A program made the position numbers and the translations under genes. Positions 1 to 64,000 of a DNA stretch of 64,000 nucleotides are shown here, in pieces. This stretch comes from Kappaphycus alvarezii (Eukaryota > Rhodophyta > Florideophyceae > Gigartinales > Solieriaceae): the NCBI GenBank assembly GCA_002205965.3, contig NADL03000496.1, forward strand, positions 186,001 through 250,000, given 5' to 3'. Numbering within the stretch: the first letter of the stretch is position 1; every line of letters begins with the position of its first letter. Under the pieces are notes generated by a model. That model was not told the origin of the DNA and searched no databases. It was given only the letters and a program-made list of their open reading frames with translations.

Positions 1-1
1 C

Positions 2-788
2 TTGACTCATTTCCCTGAGGATATCTTGCCAATCCGTGCTGCGCTGCGCTCCAGCCCCACCGTGACAGCTAGCGAAATTCTCTGGCACAATCGGTTAGGT
101 CATGGCGACGTCAGCACGATTAGGAGGATGAGTAGGAAAGGAACAGTCTCTGGACACCATATAAACAGTGGTCGTAGATCTCAGCATGTTTGTGAGTTAT
201 ATATGAAGGGCAATCAATCCAGATTGCCGAGTCACCCTAACTTGCATCGTGCTAAAGAGGTTGGGATGGTCATCCACTCGGACGTTTGCGGCCCAATGTT
301 TACGAAGTCCCTCTGTGGGGCTCGCTACTACGTTTATTTTATTGATGAGTTTAGTGGTTACTCAACTATCATGCCAATTGCGCGCAAGATTGACCGTTGC
401 AAGTTCATTCGAAAAGTTTCTACCATGGTTTGACAGGAACCTCTCCTGTCTGGTTCGCAAGCTGCCCAGTGACAGGGGTTGCGAATACATTGCACTGTCT
501 TCATTCTTAGAACAAAAGGGAATTGTTCAACGTCTGACACAGCCGTACCTTAAAGGGAACAACGGTATTGCGGAGCGCCTGAATCACACTGTCGAGGAAG
601 CTGCTCGTGCTTTTTGTCTTATGCCCGGCTCTCCAGATCACTCTGGGCTGAAGCTGTGGTCCATGCAGTATACAAACGAAATCGTTTCTTCGAACCCAGA
701 GGCGCTACTAAATCATCTTGGGAGCTTCTGTTGGGCTCTCGACCGCGGATTGATCACATCAAATTCTTTGGTTGCCCCGTTTGGGTGA
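2..788 (+). pseudogene. copia pre-integrase and integrase core (broken)
   Basis: Encodes the HHCC-type pre-integrase region (LWHNRLGHGDVSTIRRMS, then a CELYMKG remnant of the cysteine pair) followed by the integrase catalytic core. The first catalytic Asp lies in HSDVCGPM. The middle of the fold is recognisable in YYVYFIDEFSGYS. After a frameshift near 420 the core continues with DRGCEYI and GNNGIAERLNHTVEE, the usual E-containing helix of copia integrases. The enzyme would join element cDNA to chromosomal DNA, but the frameshift prevents a complete product. It starts before the window. The family call is firm. Confidence 0.88.
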
Positions 789-1334
789 ACGTTACAGAAG
801 AAAAACGCCGCAAAATTGACTCAAATTTAGAAAAGAGATTTTTAGTGCACTGTTTGGACAACGGGCTGTACTAGGTTTGGCCACTTGATCGTCGGTGTGT
901 TACAGTTGTGCGGCATGTTAATATTGCAGAGGACGTGCTTCCAGGCAAAGACAAGGCGGTAGACGAGGGCGATGAAAGTGATGACTTTATGGTCTCGAAA
1001 AGCACGTCGCCAGAAGGGAATAAGTCCCCTAAGCATCGCTCAGATTGTCGTTCTGTCCGTTTTAATATACTGCCAAAGGTTCAGAGCAAAACCATTTGCC
1101 TGCTGCGGATGTTGAGGATGAATCTGGAATGGTGGATATGAGCAGTGAGGAGGTAAGAGATGCGCTCACTTACCACCCTGACAGGTCTAATAATCAGGTT
1201 GATGACACTGTTGATCAGATGCCACCAGAGCCAGCATCTAGTGAGTTATTGTATGATGCAGATACGGATGATGATAATCCTCCAGCTGCTCGACGTTACT
1301 CTGTCATGAACAGGAGTCAGACTGACTTCTGAAG

Positions 1335-1446
1335 GGGAAAGGTTTGGTTGTTTTACTTTTGGAAGATATATCCGGTCTATCCCATGGTTTTCAGGACAAC
1401 CGCAATCAACTCAAAAAGGGTATACCGACACTGTAATGGGGAAGGA
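1335..1446 (-). mobile_element. 5'-truncated LINE 3' end, 112 bp, with 10-bp TSD
   Basis: A 112-bp insert between integrase and RT of Copia-1, flanked by a perfect 10-bp direct repeat ACTTCTGAAG (1325-1334 and 1447-1456). Read on the minus strand it ends in TTCCAAAAGTAAAACAACC and a C-rich end. That end is shared by many inserts in this window (10476, 14302, 35297, 39499). The other boundary differs from copy to copy. A fixed 3' end, variable 5' end and target duplication are what 5'-truncated LINE insertion by target-primed reverse transcription leaves. Confidence 0.85.
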
Positions 1447-1466
1447 ACTTCTGAAGTCCATTAGAA

Positions 1467-2240
1467 ATGGCAAAAGTCTCTAAGAACCTTTCGGACGCTG
1501 AGCTTAGAGCAATTGATGAAGCCCTATCCGGACCGGAGGCATCGGAATGGAAGGAAGCTATTGACAATGACCTGTCGTCCCTTCAGCATCATAAAACTTG
1601 GGCGAAAACTACTCTGGCACCTGGGGCCAAGTGCATAACGACCTGCTTCGTTTTTTGGAGGAAGCATGATGCAAAGGAGAAAGCCGGACTGGTCACCCAG
1701 GGCTCTGTGCAAGGGTTTGTTGAAAAAACCTATGCACCAGTAGCATATTTCTGCACAGTCCGTGTTGTGCTGGCTTTCGCGGTTTAGAAGGGTTTGGTAA
1801 TGCATCAGCTTGATGTTAATTCTGCATTTTTGCAGGATCCAATCGAAACCGATGTGTATGTCAGTCCTCCATGGGGCGTTGCCATTTGCGCTGAAGGAGA
1901 AGCCTTCAAATTGAACAAGGGTTTGTACGACCTAAAGCAGTCGCCCAGGGTTTGGTTTGAAAGGTTCTGTGAGATCATGAAGCTTATTTGCTTTGTCAGT
2001 TCCAAGGCAGGTGATTTTTTATTCTACTGCAAGTTTGGTGATGAGGAGGTATGGCTTGTACTGTACGTTGAATACATTATTGTCGCTGGTTCCTCGGAGA
2101 AACTGGCGGCTACGTCAAATGCCAGCTTACCAAGCATGTTGAAATCAAAGGTTTTGCGCCACTGCATCCATTCTTGGGTATATCCGTGCTGATGGAGCAC
2201 AATCGTCTTTGGCTTTCTCAGGAACACTTTATCAGACAAG
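1467..2240 (+). pseudogene. copia reverse transcriptase (RVT_2), catalytically dead
   Basis: Copia-type RT split over several frames. It starts with SEWKEAIDNDLSSLQHHKTW, continues through TYAPVAYFCTVRVVLAFAV and then the motif A region HQLDVNSAFLQDPIETDVYV, and includes KLNKGLYDLKQSPRVWFERF. The catalytic YVDD box is replaced by YVEY (LYVEYIIVAGS, about 2065-2100), which loses the metal-binding Asp pair. With the frameshifts this makes the copy non-functional. Family assignment is secure from the order and wording of the motifs. Confidence 0.9.
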
Positions 2241-2419
2241 TACTGTCCAGATTTGAAATGGATACCTGCAATCCATCACCGACCATTATGTCACTTTGAG
2301 GATTGGATGGCAAGGTAAGTAAGCCTGTTGACAAAGTCAGATATCAAGAGCTATTGGGTTCCTAACTGTTTTTGTCGACGAGGTCTCGTCCGGATATCTC
2401 TGCTGCTGTGGAAATTCTT

Positions 2420-2850
2420 TGTCGATACACAAGTGGTCCTCGGAGTGCTCACTGGAAAGCACTTGAAAGAATTATACGCTATTTGAAGGGTACTTTCTAC
2501 CTTTCGGTTATTACTGCAGCAGGATGACTCTGGAAATGAACTATTTGCGTATTTTGACGCTGATTGTGCTGTAGAGGTTTCTTCCAAAAAGTCGACATCT
2601 GGGAATCTGTTGATGCTCGGCAAGGCACAATCGACTGGTGAAGCTCAAAAGCAAACTTGTGTTGCACTATCTACGACTGAGGCAGAACAAATATCAATGA
2701 GTGACTCTTGCAAGAAAGTGCTTTGGCTTCGATCTCTTCTAGAAGAGCTTCACTGCTCAAAGATGACCCAACCATGCTCTACAGTGACAATCAAGGAGAC
2801 ATTTGCTGGTCTGAGAATAGAATTCGTAAAGCTAGTCCTCTCTAGGTTAA
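2420..2850 (+). pseudogene. copia RNase H C-terminal region (broken)
   Basis: The end of a copia polyprotein. FAYFDADCAVEVSSKKSTSG corresponds to the usual YCDADWA..R.STSG stretch, and VALSTTEAEQISMSDSCKKV to the ALSS.EAEY......K motif with its conserved Glu. RNase H removes RNA from the RNA-DNA hybrid during reverse transcription. The surrounding frame is interrupted. It ends just before the repeat at 2848. Confidence 0.85.
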
Positions 2851-3015
2851 CTGTGGGCCCTCAGTAACGCGTAGTCGTAATCCGCACGGCTTTTTCCCGA
2901 TATTAGGAATTTGCTTGACCGATCCAACTACCGTTTTTTTGTTTCTCCCAACCCTTTGTTTATTCAGAAAGTCTTTCAGTATGTCCTGAAAAATAAATAC
3001 GAATCAGATCGCCTC
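2848..3015 (+). repeat. copia-associated 3' repeat (possible LTR part), cut by a solo LTR
   Basis: About 170 bp starting CCTCTCTAGGTTAACTGTGG. It recurs in the right arm (51447-51945, plus) and the left arm (35226-35728, minus). It follows RNase H, so it may be the 3' LTR region of Copia-1, but I could not define TG...CA ends. At 2963-2971 it holds TTCAGAAAG once: this is the empty form of the site that carries a 294-296 bp LINE tail in both arms. A solo gypsy LTR interrupts it at 3016. Confidence 0.6.
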
Positions 3016-4437
3016 TGATAGGGGTAAATCGTCGGGAGAAGAGATATTCAGAACCAACTACCCCAAGAAGGAGGTGTTGCAAGCGACAAAAGTGCTACCG
3101 TGGTATAGTTGAACGAACAAAAAGGAGTGTATAGGGACGACAGTTGAATGGGCTACAAGCAAGTATGGAAGGGGCAGGGTCTACCACTGATGCTCTGTGA
3201 GCAGCGTAGGAAAAATGTTTCTTGGTCTGAGTTGACTCTCAACTCCCTACTACTCAGGACTTGGCTTGAAGTTGTCTGCCAACTTGCTTGAACTCTCCAT
3301 GTGGAAGCAGTTTACTCAGCTTATATAGACTTTTGGCTACCCCTAAAGTCGAACAAAACTACAGAATGTACCAGGAAATGCAAAAAAAATTTTTGTGACG
3401 ATATAATCTAAACAAAAGATAATTAAGAAACTAACAATCAATGAGGTCCTCTTATTTCCCATTCTCTAAATCAGATCCAAAAAACTCCTCTAAAATATCC
3501 ACGCTGCCCAAGCAGTCCCCACAGATATCTGCGAACGGCTTATAACTATCTATTTCCTCCTGGGAGATATCTAAACTACTAAAGATATACCCATCCGGTT
3601 CCATCGTTGGCACCACTTGTTCCATACATTCCACCATTCCAACACTTCCCATGCCTCCCTGTCCTTCATCATCCTCGCCCTCTTCTTCATCTTCGTTCTC
3701 CTTAAAACCATAGACCATTTCTGGGGCTGCTCGCTCCTCGAAGGTCTCCCCAGCTCCCCCTCGACCTCCCACTCCTGCCCCTCAGGTACCTCCTCGGCCT
3801 CATCCTCGACGAAGAGCTTGCGGACGAACTCGATTATCTTCTTCTTAGTCTGGCGTCGCAGGTAGTCGTCTGCGTCCGTCGGGCCATATACAGCGAGCAC
3901 AAGGCCGTTTAAGGGGCGAGAGGTGCGGTTTTTGGTGATGGGGGCGGAGGGGCGAAGGTTATTCATTTTGGTTGTAAATGACTGTAGACGGAGGATAGAA
4001 GGTGTTTTGGGTGTGTGGGGGAGAGGGGTGATGAGTAAAATAATCGGGGACGTTTGAAACTTGGAATAAAGGGGTTTAAACAGGCTCCCGGGGCAGGTTC
4101 TTTCGATTAGGAATGGGTAAAATAAATCTGCAAGGGATTTTGTAGTAGTGCATTTGCGCCCTTTTTCTCAAAAAAGCGAATTTGGAGGAGGAGGTAAGCA
4201 AAAATGGGAAAAGAACTTGATTCGGGATCGATTCAGAGGGGTAGATACAGTATAAAAATATCTAGATAAAATGGAAGTAAATTTGGAGAGGACCGCGGTA
4301 ATGATAAGCAAGGCTCTCGGAGGATGAGGAAGGACTGGAACCATAAGCAATTTTGGACAAGGGGAGGTGGTACAGTAAACTAAAAGTCTGTAGATGACGG
4401 CGACACAAAATCCGTTCCTATCAGCACGCGCCTAACA
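3016..4437 (-). mobile_element. solo Ty3/gypsy LTR (minus), relative of Gypsy-1
   Basis: On the plus strand it runs from TGATAGGGGTAAATCGTC to CGCGCCTAACA, which reverse-complements to the TG...CA ends of the Gypsy-1 LTRs. Much of it is alignable to 25757-27241, including the U5 stretch GGGAGAAGAGATATTCAGAAC, the TATA region and the embedded ORF. There is no internal sequence on either side, so it is a solo LTR left by LTR-LTR recombination. The flanks GCCTC (3011-3015) and GGCTC (4438-4442) are a likely 5-bp target duplication with one mismatch. Confidence 0.88.
3452..3966 (-). pseudogene. LTR-encoded acidic protein (frameshifted copy)
   Basis: ORF inside the U3 part of the solo LTR. The N-terminal half starts at ATG 3966, with a basic start and then GPTDADDYLRRQTKKKIIEF. 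After one frameshift in the acidic middle the C-terminal half reads FADICGDCLGSVDILEEFFG and ends SDLENGK. It matches the ORF in the two Gypsy-1 LTRs at both ends despite clear divergence, which suggests selection on the protein. A TTTAAAC TATA-like box lies upstream (about 4071). Function unknown; I see no known domain, signal peptide or membrane helix. Confidence 0.75.
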
Positions 4438-4680
4438 GGCTCATAGCCAGCTTACCTGGCAGGAACAGACTCGTGCAAGTTGCCATCTCCACACTAGGGG
4501 GTGGCATCCAGAAGCGTTCCGCCACTTCACGGGGGTGGCCCGAGCGGTCCCCAACCGAGTCTTGGACCAACACCCCAGGGTGAGGGCCATTTTCGGCGTT
4601 GATGGTCACCTCCAACGCAGCCTGCTTGTCAACCGGTCTACCAGCTACTTTCTAGTTGGCACACATGCTCGGTGGTGGTA
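4438..4680 (-). other. dispersed coding-like repeat of unknown identity
   Basis: An open stretch on the minus strand reading KQAALEVTINAENGPHPGVL, then VQDSVGDRSGHPREVAERFW. Two diverged relatives lie in the spacer, near 43480-43600 and 44290-44400, keeping the part around LEVT-NAE and the following V-Q residues. It is bounded by the solo LTR on one side and LINE-A on the other. I do not recognise the family; a gag or ORF1 remnant of an unidentified element is possible. Confidence 0.45.
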
Positions 4681-4779
4681 AATCTTTATTGGTTGTACAA
4701 TGTCGCACAGAAGCGTGCGGAGGGTATTCATAAATTAACTACGGATGCGGGCGGCGAGTAGAAACCTGTCGCGCCTGCA

Positions 4780-6094
4780 TTATTTGGAGACTAAATGCAA
4801 AACGGGTAACGATGTCGCGGAGCTCCTGTTGAGGGAAGGAACCGCGACGGGAAGCAGCAAAGGAAGCAAGGCGGCGAAAAAACCCCTGCTAAGCTGACGG
4901 CCAAAGCCGTAGATTGGTGGGGGAGAGAGTCCGCAGCAGATAAATAACCTTACAGGCGCTCGCACAGAAACGGTGCAAGTGGTAGGCCACCTGGGCGTCA
5001 CCGAAGGACTTAGGACAGGAAAAGGTGCGATGGACTGCAGCTTGACGGGTATCGAATGCGGCGCTGACGAGGGAATCGGAACCAATGGGAGAGCCGAGAA
5101 CGGTAAAGCTATCGGGCGTGGAGAAGGGGCAGGGAAGAGTGAGGGGAGAAGGATTATAGGAGAGGCCGTAGACGTGGGTTTTGGTCATATTCAGTGCGAA
5201 CCCGATGGCTTGTCCCTGATTCTGGAAGAATTGCAAAGCCTCGAGGGCCTGCGAGCGGGGAACGACCAAGTTCCCATCGTCTGCATACCAAGCGTTGAGC
5301 GGGAGCCGGAATTGCTCCTGGAACTTGAGAACGAGAGGATGGAGAGCGAGAGCGAAAAGAAGAGCCCCCAACGGATCCCCGTGTTGAGTGCCATCGGCGC
5401 TTAGTATGGAGAATGAACCGAGTGGGAGAAAAGAGGTATCCCAATAGCAGTAGTAAACCAATCGCGCGATGCCAGGTGCAAAGTCTAGAACGGCATCAAG
5501 AATGCGTTGTAGAGAAATGCTGTTGAAAGCATTATGGGCATCGACTTGGACCAATACGTGGTCCTGGAACTTGGTGTTTTGCGTTAGGCGACGGACGGCA
5601 TGAACAATGGCCTCAGCCCCACTTTAAACGCCCACGCCGAGTTGATCAGGAAAGAGGTAGGAAGCTGCAGTCGAGCAAGCCTTGTGAGCGAGGAGGCGGG
5701 CAATAAGTCGGCGGAGGAGGAGACCAACAGCTATAGGGCGAAGTCCACCGTTGGGCTTGTGGAGAGCTGTGAGCCAGCCCCCGCAGAAGTAGGCCCGGCA
5801 CGAGTCCGGTAGTTCGCCGTTGGAACACATGTTAACAAACTTGGTCAGCACATAAAGACAGTCACGGACGGGATGCACTCCCCCCGCAGGTCGAAGCAAC
5901 ATACAGAGAAAGACCGGGGAAAGGCCATCAGATCCAGGGGCGGTGGACGGGTCGAGGCTATGTATGGCTCTACGAACAATCCGAAACAGAAAACTTGACT
6001 GCAGGGGGAAGACGAGAGTTAAGAGGGGCTGAACGAGGGACGCGGGCGTGGGGTGAAGGGATTTGAGTCTGCGGAGATTGTCTTCCGAGGGCAC
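4780..6094 (-). pseudogene. LINE-A reverse transcriptase (frameshifted)
   Basis: RT domain in two main frames. The upstream part (6094-5624) has LDPSTAPGSDGLSP and KPNGGLRPIAVGLLLRRLIA, the fingers region of LINE RTs. The downstream part (5554-4889) has motif A VDAHNAFNSIS, motif B GTQHGDPLGALLFAL, motif C LNAWYADDGNLVV with the catalytic Asp pair intact, and the thumb-side TVLGSPIGSD block. A frameshift separates the two parts. The enzyme primes reverse transcription at a nicked target. The catalytic residues are kept but no complete frame remains. Confidence 0.87.
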
Positions 6095-6169
6095 AACAGG
6101 TGGGGTATCGTGCAGTAAGGCTGCTGTGGAGCGGGAAGGACTGCCACGGTGCAGTAAGCGGCGGCTGCG

Positions 6170-7488
6170 CTAGAGCGTAGATGGGGAAGGAGAGGCGTCG
6201 GCATGAGTAGCAAGGGGGTGGGAGGCACTGAAGAGGGAGAGGGCTTCAATGAAGAGGTCATCGAAGAGACCGGAAGATGCGATACGAATGCGGTCAGCAG
6301 GAGTGGAACAGTTTTTAGAGCGGCTCGAGCCATGGAGGCGTGGATGATTGCGTCGAAATACGAATTTGGGGAGGGCGACAAGTTCGAGAAGGGCACGATG
6401 AAGATGTGCATCAGACGGACCAGCGATGACACGGCTCAGGAAGGCAAAATAGAGGTCGTGGGCCGCTACTTGAACTGGGCGAGGGATGTACGGAAGAACG
6501 GGTATCGAAGCCCTGAAAAGAGCAGGGAAAGTAAGGGCAGTAGGAGGGACAGAAGCAACGCTACTGGTCATTATCGGTCATTGATTCCGGAACTGGGAAG
6601 TATTCGAGGACAGAGAACCGACCATCACCCTGCGGGGGAACGGGGGAGCTAGGAGAAAAAGAGGTCGCGGGCCCAGGGCCGCGACGTGCAACCACGGTAA
6701 AAACCGTCCGTATCGGTCACTTTTGGACGGGCGCGACGGCGCTTGGAGTGGACAGTGGGAACCGAAGGGGGCGCGAGGGGAGGCATGTCCCGGGCAAAGG
6801 TGGGATCGGCAGAAAGAGTCTGGTAAGCTGCGGATTCAATTTCGCAGAGGGATTGGGCAAGAGCAGCAGCAGGATACCACTGGCAGGACGGAGATTCCAG
6901 GCGTTCGATTTCCTGTCGAAGTTTTGGAAGGACGTCGCGGAGCTGGGCAGGAGACAGGTCAAAAGAGATGTCCATGATTTCGGAAAACAAGAGTTCGGGA
7001 GGGTACTAGTTGTCCGATGTCTTCGCCAGGTTTCGGAAGGCGGTATAGGCTGGAGGCAAAGACGCCAAATCCCGCTCGGCAGCGCACGTTATGAAGACAT
7101 GAGGGGAAAAGGAGCGAATAATGGAACAGAAGACGGGAAAACCACCTTGTGTGATCGTTCGGCGGAAAACGGACGGATCGTGTACAGGAAAGTCCGGAAG
7201 AGACGTGACGACGACAACTCGCTTGGTGTTTCCCCCAAAAAGCCTGCGAGAAGCTCGGCGGACACGGCCCGCAAACTTGGTGGAGATCCGAACAGCTGAA
7301 AGGTCACCATGTTGGGTGAGGCCTTGGCGACCCAGGAAAGGGAGACGGCGGAGGGGTTTGGGGGCCGTTGGGGGCATGGTCGCCGCGCGCAGGTAGGATT
7401 GGACGGGAGGCAGAGGAGCAGGATTGGGAGATTGGTCCGATTCAGTGGCAGGAGAAGTTGGCGGGGAAGGGGCCGCAAGGGAGGTCAA
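6170..7488 (-). pseudogene. LINE-A N-terminal region (no known domain)
   Basis: Proline-rich N-terminus, then a region around VRRASRRLFGGNTKRVVVVT, a helix-like stretch LSPAQLRDVLPKLRQEIERL and a basic stretch HSKRRRARPKVTD, in three frames. The same modules in the same order appear in LINE-B (12662-12877 and 12303-12485), which shows they belong to the LINE protein. I see no zinc knuckle or APE-type endonuclease here, which fits RLE-class LINEs. Confidence 0.65.
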
Positions 7489-7564
7489 GACACACGCTCA
7501 AACACTTGTATTATAGGTCCTGCCAATGGTTTGATTACAAGTACATAGGACTTTCAACCTTTTC

Positions 7565-8430
7565 ATTACTCGCAGTAAACCAACCCAATTTAACCCAATT
7601 TAACCCAACCCACCCATTCAAGTAAACCAAACCCAATTTATACCAACCCATTCAAGTGAACCAAACCCAATTTATACCAACCCATTCAAGTAAACCAGAA
7701 GTCGTCCGTGAAATGGACCACCCAATTTAACGCCAGTTGTCTGCTGGAAGGGGTCTTGAGTGAGTCTTAATGCCGCAACGTGCAAGTTAGTATGTTCCAG
7801 AGAACCTCTATTCTCATGGTATCTCCGTCCCTACGCAAGTCAGGTCTCTTCACTGTTATGTCTAGTTCCACCCTGTTCCCCCAATCTACTAGTCATCCGT
7901 TTCAGTACAAACCCCATTTAATCCAATTTAACTTGGGCCACAACTTGAAATTGTGTATACAGTGTATTCCAGAGAACCTCCGTTCTGAGGGTATGTACAG
8001 TAAGTGGTTACCCTACTTACAGTAGTCCTAGTCTGTGATTGCTCCTGGCAGGAAAATTAAGTATACCAACCCATTCAAGTAAACCCCATTTACCCTGGGA
8101 TGCCCATCGGAGACCACATCCAAGGTGGTCGACGAGTATGCGGCCGCTATCGTGGCCCGTATCGAAAGCTTTAAGGCGAAGGTATCCTCTCGGATTTATC
8201 AAAAGATCAGCTATGCCATTTGGTCCACGTGTGCAGCTTAAGCGATTGGTCGTAGCCCGCAACATGCAGAAGTTTGCCTCCCGCTCCAAAGCCAGTCAAT
8301 TTTAGTGGCCTTTACAAGTATTGAAGAAAATCAATAAGTAAAAACCCGAAACCCCATTTAACCCAATTTAACCAACCAATTCAAGTAAGCCCAATTTACC
8401 CAATTTAACCCGAAAGCATCACCTTTAATG
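7565..8430. repeat. minisatellite-like AACCCAATTT region
   Basis: Gene-free stretch. At about 7603-7697 a unit of roughly 34 bp containing CCCATTCAAGTAAACC and CCCAATTTATACC repeats about two and a half times. Shorter motifs (CCCAATTTAACCC, ACCCATTCAAGTAAACC) recur irregularly at 7570-7620, 7905-7935, 8066-8090 and 8350-8412. It lies upstream of LINE-A and includes the LINE fragment at 8095-8250. No telomere-like perfect array is present. Confidence 0.7.
8095..8250 (+). pseudogene. LINE C-terminal fragment after the endonuclease
   Basis: A short open stretch reading VVDEYAAAIVARIESFKAKV then SSRIYQKISYAIWSTCAA. The last part matches the extreme C-terminus of LINE-F, where in one frame RRIYQRLSCTLWSSIAEAIL follows the endonuclease (about 56600-56660). 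I infer a decayed 3' coding end of another RLE LINE. It is too short to place in a family. Confidence 0.55.
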
Positions 8431-8681
8431 ATCAATACTCAGGAGACAGCTAGCGCCATACAGCGCAGGGCCTGGGACTACACAGCAGGGCCCAAATCGG
8501 TGGTCTGGTCAAGACGCCGCCGATTAACGGACGTAGCAACGTATTGGACAATCAGGCATACGAATCTAACGAGGAGCGATGTTTCTCGGCGGCAACAGAG
8601 GTACCACGCTTGCTGGCGAGAAAGTGGGCGACTTGTTGCACAGCTTGATCAAACCCGGGTCCAATGCAACCATAGACATCA

Positions 8682-8765
8682 GGGGAAATTTGGGGTGTTT
8701 TTAATGCATGAAAAATATGGTCAGCTGTTCCCTAAGGGATGTCGTGATTGTAAAGGCTTACAATG
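8682..8765 (-). mobile_element. 84-bp LINE tail with 9-bp TSD
   Basis: Starts GGGGAAATTTGGGGTG, the reverse complement of the LINE 3' end, and is bounded by the direct repeat TAGACATCA (8673-8681 and 8766-8774). The mirror copy is at 63586-63668. It belongs to the subfamily whose 3' end contains ATGCATTAAAA, like LINE-B. It was in place before the arms duplicated. Confidence 0.85.
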
Positions 8766-8784
8766 TAGACATCAGCAACCATGG

Positions 8785-8829
8785 GGAAAAAGGTTTTGGT
8801 GTTTTACTCTTGGAAGATATATCCGGTCT
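8785..8829 (-). mobile_element. 45-bp LINE tail with 10-bp TSD
   Basis: Only 45 bp (GGAAAAAGGTTTTGGTG to TATATCCGGTCT), flanked by the perfect direct repeat GCAACCATGG (8775-8784 and 8830-8839). Its left TSD abuts the right TSD of the previous tail. The mirror copy is at 63522-63566. It is the shortest clear insertion in the window. Confidence 0.85.
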
Positions 8830-8860
8830 GCAACCATGGGTGAAGGGAGAAAATTTTGGG

Positions 8861-9652
8861 TTATTTTAATGCATGGAAGATGTGGTCGGTTATGGGGTGA
8901 AGGTCCAGTCCGTAGTATTCGCAAAAAGTATGGTAATCGTGGCGTTTCTCTGATTCTTTCTTGGAGATATGGCCATGTGGAGGACAAGAACGAAACCCGG
9001 ATGAGTGCGGGCTGATGACAGAGACATCAAAGGCCTGCGGGCTCGCAGCGAACTCGGAGTCATTAATAAAAACATCTAGGCGGAGCTGGGTCGCGGAAGA
9101 AGCAGAAGGATAAATGCGGTCAATTCGAGCCTGCCGTTCCTCTCTGGTCAGTTGGGAGGCCGCAAGGAAGCCAGAGGAAGGATGTAGAGGATCTGGAAAG
9201 CGCTGCCCCCGAGAAACGGGAACACCGTGGAGAGCAGTATGGCGGATGGACCGAGCTAGTTCGTCACGAAGTGCGTCGTGGTGGCGAACGCTACCGGCGC
9301 CAGTACTGCACACCATGGCGTGATGACTGTGAACATCTAGCACGGCAGTTGAACGGGAACATATGGTGCAGGAACGGGATCCAGAGAAAAGTGGCTCGCC
9401 GAGACGTAAACAGACCATAGTAATCCAGACTTCTGGAGCAGCGCGGGCACCGTTACCGCTGAGTAGAAGAGTGCAGAAGGGTAGTGAGGACGAGGAAGCA
9501 ATGGTTAATACATGACGCGTTTTGGAAACAGGGGTGAGGGATGCCGTGAAGCGATCATACTTGTAGTCCACGAGCTCAGTAGTCAGTGCATGCTGCAAGC
9601 CACGAGGGGGGAGCACAGGGGATTCCTGGTGGCCTGGCGAAAGCATTGACAA
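8861..9652 (-). pseudogene. LINE-B C-terminal zinc motif and restriction-like endonuclease
   Basis: A 263-codon open frame. After an N-terminal linker comes CTICSRSTAVLDVHSHHAMV with a following Cys (C-x2-C ... H ... C type), then HHDALRDELARSI. The endonuclease core shows LRLDVFI and AFDVSVISP, corresponding to the PD...D pattern of RLE LINEs that nick the target site. It ends FHALK at the very 3' end of the element, so there is almost no 3' UTR. The right-arm copy (62704-63480) is frameshifted. Confidence 0.8.
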
Positions 9653-10963
9653 GGATTGGAAGCAAAACGGCTGGTATGGGGCAGCTGAGAACGGAGAGAA
9701 GCGAGTGGAGCGGAAATCAGGTGACAGGCGGGGAACGCAGAATATAGAAGGCGGACAGATGGGAGGTTGGCGACAACAGAACCAAGGTAGGCCGCGTTGG
9801 CTATCCAGGAGGCAGGAGTAAGTCCTATATCACCCTTAAGGAAGGGAAATTGAGCGGAATGCCACGCATCATCCGAGAGCCTCACATGCATATCTTCGAA
9901 TACCCTTCGCTTGCCAGCATCATGAACTGATACTACGGCAGAGGTTAAGTGTAGCGGGGTGCGACGAAGAAGATGTATTAGACGGGATGCGCTGGCACAG
10001 AGTCGGAGAAGGTGAAAACTGCATTGGGGATCTTGAAGACGGCCAAGCTGATGCCACATTCGTTGTGTAGACATGTGCTTGAGGTGCAAGAAACGACAAC
10101 AAGCAGAGTCTTCACCAATCGGGGCGCCGAGGACATCGGTAGAAGCCGAACGATTCACAGAGCAAGGGAGATCTCGCACAAGATGGTTTTAGGGAGACGG
10201 GAGAGTAGGCCACCAAGCTTCAGTCTTCTTCCAGTGAACATGGAAGCCTGCTGAGGCACCTTCAGCCTGTAAGTATTCGAGGACTTCACGAGCGTGCAGT
10301 AAAGGAACGACAATATTTAGATCATCTGCGTAGGCAGTCAGGAGCTTGACGATGTCACCAAATTTGGAGAGTAAATCGTCAATCAGTGGTTGCAGAGCAA
10401 TCGCAAAGAGTATCATACTAAGCGGATCCCCTTGCTGGGTCACTGTAATGCTCAAGATTGTAAGCATGCCAAAGATCTGGAAAACCATGGGATAGGTCGG
10501 AAATATCTTCCAACAGTAAAACACCCAAACGTTTTCCAAAGAAAAGTGGCGGCGGGGAGCTGAAGAGGGAGTGAACGAATCGAGCGATGCCTGGGGCCTG
10601 TGTAGCGACACTGGCCAAAATTCGTTCACTCTCGATACAGTTGAAGGCGTTACGGGCGTCAATAGTAAGCAGTACGTAGGGAGAAGTGCGATGCGTGGCC
10701 ACGAAAGAACGAGTGGCATGTATTATGGCTTCACAGCCATTTGCAGATCCCACGGCCGGGTGATGGGGATGAAGGTATTTGAGAATAGTAGAGTCAGTGG
10801 AAGCACGGCGCATGAGGGGACGACAGATAAATCGGAGTATAATTCCTCCAATAGCAATGGGCCGTAGCTTAGTATTGTTAGATTTCGGGATACCAAGGAG
10901 GAGGACACTGGAGAATGAAGACGTAAACTGGGAGGGGAATTTTCCAGCGATGCAGTAATTCAC
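9583..10963 (-). pseudogene. LINE-B reverse transcriptase, disrupted by a 60-bp insert
   Basis: RT fragments in order: KLRPIAIGGIILRFICRPLM; motif A LLTIDARNAFNCIE; motif B TQQGDPLSMILFAIALQPL; motif C LLTAYADDLNIVVPL with an intact Asp pair; and the thumb block DVLGAPIGED. Between motifs A and B sits a 60-bp LINE tail (10476-10535) that shifts and interrupts the frame. The same insert is in the right arm, so the lesion predates the duplication. Confidence 0.87.
10476..10535 (+). mobile_element. 60-bp LINE tail inside LINE-B RT, 7-bp TSD
   Basis: Ends in AGTAAAACACCCAAACG, the common LINE 3' end, and is flanked by CCAAAGA (10469-10475 and 10536-10542). It separates RT motifs A and B of LINE-B. 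The mirror copy, with small deletions, is near 61825-61890. It is one family 3' end inserted into another element of the same class. Confidence 0.78.
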
Positions 10964-11039
10964 GAAATCGGTAAAGGCTGAGAGATATGGGGGGTTCGAT
11001 AGGGTTTGAACGAAAACGGGCGGTTAGTCCAGTTGCGAA

Positions 11040-11345
11040 ACTTACGAAGACCAAGGTGCTAGTCTTGGTCGTGTAGAACTAGATGTCAAGCTGAGTAATT
11101 CATAATCGTTACTTTTATTTCAATGACTTTGGATAGGTCAACCAACACATATACAGTTCTGAACCACTACCTCTAGAGTATTGCTGATGTAATCACCTTC
11201 ACACAAAAAATGTTGTGAGGACGATGCATTTGGTATTGATAATGCCTCGCTGTGACCAAATGCAAGTGCGTCTATGTCTAAATGACCAACCTGTATGTTT
11301 CATGCAATTGCATAAAAACATAACAAAAGAGAAGAATGGGTCAGC
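11040..11345. repeat. about 300-bp insert within LINE-B
   Basis: Non-coding AT-rich segment between the N-terminal and RT parts of LINE-B, mirrored at about 61020-61335. It contains the near-palindrome ACCAAGGTGCTAGTCTTGGT near one end and CACACAAAAAATGTTGTG inside. It could be a small non-autonomous DNA transposon. I could not prove terminal inverted repeats or a TSD. An intron is an alternative I cannot exclude. Confidence 0.5.
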
Positions 11346-13250
11346 TCTGGCCCCCCTGGATCATTAGCAAAAGAGCGTAGGACTCCTGGACGCAGTCCGT
11401 TAGGACTACGGGCACTGTGAAAGGGATGTATCCTGAGGGAGCGGCGCACTTCCGCCTCGTTGAAGTGATAGGAGGAAGAGGCGTGGATGGAGGAGAGGAT
11501 TTAGACGGCAAGGATGGGGAAGTATGGAGAGATTCCAGAGTAGCAGCGTTGTCCGGTGTCCAAGGACCAGGAGGAGTATCACAGCAGAGAGAGTGGGCGG
11601 CTTTGCCGACAGAACCTTATGATATCAGTTGACGTGTCCGACAGAGCGGGTAATGGGTTCGCGGGGAAGAAGAGGAAAGGAGGAGCAGAATGCCGTTGCG
11701 GCACTTTCGATGAGATAGTGCCAGCGACCAGCCTTGGCAGATCGGATGCGGGAGTGGATAGATGGAAATAAAGCAGTACGATTGCGGTTTCGTGGCTCTT
11801 CTTTTCGATTCTTCCTTGTAACCAATTTTCCTACAGCATAAATTCTGGAGGAAGAGGCTTCGATGTCAGCATTGTTCCGGTCGCGTAGAAATGAGGTGAA
11901 GAGACTTTCCATAAGCTCGTTAAAAGCAGATTGGAGGCAAGTAGGAAGACACGTAACGGTAGGCACAGGTAGGAGGGAGATGAAGGAGGGAAGAGGGCAG
12001 GATTCGGCAACAGGAGGAATGTGGCGGTCGGAGCGAGGGCGACGGGAACTGAAAGAAGGAGAGGCATGAGAGAGGGGTACCATAATAAGATTCATCCATA
12101 GACGAAGCAGGAGGCGGTACGTACTCGAGACAGCTATAGAGACCGCCAGCGTTGGAAGATGAACGGTCAGTGCGTGGAGCAGGGGAACGCCGGGGGCAGT
12201 GGGAACAGGTTAGGGGGACGAAGAAGGGGCAGAGCGGACGATAGTCCAGCCATCAGTAGAAGCGGCGAGAGTAGGAAGTTCAGGGGGATTGGCAGTGATG
12301 ACCTAAACGGGAAGCGGAGAGAGCGGGGCGATGCTTTGGTATGCAGGCAAGCTTGAAATTTTGATATAGATGACGGAATAAACATCGTGGAGGGTGGAGG
12401 CGAAAGAGGGCGCAGGGACCCACGAGCAAGCAGAAGATTCGAGACGAGCGATTTCTGCACGCAGCCCAGACCAGATGGTAGCCATATCTCCTTCAGGAAA
12501 GGTGGCATCGAGAGAGAAAATATCAGAGAACTGGAGTTGTTGGGGCTCGCAGTTATCTGACGTTTTGGCCAGGGAAAGAAACGCAGAGTTGGCAGCAGGA
12601 AGAGATCAGAGGTCACGTTCCGCAGCACAAACAAGGAAATAGTGGGGATCCTCAGTGCAAATTATTGAACAAGAGCCGGGAAATCCGCCACTGGAAAGCG
12701 CGCGACGGAATTGAGAAGGATCGCTAATGGAAACCCCGGGGGTGCACGGACACGAAAGAACCGCTTCTGGTGCCCGCCAAAGAGAAGGCGAGAGATAGTA
12801 CGCACTGTGCCGACAAAATTCTTCGATAGGTTTTCCCCCGAGCGACTGTTATGTTCCGTAATCATGTTCATAATCATGTTCCGTAATTATAGTACGTCCA
12901 AGAACAGGAAAAAGATGAATGGGCTCGGCGGAGAGGCTGTGACGACGAACTGCAGATACGTATGAGTCATGTGAGGCCTGAGAAGAGGCGTCCGCAATAG
13001 TAGGGGGTGCGCGATCTCCAGGAGTTGCAGAGACGAGCGAATTGAGAATAGAGAGTACGGAGCGGAACTTTGAGTTATTAGAGAACAACGGACGGAGGGC
13101 ATCGAATGCACTCGAGGTCGCTATGGACGCAATAAATTCAGTTGTAGCTGCGGAGTCACACAGATCAACACTTGCGTCTAACAATGAAGCAGAGGTGACC
13201 AGAAAGTCGAGCGATGCATGAGCCAGGTCAACAATACGGGAGCTAGGTGC
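11345..13250 (-). pseudogene. LINE-B N-terminal region
   Basis: Frames in order: LLDASVDLCDSAATTEFIAS, then TISRLLFGGHQKRFFRVRAP, then the helix region WSGLRAEIARLESSACSW, then the basic stretch RKNRKEEPRNRNRT followed by SAKAGRWHYLIESAATA. The middle blocks match LINE-A. The reading continues upstream of the first ATG on the minus strand, so the true start is not defined. Broken by several indels in both arms. Confidence 0.65.
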
Positions 13251-13609
13251 GGACTAACGCGGAGGTGCTATTGTGGGGAGATCAGGGACCAGCCAGTAGG
13301 GAGAGGAGGAGGAGATCACAAGAAAGCCAGTAGCCAATTCTGTCGAGAGCTTTCCACAGATCACAGACACGAAATAGCGTTACCCAGGAGAGAAAATTCT
13401 TGAAAAACAAAAAGAGAAAGCAACAAAAACAGGAAGGATGTACGCATTTCGCGAGAAGAAACCCTCGAGCGCTGGTGCGAGACGCACGCGGTGGCGGTCA
13501 GTGCGGCGGAGACGACAAGAGGGAAGGGATATAGAGGCGACAGAGTTGTGCAACAATATCGGAGAGTTCAGAAAAAAGGGTGGTTACAAAGATTTGAGTC
13601 AACTTTAAC

Positions 13610-14301
13610 CCCTCTTAGTTGTTTGCTCAAGACGGCCACCCATATCTCCGACCTCGCCCATTTTGTGCACTACTTGTATGGAGGTGATTCCACCCTCATA
13701 TTCGGTTCACTAATCCTGCACAGTCGCACAGGCACCCAACAGGGAGATCCGCTTGGAAGCATCCTGTTTGCCCTTGGCATCCACCCATTGGCCACCCAGC
13801 TCTCATCACGCTTTCCCGCCATACGCCTAAATGCTTGGTTCGCCGACGACGGTACGATCATCACTCCTGTCAAACTCGTTTCTGAGGTTCTCCGGTTCAT
13901 CCCAGATCGTGGAAAGCCACTCGGGTTCTCTATCAACATGGCAAAAACAATGCTATGGGGTCCTGGCCCGGATCCCCTCCCCACGTCCCTTCGGTGTGCC
14001 ATAACCTGCACGATACTTTCCCACAATTCCGTGACAGTCCTCGGATCCCCAATCGGCACCCCTCAAAGCTGCCAGTCTTTTCTTGCCTCCCGCATACATG
14101 CCATTTCCGAGGTTTGGTCGCACATCTCCGGATTGAATGACCCTCAACTGGGCTACCAACTACTGAGACACTGTGCCAGCTCCTGTCGCCTGATCTATGT
14201 TCTTCGCAGCATCCCACCGCATGTCACTCTTTCCGGAGCCAAAACCTTTGACTCTGGAATGCGAAGGGTGTTCGAAGACATGCACCGTCGTCTCCCAGGC
14301 A
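13610..14301 (+). pseudogene. LINE-D reverse transcriptase fragment, left arm
   Basis: A 5'-truncated RT fragment in one open frame. It starts in the palm with HFVHYLYGGDSTLIFGS and has motif B GTQQGDPLGSILFALGIHPL, motif C LNAWFADDGTIITPV (FADD instead of YADD) and the block VTVLGSPIGTP. It ends at RRLP, where a LINE tail has inserted (14302). It differs clearly from LINE-A, -B and -F in sequence. The right-arm copy (58102-58800, minus) carries several frameshifts. Confidence 0.85.
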
Positions 14302-14416
14302 GGGGAAAGGTTTGGGTGTTTTACTCTTGGAAGATATATCCCGTCTATCCCATGGTTTTCCAGACAACCGCAATCAACTCAAAAAGGGTATATCGACACA
14401 GTAATGGGGAAGGAAC
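14302..14416 (-). mobile_element. LINE tail joined to LINE-D, left arm
   Basis: GGGGAAAGGTTTGGGTGTTT through GTATATCGACACAGTAATGG: the same 3'-end subfamily as the insert at 1335. I found no clear target duplication, so the real 5' end may lie further right (up to about 14600). Mirror copy at 57988-58101. It fuses in frame to LINE-D, which explains the long open frame across the junction. Confidence 0.75.
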
Positions 14417-14610
14417 TGGTGAGGAAGCGAAGAGAAAACAGATGAGGCGGAGGATGTGCGCACGGAGAGGAGTCGTGCTCGGTCGTGGACTGCCGAGGGC
14501 GAGAACAACCTATTGGACTTCGATAGCATGAGTTCAGTTGTGATCGCAGGCTTGAGCCTTTCGCCGGGGACCGGTGATGAACAAGGCTCGAAAAGCACCG
14601 TAGCTGTAAG

Positions 14611-14754
14611 GGGGAAGTTTTTGGGTTAGTTTAATGCATGGAAGATGTGGTCGGCTTTATCCACGCGGCTAATGCGTTATGCGGGATAATTCGTCGCTGA
14701 TGGGTAACACTACAGTACATGACCTTCCTTACAGGGCCGGCTCAATGCCGGCGT
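14611..14754 (-). mobile_element. 144-bp LINE tail (copy a) with 11-bp TSD
   Basis: Flanked by a perfect 11-bp direct repeat GTAGCTGTAAG (14600-14610 and 14755-14765). It starts GGGGAAGTTTTTGGGTTAG and has the ATGCATGGAAGATGTGGTCGG segment of the LINE-B 3' subfamily, followed by a non-coding stretch through TGCGTTATGCGGGATAA. It forms a direct pair with the copy at 15825. In the right arm the two are replaced by one hybrid (57651-57795). Confidence 0.88.
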
Positions 14755-14765
14755 GTAGCTGTAAG

Positions 14766-15320
14766 CGACAAAGACAGCTGCGGGTGGCGGGAGGATAAGA
14801 GTGAGATGGCGGACCGAGGGATGTCTTCCAGGTGGCGGTCCTGGGAAAGAGTTAGCAGGTCGGAGATAAGGCCAAAAGAATCAATTACGGATGCTGCGTA
14901 AGCTGCCTCGGTAATGTCTGAAGTTTGCAGGAGACCTAGACCGCCCATTGAGAAGGGTAGAGAGGCTTGGAGCCAGGCTCGATCCGGGCAGGGCAGCTGC
15001 AATTGGTGGAACGCTTCCCTCTGCTTCTGATCGAAGCTAGCGGCGAGTACCGCAGATTGAGTGGAGGGAAGCGAACGTAGAAAGTGCATGACCTTGGAGG
15101 CATTCGCGCAGAAGCGGTGTAAGTGGAAAGCCAATTGAGCATCATCCAAGTCTCGGAGGGATTGGAAGATGCGGTCGACTGCGTTTTGGCGGCCTGCGAA
15201 AATTTGGGAAACAAAAAGGTCCGAGCCAATCGGGGATCCCAGCAAGGTGAAAAGGGGGTTGAAAAGGGGCAAGGAAGTTCCAAAGGGGAGAGGGAAACAT
15301 GCAACGTGCAGGACCGTTAG
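14766..15320 (-). pseudogene. LINE-E RT C-terminal fragment, left arm only
   Basis: Minus-strand frame with TLLGSPIGSDLFVSQIFAG, QLAFHLHRFCANASKVMHFL and SLPFSMGGLGLLQTSDITEA: the RT thumb and connection region found after motif C in these LINEs. The nearest relative here is LINE-A. It has no RT catalytic motif. It lies in the segment deleted from the right arm. Confidence 0.8.
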
Positions 15321-15813
15321 GACAACACTAGGTGGCTATTGGGAGGGAAAACCCTGCGTGTTACAGGGCGAGACAAATTATCGAAGCGACACATGTGACC
15401 AAATCGGATGGCTTAATTTTTGGTACAAGCGACATATCACACTCCCGCTGGAGCTGCCGCTGCGCATCGCGATAATTGCAGCGTGCTCATCGATGATCTT
15501 TGATGATGCATGAGATCAGGATCCCAGTGAATCGAAGCCTAAGGACACAAATGTCCAGCCGAGTCGTGAGCTTCCTAGTAGTGCCTTTCCGGTGACGGCT
15601 GCCACTTCCCTGGCCAGAATCGATTGTGGTTGTCTCGAAAACCACGGGATAGATCGGATATATCGTCCAAGAGCAAAACACCCAAACCCTTCCCCCTTTC
15701 CCTCCTAGGTCAGTCATTTTCCGTTTTTCTGCTGCTAGAGCTACCGCCGCCGCAGTCTTAGCTCCCACGCGACTAGTTGAAGTCTGGTTCACTTGTAATC
15801 AGACTTTACGGCA
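15321..15813. repeat. left-arm-only stretch with a decayed LINE tail
   Basis: No gene seen. At about 15604-15700 is a plus-oriented tail (GAAAACCACGGGATAGATCGG ending AAACACCCAAACCCTTCC) of the same subfamily as the insert at 1335, with no certain TSD. The rest, including the stretch around GATCAGGATCCCAGTGAATC, has no recognisable content. The segment is absent from the right arm. Confidence 0.55.
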
Positions 15814-15824
15814 TTAATATCAAG

Positions 15825-15966
15825 GGGAATTTTTGGGTTATTTTAATGCATGGAAGATGTGGTCGGTTATATCCACGCGGCTAATGCGTTATGTGGGATA
15901 AGTCGTCGCTGATGGGTAACACTACAGTACAGTACATGGCCTTCCTTACAGAGCCGGCTCAATATT
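15825..15966 (-). mobile_element. 142-bp LINE tail (copy b) with 11-bp TSD
   Basis: Flanked by TTAATATCAAG (15814-15824 and 15967-15977). It is nearly the same in content and 5' truncation point as copy a (14611-14754) and in direct orientation, 1214 bp away. One difference is the doubled ACAGTACAGTAC against ACAGTAC, which lets the right-arm hybrid be recognised. Confidence 0.88.
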
Positions 15967-15977
15967 TTAATATCAAG

Positions 15978-16594
15978 GGTCAGTGCAGGAAACGACTAAG
16001 TTGCTGGCTAAGTGCTAACCGGGTGGCCCAACATTACGCATTTATTTCTTAGAGGGGTGGTTGCCAAACAAACCGAGTGGTCCAGGGAATAAAAGAAAAA
16101 CTTCATGGCATTACTATTTGTACCCAAAGGCACGCTGCTGCGGCCGTCATGTCCAACGCGGCATGCCTGCTCGCCGGCATTGAGCTGGCCCTGTAAGGAA
16201 GGTCATGTACCTTAGTGTTACCCATCAGCGACGACTTATCCCGCATAACGCATTAGCCGCGTGGATATAACCGACAACATCTTCCATGCATTAAAATAAC
16301 CCAAAAATTCCCCCCCCTTACTATTTGGTTGTCCGCTGCAAGATCCGACTATATTGCTAACTGAGCACCACAGTCGGGAAGAACTTTATGGTATTTTGAC
16401 AACGGGTGTCCACTGCAGGATCCGACTATGTCGCTAGCTCGCTAGCTCAGAGCTAACTAGTGGCCCACGTCGGCCATGTGCATCGACAGATAGATAAACT
16501 TTATGGTATCAGTATAACGGGTGTCCGCAGCAGGATCAAACGATGAAAATTTTACTTTACTGCATTAATATCGAGGGTCCAGTGCGGTAGTGCG
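15978..16594. repeat. nest of LINE-tail fragments
   Basis: No gene. Contains at least three degenerate repeats of a segment with AACTTTATGG(T/C)AT, ACGGGTGTCC and CAGGATCCGACTAT (about 16081-16110, 16381-16430, 16490-16540), also found in the module at 16595, plus the well-defined insert at 16121-16317. The arrangement is mirrored at 57032-57640. I read it as repeated insertion of related 3' ends into each other. Confidence 0.6.
16121..16317 (+). mobile_element. 197-bp LINE tail with 10-bp TSD and C-terminal codons
   Basis: Flanked by TTACTATTTG (16111-16120 and 16318-16327). Its plus strand begins with the end of a LINE ORF, best seen in the mirror copy as QRHAAAAVMSNAACLLAGIE followed by a stop. 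About 120 bp of 3' UTR follow, ending TGCATTAAAATAACCC and a C run. The block ATGTCCAACGCGGC recurs in the tail at 35297. Mirror at 57301-57497. Confidence 0.85.
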
Positions 16595-16856
16595 AAGAAG
16601 TTTAATGCATTCAGTATCTATTGGGACTGCGCTCGTCCATCTATACGGCTAAGACCTATCCGGATGCACTTCGTCGTCCATGCGCATCGGGGCTCGGGCA
16701 GGATAGCTTGAGCAATGGATGACCAGAGGGTGCCTGTGGTTAACTTTATGGCATCAGTAGAACGGGTGTCTGCTGCAGGATCCGACTATACTGCTAGTAG
16801 CTAAGTGCTAACCGGGTGGTCCACGTCGGCCACGTGCAGCGACCGCCTTCGACGAA
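16595..16856 (-). repeat. 260-bp module M1 (LINE-F-like 3' end), left arm
   Basis: Runs from AAGAAGTTTAATGCATTCAG to CCGCCTTCGACGAA. Its first 150 bp resemble the 3' end of LINE-F (ATCGGGGCTCG, GATGACCAGAGGGTGC); the rest is a different sequence with GGATCCGACTATACTGC. A second copy (M2, 25358-25620) lies on the other side of LINE-F in the same orientation. Mirror at 56770-57031. Probably a 5'-truncated relative of LINE-F. Confidence 0.75.
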
Positions 16857-16882
16857 AGAAGTTTAATGCGTTCAGTATCTAC

Positions 16883-17436
16883 TGCAAAATAATTGGGATA
16901 GGTAGATCCAAATAATAATAAATAATTCCAACTTGAATAAATAAATAAATGCCACAATCGGACTTAGAATGAATAATGAATAGAAAACCAAATTTAATAA
17001 TATCTGATCGAGGGGAATATTTCGATAGCCCGAGGATGTAAAAATATTTCTAACAACCTAGACTACTTATACTCTACGCCAGGGTGAACCTGCTACAAAA
17101 ATCAGGTGAGCCGTTCAATAATTTTGGTAGACATAATTTAGGCTCAGCAATAATTATTGCAGTATTTTCCAGGTAAGCAATCATCCAGATAATAATTTGT
17201 TGGTAGCATAAATGTAGTAATTATAGCCTGTATAATATAAAAACCCAACTGTAGGACATAATAATTATTTCACACTGTATTCAGCATAAAATAGTGCCAG
17301 TGTAAAATAGATAAAATTATTCCTTGATGATTCATAATAAATATAAATTGTGGGCCTCAATAAAAATATTGCTCCACAATTCAGCATCACTGTAGGACAC
17401 CGGGATAGAGATTAAAATATTTGGTCAATTTTCACA
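16883..17436 (-). repeat. Copia-2 3' LTR
   Basis: 554 bp, AT-rich. Plus strand TGCAAAATAATTGGG to GGTCAATTTTCACA. In element orientation it is the 3' LTR and is immediately preceded by the purine tract AAAGGGGAAGTAG (17437-17449 on the plus strand, reverse-complemented), the probable polypurine primer. Confidence 0.92.
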
Positions 17437-17466
17437 CTACTTCCCCTTTGAATTATTGAATTAAAT

Positions 17467-18318
17467 TTATCCTGTTGACTGAGATGAATCCCGAGATAAA
17501 ATATTACTCATATCCATAGGTATAGATCCATCAAATAAAAGGAGCTTGAGAATGTCAGATACAGGACTGTCCTTTTTTGTGAGCGGGTCGGAAGGATTAA
17601 TTGAACCAGGTATCCATAGCATTTTCTTGATTTTGTTCGTTTCGAAATTATATCGAATTAATTGAACATCCGCTCTAATAGGTTTGTCTTCAGGCACACG
17701 ACAAGTAGATAGAGAGCTAAATAGATCTTTTGAATCAACCTTTGATAAATTCCATTTAAAAATTGTAGCAATTGATAAGAGAATTCTAATTGCCATCGGA
17801 GAACAAGATTCCGAATCAGTTCTCAAATTATTTTTCTCCTTATCCTCATTTCCATGCGGAGCAATTCGAGCCTTGCAATAATATTTTCCATCATCCAAAA
17901 TTTTTATTTTGTATAAAACGTGACTGGATATTACATTCGAGTCGGGAGGAATTTTTGAAACATGAATTTTTGAACACGTAGTGAGAAAATTATTTTCTTC
18001 CGTATTGTACGCATTTGAAATAATATGAGATGGAAGTCCAGATGCTTGATGAAGTAAAAATTCTTTAGATCCAAACCTTTTATGATAAAAACTCAGATCT
18101 TTTTGTTCAGATGATTTCAATTCCGTTCCAGGTAACAACTCAATTTCATGCGCATCAATTCCATCGTTTTCATCAATAGGGATATGAATTAAATTTTCAG
18201 GGTGCAGGGAACTAAGTTCAGATTCAATCGGAACATGTTCGAGAGATAATATGTTTTTAGATTCTGATAAATTTCCATCAATTTCTGATTCATTATATTT
18301 TTCGACATCAGTATTCAT
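17467..18318 (-). pseudogene. Copia-2 partial RT fused to RNase H end
   Basis: An open frame of 283 codons. The middle encodes the start of a copia RT (SSHVLYKIKILDDGKYYCKA, RIAPHGNEDKEKNN, SCSPMAIRILLSIATIFKWN, LSKVDSKDLFSSL). It then jumps to the RNase H end (IRADVQLIRYN, MLWIPGSINPSDPLTKKDS). Everything between motif A and the RNase H C-terminus, including the YVDD box, is absent and the join is in frame. The product cannot reverse-transcribe, so the element must rely on enzymes made elsewhere. Confidence 0.87.
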
Positions 18319-18574
18319 ATTTGGTTAAAATTACCATCATCAGAATGATCGTCAAAATTGTTTTCGCCCACATTCTTCACTTCGGTAATATTTGTTTCAT
18401 CAGAAATATCTTCCACAGAATATTCAATAGACTGATTCAATAAATCATTTGCCTTTTGAATTTGGTATGCTAGTTCATTAGATGAAACGGAATGTCGGAC
18501 ATCTTCAATTGCAGCATGTATAAATTTTCCATTGGATCCAGGTACTGTGACGATAAGAGATTTTTTGTCGAATT

Positions 18575-19410
18575 TCAATACTGGTTTGGGCGATGACCAA
18601 GATCCTCTTTTCTGATTTGGTAGATGAATAAAAATTTCCACAATATCGCCAACATTAATTGGATATCGGTCACAGACTTTGATTTTAGAATAAGATTTAA
18701 TTTCCTCTTGGCTATTAGCTCATTATGAGCTTCTCTTAAATCATTTGGTAGACTTCGAGGACCAGAATTATCGATGGGTCGAGTGTGACCAGTGGCAAGC
18801 TCGTATGAAGAAACAACATCATTTCCATATAAATCATTCGATATTTGAAACATTCGAGCAATACGAACCGTATTACTTGCAGAAGAATCGGATATTTTTA
18901 AACGGATATAAATGTCTCTCAATATTTTATGTTTTGACTCAATATAATTTTTGTTATGGCGGCGGGAACCAATAGGACAAAACGAAATTCCTCTTTCTCA
19001 AGATAGCTTCTAAAATTATCATTGTCAAACGCCTGATCTCCCATTAAATAGTTAGGGTCCCAAAATGGTGTTAACCAGAGAGTCTCAATACAATCAACGC
19101 AATTTTCCATCCTTAAAGAGGGCACTATTGAACCAGTTGAATACCTGGTAACTGAGTCCATAATGTGAAAAATATCCAAGTTTTCCACAAAAAAATGATC
19201 CACACAAACCAATTCATTAAATCCGCGAGATATAGAGCTTAAAGATACTGCACGAGGATGAGATGGTTTTTTTGTGACATCACAAAATTTGCAGGAGTCA
19301 ATTATGCTTGATAAATATTTTTTGCATTCATCGTCCCATATAAAATTTCTTTGTAACAATAGTTTTATATCATCATAATTTGAGTGACCACATACATGTT
19401 TGTGAACCTT
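18575..19410 (-). pseudogene. Copia-2 integrase (frameshifted)
   Basis: An HHCC-like start (KHVCGHSNYDDIKLLL, then DSCKFCDVTKKP) and a catalytic core with Asp in LVCVDHFFVENLDIFH, the fold segment IMDSVTRYSTGSIVPS, the second Asp in LMGDQAFDNDNFRSYL and the Glu in EKEEFRF. The core runs 18919-19359; the C-terminal part (18575-18922) is in a different frame. MDSVTRYSTG with WDPNYLMGDQAFDN is more like the GalEa/REcopia branch than plant-type copia; this is from memory of the family. Confidence 0.8.
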
Positions 19411-19415
19411 ATTAA

Positions 19416-20897
19416 TTATTTTCTTTTTTCAGCCCAAGATATATTTTTTGATGTATTGATATTGTTGGAACAAATTGCTGATAGAAATGAGTTTTCAATA
19501 GGTTCGGATGATTGTATAAATATATTTCCAGGTACATAACAATGATGACCATGATCCACCAATGTTATAGAATCGATTGAATTATTTGCGGACTCGAACT
19601 CGATGCGATTGTCCGTCATATGAATAATATTTGATTTTCTTGTGATATTTCTTCCAATAACCCATTGAGATGATCCACTGATTATTAGATGCCTTATTTT
19701 AACCTGATTTCCATTGTCTGAAATAGCTGATAAAAATATTGAACCGATCATTTTTCTTTTTTCGCTTGAGTGGTCGCCATTTCCGTATTGCCAGAAGGGC
19801 GTGTCCTTGATACATTCAGGAAGTTCATCAAGAATTCCATTCCATTTCGGTAAAATAAATTTCGAAAGTGCTCGTAATTCAACAATACCCATTCCACTAT
19901 ACGGTGCTCCATCATCAAGTAACGGACCTGGGTATAACGTATTTGACGGAGAATCAAGCACCGTTTTTACCATATGAAATGTTACGGAACCAGAATCATT
20001 TTTGTCTTTGATATTTTCTGCATTTCCCATTCTAGATGATGAACCTTTATGATAATTTTTAGCACTCTTGCATTTATCTTTTTCATAGGCCCAATGGCCA
20101 ATTTCTCCACATCGGTCACAAGTTGATTTTGCCTTGAGCGCAGCAAAGTCTTCAGGAGATAATCTTTGCTTATTATTTTTCTTGAAATTTTTCTTTTCCC
20201 GTATGAAATATTTGATTGATTTGAAGAGATATATTTTTGAGCATTTCCATATATTTGATTTGTATTTTTTGGTTTATCACATGCACGAATAATAGATGAT
20301 ATTTCTGAATATTTGATTAATTCTAGGATTTTTCCTTTTTCCAAATCGGCTTCTTCATGCTTCGGAGAAGCAGCAGCCAAAATAGATACTCGCTGGTTTG
20401 AATCAATTTTGGAATTAGCCAGGAGCAAAAATGATACCAGTGCTTCAGGTAATTTCGAAGTACCAGTAGATGAATGAAATCGGGCAATTTGAGCATCAAA
20501 CCGTGATTCAAATTTTTGAAAGACTCACTATCACCACGAGTAGTGTGCAATAGATCTAAGAATTTTTGAAATGTATCTGATATAGATGATAGAGGATCCA
20601 CCTTATGAATAGCGTTAGCAATCGCTAATGCACCATTTTCAGACTGAATTTCTGTGTCTGGAATTTTCTTACAAATATCAAGAGCTCGTCCAAATAATGT
20701 GATTGTAAGACAAGACCTTGTACTGCCTTAGGAACCTTATTAGAATTTGATGCTGGTAATAAATCATGAACAGATTTCCATTTTTGAACAGCATCAAAAT
20801 ATTTTTCTTGAGGTCCTTTACCATCCGTCCAAGGAGCCGTGCGAAGATCCCATGAAAATTTCGGCCTTGAAGGAATTTCGGGGCGATCTGGGCCCAT
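19416..20897 (-). pseudogene. Copia-2 gag and protease (frameshifted)
   Basis: Gag starts at ATG 20897, three bases inside the LTR, as MGPDRPEIPSRPKFSWDLRT. It contains a zinc knuckle CDRCGEIGHWAYEKDKC with seven rather than four residues between His and the last Cys. Protease follows with GPLLDDGAPYSGMGIVELRA, where DDGA replaces the common D(S/T)GA, and then SSQWVIGRNITRK. At least three frameshifts break the frame. Gag packages element RNA; protease would process the polyprotein. Confidence 0.8.
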
Positions 20898-20900
20898 AAC
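20888..20900 (-). promoter_or_regulatory. Copia-2 primer-binding site: initiator tRNA-Met anticodon arm
   Basis: The plus strand reads CTGGGCCCATAAC directly next to the 5' LTR. This equals the anticodon stem-loop of eukaryotic initiator tRNA-Met, so the element RNA carries its exact complement. Drosophila copia and yeast Ty5 prime with an internally cleaved initiator tRNA at this region. The gag ATG (20897-20895) lies inside the site. Confidence 0.8.
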
Positions 20901-21453
20901 TGCAAAATAATTGGGATAGGTAGATCCAAATAATAATAAATAGTTCCAACTTGAATAAATAAATAAATGCCACAATCGGACTTAGAATGAATAATGAATA
21001 GAAAACCAAATTTAATAATATCTGATCGAGGGGAATATTTCGATAGCCCGAGGATGTAAAAATATTTCTAACAACCTAGACTACTTATACTCTACGCCAG
21101 GGTGAACCTGCTACAAAAATCAGGTGAGCCGTTCAATAATTTTGGTAGACATAATTTAGGCTCAGCAATAATTATTGCAGTATTTTCCAGGTAAGCAATC
21201 ATCCAGATAATAATTTGTTGGTAGCATAAATGTAGTAATTATAGCCTGTATAATATAAAAACCCAACTGTAGGACATAAAATTATTTCACACTGAATTCA
21301 GCATAAAATAGTGCCAGTGTAAAATAGATAAAATTATTCCTTGATGATTCATAATAAATATAAATTGTGGGCCTCAATAAAAATATTGCTCCACAATTCA
21401 GCATCACTGTAGGACACCGGGATAGAGATTAAAATATTTGGTCAATTTTCACA
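20901..21453 (-). repeat. Copia-2 5' LTR
   Basis: 553 bp with the same ends as the 3' LTR. The differences I see are A/G in the AATAATTCC stretch, a short indel in GACATAATAATT, and T/A before ATTCAGC. High similarity indicates a recent insertion. Confidence 0.92.
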
Positions 21454-21686
21454 TCTACTGGGACTGCGCACGTCCTAACTATACGGTTAAGATCTAACCG
21501 GGTGTGCTTCGTCGACCATGCGCATCGGGGCTCGCGACAGGATAGCTTCAGCGATGGATGACCAGAGGGTGCAACTCAGTCGCTGGTAGATACGGCGGCG
21601 GATAACGCCAACTGTCGAGTGACACTTGGACGCGATCCGCGGAACCAACTCCTCGATAAATGCAATAGTTCCGGGGGAAGGGGCAC

Positions 21687-22394
21687 CTAGGGAATCAAAC
21701 GCCAGAGGTCGAAACGTGAAGTTCGGCGTGTAAGGCGCAGAAGATGGCCAGTTGAGGGAGCGGGGAGGCGTCGGGCGATGTTGCGTTCCAGGGTTGTGAC
21801 CTTATCGCGGGCCGCCAGTTCAGCAGCGCCTCCGGCGACCTGGGTCGCCTTGGTGCGAACTGCGGCCTTAAACGGTGAGACGACAGTGATGTCACAGGCA
21901 ATGGGGCGCAACGTTGTGCCTTCCGGGGTTGGGGGCGGTTGTACAAGGATATCGGCGGGCCGGAGCTCAGTGCCCGGGACGAGAAACGGAACCTCGTGCC
22001 GAGTATCCAGACCCGCGGCGCGGGTAACGTGTGTCGCAATCGCATTACAGAGCGAGTTATGGCGGTGACGACGGCCGAAACCAGGGCAGCAGAGGTCGGC
22101 GGCGTGATCCCCGAGTGTGTCCAAGGGGTGGTCACAGTGGTGGCAGTTGAGGGGCATGGAGTCATCATACACTGGCAGTCCGAGGTGACGGCGGAGCATG
22201 GTCTGCCAGTGTGTGGTGTGGACCTTCGTAGCTGCCGTGGGGTGAGCGAAGAGAAACGCCGCAGCGGGGCTGCGGCGGAACGCTAAGCCACGGATGCGAT
22301 GTCGAATGTCGGCGTCGCTGTGTGCGGTCGGGTTTGGGGCATTCGCCCAGGAGTCGTCGTGCCAATGTACTCTTGCCCGCGCCTCTTGCTGCAC
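21687..22394 (-). pseudogene. LINE-F zinc motif and restriction-like endonuclease
   Basis: A 235-codon open frame. A zinc motif CHHCDHPLDTLGDHAADLCC (C-x2-C ... H ... C) is followed by RHRHNSLCNAIATHVTRAAG. The nuclease core is EVPFLVPGTELRPADILV, then IACDITVVSPF after a loop, then KVTTLERN. This is the R-PD-x(n)-D arrangement of the RLE that nicks target DNA in R2- and CRE-like LINEs. A further conserved piece (RRIYQRLSCTLWSSIAEAIL) follows in another frame. It is the clearest endonuclease in the window. Confidence 0.87.
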
Positions 22395-22445
22395 CCGTTT
22401 GAGAAGGTTAGAGTGTTGGTGGGTGAAGCAGCTAGAGTTGGAGGG

Positions 22446-23627
22446 TCAAGGGTGGAAAGGTCGACTATCCGGGGATGGAGAGGGCGAAACGGCGGAGAGA
22501 AGGCCCAGCCTGACGGAGGAGGAAGGACCGGTCGCCGCGGTAGCGGCCAGAAGCAAGTGCACAAGCACGCGGCGTGGCGTATGCGGAAGTTCGCTGCCGT
22601 GCGGGCGCAGCATCAATGATGCTGGCGGCGGCAGCGCCGTGGAGGCACGAGGCGATGCTTTCGAAGCCCTGACCTCCGAGGTGCATGGGGAGGCAGACTT
22701 GGTCCCAGGTCGGTCCGTGAGAGCTATGCCGTGTAGCTTTTCATATGATGACCGTTGTAGATCATCAAATTCTTCTGCGGCGGACTCGGCTAAGCGCGGA
22801 TCTGAGAGCTTGAATGCATGCGATAGGAGGCATGCAGAGGCACAGATCCGGTGCATGTGGAACCGGGCGCGGGCGTCGCGGACCAGCAGGAGGCGGTCCA
22901 GGGTCCGGCGGCACTGAGCAATCTTGGACCGGAGAAAACTCTCCGTGAACGCTTTGTTCCCAATGGGGGCCCCTAGAAGCGGAAAGCCGTCCCGCGAGCA
23001 TTCTGCGAGAGGGAATTCCGCTAAGAGGGCTGCTCGATCCTGCGGCATGACGTGAGGCCAGTATATGCGTGTCTTTCGTGGGTTGACATGGAAGCCAACC
23101 GTGGGACCATCTCGGGCAAGGAGCCTGAGCGCCTGACGGATGGCGCCAAGGTTCCCGACGATAGTGCCGTCATCGGCGTACCATTGGCAGAGAGCAATGT
23201 TGGGGATCTCAGCAACCCGACGGATGAGGGGTTGGATCGTTAGAGAGAACAACAACATGCTGGCCGGGTCACCCTGTTGGGTGCCCTGGGCACTTGGTAT
23301 GACGGTGCGATCCCGGTTCGGGACAAGCAATGGCGGTTGCATTCGGCCGTAGATCATGTTTGCGAAGCGGGCAAGCGAGGGGGCGAGCATTGGTAGGTGG
23401 TCCAGCATGGACTGCCGATCAACGCGGTTAAAGGCGTTGTTAGCGTCTATGAGGACCGTGGCGACGTTCGGGGTGGCGGAGAAGCGGCGTAGTGTCGTGT
23501 GGGTGTCGTGTACAATAGAGTCCAACCCGGCTTTAACACCGTTGGCCGTCTGATGCGGCGACATAACCGAGTGTGAGTCGGCTATTGCGGCCGGGAGCAG
23601 TGCCTTCGTCACTATCCTGCGAAGCAC
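22446..23627 (-). pseudogene. LINE-F reverse transcriptase, main frame
   Basis: A long open frame with LRRIVTKALLPAAIADSHSV, motif A VLIDANNAFNRVDRQSMLDH, motif B GTQQGDPASMLLFSLTIQPL, motif C CQWYADDGTIVGN (intact Asp pair), HVNPRKTRIYW and LLGAPIGNKAFTESFLRSK, then the thumb stretch HMHRICASACLLSHAFKL. Upstream RT sequence (VRGVPRDTTAGPERTPSRWF) lies in another frame (23533-24534), so at least one indel splits the domain near 23600. A close, differently broken copy is at 54080-55480. Confidence 0.9.
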
Positions 23628-25330
23628 AGACCCGATGGCGATCGGGCGGACCTTGTCGGGAGTCGGCTGAACGGGAGGAGCGTCGCCGCTGCCACGAGGG
23701 GAAGCACAGCGTCCGGGAGTTCCCCCGTGCGAGCCGAGAAACGAGCTGTGTCAGGACACGCAGACCGGTCACGCCGGCTTCGGGACTGACGCGAGTCTTA
23801 ACGAGGAGGTGGAACCAGCGCGACGGCGTTCGTTCGGGTCCGGCGGTGGTGTCCCGCGGGACGCCGCGGACCGCGTGTTCCACAGCAGCCTCGGTGATGC
23901 ACGGGGGCGGCGGGAGCCGTCCTTCCGGGAGCGGCGAGACAGGGCTCGGCGGGGACGGGTGCAGGTCCCGGAGCCGCTGAATCGTCGCCGGGTCGTTGAC
24001 GTCGGCGAGCGGGCCATTGTGGAGGGCGCGCATGGCCTTACCATATCGCGCATCGGCGCAAAGGGCCTCTGCACGACGGGCGCGCCCGATGTCGCCGGGG
24101 ACTGTTGGGCGTACAGCGTGTTTCCTTCCCACCATTCTAGCCGAGCCTGATGAGCTGCGAGAGCTTCGGCCAGAGTGCTCCCCACTGCGAGCCCGTGTGC
24201 GCACGACGGAGGCGTTCTCGGAGGGCGATCCGTTGGCTCTTGGGGTCCCGCCATCCGCGCTCTCCCCGAAGACAGCGACGGAGGACAGCCGTGGCAGCAT
24301 GTGGAGGTGAAGGAATGCTCGTTGAGTGGCGTCTTCCCCACGAGCATTCGCCGCAGCTTTGACCAGCTTGATAAACAGGAGGATAAATTGGGTGAGGCAG
24401 GGAGCAGGGATATCTTGGAAGATATCCGTGTCGCGGTAGGGTGTTGAGAGGATTTCCAGGGGAGTGGGCAAGGGGAATGACGCCGATGTATCATGCGGCG
24501 GGGGGTCCGATTCCATGGGGTGGACCAGGTCCATGGTGGGGAGGAGCGGAGTTAGGCCGACTGGCCTCTTGGCTGGTGGTGGGGCTCCTCCGCACCTTGT
24601 ATGCCAGCCATCAACGGCTGCATGGGAACGTGCGATGCGGACTCCTTACCCATCGTTGCTGCGGAGGCGACGGTGGGAGGGAGAACGGCCGTGGGCGCCA
24701 GTGGTGCGTTGGGCACCATAAGAAACTCCGACGCCTGGGCGTCTTCGGTTGCGGGGCATCGGCGTTTTGACGCCGACGGGGAAGAGCCCGGGGACCGAAG
24801 TGTGAGGTCGGATGTGTGTTGAGGGCGGGGCGGGGAGCGGCAGGGGGGAGGATGGTGTGCCCCCGTTGGGGCGTTTGGGGCTTGTGCGGGGCCGGGTGAG
24901 GTCGGGACGGGTTTGGTCGGGGCCGGGGCGGTGGGTTTGACGGGATTTGGGGCCGGTGTTTGGGCGGGCGTGCGGGCGGGAATCCCGCGGGTCGGGCGGC
25001 GCGCCTCAGCAATGAGGCGGGCATCGTGACGGAGGGCGATCGCATGGCGTTGCGGACGTGGGGGCAACCCACGAGCGCAGTTTGGGGCTCACCAGGCGAG
25101 CCGCTTCACGTTGGAGGCGGGTGGCCACACCCTGGGCGGCAGAGATGTCCAGCGTAGAGCAGTGCTGTGTGAGCGTAAGCGGCGCGACGTATAGGTCCGG
25201 ACACGTCAGACGGCGATGAGCGAGGACGTTGAAAACGTCAGGGCGAGCCGGGCGGGAAAGTATAAGTAGAACAATTTCCCGACGAGCGGGACTAGGACGA
25301 AGGGGGGCAGGTTTGTCTTGGCAAGAGCGG
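23533..25330 (-). pseudogene. LINE-F N-terminal region and RT start
   Basis: Two frames, 25067-24552 and 24534-23533. The first is very rich in Pro, Ala and Thr with low complexity; further upstream the sequence reads RPDVFNVLAHRRLTCPDLYV. The second has PLEILSTPYRDTDIFQDIPA, ALCADARYGKAMRALHNGPL and QRLRDLHPSPPSP leading into the RT fingers. No zinc finger or APE endonuclease seen. The high GC content keeps many antisense frames open, and those are not genes. Confidence 0.65.
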
Positions 25331-25357
25331 CGGCCAAGCAGAGCTGGCGGTGTGAAG

Positions 25358-25620
25358 AAAGAAGTTTAATGCGTTCAGTATCTATTGGGGACTGCGCTCG
25401 TCCTATCTATACGGCTAAGACCTATCCGGATGCACTTCGTCGTCCATGCGCATCGGGGCTCGGGGCAGGATAGCTTGAGCAATGGATGACCAGAGGGTGC
25501 CTGTGGTTAACTTTATGGCATCAGTAGAAGGGTGTCTGCTGCAGGATCCGACTACTGCTAGTAGCTAAGTGCTAACCGGGTGGTCCACGTCGGCCACGTG
25601 CAGCGACCGCCTTCGACGAA
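25358..25620 (-). repeat. 260-bp module M2, left arm
   Basis: Second direct copy of the module at 16595-16856, starting at GAAGAAAGAAGTTTAATGCG and ending CCGCCTTCGACGAA. It lies between the 5' end of LINE-F and the tRNA gene. Mirror at 52611-52870. Confidence 0.78.
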
Positions 25621-25669
25621 GCAGGTTTCTCAATTTATATATTGTTATACATCCAGGTTGTAGCAGAGG

Positions 25670-25739
25670 ACGCCGGTGGTATAGTGGTAGCATACGCCCC
25701 TGCACGGGCGAGACCCGGGTTCAATTCCCGGCCGGCGTA
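25670..25739 (+). tRNA. tRNA-Gly copy with a one-base deletion in the anticodon loop
   Basis: 70 nt. The acceptor stem ACGCCGG pairs fully with CCGGCGT, followed by discriminator A. The D-arm has AGTGGTA and the T-arm CCGGG-TTCAATT-CCCGG is perfect. The anticodon stem CGCCC/GGGCG closes a loop of only six bases (CTGCAC), where the right-arm copy has seven (CTGCCAC, anticodon GCC). If real, the deletion removes an anticodon base and would disable decoding; a consensus error is the alternative. No intron, no encoded CCA. Confidence 0.9.
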
Positions 25740-26100
25740 GCTGGCAGTGAACACTGTGTTAGGCGCAGATTTTTTTTGTCGCCGTCATCTACAGACCTTC
25801 AGTTTACTGTACTACCTATCCTTGTCCAAATTTGCTCTATAGTTCCGGTCCTCCCTCGTCCTCCCTGAACCTCGCTTATCATTACCGCGGTCCTCTCCAA
25901 ATTTACTTCCATTTTATCTAGATATTTTTACACTGTATCCACCCCTCTGAATCGATCCCGAATTAAGTTCTTTTTCCCTTTTTGCTTACCTCCTCCTCCA
26001 AAATCTTTTTTTTGAGACAAAGGGCGCAAATGCACTACTACAAAAATCCCTTGCAGATTTATTTTACCTATTTCTAATCTATAGAACCTGCCCCGGAGCC

Positions 26101-26108
26101 TATTTAAA
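26101..26108 (+). promoter_or_regulatory. TATA-like box upstream of the LTR ORF
   Basis: TATTTAAA, 87 bp before the LTR ORF start codon. It is repeated in the 3' LTR (33567-33574), and the solo LTR has GTTTAAAC at the matching place (about 4071). This suggests a promoter dedicated to the LTR ORF. Confidence 0.5.
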
Positions 26109-26194
26109 CACCTTTATTCCAAGTCTTAAACGCTCCGATCATTTTGCTCAGCACTCTGTCCCCCTACACACCCCCGCTCACCCTTTACAGAAAC

Positions 26195-26801
26195 ATGACG
26201 TCAAATCGCCCCTCTGTCCCTATCTCCAAAAACCGCCCTTCCCGTCCATCAATGGCCTTCGTCTCGCCGCCTACGGGCCAACCGATGCCGACGACTACAT
26301 CCGGCGTCAAACAAAGAAGAAAATCATCGGAGTTCGTTCGCCGCCTCTTCATAGAAGAAGGCGAGGGAGGTAAGTGAGGATGAGACTGAGAAAGTCGAGG
26401 AGGAGAGCGGGGAGTCCTTCGAGGAATGGTTAGCCCCTGAGCTAGTGTACGAGACTCAGGGGAAAGAGGATGAGGAAGAGGAGGATGAGGAAGAGGAGGA
26501 TGAGGAAGAGGAGGATGAGGATGAGGATGAGGATGAAGAGGAGGAAGAAGGATGACGAGGACGAGGACGAGTTGGAGGGAAATGGGGGCATGGAAAGTGT
26601 TTACTGGTGGGGCCTGGACTGGAGAGTATGGATCAAGTGGTGCCGACGCTGGAACCGGATGGAGATATCTTTAGTAGTTTAGATATCTCCCAGGAGGGAA
26701 TAGAGAGCTGTGAGCCATTCGCAGATATTTGTGGGGACTGCTTGGACAGCATGGATATTTTAGAGGAGTTGTTTGGATCTGATTTAGAGAATGGGAAATA
26801 A
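26195..26801 (+). pseudogene. LTR-encoded acidic protein, 5' LTR copy
   Basis: Starts at ATG in GAAACATGACGTC and ends GSDLENGK-stop. Basic N-terminus (SNRPSVPISKNRPSRP); a middle dominated by Glu/Asp with GAGGATGAGGAA repeats; C-terminus with LDISQEGIESCEPFADICGD, then MDILEELFGSDLENGK. Single-base differences from the 3' LTR copy put the two copies out of frame at different positions (for example near 26318), so the intact frame of about 200 codons is inferred by comparison. The acidic repeat may expand and contract. Function unknown; an acidic transcription activator or a decoy are only guesses. Confidence 0.7.
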
Positions 26802-26928
26802 GAGGACCTCATTGATTGTTAGTTTCTTAAGTATCTTTTGTTTAGAGTATATCATCCACACAAATTGTTTGTATGCATTTCCTGGTACCTTCTGTAGTTT
26901 TGTTCGGACTTTAGGGTAGCCAAAAGTC

Positions 26929-26936
26929 TATATAAG
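26929..26936 (+). promoter_or_regulatory. main LTR promoter TATA box
   Basis: TATATAAG within AAAGTCTATATAAGCTGAG. It is conserved in the 3' LTR (34391-34398), the solo LTR (minus, near 3325) and LTR2 (37072-37080), always about 310 bp before the LTR end. Likely start region of the genomic transcript. Confidence 0.72.
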
Positions 26937-27330
26937 CTGAGTAAACCGCTTCCTCATGGAGAGGTCAAGCAAGTTGGCAGACACTTCAAGCTCAGTCCCA
27001 AATAGTAGGAAGTTGAGAGTCAACTTCAGACCCAAGAAGCATTTATTTTACCCTAGTCACTAAGCATAGGTGGTAGACCCTGCCCCTTCCATACTTGCTT
27101 GTAGCCCATTCAACTGTCTTCCCTATACACTCCTTTTCGTTCGTTCAACTATACCACGGTAGCACTTTTGTCGCTTGCAACACCTCCTTCTTGGGGTGGT
27201 TGATTCTGAATATCTCTTCTCCCGACGATTTACCCCTATCATTTGGTACTCTTGTGGAGGGGGTTGCACCCGAGGTATTCGAGTTGAGCAGTCTTAGGGA
27301 ACCATTCGAGGGGATTTCTTTTCTGTAATC

Positions 27331-28254
27331 ATGGATCTCAACGCTGCTCGTATAACGTTCACAGGGGGCAAGAATGAAGACGTTGAGGAGTTTCTCTATA
27401 CATATGTCAACGTTGTGATGCGTGAGAAGAGCGATGAAGAGAAGGCCGAAAGTATCTTCGCCTATCTTCATGGTGACGCAAAGCACAAATATAAGGCCAA
27501 GTTTATCAACGGGTGGTCTCTTAACGGGAATGGGCGTAACTTCGGTGAGGTATGTGAGTGGCTTGTGAAAGAATATGCTAAGGAGGTAGAACCAGATGAG
27601 ATGATTCGTACCGCCATAGAGGCCCGGCTCAACTTCGACGATTTGTTAAGCTCATTGGTATACTTGTGTGATCTCTATGAAAAGGCTGGGTTCAACGCCC
27701 AAGCCAAGTACGGAATGCTGCGTAAGGCGGCGATGGGGGATAAGCGGCTCTCCGATTTCCTCCTCATCAAGGGCCCTCACACTTTTAATGAACTGAAGGG
27801 TACCATAGTAGAATTTGTCAAAAATTCGGAGACGTTTCAGTCACTAAGTGAAATACCGAGGGAAACCCGTACATCTATGCCGATCGTACATCCTGAAAGG
27901 AATTATCAAAAGCCGGCTACTAGCGCAGCAGCATTGGAATCAGTCAGGAGCGATGTCAAAAACTTGGAAGAAAGGTTGGAAACCCGATTCGATAATCGAC
28001 TTGACATGATAACCTCGCAGTTGGAAAGCCTTACTCTTACCATTAAGAAGAACCAGTCTGGGGCCCCCAAGGCCGCAGAAGTCTGTTCCTACTGTCACAA
28101 GCCTGGACACTTTGCAAATAGGTGTCCTGATAATCCACATAGAAACACTCGTTGTGGAAAGTGCGGTCGATACGGGCATCATGAAAGTAACTGCTGGTCT
28201 AAAGACAACAGAAAGCAAATTTATCGGACGAGGAGGAGTCAGGACCAGAGATGA
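27331..28254 (+). CDS. gag: Gypsy-1 Gag, intact 307 codons
   Basis: ATG at 27331, 90 bp after the LTR; stop at 28252-28254. The N-terminal two thirds (FTGGKNEDVEEFLYTYVNVV, DAKHKYKAKFINGW, RTAIEARLNFDD) are a retrotransposon Gag capsid-like helical region. Two zinc knuckles follow: CSYCHKPGHFANRC from about residue 252 and CGKCGRYGHHESNC from about residue 275, both exactly C-x2-C-x4-H-x4-C. The end is basic. It should assemble the particle and bind element RNA. It is one of the few intact frames in the window, which supports a young element. Pol follows in a different frame. Confidence 0.92.
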   Translation: MDLNAARITFTGGKNEDVEEFLYTYVNVVMREKSDEEKAESIFAYLHGDAKHKYKAKFINGWSLNGNGRNFGEVCEWLVKEYAKEVEPDEMIRTAIEARLNFDDLLSSLVYLCDLYEKAGFNAQAKYGMLRKAAMGDKRLSDFLLIKGPHTFNELKGTIVEFVKNSETFQSLSEIPRETRTSMPIVHPERNYQKPATSAAALESVRSDVKNLEERLETRFDNRLDMITSQLESLTLTIKKNQSGAPKAAEVCSYCHKPGHFANRCPDNPHRNTRCGKCGRYGHHESNCWSKDNRKQIYRTRRSQDQR

Positions 28255-28527
28255 AAATCTTACAAAACAGAAGGATCAAGTTGACGGATGCCGGTAACGT
28301 ATCCATCGCTGAAGAAATCAGTCAAGTCAATGTGACAAAAAGGGATGGGGAAGGGAACATTTTATCGAAAAACCTAGGCTAGATTATGGAATGCTGGAAC
28401 ATATCCCAGCACCTGTACCTCCTCGAACCAAGAGGTCTGATCAAGTTGTTCCAGGAGTGGGAACTCCGGCCAAGAAGACGAAAAAGAGTAAGAAATTTAA
28501 GATATCCCAAAGGACGTACTAGAATAT

Positions 28528-31500
28528 GTGAAGAAGTACAATTTGGTGGCTGAGCTTGCATCAGCCCCAACTGGGATAACGTTTGGTCAACTTTTGAGGG
28601 GCGACGCAGAGGACGCGAGAAAGAACTCAAAAAAATTATCAGGTCTAATAAGTCCGCTAAGGGTAAGAAACTGTTTCTTCAATCGGCCTCGACAGCACCA
28701 AGACGTCTTAAACTAGTACCAGTCAAAGTATTGGGAATGCAAACCCAAGCTCTTTTCGATTCGGGCGCTGTTCCAAACCTTATTTCAGAAACTTTGGTGA
28801 CAGATCTAGGTCTTGAAATTATTCCAACTACTCGAAGAATAACTGTGGCGGATGGAACCGTATCAAAATGCATGGGCACTGTTGACAAGGTTTCCGTGTT
28901 CTTTGGGGACTCTAAAGTTGATTAGACTTTCGTCATGCCTGATCTCCCTTTCGATGCAATCATTGGCTCCTACCATGGAAAGACTAGGGACCTGCATTGA
29001 CTTGGGCAACCAAATCGTTTCAGTTAATGTTGACGGCAGAACGTGAAGATGCCCCTGGATTTCGACAAAAGCACACATCCGGTAGATTTAAGAAACGGAC
29101 AGTGAAGATTTCACTTCTAGCTATGACAGCGAAGATTCGAACCAACTAACACTTTCGGAAGTGGAGAAGGGTACGCTCGGGGAATGAACATGGCATGGGA
29201 TGATTATGATTCTGGGTTTGAAACAGATGAAGACTGGAATTCTAGGGTAGGTTGACACCTGAATGTGTTTCTTTTTGCGATAATATCGAATCAAAGGACG
29301 GAATTCGGAGCATGAAAGAAGATTACAATTGCAAGGAAAACAGGAATATATCGGATTCCATATCTGAAGATGTGAGCACGCCGGAAGAGGTCCTTCAAAA
29401 TTTGGAGGTGAGGATCAAGAAAAGGACCAGCGCCAAATGGCAGAAATTCAAGAAAAAGTACAGCACCTTCCAGCCCCGCCTCAATGAAATATCCGACATG
29501 TTAACATCTTCCGAAGTAATTGCATGGAGCGTTTCGATTAAGACAAGCAAGTGTACCGGTCACTCACTCATTTGAACTTACCGATACTCAACCAATTTAC
29601 CACAGGCCTAGACGTCAACCGCCAAAATATGACCAATTTATCTCAGAGAATGTTACAAGTATGCTGGAAAATGATATTATTCGGCCAGTTTCATCCCCAT
29701 GGTCATTTCCAGTTGTGGTAGCACCAAAGAAGGATGGAAAACTTCGCTTTTGCGTCGATTACCGACAACTGAACCAGAGAATGATACCCGATCGATTTCC
29801 GATTCCAAATATGGAGGAAATCCTCGAGGACTTGAAGGACGGGAGATACTTCACCTCAATTGATCTTTACACTGGTTATTGGCAGATTCCATTGGATGAA
29901 AAATGTAAGGAAAAACAACTTTTACCAGCAAAGCCGGTACATTCAGGTTCGAAGTGATGCCTTTTGGTCTCATGAATGCCCCAGCTACATTCCAAAGAAT
30001 GATGAACGAGGTTTTGAAAGGACTTCCATTTGCAAGAGTTTATATCGATGATGTGTAATATTCTCAAAAACCTTGGATCAGCACATATCGCATGTCAAGA
30101 CTGTGGTGGAGAGAATAGCTGCGTACAGCCTGAAAATTAAGTTAAGCAAATGCTTCTTTGCGAAAACGTCTATCCAATTACTCGGTCATATCGTCGATCA
30201 AGAGGGAATTAAAGTGGATCCAGAGAAAACGAAAAAAATCAAGTTGGCACCAAGGCCCGCTTCAAAGACGGAGGTTCGAAGCTTCTTAGGACTGGCCTCA
30301 TATTACAGAGATTTATCAAAGATTTCGCCAAAACTGCAGCACCGTTACATGCCAGCACAACAAAGAACGGAAAATTTTATGGAACAAGGAAATGCAAACT
30401 GCATTTGAGAGCTTAAAGATAAGCTATGTGTCCCCCCAGTGCTCATGTATCCAGATTTCAAGAGACCATTTGTTGTGGAGACAGATGCCTCAGAACGGTC
30501 TTTGGGTGCCTTTTGTCCCAAAAAGATGAAAACGGAAGACTACACCCTGTTCAATTCGCAAGTCGCACTCTGAATGATGCGGAAAGAGATACTCAGTCTG
30601 CGAAAAGAAGCGCTAGCTGTCGTCTTCGCACTGAAAAAGTTTCGTGTTACCTTTTATCACTCGAGAAATTTGTCTTGATAACTGATCACCAGGCACTTAA
30701 GACAGCATTCCAAAAGAAAGATGTACATCACCGCTTGGCCCGATGGCTCGACATTTTCGCAGAATATCGGTTTGAAATTGTGTATAGGCCCGGACGCAAT
30801 AATCAGCCTGCCGATTACCTATCCCGCTTGAGGGATCCACTGATTCCAAATGAAAAAGCTTCCGAGACATCGTCGGAGTTGCCGAGTCAAGTGCCGACGA
30901 TAACGAGTACGAAGCTAATATTCACGGACTATTAAATTCCTGATGGACTAGAAATGAGAAAGGTTGATATTGAACACAGAAATTGGGTACGCAGGAATCA
31001 AAAGGCTTTTACATTGTGGAATGGGAAACTCTTCCGACACACGAAAGCCGGTCCTCGACTAGTGGCCCCTTTGAAAGAAAGAATGAAGATCTTGAGGACT
31101 TTTCATGATGAGTTAGGGCATTGGGATCTCGAAACAACCAAAATTCGTTACTGAGAGATTCTGGTGGCCCAGTATCCATAAGGACGTCTATAATTTCGTG
31201 AAAAGCTGCGACAACTGTCAAAAATTCACGCCAATACGAAAGTATAAGACAACTCTAGCTTCCAGTTTCCGTCTCTTTGAAACCTTCTCAATTGACTTTG
31301 CCGGCCCATTCAAGGAAACCTCTTCCGGAAACAAATACCTCCTTATAGGGGTGGAACATCTTACTGGATGGCCAATAGCAGTTGCAGTTGAGGAGGCCAA
31401 TGCTGAGGTGGTCCTGAGATTCATCGAAAAAGAAATAATTGAACCGTTTGGTCTTCCAAAAAGGATCATCTCAGATAACGCCTTTGTTTTACTGCAACTT

Positions 31501-32144
31501 CACTGCTTCGTTTCTTGGAAGAAAAGGGATTCAGCTGAAGACAGTTCTCGCATACGCTCCTATGTCAAACGGTAAAGCGGAGAGGATGGTTGGAACCATC
31601 AAACGAGCAATATCGAAAACTATGTCGAGAATGAAATCCAGTGGGAAGATGCCTTACCAAAAGTGTTATACGGCTATCGTCGAAGAAGAGGAAGAAGTGG
31701 ACGGTCACCATTCGAGCTAATGTACGGAAGGCTCCTAGAATGTTACAGAGAGACATGGAAACAAATATTATCGATGAAGAGAGTAGAGAGTCGAACTACT
31801 GGCCACGAAGCTGGAGATCACACCGCGCGCTAACACAGACAAGAAATAAGATGAAGAGCCTCCAGTCCAAACCTTTCTCAGTCGGCTCTAAGTACTTTGT
31901 AGCACACGGAAAAGCAATGCAACAGGCTGTGAAGTGGCCGGCTTTCCAAACAAAGTACTCGAACCCTTGCATCGTCACGGAGGAAAGACACCCGCATTAT
32001 AAGCTCTGTTCAAGCTCAGGGAAGAGATCAAGGAGGGCAATCCATGCACGTCGTCTGGTCCCTTACCATCAGAGGCCTGAAGAATTCCTTCTCACACAGG
32101 ACTATGCGCAACCACGGGGATACTCATCTTTAACTATAGAATGA
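28528..32144 (+). pseudogene. pol: Gypsy-1 Pol: protease, RT, RNase H, integrase (frameshifted)
   Basis: Domains in order across several frames. Protease: ALFDSGAVPNLISETLV (about 28750) and [86 protein letters not shown] and the catalytic ARVYIDDV (about 30030-30060), which is followed at once by a stop that a small indel would explain. RNase H: VETDASERSLGA and ITDHQALKTAF. Integrase: SCDNCQKF, SIDFAGPFKETSSGNKYLLI, IISDNAF and GKAERMVGTIKR, with the DDE residues recognisable. The motifs are well kept, which fits recent breakage or sequencing indels. Confidence 0.9.
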
Positions 32145-32763
32145 TTCCTATGGGAGGAAAAAGGGCCTGGGAATGGATCATTTCGATTACTCGGGACTAC
32201 TTTGAACTCCACGTAATCATCCATTTCTACATTAATATATGCCTATGTTTTCGTACGTTGAACGGACCATTGCTACCTCAAGAAGATTTCCGACTATTGA
32301 TCAGAGTTCTATTCTCATTCCAAAACGGAAGGTTCACGGAAGCAGGTCCAGAGTTTGTGGAAGTCATATATCATTACTCTATAGGAAGGTATGGAATGGT
32401 AGCTATCGGAGACTTGTCGCAAACATATCTGAACATTATCCGTCCGTTTACGTATTTCTTAAGAACAACCAAGATGTGCGACTGAGAGGTTACAGCTTGC
32501 CCCTTGATATGGAATATCCACTGGTCCCGTATCCTCTATGGGAACCTTACATTGCTCCGCTCAGAAACACAACCTCAGCTGAAGACCAAGATCCTCCCGA
32601 GACCGTGATGATGATACGGCTGGACCATCAAGTGATCGGGGGATCATCGAAGAGGGCAAGGCGTCGGGAGCAGCGAGGAAGATCGCCAAGAAGATCGCCC
32701 AAACACCGCCTAGTCTCCCAGGGGAAACTATGCATCCTTAATTATTGGACGGCTACCAATTAG
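32141..32763 (+). pseudogene. Gypsy-1 accessory ORF 3a (one frameshift)
   Basis: Begins at ATG 32141, overlapping the end of the integrase frame by four bases. Its first part (32141-32485) has INICLCFRTLNGPLLPQEDF and LLIRVLFSFQNG, then DLSQTYLNIIRPFTYFL. After a frameshift near 32460 it continues DMEYPLVPYPLWEPYIAPL and ends in a very basic stretch SSKRARRREQRGRSPRRSPK that looks like a nuclear or RNA-binding signal. It resembles ORF 3b (32780-33195) along most of its length. There is no signal peptide or clear membrane helix, so a classic Env is unlikely. I do not recognise the family. Confidence 0.68.
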
Positions 32764-32779
32764 ACGTTGGCTTCGCGAA

Positions 32780-33195
32780 ATGACAGAGGACCCTCGAGAA
32801 GCAGAAGTAATTTCCTTTTTTGCCATTAGTATTTGCATGTGCTTCCAGACCATTCACGGGGCGCACCTTACTCGTGAGGACTCAGTCCTTATGTTGCGAG
32901 TTTTTTTCTCCTTCAGATACCCGTTTCTGGACCCGTTGCCAGAAAAGTTTGCATACTACGTTTATACCTCACATTTGGAAGGTTTGGAGAAGTGAAACGG
33001 GAGGAGCTCATTAGAGAACACTATGAAACCATACGCCGAATCTACGAAACTCTTGACCAAGGAGATGAGCCGGTTATCGCACGGTACACACTCTCTCATC
33101 ATATTGGAAATGAGCTACTACCATATCCTTACAGTGAACCCTATACTCTCCCTGATGAATGGATAGAACTCCCACAAGAACAACAAGAGCATTGA
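32780..33195 (+). pseudogene. Gypsy-1 accessory ORF 3b, paralogue of 3a (one frameshift)
   Basis: ATG 32780; first part AISICMCFQTIHGAHLTRED and LMLRVFFSFRYP. After a frameshift near 32995 come REHYETIRRIYETLDQGDEP and NELLPYPYSEPYTLPDEWIE, ending at 33195, 24 bp before the polypurine tract. Shared positions with 3a include the ICxCFxTxxG block, ED, RVxFSF, IRxxY and the LxPYPxxEPY block. About 140 codons in all, without the basic tail of 3a. This is a tandem duplication of an element-specific gene of unknown function. Confidence 0.68.
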
Positions 33196-33218
33196 GAACG
33201 AGACGGGACGTTCGACCT

Positions 33219-33229
33219 AAGTCGGGGGG
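33219..33229 (+). promoter_or_regulatory. Gypsy-1 polypurine tract
   Basis: AAGTCGGGGGG immediately before TGTTAGG of the 3' LTR. Position and G-run fit the plus-strand primer of gypsy elements. Confidence 0.75.
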
Positions 33230-34705
33230 TGTTAGGCGCAGATTTTTTTTGTCGCCGTCATCTACAGACCTTAGTTTACTGTACTACCTATCCTTGTCCA
33301 AATTTGCTTATAGTTCCGGTCCTCCTCGTCCTCCCTGAACCTCGCTTATCATTACCGCGGTCCTCTCCAAATTTACTTCCATTTTATCTAGATATTTTTA
33401 CTGTATCTACCCCTCTGAATCGATCCCGAATCAAGTTCTTTTTCCCTTTTTGCTTACCTCCTCCTCCAAATTCTTTTTTTTGAGAAAAGGGCGCAAATGC
33501 ACTACTACAAAATCCCTTGCAGATTTATTTTACCTATTCTAATCTATAGAACCTGCCCCGGGAGCCTATTTAAACACCTTTATTCCAAGTCTTAAACGCC
33601 CCGATCATTTTGCTCAGCACTCCTGTCCCCCACACACACCCGCTCACCCCTTTTACAGAAACATGACGTCAAATCGCCCCTCTGTCCCTATCTCCAAAAA
33701 CCGCCCTTCCCGTCCCATCAATGGCCTTCGTCTCGCCGCCTACGGGCCAACCGATGCCGACGACTACATCCGGCGTCAAACAAAGAAGAAATCATCGAGT
33801 TCGTTCGCCGCCTCTTCATAGAAGAAGAGGCGAGGGAGGTAAGTGAGGATGAGACTGAGAAAGTCGAGGAGGAGAGCGGGGAGTCCTTCGAGGAATGGTT
33901 AGCCCCTGAGCTAGTGTACGAGACTCAGGGGAAAGAGGATGAGGTTAAAGAGGAGGATGAGGAAGAGGAGGATGAGGATGAGGATGAGGATGAAGAGGAG
34001 GAAGAAAAGGATGACGAGGACGAGGACGAGTTGGAGGAGGGAAATGGGGGCATGGAAAGTGTTTACTGGTGGGGCCTGGACTGGAGAGTATGGATCAAGT
34101 GGTGCCGACGCTGGAACCGGATGGAGATATCTTTAGTAGTTTAGATATCTCCCAGGAGGGAATAGAGAGCTGTGAGCCATTCGCAGATATTTGTGGGGAC
34201 TGCTTGGACAGCATGGATATTTTAGAGGAGTTGTTTGGATCTGATTTAGAGAATGGGAAATAAGAGGACCTCATTGATTGTTAGTTTCTTAAGTATCTTT
34301 TGTTTAGAGTATATCATCCACACAAATTGTTTGTATGCATTTCCTGGTACCTTCTGTAGTTTTGTTCGGACTTTAGGGTAGCCAAAAGTCTATATAAGCT
34401 GAGTAAACCGCTTCCTCATGGAGAGGTCAAGCAAGTTGGCAGACAGCTTCAAGCTCAGTCCCAAATAGTTAGGAAGTTGAGAGTCAACTTCAGACCCAAG
34501 AAGCATTTATTTTACCCTAGTCACTAAGCATAGGTGGTAGACCCTGCCCCTTCCATACTTGCTTGTAGCCCATTCAACTGTCTTCCCTATACACTCCTTT
34601 TCGTTCGTTCAACTATACCACGGTAGCACTTTTGTCGCTTGCAACACCTCCTTCTTGGGGTGGTTGATTCTGAATATCTCTTCTCCCGACGATTTACCCC
34701 TATCA
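33230..34705 (+). repeat. Gypsy-1 3' LTR
   Basis: 1476 bp with the same ends as the 5' LTR. Differences seen by eye are mostly one- to three-base indels and a shorter GAGGATGAGGAA tract. It contains the same ORF, TATTTAAA (33567-33574) and TATATAAG (34391-34398). Confidence 0.93.
33663..34263 (+). pseudogene. LTR-encoded acidic protein, 3' LTR copy
   Basis: Same ORF as at 26195. Here one base is missing in the AAGAAGAAATCATCGAG stretch, so the N-terminal frame stops early. From there on another frame reads EESGESFEEWLAPELVYETQ followed by an almost pure Glu/Asp run. The end (FADICGDCLDSMDILEELFG, SDLENGK) is in a third frame. Comparison with the 5' copy and the solo LTR shows the intended continuity. 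Confidence 0.7.
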
Positions 34706-35225
34706 CACTGCTTTCCAATTTTTTAACTTGGCCCATCCCATGAATTCTTTTGGATTTGGTCACTGTCCCCTTAACCCGTTTTACTTCTACTGATGCCATA
34801 AAGTTACTCTCTTCACCATCAGAAATCCCACTGAGTATCACAAGTGAGTGCGTCCAGATAGTCAAAGCTTTCGTATCGATGTGGGTCTTAAGACTCAAAT
34901 ATGTTGGACGTTAAATCCATTGTTTAGCACCGCGGAGGTTCTTCGACAACAGGAAAGGCTGTTTCCAACTGTCACCAAGCGGTAAACGTTCCTCTACCGC
35001 TTTGTGAATTGTGTTTGTTTGTTGCAAGACATTGAACCTCTTCAAGCGCAGCGGATTAATGGGGGTGGCTTACTGTAAATGCTGCAAAGGTTATGCGTGC
35101 CATGAATTAACTGCGGTGAGGAATTCTTTTTGTTTCCTAGATGCGAGGTAGTGAGAGCAGCAAGTTAAAACCTATTAAAAAATACGAATGAGATAGGAGC
35201 GCGACTTACAGTCGCTGTTTGAGAT
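34706..35225. other. gene-free shared stretch, left arm
   Basis: Mirrors 51960-52461. It includes a piece resembling module M (CTACTGATGCCATAAAGTTA, near 34783-34802) and a minus-strand open stretch THIDTKALTIWTHSLVILSG that I cannot identify. No gene called. Confidence 0.5.
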
Positions 35226-35728
35226 CGCTATCTAGGGTATGAAGAGGCGATCTGATTCGTATCCATTTTGCAGAACATACTGAAAGACTTTCTGAACAGG
35301 TTGGCACCCGGATGCATGTGCAGTGCTAAATGACGTGGCAAGAAAGTGGCTGTGAGGGCACTGGAGACGTACGGAAAGGTTCGGGGGGTTTTGATGCAAA
35401 GGCACGCTGCAGCAGCCGTCATGTCCAATGCGGCCTGCTTGATGGCTGGCCTGAAGGTAGCATTTTAGGAAGCGTAGTTCCTTCCCATTACGCTGTAGGT
35501 ATACCCTTTTTGAGTCGATTGCGGTTGTCTGGAAAACCATGGGATAGGTCGGAAATATCTTCCAACAGTAAAACACCCAAACGTTTCCCCCTTTCTGAAT
35601 AAACAAAGGGTTGGGAGAAACAAAAAACGATAGTTGGATCGGTCAAGCAAATTCCTAATATCGGGTAAAAAGCCGTACGGACTACGAAGAAGCGTTCCTG
35701 AGGGCCCACAGTTAACCTAGAGAGGGGG
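35226..35728 (-). repeat. copia-associated repeat holding a LINE tail, left arm
   Basis: Minus-strand copy of the repeat at 2848-3015, extended beyond the point where that copy is cut. It is interrupted by a 294-bp LINE tail. Mirror at 51447-51945. Confidence 0.7.
35297..35590 (+). mobile_element. 294-bp LINE tail with 9-bp TSD, left arm
   Basis: Flanked by CTTTCTGAA (35288-35296 and 35591-35599); the empty site is in the related repeat at 2963-2971. It is among the longest tails here. It includes the end of the LINE ORF (GWHPDACAVLNDVARKW, QRHAAAAVMSNAACLMAGLK), then about 130 bp of 3' UTR ending AACAGTAAAACACCCAAACG. Mirror at 51580-51875. Confidence 0.88.
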
Positions 35729-35910
35729 CTATGGAATGCTCAGGAAGAAGTTCACCTTGATGTCTTGAAAATTGTTAATTCTGACTGAATCGACTCGAGC
35801 CTCGAAAATATTACAAGAAGAAACTATGGATTGGTGTATAATTGGGGGTTTGGGGTAGCTTACTTCATCGTCTGACACTTCTAGCGAGGAGAATCTAAAC
35901 GCGTGCAATT

Positions 35911-37386
35911 TGATGTTATTAAAACGGCCCTTTCTGTAGGAGAGCGGTCCTCTCCACAAGCCTCTGTCTTCTTCTTCACCGTGAGTTTTCAAAAACAACT
36001 CTTCCCACGAATTTTCTTTTACAAACAAAATCATGAAACAAAATTTCCGCTATGCATCAAAGTTCTCTGTAAAACTCCATTTCTATTTCATCTCCGAGGG
36101 TTTTGGTCCTTTTTCAAAAAAAACTTTCGAGTCGTGATCCGCTTCGTCCTCCAAATCTAGTTCCGATCTTTTATCAAGCAGATTTTTAGGTATTGCTCTG
36201 ATTGCATGGAAAATGAAAGCTGCGACATCACCTCACATTTTTATTTCGTACAAGGCCGTGAAACTTTTCGAAGGCGTCGCCCTGTTTGAAGTTCCAAATC
36301 GACGTCGTTGAGGCAAAACATCCGCCAACAACTACCCCATTGGATCACCCCTCTTTGCCCTCAACATGACCATCCTCCGCCCCTCCATCACCATTGCCAA
36401 GTCATCCGGGGCCGCCGCCCCCTCAACGCTCTAGCTTTGATGGCCAATGGAGCAGCCGACTATGATAGTTATTCTATAGGAATGGACCAGGAACGCGTTC
36501 TGGAGTGGGTCCGCCGGCACTACTTCGAGGAGGCAGAAGAGCCAGAGAAAAAGGTGGAGGAAGAGGAGGACTAGGAGGACTGGGTGGATCCGTGGGAGCC
36601 ACTCTTGTACAACGGTGGGGGAGCTGCTGTGAATAACGAAGGGGAGAATGATGGAGTAATCTCAATTTTTGACTTTTCTGACAAGGATGAAGCGGAGGAT
36701 GAAGAGCTGGACGAGGAGGATGAGAGGGAGGGAAACATGGAATGGTGTAGAATGGTGAGAAGGGGACTGGACATTATGGACCACTTGTTCTCCACTCTGG
36801 AACCAGAAGGGGAATCTTTAGTGATTTAGATATCTCCAGTAGAAAATAGAGATTTTTAATCCGTTGACGGATATTTTTGGGGTCATATCGGTTGAAATGG
36901 ATATTTAGAGGAATTTTTGGCTCTGGTCTCGAGGAATAGGATTTTAAGGAAGAAATATAGATTTTTATCCTGATATTATCTGCTCTTAGTCTTTACCGTT
37001 CACACGAATCCATTTGATACATTTTCGGTACTGAGTATGTTTGTTTGAGACTTTAGGAATAGCCAAAAAGTTTATATAAGCTGAGTAAACTGCTTTCTCT
37101 TGCGCAGGTCAAGCAACTTGGCAGACAACTTTAAGCCAAGGCCCGAATAGTAGGAAGTTGAGAATCAATTTCAGACCCAAGGACCATTTTTCTTGCGCTG
37201 GTCGCAGAGCATCAGTGCTAGACCCTACCCCTTTTACACTTGCGTGTATCCCTCTCAACTGCAGTCCTTGCCCACCCCTTTTTGTTCCCTCGACTATACC
37301 ATGGTAGCACTTTTGTCACTTGCACTATCTCCTTTCTGGGGTAACTGGTTCTGAATATCTCTTCTCCCGACGATCTACTCCTATCA
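35911..37386 (+). mobile_element. LTR2: diverged gypsy-type solo LTR, left arm
   Basis: 1476 bp, TGATGTTATTAAAACG to CTACTCCTATCA, with flanks CAATT (35906-35910) and AAATT (37387-37391) as a 5-bp TSD with one mismatch. It shares U5 (TCTTCTCCCGACGATCTAC), the TTATATAAG box (37072-37080) and the embedded ORF with Gypsy-1, but U3 is strongly diverged. It is present in both arms (49785-51259), so it is older than the duplication. Confidence 0.85.
36366..36939 (+). pseudogene. LTR-encoded acidic protein, LTR2 lineage (left arm)
   Basis: ATG in CAACATGACCATC. N-terminal NGAADYDSYSIGMDQERVLE then WVRRHYFEEAEEP corresponds to GPTDADDYIRRQ...EFVRRLFIEE of Gypsy-1. An acidic middle (FSDKDEAEDEELDEEDERE) follows, then MDHLFSTLEPEGES, matching MDQVVPTLEPDGD. 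The remaining C-terminus (around GSGLEE) lies in other frames. The shared order across such diverged LTRs shows the ORF is an old, inherited LTR component. One in-frame stop and at least one frameshift are present. Confidence 0.68.
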
Positions 37387-38003
37387 AAATTTGAAAGGAT
37401 TAGTCGGTTTTATAACACGGAAACTTCTGCCCCCGCTTTCTTGCGGACTAGGCTACTGACTAGCTTCTAGATCCTCATCGATTACTGTGTCGGAATGCCA
37501 TTTTGAGAAGATTGGGGTTTATGAAAAATGTTAGGATATATCGAATATATCTCCCAGGAGTAAAACACCCAAACCTTTCACCGGAGAGCCAAGCTGATAG
37601 ACGACTACAAAGGGTTCCCACAGTGCCCATGAAACTGAAACAGAGAAAGAAGCAGCCGGGACGCTGCTAAACGAGTGGTGGAGACGATGGCAGTGTCTTT
37701 CAGAAAGTTGGAAACAAAGGCTCAGTGGAGGGTAGCTAAATTTCCCCAATATTTCAAAAAAAAAAATTTTATACCCAGTACTATAGCTCTAGCGTATTAC
37801 ACGTAGACTCAAGCTCACTGACTATAAACTAAAGTTATATCTATAGAACAGGTACTGATAAAGTGCAACTATTAAAAGAACTAACATAAAGACCTGTAGC
37901 GAGCCGCAATATCAAATAATTTGGCTATGAACAAATAAAAATACTAGGCATAAAACCCTGTAGAATTAATATCAACTCATGGAAATAGATTCCTTTCCAA
38001 GTT
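37387..38003. repeat. inner end of left arm with a LINE tail remnant
   Basis: At about 37530-37590 is a tail remnant (TATCTCCCAGGAGTAAAACA then CCCAAACCTTTCACC). The rest is AT-rich without genes. Positions 37793-37796 (ATAG) are the unoccupied equivalent of the CTAG site that holds the piggyBac-like element in the right arm. Homology to the right arm ends at 38003. Confidence 0.65.
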
Positions 38004-38429
38004 CTTTGTTAAACCACCGCATAAAAGAGAACTGGAAGGACGACAGCGAACAAGTCTCTTTTCAACCGCTCTTTTCGATCGCTGCCACTCCCCTGCCCCT
38101 GACGAACGATTGTAATCTGTGATCAGAACTGAAATCCTGGGGTCAAAATTTAATCTCCTCTTCCAGTATTCCTCCACCGCAGATCGGTCTCGCCTGCTGT
38201 CTGTTCGTTAATCCTCTTCCTGAGCTGTTTTCTCTACCCTGCCTTACCCCCCGCGGAACGAACCTTTCCTCTTTCGCTTGTATCGTTTCCTTTGTCCCTT
38301 CGTCTCGGTATTCAGATATTCCCTGGTACAATACGCTGCCCCGTCTGCTATAGATGGACCAAAGAAGTGGTTTCTGTTCTAGACCGGCACGACATGCAAG
38401 CCGTTACATGTAATTAAGAGGACGGCCAA

Positions 38430-38877
38430 ATGCGCCGACACGACGCCCTACGCACTGATATCCAACGCTTCTGCAAGCTAGTAGGCATCTCCGCGCTTGT
38501 AGAATACCTGCTACCTCTTCCGCTTAAGCATGGACCTGTAAATCACCGTTGCATATAGCTTCGACCATCCCGATATAACTGTGGACGTCACATTTCTGCA
38601 TCCACTCGCCCAGTTAGGAATTTTTCAGGAAGAGCCATCCGGAGGCGCTGCCTCTACCCTCATGGAACGTGTGAAACACTACCTTTCCGGCGAAGTCTGT
38701 CGGATCCATGATATCATCCTCCTTCCTGTCGGAATTGACTTCTTTGGACCGCTAGGCCACGATAGTTACCAGTTCTTTCGTCGTCTTTCCGCCAACACCA
38801 CCTTATGTATCATTTACACCCCTAACAGGCGTTTCACGGCCTCACTGCGCGATTCTCCTTCTGCATGCAAGAAATGA
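38430..38877 (+). pseudogene. RLE endonuclease fragment of another LINE
   Basis: First frame: RRHDALRTDIQRFCKLVGIS, then VEYLLPLPLKHGP. After a frameshift: DHPDITVDVTFLHPLAQL, SGGAASTLMERVKHYLSGEV and ILLPVGIDFFGPLGHDSYQF. The RHD, PDITVDVTF and LPVGIDFFGPLG blocks match the zinc-distal and nuclease parts of RLE LINE proteins (PD...D, then the late helix with PLA-ET-G-LG in relatives). It is only distantly similar to LINE-B and LINE-F, so it is another family. Confidence 0.68.
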
Positions 38878-39498
38878 AAGCCCGCCAGATCATTACACGC
38901 TGCATTTATGAGTACATTTATGCATTATAGCTACTTCTTGCACTGGGGAGTGCATCCATTTTTTATCATCAAGAGGTTTCACTTCCCTTGTTACAAAGTG
39001 TGTAACAAAAAAATTGTTATAGTCCCTCAAAAGATCCGAATAAGATCGGCCGTAAGGAATGCAGCGTTTAAGGTCTCAGCCACTTCAGAGATCCTACGGA
39101 CTAAGAACCAACGAGGATACCAGAAGTTTTCCATCAAATTGAAAGTGGAGCGCGTACTGGTTTCCTCTTTTGTAGTTCTATATTCATTTTACCTCAGAAT
39201 AATTACTTTACTTACGCACGCTTGTTTGTGAGATTATCATCGCCTGATAATGATTTGATGTTGATTTTTAAAAGAACTAAGCCGAATGCAGAGATGGGAG
39301 TTTTTGGCAATTTCAAGTTACCAGAAATTCGAGATTTGACCTATCTCGTCTGACTTGAGCTTCACCATTCCCTTGTAGTATCGTGCCTCTCCCTTTTTGA
39401 AAAAAAGTGGCAGTCAAGTCTCGGAGGCTGCAAATACCAAACGATAGTTGTTAACTCTATTACTCCAATTTCCAAACTATTAACTCAAGATATCTTTC

Positions 39499-39790
39499 AG
39501 GGAGGGTTTGGGATTTTTTACTTTTGGAAGATGTATTCGACTAAATCCAAAAGTAGTCCTGACAATCCACAATCGACTCAAAAAGGCGTTCGAACAGAGT
39601 AATTGAGCAGAAAATATGCTCCCAAAAAATCCACCTTTAGTCCAGGTATAAGGCATACCACGTTAGACATGACCGCTCCTGCAGCGTGTCTTTGCATCAG
39701 AGCCTCCGAAACTCGACATAGGTCCAATTTTACTCACTATCACTTTACTTTCCACTTCATTTAACAACGCACATGCATCCGGATACCAAT
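39499..39790 (-). mobile_element. diverged 290-bp LINE tail in the spacer
   Basis: Begins GGGAGGGTTTGGGATTTTTT and contains CAATCGACTCAAAAAGGCG, GACATGACCGCTCCTGCAGC and ATGCATCCGGATACCAA. It is collinear over its whole length with the 296-bp tail at 51580, but well diverged. No TSD recognised. Confidence 0.75.
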
Positions 39791-40402
39791 CTCAAAAAAA
39801 GTGGAAACTGGCACAGATATCTGTTGGTGCAAAGTACAGCAAATATGCATCATCAGAATATAACGATCCCAGGTTCCCATCTGGTGCGCCCCGATATATT
39901 TCAAAAGCGTTTACTAGTTGTGCCCTCACCAATTATGCCGTTCATCTGTGTTTATCAAGAATATAGCAACAAATAAAATCTATGATTGTATATACAAATT
40001 CCTAATTCATTCAAATTGTCTTTGCTGCCTTATTCGCATTAAATAATATTTTAAAAGCCCAGGCAGGGTGCTTTTAAGTTCATATTTGTCAATAAGCTCG
40101 CCCCTTGTTTCAACAATGTCCGAATGAAACATACACTGGCTAATCTAAACGAAGCTGGGGTGGGGAAACAACTGAAATGCAAAGTCCTCCTTGAAGATTT
40201 GCTTAGGTGGAGCAAAATAGTTCCTTTCCTCATCTAGATGCTTGTTGTGTGGTATCCAGAGGCGTTTCCTGTCTCCATAGAGCTTGTGAGAAAAATGGAC
40301 AGGGGCATATTCGGAGGGCACTCCAAGTTAAGGGGATTTTAATGCGGCAACTCCTGGCGTTGGTAGCAACCTACAACTCTGGGAGCTAATAAAGTTAGTG
40401 TT

Positions 40403-41450
40403 AGGAATAAACCGAAAGGGACGATATTCTGAGAACCAATTAATCTACAACGGAGCTGTTTCAAGAAACAAAAGGCCTGCCGAAGAAGATTTGTGGCGCG
40501 AATAATTTAATGAGGAAGAATGTTTAGGGATCTAAAACTGAGTACAAAGAGGACGGGATCTAAAACCTGTGCGCAGTGGCTAAGGTAAAAGAATTGATGT
40601 TTAGGTTAGAAGTTGACTTTCGACTTCTTAATTTTCTGGGTCCCACATTTGAATTTGAAATGAGATATTTCCATCTTTCTCGCCCCAGCGTAGAAAATGG
40701 TATAATCATCTTATTTATAATATCTAGCTAACCCTTAAATCGAAAGCAAATATGCTATGTGTACCATAAAATGCATGATGTGGACGACAGAAACTAACTG
40801 TAGATACTTTCAAGATAAATATCTTTAATTACTCTTCAAAATCTCCATATTCGAGGCTAGAGCCAAAATATTCCTCCACAATATCTAAACCTCCAATACA
40901 GTCCCTATTATTACTGCTGAAGGCCCCAAAATGATGACTAGTCTCCTCAGATATATCGAAGTCCTTCAATCTCTCCTCGAGTCCCTTAGCGTCCCCATTT
41001 CCGATAGAGAAGTCCGAGATTAACATCACACCCTCGATCCCCCTCTGTCCTCATCAGCAATTTACCCTCTTTTTACTCAGATAAATCTCACGGGCCCGTT
41101 CGATCCTCTAGTCTTCATATTCCTGCTCAAACGCCTCAGCATCTTCTGTGTAATCTTGTCTTCTTCATAAATTGAAGGTTAACCCGCTCCGTAACGGGTT
41201 TGCAGTCCATCTTCTTGATTTAATCGTCTTTGTTAGCTGGCCCAAGGGAATAAATTCCAGGAAATTGATGAGTAATGGGGCTCTTGCAGATCTAGAGGTG
41301 GTGGGAAATGGACATGGGTGGATCATACCGGTATAAAAGTAACGGGGTTCTCCGGTTAGCTGGTCGAGTGGATGACAATAAGACTGATACTCACAGAAGT
41401 TACTACAGAACTTCAAATGGGGTAATTTCGTCTAGAATTTTCACCTGTTT
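40403..41450 (-). mobile_element. decayed gypsy-type LTR (minus) in the spacer
   Basis: Starts TGTTAGGAATAAACCG and shares GATATTCTGAGAACCAA with the U5 of Gypsy-1. It holds a degenerate LTR ORF: KDFDISEETSHHFGAF, then CIGGLDIVEEYFGSSLEYGD (40829-41029), matching DISQE...LDSMDILEELFGSDLEN. The other end is not defined. This is the third LTR lineage with traces of the embedded ORF. Confidence 0.65.
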
Positions 41451-43109
41451 GGTGGACACGAAAAATGCAATGTGATGATGATACTTTGATTTTTCATTGA
41501 TTCGGGGGCAAAATTAAGATACTAGTGATAAAATATCTCAACTGAACTTCTTTAAGTACAAAGAAAATCAAGATTCGGTATTTTCTCTCAAAAAAGAGTG
41601 TCAAAATTATTAATATAGAATAGAAACGGAATAGTACACAAGATTTGTATTTTTAACGGAAAAGAACTTCTCTTATTTTTGGAAGAAAATATGTGACGAT
41701 TTTCTAAAGAAACGGAGCTCGACCATGGATCTCGGAGTGAAAGGATCGGTAATTCGTGAATAGATCTCACCTCTTTCCAACATATGACTTAAAGAAATCA
41801 CCTAAAACGGCTCTCGCTAGTTTTACGATATGATTTTATTTGAAAAGAGCTATTGAGCTGCACACACCAATACACATGGCTAATATGTACTATGGAGCTA
41901 TCTTCTACCCAGGACATAGTCATATTCTGAACCTGACAGCTGCGATAGTAATACCATAAACCTATTCCAGGCTAGTACATGAGTAGTTCTAGTTGCGCCC
42001 TCCCGACAAACCGACCGGAATATGACATTACAGTTTGGTCCTCCTTCCTACTTGGATCTATGCGCTAAGCAGAAAGTAAGTGTTCTAGTGCTACCGACCT
42101 CTTCGATAGCGCCGAAATTCGGTCTCATGGCCGGATGATCCGTGACGTGCTCCTGTTGTCCACCGACACGAATTCGTCCATATATGTCCAATGGCATTTT
42201 TCCTATAACGTTAGATACACCCGGTGAAATTTCTACCTACTTACAAGAAATAGTTGACAATTGCGCAAAAATTAATTGAATTTCGGTCTACTGGCCGTTT
42301 AAATTATATAAAAATTACAATTTATGCAGCACCTCAAGTACAAAAGCTGTCCATTGCTGCTACCGCCCTACCTGGTCGCATTTCATGTCACACAAAGGGC
42401 CTTTCTCAGCCTCAGTAACCCTTAAAGCATTTTATAAAATATAATGCAACCCTTAACAAAGAATTCATGTGTTCAGACTCCCTCCGTGCTTCATTCCCCG
42501 TAACCGTGCTGGATGTCGAATAGTTTGTACTCCTCATGGCAAAAAAATTTTACTACTCTAATGCTTATATTTGGGCGCCCATCTACCCACGCATTGCAAC
42601 ATTTTCGTTTTGTGATTGCTTTAGGCTATGGAAATAATCTGGTGGACTCCAATGCACGAGGCCGACGTAGACCATCTTGTCAGTTTCTAACTAAATAGGT
42701 GATGATATTTACTAGAATTTTATCTAGTGAAAGTGTATTAAGGTAGAGGAACAACTCAAGCATTCTTCATGAAGTTGTAAGACACATTTTTAATTTGGTT
42801 TAATATGGCAGAATAATTGGTTTTTATTATACATATTAACTTTAAAACTTTGTCAATAATAATTGATGTCAGTGAACGCCCAGGCGATGAAAGATACCAA
42901 ATGAGATCTTGAAAACTCTATATGTTGGTCACATCATTTCTACTCTTGGGTAATAACTAGGGGCTATGATGACGGCACAAAGTTTTATACCTCTACAAAA
43001 TATTTTCCTTCTTGTTATTTTCGTTAGTTCAACCGGCTAAAGTGCATATTATTGTATTTAGTACGTGTAATTGAAAATTCATTGCAATTAAAAAGTCTCG
43101 TTGAAGATT

Positions 43110-43410
43110 TTAAATGATTCCCCTATGGTATACGAAGCAAGTTGGCAGACAACTTCAAGTAAAAAGGAAATGTTAGTGAAGATTAAAATCAGCTTCTTGC
43201 CGAGGCATCATCTCGCTCAGTTTAGTGACTGATCATATTTGTTAGAACCTACTACTTACATAATCAAGCCTATGCCCTTGAAAACTTATCCTGATCTACC
43301 GCTTTTCTGTTCCGATATCTATATACTGCAGTAGCATTCTCTTCGCTTTCAAAACCTACACTCCTGGGACAATTGGTTCTTAGAATCTCTTGATCGCATA
43401 TTAATATTCA
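43110..43410 (+). repeat. gypsy LTR U5-like fragment
   Basis: GAAGCAAGTTGGCAGACAAC, CTGCAGTAGCATTCTCTTCG and GGGACAATTGGTTCTTAGAA are collinear with the R-U5 part of the gypsy LTRs here. Upstream LTR sequence is not recognisable. Confidence 0.55.
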
Positions 43411-43439
43411 CAAGGTTGCATTTGGATGCTTTCTCCGAC

Positions 43440-43600
43440 ATCAAGGAGATGCATCTATCAGTCGCCAGCCGAGTTTTGGACCAATATTCTAGGGCGAGGT
43501 CGATTCTCCCTCAATGACGTGCAGCGTTGATGGTCACCTGAAACGTGGTCTGCCTGTTGAATGGGCTATCAATTACTTTCCAGTAGCGGAAATTCTCCAT
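43440..43600 (-). other. relative of the dispersed coding-like repeat (4438-4680)
   Basis: Matches the repeat at 4438-4680 in GTTTTGGACCAA, GCGTTGATGGTCACCT and TCAATTACTTTCCAGTAG. A further, weaker relative lies at about 44290-44400. Unknown family. Confidence 0.4.
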
Positions 43601-44719
43601 TCCGCGAAATTTTAGATCATGAATCGAGGTTTGCGTGAGAGTTCATACGACTCATAATCTTTGCACCACTCGCATCAAAACAACCTTAGCAATAATCAAA
43701 TTTAAAACGAGCGGGGTTCATTTGCTGTAACAGATAGGCTGAATGATGCCAATTCATCTTGTCTGGTACTACGCATTTATGTGAAAGTTTTCTGCAAGTG
43801 CTGATGGCCAAAGAACTTCTTTTGATAGGTTCATATTTTAGATATCTCCAGAAAATGGTCATTTAAATATGTGCTTACCTAATGCAGAGGTGCTCTGAAG
43901 CGGTTTTGAGGTAAACTACTCCGATCCTTATAAATGGCCTTAATTGGCTTTTGAGGGTAATGGGAAATTTCTTTGCGGCATCATGATGCTGCATATCAGC
44001 CACAATCTATTTCAAGATTAAACCTCCTCACACTTCTGCCATTCTAATAAATGAGTGTAAGGCCTCATTGACCTTTTGAGTACGAGTTTAATTGTCAGGA
44101 TGATAAAATATCTGAGTGAAAATTTTCCGGAATGCACTTCGGAGGGAGACGTCAGTGATAATCTTAGGTATGTAGAAACCAGCAAAATCCAAATAGCTGT
44201 TTACCGAACATAATTATAAACATTTATTTGATATCACTTCCTGTATTTTGTTTGAACAATTAAATAATTCACGTAATTGCTAAGGACTGTGCCTAATCAC
44301 CCGATAGAACTGGTTTCGAACATGTAAGGTATACTCCCCACTCCGCATTGACAGTAACCTCTAACGCGACTTGCTTGCTGTCATTTCCTCCATTTGATGG
44401 AGATTGACGTAACACTAGCTTTTTCGCAAAATTTCACGCTCATGCACACTTACATACGAGTTGAATGGAAACTGTCCAGCTCATCTATTACAGTAAATGA
44501 ACCCCTCCTCCCAACATCATATAAGGTATTACGGCTTGCTCTTGTTAGAGATTAAACACCACAATGAGGTTTCGCTATTGTACTCGTACTGAACTATCAC
44601 AAGGAGCGCTGATTTTAGTGATCTTTTTATGATTTAATTTTTATTCATGCTGGCTCATTGCTACCAGCAACCACTGTACTTTACATAAAGGTTAATTTTC
44701 GATTGTCGCCAACCATTAC

Positions 44720-45180
44720 TCTTGGTACTGTTTAAACATCCGAGGTGGACCGAGGGCACGTATCCCGGACAACTCGGCCACCAACTTGGACCTGACATTT
44801 TCGCAGGTGAGAGTACGTATTGGGCTCAGTGTCGATTTTACTCATCTCTAACTTGGAAATCCAGCACTCAGCAGATATTGACTTTACCTACCATGCCGTC
44901 GTAGATAACTCTAACCAAGATAATTATTATTTATACCTAGCTGCCCACAAGGGCCTCAGGCCGCAGATCAAACAGCCACCCCGTGTTGGCTCTGAACTTG
45001 ACCCCCAACTCCCGCATTTGCTGAGTACTGGAATCGGCAACTTTGACTACAGCCACGTTAATCCACCCGGGTTCTTCTTCTATTCCCCCCTCTCTATCCA
45101 ATATTTTACTGCCCCTTTTATCCCTTGTTTTCGATATTTACTCAAACTCGGTCCCCGGAATCCGGCGTCTATACGCAAAT
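44720..45180 (+). other. unidentified coding-like stretch in the spacer
   Basis: A continuous plus frame (44820-45182) with SADIDFTYHAVVDNSNQDNY, YLYLAAHKGLRPQIKQPP and LLSTGIGNFDYSHVNPPG has a composition more protein-like than its surroundings. I see no domain, promoter or splice pattern, and no copy elsewhere in the window. It could be a host gene fragment or part of an unknown element. Confidence 0.3.
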
Positions 45181-45364
45181 AGGAACTTAAAGTTTGTTTT
45201 TAGTGACAAAAACCCTTATCTCCAAAGGTTGTTGCCAAAGGCGATAATTAGCACTGCTGACCGACTACTTCATCTTTTTCTCAAAAATTGTACCCCTGGT
45301 GTCTACGGTTCTTTTAACTATATTCTCACCAAGTTTCTATCATTTAGCGGATCACGGTCCGGCC

Positions 45365-45574
45365 CTAAAACCCGAAGTTCAAGTATACCGTCCAGCCGTC
45401 CAAGGAATCAACCTCAATCCGCCACCCTAACTCCTTTTCTCCGTCGACGAGTTTCGCTACTGCATCCGCAGGGGTCTTAAAGAGAAAGACGGAACGCGAA
45501 AACCCTGTGAGACCCGGTATCCGTGTTTTGGTTCTCTCATTGTCTGACGGAACTATTTCCCTAGACAAGAACAA
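45365..45574 (-). other. small coding-like ORF of unknown identity
   Basis: 69 codons: RSVFLFKTPADAVAKLVDGE then KELGWRIEVDSLDGWTVYLN. Charged and aliphatic residues alternate as in a small alpha/beta domain. No start context can be judged and no relative is in the window. It overlaps a plus-strand frame that looks less coding-like. Confidence 0.3.
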
Positions 45575-45744
45575 CTGCGCACCGCGCGTTGCACTATAAA
45601 TGAGGCGGTGGCCGAGCTTGGAGGCACTGGCGAAACTTCGCCAGAAACTTAAAATCAGCTGTTGTGACTGGAGCTTAAGAGCAGAGAATTTATGGATAGG
45701 GCAAGAAGAAATGGAAACTTTTAGGTAGATAAGTTCTTTTTGTA

Positions 45745-45835
45745 GGAAAGGGGTTGTTTTCTTTACCCTTGGATAATATTTTTGATCTGTTATGAGTTTG
45801 CCCAGACAATCACAATCGACTCAAAAAGGTGCGCC
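45745..45835 (-). repeat. decayed LINE tail
   Basis: GGAAAGGGGTTGTTTTCTTT, GGATAATATTTTTGATCT and CAATCGACTCAAAAAGGTGC follow the order of the tails at 1335 and 51580. No TSD seen. Confidence 0.55.
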
Positions 45836-46117
45836 AACACATTCATACAGCCCTTTACAGAAAATTTCAGCGATGACAGTAACTTCCGACGCGGATTGTC
45901 TTCTAGCTGGCTTTCTATCGACATTATTGTAGATACTGTCGATTTTTTATCTTTCCACAATTAATTTCATATTTCCTTATCAGCCATTCTCTGCGGTTTT
46001 AGCCAAAATCTCAATTACAATACATGAAAGCCATCCACTGCATCCTTTTAATATTCAATGCTCTTGGGGTTATTTTTTGGTTTTCAGTATTATCGTGGTG
46101 TTAAATATTTTCGAGCT

Positions 46118-46316
46118 GTGCAGTATAGTACAGAAGCGTACGGAGGGTATTCATAAATTAGCTAAAAATGTGGTTGGTCGATTGAAACCTCTCACGCTTG
46201 CCTTAATTGGAGACTAAACGCAAAACGGGTAACGAAGTCGCGAAGCTCCTGTTGAGGGGAGCAACCGCGACGGGAAGCAGCGAAGGAACAGGGCGGAAAA
46301 ACAAAACCCTGCTTAT
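46118..46316 (-). repeat. LINE-A 3' fragment at the edge of the right arm
   Basis: Matches about 4705-4895 (CGGAGGGTATTCATAAATTA, AACGCAAAACGGGTAACGA, CGACGGGAAGCAGCGAAGGA). It ends a few bases before the right arm starts at 46325 and is absent from the left arm, so it belongs to the spacer side of the junction. Confidence 0.75.
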
Positions 46317-46767
46317 CGTCTCATAACTTGGAAAGGGATCTATTTCTATGAGTTGGTATTAATTCTACAGGGTTTTATGCCTAGTATTTTTTATTTGAGC
46401 ATAGCCAATTTATTTGATATTGCGGCTCGCTACAGGTCTTTATGTTAGTTCTTTTAATAGTTGCACTTTATCAGTACCTGTTCTATAGATATAACTGTAG
46501 TTTATAGTCAGTGAGCTAGAGTCTACGTGTAATACGCTAGAGCTAGTGTCTATCCGACCAAGCACTGTCCTCATATGAGGCACACGTTGTACTCATATGA
46601 GGACAAAAATAGGAAGTACTGTACTGTGGCAGTCAAATATTTTTTTTGTCCCAATATTTATTAGTAAAAAGTAAGAGTTACTTACAGTAGTGTTCGACTG
46701 ACCGACATACTGAAGATGAATAGCTTCCAACTTTATATACGCCCAGTCACTTCCTCATCCATCACTG

Positions 46768-46842
46768 GGATGGTGGCCTATGGTGCGAATCGTAGGTTGC
46801 TGATCCAGAGATCGTGAGTTCGATTCTCGCTGGGGTTCTGTA
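46768..46842 (+). ncRNA. tRNA-like sequence with Pol III A and B boxes (possible SINE head)
   Basis: TGGCCTATGG (46774-46783) resembles an A box and GTTCGATTC (46818-46826) is a perfect B box. GTGAG and CTCGC form a T-arm-like stem around the loop. The expected acceptor stem does not pair and the anticodon arm is weak, so this is not a normal tRNA gene. It lies in the 3' non-coding part of the piggyBac-like element. A tRNA-derived SINE insertion is possible, but no TSD or second copy was found. Confidence 0.5.
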
Positions 46843-47098
46843 AGAAGTCAGAAAATTCCAACGGGAATTCGACTGGTTGTGAAAAAGCTGCTGTCTCAGT
46901 GCGCCATTAGGCATCCACTTGAACATGAGACAGAATACGGTGACATCTCATAAAGGGATAATTCAGTACGCCATAGACAGCAGCTAACTTCGCAAGTCAG
47001 ATGACGCAAGTACAACCAGTAGGGGGCAATAGAAATAGAACTCATTGATTATTTTTCTTTTAAAACAAAGTCACACTATTTTATATCAACTTGGAATC

Positions 47099-49168
47099 CT
47101 ATTTGAGATCCATATGATGTTTCTCGCGAACGTGGTCCATGAAGCAACACCTTTTTGTGCTCGCGTGACAGATATACACATCACTAAGGCCGTCGTCACG
47201 GCAAGTAGAACAAAGAAATTTTGACTTACTGACCTTACAAACTCGACAGCGACCTTGGTAAGATGCGTTAGTATACTCACCATTACTCAATTTCCTCTTC
47301 TTGTTAGTTACAGCAAGATGAGTTCCAATCCCTGAAACAGGGTCCACATATCGTTATCATCCTCATTTTGTAAGCAATTAGATGCCCTACGTGACATCGA
47401 ATCAAACTTGTTCTCAATGAGTTCTTCGGCAAGCATCTCATAAAACTTGGATTGTGATAAGCAGAGTCTTGGACCGAAAGAATGCTTATATAGTAAAAAT
47501 GAATCAACAATTATGATCGACAGGAGAGAGGAATTGACCCTGAGCGACCAATCTTTGACTTCCAATTTCTTCTCAATTCCAAGGGTATCTTGCCTACATC
47601 TGTTGTGGCGATCGACTTGAGAACACGTGTCGTAGTACCTCTCCACAACATCTGGAACTGCAATCTCGAATTCCACTTTCCTTGTCTCACCACAGTTCTC
47701 CATCTTTCCCTACAAATTGGGGTTCCCTGATTGGTTGTATGGCAACTGCTGACGAAATATCTTCGTTCTCTATCCATCCACAACACAGCCATTAAAGATT
47801 TGTTGGTGTCAGGATTCTTCGAAACCATCGAGATATGATCTCCGCGCTCCGTGAGCTCCTGTGACGACAAGTGTTGCATCGGAAATTCCTTAACCGCATT
47901 CTTGACCACACAATAAATCTCGTTCCATATCTCATCAAGGCTTCCGCAGTTGACACTGATGCAAAAAATGAATCCCCACATACGACGCGACCTGTCTTCA
48001 GCCAAGGTTGAACAAGACGAAGTGTAAGTGCGGTTGTGTGACAGAATTGCTCTGTGAAGTCACGCCGAAGGCCACCCGTTTTCCCCATCCGAGCTCCCAA
48101 TTTCAACATTATTCCAGACTGTCCACATGCAGAAGCCTTCAATTCGCAGTCATTCTCGGGCTTTCTGTCATAGGCAACGTAATGTGGGAGTCCTTTTTTG
48201 ATCCAATCTCCCCCGAGACCGTACCATCTGCTAATACTTTCATCGACGCAGATGTGAGAAGATGGCGTGACATATTGCCTGCGGTGGTCGTTGATGGCCT
48301 TCAAAGATTCCACTTACCAGAGACCATCTCGAGTCATCCAAGGGTCTTTCCTCCCGTTCAGAAGTGTGACTGAAGCAAATGTTTGCCAGAATCAGCTCAA
48401 ACCTTCTACGTGACATGATCTTTCCAAAGCTCGGTGCTGGAATGTACTTTGATCCAGATTCACTCCAGAGGTCGCGGCGGTTTGAAAATGAAAATCATGT
48501 CATAAGTATGAGAATCCCAAAAAACTTCAATATCTCTCCTGACGAGACGGGATGATTTCCAATGGAATTCAATCGATCATTTGTAAGGTCACGCATGACA
48601 ATTAGGTGACGGAGCGGAAACATGCTCATGAAGCATTCAAATGGCGATAAATCTCCAGGAGCACAACCATACGCGAGAGTATTTTCAGAGTAGCCAATTA
48701 TTTTGCAGCTTTTCTCGGATACATTTTCATTAATAGGTGTGAAAACCTTCTGATTGGTCCATGATCGTCCATGAGAAAAAACAGGTGCATCTGTTTGATG
48801 CACCGTGGAATCATCGCAATTCCCATCTGATGCCGACGAAGACGGTTGAGGAGCGCCCAAACTTTTATGCATGGCTTCGTTTGGCAATTGAGCGGTTCCT
48901 TCCTCCATTAGGACGTCTGTTGGAGGTAATCCCGCTTTGATGTTGACAATCTTCAACGTGACAGTTTTGAGACGGTCACGTATCTTCCAGCTTGCCTCCA
49001 CTGACTTCCTCCTTCGACGCTTACAATGTCGATGTGGACGTCAATAAAGGTTCCAGCGAGCAATTTCGTCTTCCAAGCTGACCCATACAAGCGCTTACAT
49101 TCCGCAGCTGACGTAACAAGGGAAGCACGGCAATGAATGGGATTTCCTGGAACGTTTCGTGGATTCAT
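47099..49168 (-). pseudogene. piggyBac-like transposase (DDE_Tnp_1_7 type), frameshifted
   Basis: ATG 49168 (MNPRNVPGNPIHCRASL), then frames at 49001-48495, 48313-47792, 48005-47511, 47703-47308 and 47347-47099. First catalytic Asp: HICVDESISRWYGLGGDW with GLPHYVAYDRKPEND and GQSGIMLKLG. Second Asp: VVCGDSFFASVSTAEALMRY. Later acidic positions: YYDTCSQVDRHNRCRQDTL and VKDWSLRVN. The C-terminal Cys/His cluster CRVCKVSKSKFLCSTCRDDG, CHASTKRCCFMDHVREKHH is like the piggyBac CRD that binds the element ends. At least five frame breaks. Confidence 0.85.
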
Positions 49169-49349
49169 TTTTGTGAAAATTGAGGGGGAAATCGATGGGT
49201 ATCGCGTCAGGGAAAGTTGTTCCTGCGTTTAGCAGAGTAAGAATTCTCGAAAGGGTTGTTTTGATCGATTATCTGCACGTTTAAAAGAGTGTGGGAACTA
49301 AAACAAGGCGGCTAAAAAAATTTTGTATTTTAAAAACATTTTTGGGAAA

Positions 49350-49373
49350 CGTTGTCCTCATATGAGGACAACG
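49350..49373. repeat. perfect 24-bp palindrome near the right end of the DNA transposon
   Basis: Centred on CCTCATATGAGG, 12 bp inside the right terminus. The left end has the same 12-mer (46569-46580) and a second, one-mismatch version about 22 bp further in. Likely transposase binding sites. Confidence 0.7.
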
Positions 49374-49784
49374 GTCCAATAGACACTAGAGTACTGGGTA
49401 TAAAAAGTTTTTTTGAAATATTGGGGAAATTTAGCTACCCTCCACTGAGCCTTTGTTTCCAACTTTCTGAAAGACACTGCCATCGTCTCCACCACTCGTT
49501 TAGCAGCGTCCCGGCTGCTTCTTTCTCTGTTTCAGTTTCATGGGCACTGTGGGAACCCTTTGTAGTCGTCTATCAGCTTGGCTCTCCGGTGAAAGGTTTG
49601 GGTGTTTTACTCCTGGGAGATATATTCGATATATCCTAAAGTTTTTCATAAACCCCCAATCTTCTCAAATGGCATTCCGACACAGTAATCGATGAGGATC
49701 TAAAAGCTAGTCAGTAGCCTAGTCCGCAAGAAAGCGGGGGCAGAAGTTTCCGTGTTATAAAAACCGACTAATCCGTTCAAATTT

Positions 49785-51259
49785 TGATAGGAGTAGATCG
49801 TCGGGAGAAGAGATATTCAGAACCAGTTACCCCAGAAAGGAGATAGTGCAAGTGACAAAAGTGCTACCATGGTATAGTCTAGGGAACAAAAAGGGGTGGT
49901 TAAGGACTGCAGTTGAGAGGGATACACGCAAGTGTAAAAGGGGTAGGGTCTAGCACTGATGCTCTGCGACCAGCGCAAGAAAAATGGTCCTTGGGTCTGA
50001 AATTGATTCTCAACTTCCTTCTATTCGGGCCTTGGCTTAAAGTTGTCTGCCAAGTTGCTTGACCTGCACAAGAGAAAGCAGTTTACTCAGCTTATATAAA
50101 CTTTTTTGCTATTCCTAAAGTCTCAAACAAACATACTCAGTACCGCAAAATGTATCAAATGGATTCGTGTGAATGGTAAAGACTAAGAGCAGATAATATC
50201 AGGATAAAAATCTATATTTCTTCCTTAAAATCCTATTCCTCGAGACCAGAGCCAAAAATTCCTCTAAATATCCATTTCAACCGATATGACCCCAAAAATA
50301 TCCGTCAACGGATTAAAAATCTCTATTTTCTACTGGGAGATATCTAAGTCACTAAAGATTCCCCCTTCTGGTTCCAGAGTGGAGAACAAGTGGTCCATAA
50401 TGTCCAGTCCCCTTCTCACCATTCTACACCATTCCATGTTTCCCTCCCTCTCATCCTCCTCGTCCAGCTCTTCATCCTCCGCTTCATCCTTGTCAGAAAA
50501 GTCAAAAATTGAGATTACTCCATCATTCTCCCTTCGTTATTCACAGCAGCTCCCCCACCGTTGTACAAGAGTGGCTCCCACGGATCCACCCAGTCCTCCT
50601 AGTCCTCCTCTTCCTCCACCTTTTTCTCTGGCTCTTCTGCCTCCTCGAAGTAGTGCCGGCGGACCCACTCCAGAACGCGTTCCTGGTCCATTCCTATAGA
50701 ATAACTATCATAGTCGGCTGCTCCATTGGCCATCAAAGCTAGAGCGTTGAGGGGCGGCGGCCCCGGATGACTTGGCAATGGTGATGGAGGGGCGGAGGAT
50801 GGTCATGTTGAGGGCAAAGAGGGGTGATCCAATGGGGTAGTTGTTGGCGGATGTTTTGCCTCAACGACGTCGATTTGGAACTTCAAACAGGGCGACGCCT
50901 TCGAAAAGTTTCACGGCCTTGTACGAAATAAAAATGTGAGGTGATGTCGCAGCTTTCATTTTCCATGCAATCAGAGCAATAACTAAAAATCTGCTTGATA
51001 AAAGATCGGAACTAGATTTGGAGGACGAAGCGGATCACGACTCGAAAGTTTTTTTTGAAAAAGGACCAAAACCCTCGGAGATGAAATAGAAATGGAGTTT
51101 TACAGAGAACTTTGATGCATAGCGGAAATTTTGTTTCATGATTTTGTTTGTAAAAGAAATTCGTGGAAGAGTTGTTTTTGAAAACTCACGGTGAAGAAGA
51201 AGACAGAGGCTTGTGGAGAGGACCGCTCTCCTACAGAAAGGGCCGTTTTAATAACATCA
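49785..51259 (-). mobile_element. LTR2, right arm copy
   Basis: 1475 bp mirror of 35911-37386, with the same flanking 5-mers reverse-complemented (AATTT at 49780-49784, AATTG at 51260-51264). No internal element sequence. Confidence 0.85.
50233..50806 (-). pseudogene. LTR-encoded acidic protein, LTR2 lineage (right arm)
   Basis: Mirror of 36366-36939 with the same start, the same in-frame stop after the first third and the same acidic middle. Because the lesions agree between the arms they predate the duplication and are not isolated consensus errors. Confidence 0.66.
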
Positions 51260-51446
51260 AATTGCACGCGTTTAGATTCTCCTCGCTAGAAGTGTCAGAC
51301 GATGAAGTAAGCTACCCCAAACCCCCAATTATACACCAATCCATAGTTTCTTCTTGTAATATTTTCGAGGCTCGAGTCGATTCAGTCAGAATTAACAATT
51401 TTCAAGACATCAAGGTGAACTTCTTCCTGAGCATTCCATAGCCCCC

Positions 51447-51945
51447 TCTCTAGGTTAACTGTGGGCCCTCAGGAACGCTTCTTCGTAGTCCGTACGGCTT
51501 TTTACCCGATATTAGGAATTTGCTTGACCGATCCAACTATCGTTTTTTGTTTCTCCCAACCCTTTGTTTATTCAGAAAGGGGGAAACGTTTGGGTGTTTT
51601 ACTGTTGGAAGATATTTCCGACCTATCCCATGGTTTTCCAGACAACCGCAATCGACTCAAAAAGGGTATACCTACAGCGTAATGGGGAAGGAACTACGCT
51701 TCCTAAAATGCTACCTTCAGGCCAGCCATCAAGCAGGCCGCATTGGACATGACGGCTGCTGCAGCGTGCCTTTGCATCAAAACCCCCCGAACCTTTCCGT
51801 ACGTCTCCAGTGCCCTCACAGCCACGTTTCTTGCCACGTCATTTAGCACTGCACATGCATCCGGGTGCCAACCTGTTCAGAAAGTCTTTCAGTATGTTCT
51901 GCAAAATGGATACGAATCAGATCGCCTCTTCATACCCTAGATAGC
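51447..51945 (+). repeat. copia-associated repeat holding a LINE tail, right arm
   Basis: Starts CCTCTCTAGGTTAACTGTGG like 2848. It continues on both sides of the LINE tail 51580-51875 and beyond CGAATCAGATCGCCTC, where the copy at 2848 is cut by a solo LTR. Confidence 0.7.
51580..51875 (-). mobile_element. 296-bp LINE tail with 9-bp TSD, right arm
   Basis: TSD TTCAGAAAG at 51571-51579 and 51876-51884. Mirror of 35297-35590. Confidence 0.88.
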
Positions 51946-52478
51946 GATCTCAAACAGCGACTGTAAGTCGCGCTCCTATCTCATTCGTATTTTTTAATAG
52001 GTTTTAACTTGCTGCTCTCACTACCTCGCATCTAGGAAACAAAAAGAATTCCTCACCGCAGTTAATTCATGGCACGCATAACCTTTGCAGCATTTACAGT
52101 AAGCCACCCCCATTAATCCGCTGCGCTTGAAGAGGTTCAATGTCTTGCAACAAACAAACACAATTCACAAAGCGGTAGAGGAACGTTTACCGCTTGGTGA
52201 CAGTTGGAAACAGCCTTTCCTGTTGTCGAAGAACCTCCGCGGTGCTAAACAATGGATTTAACGTCCAACATATTTGAGTCTTAAGACCCACATCGATACG
52301 AAAGCTTTGACTATCTGGACGCACTCACTTGTGATACTCAGTGGGATTTCTGATGGTGAAGAGAGTAACTTTATGGCATCAGTAGAAGTAAAACGGGTTA
52401 AGGGGACAGTGACCAAATCCAAAAGAATTCATGGGATGGGCCAAGTTAAAAAATTGGAAAGCAGTGTTCACTGCCAGC

Positions 52479-52549
52479 TACGCCGGCCGGGAATTGAACC
52501 CGGGTCTCGCCCGTGGCAGGGGCGTATGCTACCACTATACCACCGGCGT
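52479..52549 (-). tRNA. tRNA-Gly(GCC), complete
   Basis: 71 nt. Acceptor ACGCCGG/CCGGCGT with discriminator A; D-loop AGTGGTA; anticodon stem CGCCC/GGGCG with the seven-base loop CTGCCAC giving anticodon GCC; four-base variable loop; T-arm CCGGG-TTCAATT-CCCGG. No intron, no encoded CCA. The D-stem is weak (GTAT/GCAT). Mirror of 25670-25739, which lacks one C in the anticodon loop. This copy looks functional. Confidence 0.95.
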
Positions 52550-52610
52550 CCTCTGCTATAACTTGGGATGTATCAACAATATATAAATTGAGAAACCTGC
52601 TTCGTCGAAG

Positions 52611-52870
52611 GCGGTCGCTGCACGTGGCCGACGTGGACCACCCGGTTAGCACTTAGCTACTAGCAGTATAGTCGGATCCTGCAGCAGACACCCGTTCTAC
52701 TGATGCCATAAAGTTAACCACAGGCACCCTCTGGTCATCCATTGCTCAAGCTATCCTGCCCCGAGCCCCGATGCGCATGGACGACGAAGTGCATCCGGAT
52801 AGGTCTTAGCCGTATAGATAGGACGAGCGCAGTCCCCAATAGATACTGAACGCATTAAACTTCTTTCTTC
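52611..52870 (+). repeat. 260-bp module M2, right arm
   Basis: Mirror of 25358-25620, lying between the tRNA gene and the start of LINE-F. Confidence 0.78.
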
Positions 52871-52948
52871 ACACCGCCAGCTCTGCTTGGCCGCCGCTCT
52901 TGCCAAGACAAACCTGCCCCCTTCGTCCTAGTCCCGCTCGTCGGGAAA

Positions 52949-54440
52949 TTGTTCTACTTATACTTTCCCGCCCCGGCTCGCCCTGACGTTTTCAACGTCC
53001 TCGCTCATCGCCGTCTGACGTGTCCGGACCTATACGTCGCGCCGCTTACGCTCACACAGCACTGCTCTACGCTGGACATCTCTGCCGCCCAGGGTGTGGC
53101 CACCCGCCTCCAACGTGAAGCGGCTCGCCTGGTGAGCCCCAAACTGCGCTCGTGGGTTGCCCCCCACGTCCGCAACGCCATGCGATCGCCCTCCGTCACG
53201 ATGCCCGCCTCATTGCTGAGGCGCGCCGCCCGACCCGCGGGATTCCCGCCCGCACGCCCGCCCAAACACCGGCCCCAAATCCCGTCAAACCCACCGCCCC
53301 GGCCCCGACCAAACCCGTCCGACCTCACCCGGCCCCGCACAAGCCCCCAAACGCCCCAACGGGGGCACACCATCCTCCCCCCTGCCGCTCCCCGCCCCGC
53401 CCTCAACACACATCCGACCTCACACTTCGGTCCCCGGGCTCTTCCCCGTCGGCGTCAAAACGCCGATGCCCCGCAACCGAAGACGCCCAGGCGTCGGAGT
53501 TTCTTATGGTGCCCAACGCACCACTGGCGCCCACGGCCGTTCTCCCTCCCACCGTCGCCCCGCGCAACGATGGGTAAGGAGTCCGCATCGCACGTTCCCA
53601 TGCAGCCGTTGATGGCTGGCATACAAGGTGCGGAGGAGCCCCACCACAGCCAAGAGGCCAGTCGGCCTAACTCCGCTCCTCCCCACCATGGACGGTCCAC
53701 CCCATGGAATCGGACCCCCGCCGCATGATACATCGGCGTCATTCCCCTTGCCCACTCCCCTGGAAATCCTCTCAACACCCTACCGCGACACGGATATCTT
53801 CCAAGATATCCCGCCCCTGCCTCACCAATTTATCCTCCTGTTTATCAAGTGGTCAAAGCTGCGGCGAATGCTCGTGGGGAAGACGCCACTCAACGAGCAT
53901 TCCTTCACCTCCACATGCTGCCCACGGCTGTCCTCCGTCGCTGTCTTCGGGAGAGCGCGGATGGCGGGACCCCAAGAGCCAACGGATCGCCCTCCGAGAA
54001 CGCCTCCGTCGTGCGCACACGGGCTCACAGTGGGGAGCACTCTGGGCCGAAGCTCTCGCAGCTCATCAGCTCGGCTTGAATGGTGGGAAGAAACACGCTG
54101 TACGCCCCAACAGTCCCCGGCGACATCGGGCGCGCCCGTCGTGCAGAGGCCCTTTGCGCTGATGCGCGATATGGTAAGGCCATGCGCGCCCTCCACAATG
54201 GCCCGCTCGCCGACGTCAACGACCCGGCGACGATTCAGCGGCTCCGGGATCTGCACCCGTCCCCGCCGAGCCCTGTCTCGCCGCTCCCGGAAGGACGGCT
54301 CCCGCCGCCCCCGTGCATCACTGAGGCTGCTGTGGAACACGCGGTCCGCGGCGTCCCGCGGGACACCACCGCCGGACCCGAACGAACGCCGTCCCGCTGG
54401 TTCCACCTCTGGTTAAGACTCGCGTCAGTCCTGAGCCGGC
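52949..54440 (+). pseudogene. LINE-F N-terminal region, right arm
   Basis: Open frame 52949-53728 begins in the YFPAPARPDVFNVLAHRRLT region and covers the Pro/Ala-rich part; the continuation (HGIGPPPHDTSASFPLPTPL) is reached from 53628. Compared with the left arm the frame is kept further upstream here, so the two copies complement each other for reading the protein. Confidence 0.65.
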
Positions 54441-55480
54441 GTGACCGGTCTGCGTGTCCTGACACAGCTCGTTTCCCGGCTCGCACGGGGGGAACTCCCG
54501 GACGCTGTGCTTCCCCTCGTGGCAGCGGCGACGCTCCTCCCGCAGCCGACTCCCGACAAGGTCCGCCCGATCGCCATCGGGTCTGTGCTTCGCAGGATAG
54601 TGACGAAGGCACTGCTCCCGCCGCAATAGCCGATTCACACTCGGTTCTGTCGCCGCATCAGACGGCCAACGGTGTTAAAGCCGGGTTGGACTCTATTGTC
54701 ACGACACCCACGACACTACGCCGCTTCTCCGCCACCCCGAACGTCGCCACGGTCCTCATAGACGCTAACAACGCCTTTAACCGCGTTGATCGGCAGTCTA
54801 TGCTGGACCACCTACCAATGCTCGCCCCCTCGCTAGCCCGCTTCGCAAACATGATCTACGGCCGAATGCAACCGCCATTGCTTGTCCCGAACCGGGATCG
54901 CACCGTCATACCAAGTGCCCAGGGCACCCAACAGGGTGACCCGGCCAGCATGTTGTTGTTCTCGCTAACGATCCAACCCCTCATCCGTCGGGTTGCTGAG
55001 ATCCCCAACATTGCTCTCTGCCAATGGTACGCCGATGACGGCACGATCGTCGGGAACCTTGGCGCCATCCGTCAGGCGCTCAGGCTCCTTGCCCGAGATG
55101 GTCCCACGGTTGGCTTCCATGTCAACCACGAAAGACACGCATATATGGCCTCACGTCATGCCGCAGGATCGAGCAGCCCTCTTAGCGGAATTCCCTCTCG
55201 CAGAATGCTCGCGGGACGGCTTTCCGCTTCTAGGGGCCCCCATTGGGAACAAAGCGTTCACGGAGAGTTTTCTCCGGTCCAAGATTGCTCAGTGCCGCCG
55301 TACCCTGGACCGCCTCCTGCTGGTCCGCGACGCCCGCGCCCGGTTCCACATGCACCGGATCTGTGCCTCTGCATGCCTCCTATCGCATGCATTCAAGCTC
55401 TCAGATCCGCGCTTAGCAGTCCGCCGCAGAAGAATTTGATGATCTACAACGGTCATCATATGAAAAGTTACACGGCATAG
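54080..55480 (+). pseudogene. LINE-F reverse transcriptase, right arm (466-codon open frame)
   Basis: Contains LCADARYGKAMRALHNGPLA, VRGVPRDTTAGPERTPSRWF, motif A VLIDANNAFNRVDR, motif B GTQQGDPASMLLF and motif C WYADDGTIVGN. About codons 115-190 and those after NHERHAY are translated out of frame, as shown by the correct RT wording in other frames (LLPQPTPDKVRPIAIGSVL at about 54530-54590; HVMPQDRAALLAEFPLAE at about 55150). The open frame therefore overstates how intact the enzyme is. Confidence 0.88.
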
Positions 55481-55799
55481 CTCTCACGGACCGAGCCTGG
55501 GACCAAGTCTGCCTCCCCATGCACCTCGGAGGTCAGGGCTTCGAAAGCATCGCCTCGTGCCTCCACGGCGCTGCCGCCGCCAGCATCATTGATGCTGCGC
55601 CCGCACGGCAGCGAACTTCCGCATACGCCACGCCGCGTGCTTGTGCACTTGCTTCTGGCCGCTACCGCGGCGACCGGTCCTTCCTCCTCCGTCAGGCTGG
55701 GCCTTCTCTCCGCCGTTTCGCCCTCTCCATCCCCGGATAGTCGACCTTTCCACCCTTGACCCTCCAACTCTAGCTGCTTCACCCACCAACACTCTAACC

Positions 55800-56660
55800 C
55801 TTCTCAAACGGGTGCAGCAAGAGGCGCGGGCAAGAGTACATTGGCACGACGACTCCTGGGAAATGCCCCAAACCCGACCGCCACACAGCGACGCCGACAT
55901 TCGACATCGCATCCGTGGCCTAGCGTTCCGCCGCAGCCCCGCTGCGGCGTTTCTCTTCGCTCACCCCACGGCAGCTACGAAGGTCCACACCACACACTGG
56001 CAGACCATGCTCCGCCGTCACCTCGGACTGCCAGTGTATGATGACTCCATGCCCTCAACTGCCACCACTGTGACCACCCCTTGGACACCCTCGGGGATCA
56101 CGCCGCCGACCTCTGCTGCCCTGGTTTCGGCCGTCGTCACCGCCATAACTCGCTGTAATGCGATTGCGACACACGTTACCCGCGCCGCGGGTCTGGATAC
56201 TCGGCACGAGGTTCCGTTTCGTCCCGGGCACTGAGCTCCGGCCCGCCGATATCCTTGTACAACCGCCCCCAACCCCGGAAGGCACAACGTTGCGCCCCAT
56301 TGCCTGTGACATCACTGTCGTCTCACCGTTTAAGGCCGCAGTTCGCACCAAGGCGACCCAGGTCGCCGGAGGCGCTGCTGAACTGGCGGCCCGCGATAAG
56401 GTCACAACCCTGGAACGCAACATCCGCCCGACGCCTCCCCGCTCCCTCAAAACTGGCCATCTCTCTGGCCTTACACGCCGAACTTCACATTTCGACCTCT
56501 GGCGTTTGATTCCCTAGGTGCCCCTTCCCCCGGAACTATTGCATTTATCGAGGAGTTGGTTCCACGGATCGCGTCCAAGTGTCACTCGACAGTTGGCGTT
56601 ATCCGCCGCGTATCTACCAGCGACTGAGTTGCACCCTCTGGTCATCCATCGCTGAAGCAT
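55800..56660 (+). pseudogene. LINE-F zinc motif, RLE and C-terminal piece, right arm
   Basis: RIRGLAFRRSPAAAFLFAHP, then a damaged zinc motif; VPGTELRPADILVQPPP, ACDITVVSPFKAAVRTKA and DKVTTLERN of the nuclease (56158-56517). Past the stop, in another frame, FIEELVPRIASKCHSTVGVI and RRIYQRLSCTLWSS are readable, so the ancestral ORF went on to about 56660. Confidence 0.82.
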
Positions 56661-56769
56661 CCTGTCGCGAGCCCCGATGCGCATGGTCGACGAAGCACAC
56701 CCGGTTAGTCTTAACCGTATATTAGGACGTGCGCAGTCCCCAGTAGATACTGAACGCATTAAACTTTCT

Positions 56770-57031
56770 TTCGTCGAAGGCGGTCGCTGCACGTGGCGAC
56801 GTGGACCACCCGGTTAGCACTTAGCTACTAGCAGTATAGTCGGATCCTGCAGCAGACACCCGTTCTACTGATGCCATAAAGTTAACCACACACCCTCTGG
56901 TCATCCATTGCTCAAGCTATCCTGCCCCGAGCCCCGATGCGCATGGACGACGAAGTGCATCCGGATAGGTCTTAGCCGTGTAGAATGGACGAGCGCAGTC
57001 CCCAATAGATACTGAATGCATTAAACTTCTT
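56770..57031 (+). repeat. 260-bp module M1, right arm
   Basis: Mirror of 16595-16856, directly after the LINE-F 3' end. Confidence 0.75.
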
Positions 57032-57640
57032 CGCACTACCGCACTGGACCCTCGATATTAATGCAGTAAAGTAAAATTTCATCGTTTGATCCTGCTGCGG
57101 ACACCCGTTTATACTGATACCATAAAGTTTATCTATCTGTCGATGCACATGGCCGACGTGGCCACTAGTTAGCTTCTGAGCTAGCAACATAGTCGGATCC
57201 TGCAGTGGACACCCGTTGTCAAAATACCATAAGTTCTTCCCCGACTGTGGTGCTCAGTTAGCAATATAGTCGGATCTTGCAGCGGACAACCAAATAGTAA
57301 GGGGGGGGGAATTTTGGGTTATTTTAATGCATGGAAGATGTTGTCGGTTATATCCACGCTGGCTAATGCGTTATGCGGGATAAGTCGTCGCTGATGGGTA
57401 ACACTAAGGTACATGACCTTCCTTACAGGGCCAGCTCAATGCCGGCGAGCAGGCATGCCGCGTTGGACATGACGGCCGCAGCAGCGTGCCTTTGGTACAA
57501 ATAGTAATGCCATGAAGTTTTTCTTTTATTCCCTGGACCACTCGGTTTGTTTGGCAACCACCCTCTAAGAAATAAATGCGTAATGTTGGGCCACCCGGTT
57601 AGCACTTAGCCAGCAACTTAGTCGTTTCCTGCACTGACCC
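57032..57640. repeat. nest of LINE-tail fragments, right arm
   Basis: Mirror of 15978-16594, including the insert at 57301-57497. No gene. Confidence 0.6.
57301..57497 (-). mobile_element. 197-bp LINE tail with 10-bp TSD, right arm
   Basis: TSD CAAATAGTAA at 57291-57300 and 57498-57507. Mirror of 16121-16317. Here the LINE C-terminus QRHAAAAVMSNAACLLAGIE is in frame up to its stop. Confidence 0.85.
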
Positions 57641-57650
57641 TTGATATTAA

Positions 57651-57795
57651 AATATTGAGCCGGCTCTGTAAGGAAGGCCATGTACTGTACTGTAGTGTTA
57701 CCCCATCAGCGAACGAATTATCCCGCATAACGCATTAGCCGCGTGGATAAAGCCGACCACATCTTCCATGCATTAAACTAACCCCAAACTTCCCC
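57651..57795 (+). mobile_element. hybrid LINE tail with mismatched flanks
   Basis: One side is CTTGATATTAA (57640-57650), the TSD of left-arm copy b; the other is CTTACAGCTAC (57796-57806), the TSD of copy a. The inside switches from copy-b-like (GTACTGTACTGTAG) to copy-a-like (GAATTATC, AAAGCCGACC, AAACTAACCCC). Mismatched TSDs and a switch point mark recombination between the two tails with loss of about 1.2 kb. Confidence 0.85.
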
Positions 57796-57987
57796 CTTAC
57801 AGCTACGGTGCTTTCGAGCCTTGTTCATCACCGGTCCCGGCGAAAGGCTCAAGCCTGCGATCACAACTGAACTCATGCTATCGAAGTCCAATAGGTTGTT
57901 CTCGCCCTCGGCAGTCCACGACCGAGCACGACTCCGCTCCGTGCGCACATCCTCCGCCTCATCTGTTTTCTCTTCGCTTCCTCACCA

Positions 57988-58101
57988 GTTCCTTCCCCAT
58001 TACTGTGTCGATATACCCTTTTTGAGTTGATTGCGGTTGTCTGGAAAACCATGGATAGACGGGATATATCTTCCAAGAGTAAAACACCCAAACCTTTCCC
58101 C
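57988..58101 (+). mobile_element. LINE tail joined to LINE-D, right arm
   Basis: Mirror of 14302-14416, ending AGTAAAACACCCAAACC and TTTCCCC. Confidence 0.75.
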
Positions 58102-58800
58102 TGCCTGGGAGACGCGGTGCATGTCTTCGAACACCTTCGCATTCCAGAGTCAAAGGTTTTGGCTCCGGAAAAGAGTGACATGCGGTGGGATGCTGCGAGA
58201 CATAGATCAGCGACAGGAGCTGGCACAGTGTCTCAGTAGTTGGTAGCCCAGTTGAGGGTCATTCAATCCGGAGATGTGCGACCAAACCTCGGAAATGGCA
58301 TGTATCGGGAGGCAAGAAAAAGACTGGCAGCTTTGAGGGGTGCCGATTGGGATCCGAGGACTGTCACGGAATTGTGGGAAAGTATCGTGCAGGTTATGGC
58401 ACACCGAAGGGACGTGGGGAGGATCCGGGCCAGGACCCCATAGCATTGTTTTGCCATGTTGATAGAGAACCCGAGTGGCTTTCCACGATCTGGGATGAAC
58501 CGGAGAACCTCAAAACGAGTTTGACAGGAGTGATGATCGTACCGTCGTCGGCGAACCAAGCATTTAGGCGTATGGCGGGAAAGCGGATGAGAGCTGGGTG
58601 GCCAATGGGTGGATGCCAAGGGCAAACAGGATGCTTCCAAGCGGATCTCCCTGTTGGGTGCCTGTGCGACTGTGCAGATTAGTGAACCGAATATGAGGGT
58701 GAATCACCTCATACAAGTAGTGCACACAAAATGGGGCGAGGTCGGAGATATGGGTGCCGTCTTGAGCAAACAACTAAGAGGGGTTAAAGTTGACTCAAAT
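58102..58800 (-). pseudogene. LINE-D RT fragment, right arm (frameshifted)
   Basis: Mirror of 13610-14301. TGTQQGDPLGSILFALGIHP and LGFSINMAK are readable in different frames, so this copy has several indels where the left copy is a single open frame. Confidence 0.82.
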
Positions 58801-59149
58801 CTTTGTAACCACCCTTTTTTCTGAACTCTCCGATATGTTTGCACAACTCTGTCGCCTCTATATCCCTTCCCTCTTGTCGTCTCCGCCGCACTGACCGCCA
58901 CCGCGTGCGCTCGCACCAGCGCTCGAGGGTTTCTTTCTCGCGAAATGCGTACATCCTTCTCTGTTTTTGTTGCTTTCTCTTTTGTTTTTCAAGAATTTTC
59001 TCTCCTGGGTAACGCTATTTCGTGTCTGTGATCTGTGGAAAAGCTCTCGACAGAATTGGCTACTGGCTTTCTTGTGATCTCCTCCTCCTCTCCCTACTGG
59101 CTGGTCCCTGATCTCCCCACAATAGCACCTCCGCGTTAGTCCGCACCTA
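58801..59149. other. no gene seen between LINE-D and LINE-B, right arm
   Basis: Mirror of about 13260-13610. T- and C-rich on the plus strand, with no recognised motif. It may include the 5' end of LINE-B, whose start is not defined. Confidence 0.5.
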
Positions 59150-59206
59150 GCCCGTATTGTTGACCTGGCTCATGCATCGCTCGACTTTCTGGTCACCTCT
59201 GCTTCA

Positions 59207-60973
59207 TTGTTAGACGCAAGTGTTGATCTGTGTGACTCCGCAGCTACAACTGAATTTATTGCGTCCATAGCGACCTCGAGTGCATTCGATGCCCTCCGTC
59301 CGTTGTTCTCTAATACTCAAATTCCGCTCCGTACTCTCTATTCTCAATTCGCTCGTCTGCAAACTCCTGGAGATCGCGCACCCCTACTATTGCGGACGCC
59401 TCTTCTCAGCCTCACATGACTCATACGTATCTGCAGTTCGTCGTCACAGCCTCTCCGCCGAGCCCATTCATCTTTTTCCTGTTCTTGGACGTACTATAAT
59501 TACGGAACATGATTATGAACATGATTAGGAACATAACAGTCGCTCGGGGAAAACCTATCGAAGAATTTTGTCGGCACAGTGCGTACTATCTCTCGCCTTC
59601 TCTTTGGCGGGCACCAGAAGCGGTTCTTTCGTGTCCGTGCACCCCCGGGGTTTCCATTAGCGATCCTTCTCAATTCCGTCGCGCGCTTTCCAGTGGCGGA
59701 TTTCCGGCCTCTGTTCAATAATTTGCACTAGGATCCCCACTATTTCCTTGTTTGTGCTGCGGAACGTGACCTCTGATCTCTTCCTGCTTGCCAACTCTGC
59801 GTTTCTTTCCCTGGCCAAAAACGTCAGATAACTGCGAGCCCCAACAACTCCAGTTCTCTGATATTTTCTCTCTCGATGCCACCTTTCCTGAAGGAGATAT
59901 GGCTACCATCTGTCTGGCTGCGTGCAGAAATCGCTCGTCTCGAATCTTCTGCCTTGCTCGTGGGTCCCTGCGCCCTCTTTCGCCTCCACCCTCCACGATG
60001 TTTATTCCGTCATCTATATCAAAATTTCAAGCTTGCCTGCATACCAAAGCATCGCCCCGCTCTCTCCGCTTCCCGTTTAGGTCATCACTGCCAATCCCCC
60101 TGAACTTCCTACTCTCGCCGCTTCTACTGATGGCTGGACTATCGTCCGCTCTGCCCCTTCTTCGTCCCCCTAACCTGTTCCCACTGCCCCCGGCGTTTCC
60201 CCCTGCTCACGCACTGACCGTTCATTTCCAACGTGCGGTCTCTATAGCTGTCTCGAGTACGTACCGCCTCCTGCTTCGTCTATGGATGAATCTTATTATG
60301 GTACCCCTCTCTCATGCCTCTCCTTCTTCAGTTTCCCGTCGCCCTCGCTCGACGCCACATTCCTCCTGTTGCCGAATCCTGCCCTCTTCCCTCCTTCATC
60401 TCCCTCCTACCTGTGCCTACCGTTACGTGTCTTCCTACTTGCCTCCAATCTGCTTTTAACGAGCTTATGGAAAGTCTCTTCACCTCATTTCTACGCACCG
60501 GAAACAATGCTGACATCGAAGCCTCTTCTCCAGAATTATGCTGTAGGAAAATTGTTACAAGGAAGAATCGAAAAGAAGAGCCACGAAACCGCAATCGTAC
60601 TGCTTTATTTCCATCTATCCACTCCCGCATCCGATCTGCCAAGGCTGGTCGCTGGCACTATCTCATCGAAAGTGCCGCAACGGCATCTGCTCCCTCCTTT
60701 CCTCTTCTTCCCGCGAACCCATTACCCGCTCTGTCGGACACGTCAACTGATATCATAAGGTTCTGTCGGCCAAAGCCGCCCACTCTCTCTGCTGTATACT
60801 CCTCCTGGTCCTTGGACACCGGAAACGCTGCTACTCTGGGAATCTCTCCATACTCCCCATCCTTGCCGTCTAAATCCTCTCCTCCATCCACGCCTCTTCC
60901 TCCCTATCACTTCAACGAGGCGGAAGTGCGCCGCTCCCTCAGATACATCCCTTTCACAGTGCCCGTATCCTAA
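59207..60973 (+). pseudogene. LINE-B N-terminal region, right arm
   Basis: LLDASVDLCDSAATTEFIAS, the Pro- and Ser-rich stretches and RKNRKEEPRNRNRT with SAKAGRWHYLIESAATA follow in the same order as in the left arm, over at least four frames. The acidic FNEAEVRRSLRYIPFTVPV near 60910-60970 marks the start of the RT fingers region. Confidence 0.62.
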
Positions 60974-61456
60974 CGGACTGCGTCCAGGAGTCCTACGCTC
61001 TTTTGCTAATGATCCAGGGGGCCAGAGCTGACCCATTCTTCTCTTTTTTATGTTTTTATGCAATTGCATGAAACATACAGGTTGGTCATTTAGACATAGA
61101 CGCACTTGCATTTGGTCACAGCAGGCATTATCAATACCAAATGCATCGTCCTCACACTTTTTTGTGTGAAGGTGATTACATCAGCAATACTCTAGAGGTA
61201 GTGGTTCAGAACTTGTATATGTGTTGGTTGACCTATCCAAAGTCATTGAAATAAAAGTAACGATTATGAATTACTCAGCTTGACATCTAGTTCTACACGA
61301 CCAAGACTAGCACCTTGGTCTTCGTAAGTTTCGCAACTGACTAACCGCCCGTTTCGTTCAAACCCTATCGAACCCCCCATATCTCTCAGCCTTTACCGAT
61401 TTCCAATTACTGCATCGCTGGAAAATTCCCCTCCCAGTTTACGTCTTCATTCTCCA

Positions 61457-62474
61457 GTGTCCTCCTCCTTGGTATCCCGAAATCTAACAATACTAAGCTA
61501 CGGCCCATTGCTATTTGGAGGAATATACTCCGATTTATCTGTCGTCCCCTCATGCGCCGTGCTTTCCACTGACTTCTACTATTCTCAAATACCTTCATCC
61601 CCATCACCCGGCCGTGGATCTGCAAATGGCTGTGAAGCCATAATACATGCCACTCGTTCTTCGTGGCCACGCATCGCACTTCTCCCTACGTACTGCTTAC
61701 TATTGACGCCCGTAACGCCTTCAACTGTATCGAGAGTGAACGAATTTTGGCCAGTGTCGCTACACAGGCCCCAGCATCGCTCGATTCGTTCACTCCCTCT
61801 TCAGCTCCCCGCCGCCACTTTTTGGAAAACGTTTGGGTGTTTTACTGTTGGATATTTCCGACCTATCCCATGGTTTTCCAGATCTTTGGCATGCTTACAA
61901 TCTTGAGCATTACAGTGACCAGCAAGGGGATCCGCTTAGTATGATACTCTTTGCGATTGCTCTGCAACCACTGATTGACGATTTACTCTCCAAATTTGGT
62001 GACATCGTCAAGCTCCTGACTGCCTACGCAGATGATCTAAATATTGTCGTTCCTTTACTGCACGCTCGTGAAGTCCTCGAATACTTACAGGCTGAAGGTG
62101 CCTCAGCAGGCTTCCATGTTCACTGGAAGAAGACTGAAGCTTGGTGGCCTACTCTCCCGTCTCCCTAAAACCATCTTGTGCGAGATCTCCCTTGCTCTGT
62201 GAATCGTTCGGCTTCTACCGATGTCCTCGGCGCCCCGATTGGTGAAGACTCTGCTTGTTGTCGTTTCTTGCACCTCAAGCACATGTCTACACAACGAATG
62301 TGGCATCAGCTTGGCCGTCTTCAAGATCCCCAATGCAGTTTTCACCTTCTCCGACTCTGTGCCAGCGCATCCCGTCTAATACATCTTCTTCGTCGCACCC
62401 CGCTACACTTAACCTCTGCCGTAGTATCAGTTCATGATGCTGGCAAGCGAAGGGTATTCGAAATATGCATGTGA
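61457..62474 (+). pseudogene. LINE-B RT, right arm
   Basis: TYCLLLT/VLLTIDARNAFNCIESE (motif A), the 60-bp tail insert (near 61825-61890), then QQGDPLSMILFAIALQPLID (motif B), LLTAYADDLNIVVPL (motif C) and DVLGAPIGEDSACC. The LINE-tail insert is the same as in the left arm, with a few bases lost at its edge. Confidence 0.82.
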
Positions 62475-62703
62475 GGCTCTCGGATGATGCGTGGCATTCC
62501 GCTCAATTTCCCTTCCTTAAGGATGATATAGGACTTACTCCTGCCTCCTGGATAGCCAACGCGGCCTACCTTGGTTCTGTTGTCGCCAACCTCCCATCTG
62601 TCCGCCTTCTATATTCTGCGTTCCCCGCCTGTCACCTGATTTCCGCTCCACTCGCTTCTCTCCGTTCTCAGCTGCCCCATACCAGCCGTTTTGCTTCCAA
62701 TCC

Positions 62704-63480
62704 TTGTCAATGCTTTCGCCAGGCCACCAGGAATCCCCTGTGCTCCCCCCTCGTGGCTTGCAGCATGCACTGACTACTGAGCTCGTGGACTACAAGTCTG
62801 ATCGCTTCACGGCATCCCTCACCCCTGTTTCCAAAACGCGTCATGTATTAACCATTGCTTCCTCGTCCTCACTACCCTTCTGCACTCTTCTACTCAGCGT
62901 AACGGTGCCCCGCTGCTCCAGAAGTCTGGATTACTATGGTCTGTTTACGTCTCGGCGAGCCACTTTTCTCTGGATCCCGTTCCTGCACCATATGTTCCCG
63001 TTCAACTGCCGTGCTAGATGTTCACAGTCATCACGCCATGTGTGTGCAGTACTGCGCCGGTAGCGTTCGCCACCACGACGCACTTCGTGACGAACTAGCT
63101 CGGTCCATCCCGCCATACTGCTCTCCACGGTGTTCCCGTTTCTCGGGGGCAGCGCTTTCCAGATCCTTACATCCTTCCTCTGGCTTCCTTGCGGCTCCCA
63201 ACTGACCAGAGAGGAACGCAGGCTCGAATTGACCGCATTATCCTTCTGCTTCTTCCGCGACCCAGCTCCGCCTAGATGTTTTTATTAATGACTCCGAGTT
63301 CGCTGCGAGCCCGCAGGCCTTTGATGTCTCTGTTCATCAGCCCGCACTCATCCGGGTTTCGTTCTTGTCCTCCACATGGCCATATCTCCAAGAAAGAATC
63401 AGAAAACGCCACGATTACCATACTTTTTGCGAATACTACGGACTGGACCTTCACCCCATAACGACCACATCTTCCATGCA
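62704..63480 (+). pseudogene. LINE-B zinc motif and RLE, right arm (frameshifted)
   Basis: Mirror of 8861-9652. CTICSRSTAVLDVHSHHAM and RHHDALRDELARSI are readable. The nuclease part is split by indels near 63200-63330. Confidence 0.75.
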
Positions 63481-63521
63481 TTAAAATAACCCAAAATTTT
63501 CTCCCTTCACCCCATGGTTGC

Positions 63522-63566
63522 AGACCGGATATATCTTCCAAGAGTAAAACACCAAAACCTTTTTCC
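63522..63566 (+). mobile_element. 45-bp LINE tail with 10-bp TSD, right arm
   Basis: TSD CCATGGTTGC at 63512-63521 and 63567-63576. Mirror of 8785-8829. Confidence 0.85.
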
Positions 63567-63585
63567 CCATGGTTGCTGATGTCTA

Positions 63586-63668
63586 CATTGTAAGCCTTTA
63601 CAATCACGACATCCCTTAGGAACAGCTGACCATATTTTTCATGCATTAAAAACACCCCAAATTTCCCC
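63586..63668 (+). mobile_element. 83-bp LINE tail with 9-bp TSD, right arm
   Basis: TSD TGATGTCTA at 63577-63585; the second TSD copy is cut after TGATGT (63669-63674) by the LTR at 63675. Mirror of 8682-8765. Confidence 0.82.
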
Positions 63669-63674
63669 TGATGT

Positions 63675-64000
63675 TGATAGGGGTTAAATCGTCGGGAGAA
63701 AGATATTCAGAATCAACCACCCCAAGAAGGAGGTGTTGCAAGCGACAAAAGTGCTACCGTGGTATAGTTGAACGAACGAAAAGGAGTGTATATGGGAAGA
63801 CAGTTGAAGGGCTACAAGCAAGTATGGAAGGGGCAGGGTCTACCACTGATGCTTGCGACTAGGAAAAATTTCTTGGGTCTGAAGTTGACTCTCAACTTCC
63901 TACTACTCGGAGCTTGACCTGAAGTTGTCTGCCAACTTGCTTGACCTCTCAAGGAGGAAGCACTTTACTCAGCTTATATAGACCTTTCGGCTAATCCTAA
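63675..64000 (-). mobile_element. gypsy LTR (minus), cut by the window edge
   Basis: Starts TGATAGGGGTTAAATCGTCG and follows the Gypsy-1 LTR (U5, R, up to TATATAGACC of the TATA region). It lies in a LINE-tail TSD, with GATGT (63670-63674) as the probable first half of its own 5-bp TSD. Whether it is solo or part of an element cannot be seen. It is absent from the left arm. Confidence 0.88.

Follow-up and report, generated by a model that had tools for sequence, protein, structure and literature searches.

A reading frame with a signature of purifying selection inside the long terminal repeats of a Gypsy element from the red alga Kappaphycus alvarezii

In Kappaphycus alvarezii, the long terminal repeats (LTRs) of a Gypsy element carry an open reading frame (ORF) that, judged from sequence comparison, is a real gene with a dN/dS signature of purifying selection, since dN/dS in its frame is 0.33 against 1.0-1.3 in shifted frames and indels of at least 2 nt within it are mostly multiples of three. 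LTRs are ordinarily non-coding (PMC4667437), and the known exceptions found in the literature search are vertebrate retroviruses; among the matches listed from the open-licence PMC literature, no earlier case was found of a non-vertebrate element with a gene in its LTR. A selected gene in red-algal Gypsy LTRs would imply an independent origin of LTR-borne accessory genes in retrotransposons. The preferred reading of the product, to which a probability of about 0.4 is assigned, is a nuclear acidic regulator that would be expressed from a TATTTAAA promoter of its own and act on transcription from the LTRs of the family.

The Gypsy element and the ORF in its LTRs

The window (the whole stretch of 64,000 nucleotides analysed) contains the element with the following features.

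25752..25756, no strand: left copy of the target site duplication CACTG, 5 bp
25757..27241, plus strand: 5′ LTR of the Gypsy element, starting TGTTAGG and ending CTATCA, CACTG duplication on both sides
26101..26108, plus strand: TATTTAAA box of the 5′ LTR, candidate separate promoter, starting 94 nt before the ATG
26195..26801, plus strand: LTR ORF of the 5′ LTR, from ATG to stop codon, spread over three frames by shifts
26929..26936, plus strand: main LTR TATATAAG box of the 5′ LTR, downstream of the ORF
33230..34705, plus strand: 3′ LTR of this element, identity to the 5′ LTR 97.1% (6 mismatches, 37 gap bases)
33567..33574, plus strand: TATTTAAA box of the 3′ LTR, candidate promoter, starting 96 nt before the ATG
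33663..34263, plus strand: LTR ORF of the 3′ LTR, from ATG to stop codon, spread over three frames by shifts
34391..34398, plus strand: main TATATAAG box of the 3′ LTR, downstream of the ORF
34706..34710, no strand: right copy of the target site duplication CACTG, 5 bp

Assignment to Ty3/Gypsy is supported by the paired LTRs with TG...CA ends and the short target duplication (an empty site with a single CACTG lies near 52467 in the mirror palindrome arm), and by a Gag whose CCHC zinc knuckles, CSYCHKPGHFANRC and CGKCGRYGHHESNC, were read directly in the ORF at 27331-28254. Pfam returned no Gag or CCHC model for this Gag ORF, only a sub-cut-off zinc-finger match, and its protein search matched two proteins only, both unnamed. 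RNase H of the element is located at 30426-30935; in a neighbouring element (in L010), reverse transcriptase and RNase H follow in order, and the piece after RNase H, which is without a Pfam match, was read as integrase. The family numbers hundreds of copies or more in the genome. A phycobilisome domain, detected at 3 places, points to a red-algal host.

The LTR ORF, roughly 215 codons at full length, has a basic start, an Asp/Glu tract and the end FADICGDCLDSMDILEELFGSDLENGK. The whole of it lies after the LTR start and upstream of the main TATATAAG box, as had been claimed, with 127 nt from stop to box in both LTRs; the coding region is inside U3. Of the ATG-initiated ORF of about 200 codons that the earlier note saw in both LTRs, the described features are present, but frameshifts or stops break every copy in the window. 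The pieces lie in three frames, in succession at 26108-26377, 26355-26555 and 26556-26801 in the 5′ LTR and at 33543-33821, 33596-34144 and 34015-34263 in the 3′ LTR, and the C-terminal peptide ending FADICGDCLDSMDILEELFGSDLENGK is encoded at 26619-26798 and 34081-34260, respectively. Much of this breakage may be assembly error, because the two LTRs differ by only 6 mismatches but by 37 gap bases.

Related ORFs reported earlier in a solo LTR, in LTR2 and in its mirror copy were all recovered, and a trace announced within 40403-41450 was traced to an ORF C-terminus.

3016..4437, minus strand: solo LTR belonging to the same superfamily, with 5-mers GCCTC / GGCTC at its flanks (4/5 alike)
3452..3966, minus strand: solo-LTR ORF, beginning with the ATG at 3966, frame shift within its acidic middle, aligned codons without stop
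35911..37386, plus strand: LTR2, diverged subfamily B, flanking 5-mers CAATT / AAATT (4/5 alike)
36366..36814, plus strand: degenerate subfamily B LTR ORF in LTR2, with shifts and stops
40850..40957, minus strand: trace of the ORF C-terminus in an old LTR (tblastn E 1.5e-5; R-U5 remnant at 40394-40640)
49785..51264, minus strand: LTR2 mirror copy in the other palindrome arm, ORF remnant at 50267-50806

Owing to its shift, the solo-LTR ORF ends after 131 codons. The similar flanking 5-mers suggest that LTR2 is also a solo LTR.

Selection on the frame

Genome-wide copies were taken from the same 336-Mb genome. In frame 0, dN/dS was 0.33 (95% 0.26-0.42, bootstrap over codon sites) for the 45 pairs formed by 10 copies of subfamily A and 0.30 (0.20-0.40) for 50 pairs that join a subfamily A copy to one of subfamily B, while the frames shifted by +1 and +2 gave, respectively, 1.00 and 1.34 for A-A pairs and 1.01 and 1.18 for A-B pairs. 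In the 3′ and 5′ flanks dN/dS was 0.61-0.92 in all frames and the third-position excess was absent. The dN/dS check suggested in the earlier note was therefore passed by the ORF, both values being far from 1 and the frame being conserved. Among indels of at least 2 nt (A-A pairs), multiples of three made up 98 of 135 in the ORF; for the 3′ flank the figure was 8 of 54, and for the 5′ flank 7 of 112. One-nt indels were equally common in the ORF (194) and in the flanks (189 and 171), thus many copies must be decayed or mis-assembled. Of the codons aligned across 20 copies, 32 of 3539 are stops in frame 0; the other frames have 168 of 3492 and 282 of 3540.

The longest plus-strand ATG ORF spans 213 codons in one intact 646-bp copy, versus a maximum of 147 and a median of 48 in 1000 dinucleotide shuffles of that copy. 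A chance ORF is ruled out by the frame-0 dN/dS, the indels in multiples of three and this shuffle maximum. An antisense gene was likewise rejected (71 stops in 3540 codons, where the sense frame has 32 in 3539; longest open antisense stretch of 77 codons in the two intact copies); one antisense frame also has low dN/dS (0.42 and 0.51), because it shares the third codon position with the sense frame.

The middle of the ORF is a GA-rich repeat, where long stop-free stretches come easily, and this, together with the breakage of all window copies, speaks for an ORF that is a by-product of the repeat and has no coding role. Such an origin is extremely improbable, as selection is equally strong in the first 75 codons, which are not repetitive (dN/dS of 0.32 in A-A and 0.26 in B-B pairs, synonymous sites being saturated in A-B pairs) and in the C-terminal part (0.37 in A-A pairs), and as the shuffle maximum and the indel lengths also stand against it.

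Open copies are numerous. L037 and L039, two of the four near-identical copies fetched, are open over all 213 codons read; of the 150 scored genomic matches, 43 lie in frames open for at least 230 aa and 82 in frames open for at least 195 aa, and in subfamily B 28 of 150 have a frame of at least 195 aa without stop. Purifying dN/dS within subfamily A and between A and B and these many open copies bear out the proposal that the lineage inherits an LTR-borne gene. Because both subfamilies carry the ORF inside the LTR, it belongs to the line of descent of the element, which argues against a captured or domesticated host gene passively spread by the LTR. Searches of limited reach in 5.8 billion proteins and in Pfam found no host-type relative; an IMG/VR search found no relative either, which counts in favour of a host gene, yet a host origin is rated as very improbable.

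Candidate promoter boxes and the source of the transcript

That a TATTTAAA box precedes the ORF in both Gypsy LTRs, as first noted, holds at the two positions listed above; it is absent from the window's solo LTR, which has TGTTTAAA, and from LTR2, which has TGTTTGAA. Of 20 aligned copies, 13, drawn from both subfamilies, have TATTTAA no more than 160 nt ahead of the ATG (12 of 17 when g5, ltr2 and L015a are excluded); its position is −94 to −118 in the A-type copies and −84/−85 in three B copies. In the genome the box flanks match at 514 places, and TATTTAAA is kept in 82 of the 100 matches listed. The distribution of TATTTAA favours a box, whose role as promoter is that of a candidate only.

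Alternatively, a real gene may be expressed solely from the 3′ LTR of full-length elements via genomic or spliced RNA, in which case TATTTAAA would be no promoter and solo LTRs would be silent. Nef is made in this way, from genomic or spliced RNA and from the 3′ LTR, and in LTR elements generally the genomic RNA includes the U3 of the 3′ LTR. Moreover, TATTTAA is missing from 7 of the 20 aligned copies (the window's solo LTR and LTR2 among them), and the youth of the copies alone could explain the retention of TATTTAAA among the matches listed. The box is nevertheless placed at a similar distance in both subfamilies though the surrounding U3 is barely alignable, and expression from the 3′ LTR alone appears unlikely.

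Under the preferred reading, that of a regulator with a promoter of its own, a solo LTR could stay a working, if putative, source of protein, because the box, the ORF and the presumed polyadenylation region share one LTR. As solo LTRs keep the whole ORF and box region, LTR recombination could leave a protein-coding locus, a possible route by which the element regulates itself from its own remnants. A broader version, which we regard as doubtful, takes every LTR of the family, solo ones included, as a two-promoter cassette (TATTTAAA, ORF, TATATAAG, polyadenylation region) for a family-wide trans-acting acidic activator or anti-silencer, with solo LTRs as dispersed selfish genes, possibly thousands of them. 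Were this true, solo LTRs would not be dead scars, and the parent elements would be kept switched on.

The predicted protein and its precedents

Residues 1-53 of the predicted protein are basic (12 K/R versus 4 D/E; pI 11.3), residues 91-145 form the Asp/Glu tract (45 D/E among 55), and the conserved end reads ...ADICGDCLxxMDILEELFGSDLE; EPFADICGDCLDSMDILEELFGSDLENGK is a stretch within the product. The frame, the basic N-terminal segment and the C-terminal motif are kept across the strongly diverged subfamilies, in agreement with the earlier observation of similar ends within diverged U3, and conservation is highest in the C-terminal motif, not in the acidic tract. CGDC was dismissed as a metal or redox motif, the first Cys being lost in several copies.

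Database matches to the protein, which the earlier note had suggested looking for, did not emerge for the pieces searched against 5.8 billion proteins, Pfam, PDB and IMG/VR. The broken 131-aa solo-LTR ORF gave four candidates among the 5.8 billion proteins, none at E<=1, and the C-terminal 60 residues gave none; as the protein searches, like that of IMG/VR, need shared short words, remote relatives can be missed. PDB sequences searched with the N-terminal profile yielded no match. Against Pfam, the N- and C-terminal pieces had below-cut-off matches only (best Rpc31, 0.0057, and Nop14, 0.02; also BUD22, Nop52, Presenilin and others), which fall mostly on the acidic stretch and mean little; the same scans revealed no DNA-binding domain, no histone-chaperone domain and no superantigen family.

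In the regulator proposed here, TATTTAAA in U3 would act as the ORF's own promoter, the basic N-terminal segment may serve nuclear entry and/or nucleic-acid contact, and the Asp/Glu tract and the conserved end could act as an acidic activation region, so that the protein would act in trans on the promoter of the LTR, in a feedback resembling that of foamy virus Tas. Acidic composition alone fits many nuclear proteins. Transposon-coded anti-silencing proteins exist, and histone-binding acidic nuclear proteins share the basic-plus-acidic layout; a factor acting on chromatin or against silencing (acidic, and histone-binding or decoy-like) instead of a transcription activator is the rival suggested by the basic N-terminus, by the very long Asp/Glu tract and by VIVISxSSDE in subfamily B copies, which we take to resemble a SUMO-interaction motif. 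With the C-terminal motif rather than the acidic tract most conserved, and no histone-chaperone domain in the Pfam scans of the ORF pieces, this factor is somewhat unlikely.

For a regulator acting on its LTRs, the closest precedents would be sag of mouse mammary tumour virus in location and foamy virus Tas in mode of action. Only part of the bel genes of foamy viruses falls within the LTR. Bel1/Tas is a nuclear protein that binds to the LTR as well as to an internal promoter and carries an acidic activation domain at its C-terminus (PMC517496); its DNA binding and activation are demonstrated, whereas the LTR ORF product is predicted from sequence. The LTR ORF would share with Tas an internal promoter (a candidate one here) beside the LTR promoter; its predicted product has a basic N-terminus and an acidic C-terminus, in which the Pfam and PDB searches recognised no domain. 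Homology to Tas found no support: the Pfam scans of the ORF pieces gave no foamy-virus family, and PDB (N-terminal profile) and IMG/VR gave no match; the product may work like Tas without being filed as Tas. Sag is located largely in U3 and has several promoters, one of them within the LTR U3 (PMC4667437), the parallel with the LTR ORF being one of position, with no sequence relation claimed. The sag gene belongs to a vertebrate betaretrovirus, has an immune function and has some transcripts starting outside U3 (env, U3/R), whereas the LTR ORF encodes an acidic protein in a Gypsy-type retrotransposon of a red-algal host. HIV nef and ORFs of HML LTRs are likewise described as coding sequence in the 5′ portion of an LTR (PMC2664473); all are from vertebrate retroviruses, those of HML being putative. 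In rice and other grasses, ORF0 of Retrosat2, RIRE3 and RIRE8 is an orphan ORF of long-LTR retrotransposons that is less conserved than the main ORF (PMC3485330); unlike the LTR ORF, it is placed upstream of the gag-pol ORF and is not described in the cited text as inside the LTR.

Structure models of the protein are of low confidence (pLDDT 61 and 53), too weak to support a fold; they show the N-terminal part as a long helix, with pLDDT 74-80 at residues 31-50, and the C-terminus as disordered apart from a short helix over MDILEELF.

Reading frame inside the Gypsy LTRs

The arrangement described in the earlier note, a box TATTTAAA followed by an ATG, an ORF ending in FADICGDCLDSMDILEELFGSDLENGK and the main box TATATAAG, was found in both LTRs of the Gypsy element, with TATTTAAA starting 94-96 nt before the ATG, the stop directly after ...FADICGDCLDSMDILEELFGSDLENGK, and TATATAAG 127 nt beyond the stop. 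The assembly comprises 336 Mb in 884 contigs, and its content is eukaryotic. The features concerned are:

25757-34705, + strand: Gypsy element, an LTR pair with target duplication CACTG
25757-27241, + strand: its 5′ LTR
33230-34705, + strand: its 3′ LTR
32239-32763: ORF of 174 aa between pol and the 3′ LTR

The 174-aa ORF had no match in a Pfam search; a similar ORF is present in an element at another locus of the assembly (L010).

The single open ORF of about 200 codons that had been claimed was found in none of the LTRs of the window, all copies being shifted or decayed: it is spread over three frames in each of the two Gypsy LTRs, shifted within the acidic middle in the solo LTR (3016-4437) and decayed in LTR2 (35911-37386). 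The two Gypsy LTRs differ by 6 mismatches and 37 gap bases, the longest aligned piece of the palindrome arms by 11 mismatches versus 108 gap openings, and the tRNA-Gly anticodon has two bases (gc) in the left arm and gcc in the mirror copy (52479-52549). Therefore, given few mismatches, many gaps and a shortened anticodon, many of the shifts are likely indel errors of the long-read assembly. In agreement with this, when the first 187 bp of the left-LTR ORF were compared with the genome, 39 of the 40 matches scored had a length of 189 bp and 98% identity, the remaining one being the window itself. All 213 codons read are open in L037 and L039, two of a set of four near-identical copies (L036-L039); of the other two, one shifts past the acidic tract and one within it.

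For subfamily A, the N-terminal peptide was searched against the genome and the best (thus non-random) 150 of 4959 first-look candidates, themselves defined loosely, were scored: an open frame of at least 195 aa was found in 82 and of at least 230 aa in 43, the latter being the safer count because L036, a late-shifted copy, still reads 197 aa. For subfamily B, likewise with the best 150 of 5605 loosely defined candidates, 28 run at least 195 aa without a stop and 11 contain a stop inside the match.

Selection on the frame

From the window and fetched loci, 22 ORF copies were extracted, leaving aside R-U5-only places and a partial copy (L009 4745-5312). A further LTR-like copy (L004 2051-2744) has the ORF start and R-U5 end, most of the ORF between them being missing. 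Two copies (L015b and L028a) were omitted from the alignment and mirror or duplicate copies (g5, ltr2 and L015a) were removed, giving 17 copies, of which L014a and L031 were assigned to neither subfamily.

dN/dS of the ORF by frame
Comparison; frame 0; shifted frames
17 copies, 136 pairs; 0.37; 0.99 and 1.22
A-A, ten copies; 0.33 (95% 0.26-0.42 over codon sites); 1.00 and 1.34
A versus five B; 0.30 (0.20-0.40); 1.01 and 1.18
B-B; 0.43; 0.96 and 1.25

The dN/dS comparison of LTR copies bore out the earlier claim of an inherited gene, with 0.30-0.43 in frame 0 and 0.96-1.34 in the shifted frames. Among sixteen pairs listed, single values ranged from 0.14 to 0.55; within A-A, the non-repetitive N-terminal part gave 0.32 (A-B synonymous sites there being saturated) and the C-terminal part 0.37. 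The flanks gave 0.61-0.92 whatever the frame, with no third-position excess. Indels of at least 2 nt were multiples of three in 98/135 cases in the ORF, 8/54 in the 3′ flank and 7/112 in the 5′ flank (A-A), and in 303/429, 12/60 and 184/498, respectively (A-B), counts that are not independent because pairs share history. One-nucleotide indels (A-A) showed no depletion (194 in the ORF, 189 and 171 in the flanks), which fits post-insertion decay or assembly error. An N-terminal pattern, RPLNxLxLxxxGPTDxDDYxRR, and the C-terminal motif are kept across the two diverged subfamilies. A selected coding gene in the LTR is thus very probable (about 0.93).

Candidate promoter and product

In 13 of 20 copies, TATTTAA occurs in the 160 nt preceding the ATG; its position is -94 to -118 in A-type copies and -84/-85 in L018, L027a and L032b, which are three of the five B copies, the surrounding U3 being barely alignable between A and B. 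Flanks of the A box matched 514 genomic places (control, 0), and TATTTAAA is kept in 82 of the 100 listed, a retention compatible with copy youth as well as with function.

The 213 residues read in an intact copy amount to 24 kDa with pI 4.05, residues 1-53 having pI 11.3 and three segments of residues 54-213 pI 4.1 each. No homologue of the ORF pieces was found among 5.8 billion proteins, Pfam, PDB and IMG/VR. Structure models were weak, with a long helix in the N-terminal part (pLDDT 61) and a short one over MDILEELF in the C-terminal part (pLDDT 53). Subfamily-B pieces (L018 131-700 and L027 2156-2360) carry VIVISDSSDE / VIVISSSSDEDE, which resembles a SUMO-interaction motif; no such stretch was seen in the subfamily-A pieces listed.

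In the reading that fits best, the ORF, transcribed from its own predicted U3 promoter, would yield an accessory regulator that feeds back on the LTR, its basic N terminus serving nuclear entry or nucleic-acid contact and its acidic C-terminal part acting as an activation region. Anatomy and the parallel with foamy virus Tas (PMC517496) make an activator a tentative reading, somewhat short of even odds. Other U3-borne genes have been described, namely sag of MMTV, with a promoter inside U3 (PMC4667437), nef of primate lentiviruses and putative ORFs of HML LTRs (both PMC2664473); among the matches listed from openly licensed literature, none showed a gene of this sort in a non-vertebrate Gypsy LTR.

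Palindromic surroundings

The window forms a large imperfect palindrome (arms 8676-37786 and 49386-63674), which is either genuine or possibly the result of a head-to-head join between two haplotypes. The Gypsy element, 17 nt downstream of a tRNA-Gly gene (25670-25756 region), is present in the left arm and absent from the right, where the empty site holds a single CACTG. Other features are:

about 16881-21453: Copia-like element, left arm only
47792-48313, - strand: piggyBac-type transposase fragment (DDE_Tnp_1_7)

Phycobilisome domains were found at three places of the genome, and the host is probably a red alga. On four other contigs (C679, C70, C266 and C651), LTR matches lie ~7.5 kb apart, the spacing expected of full-length elements; three in succession on C679 suggest a tandem or LTR-sharing array.
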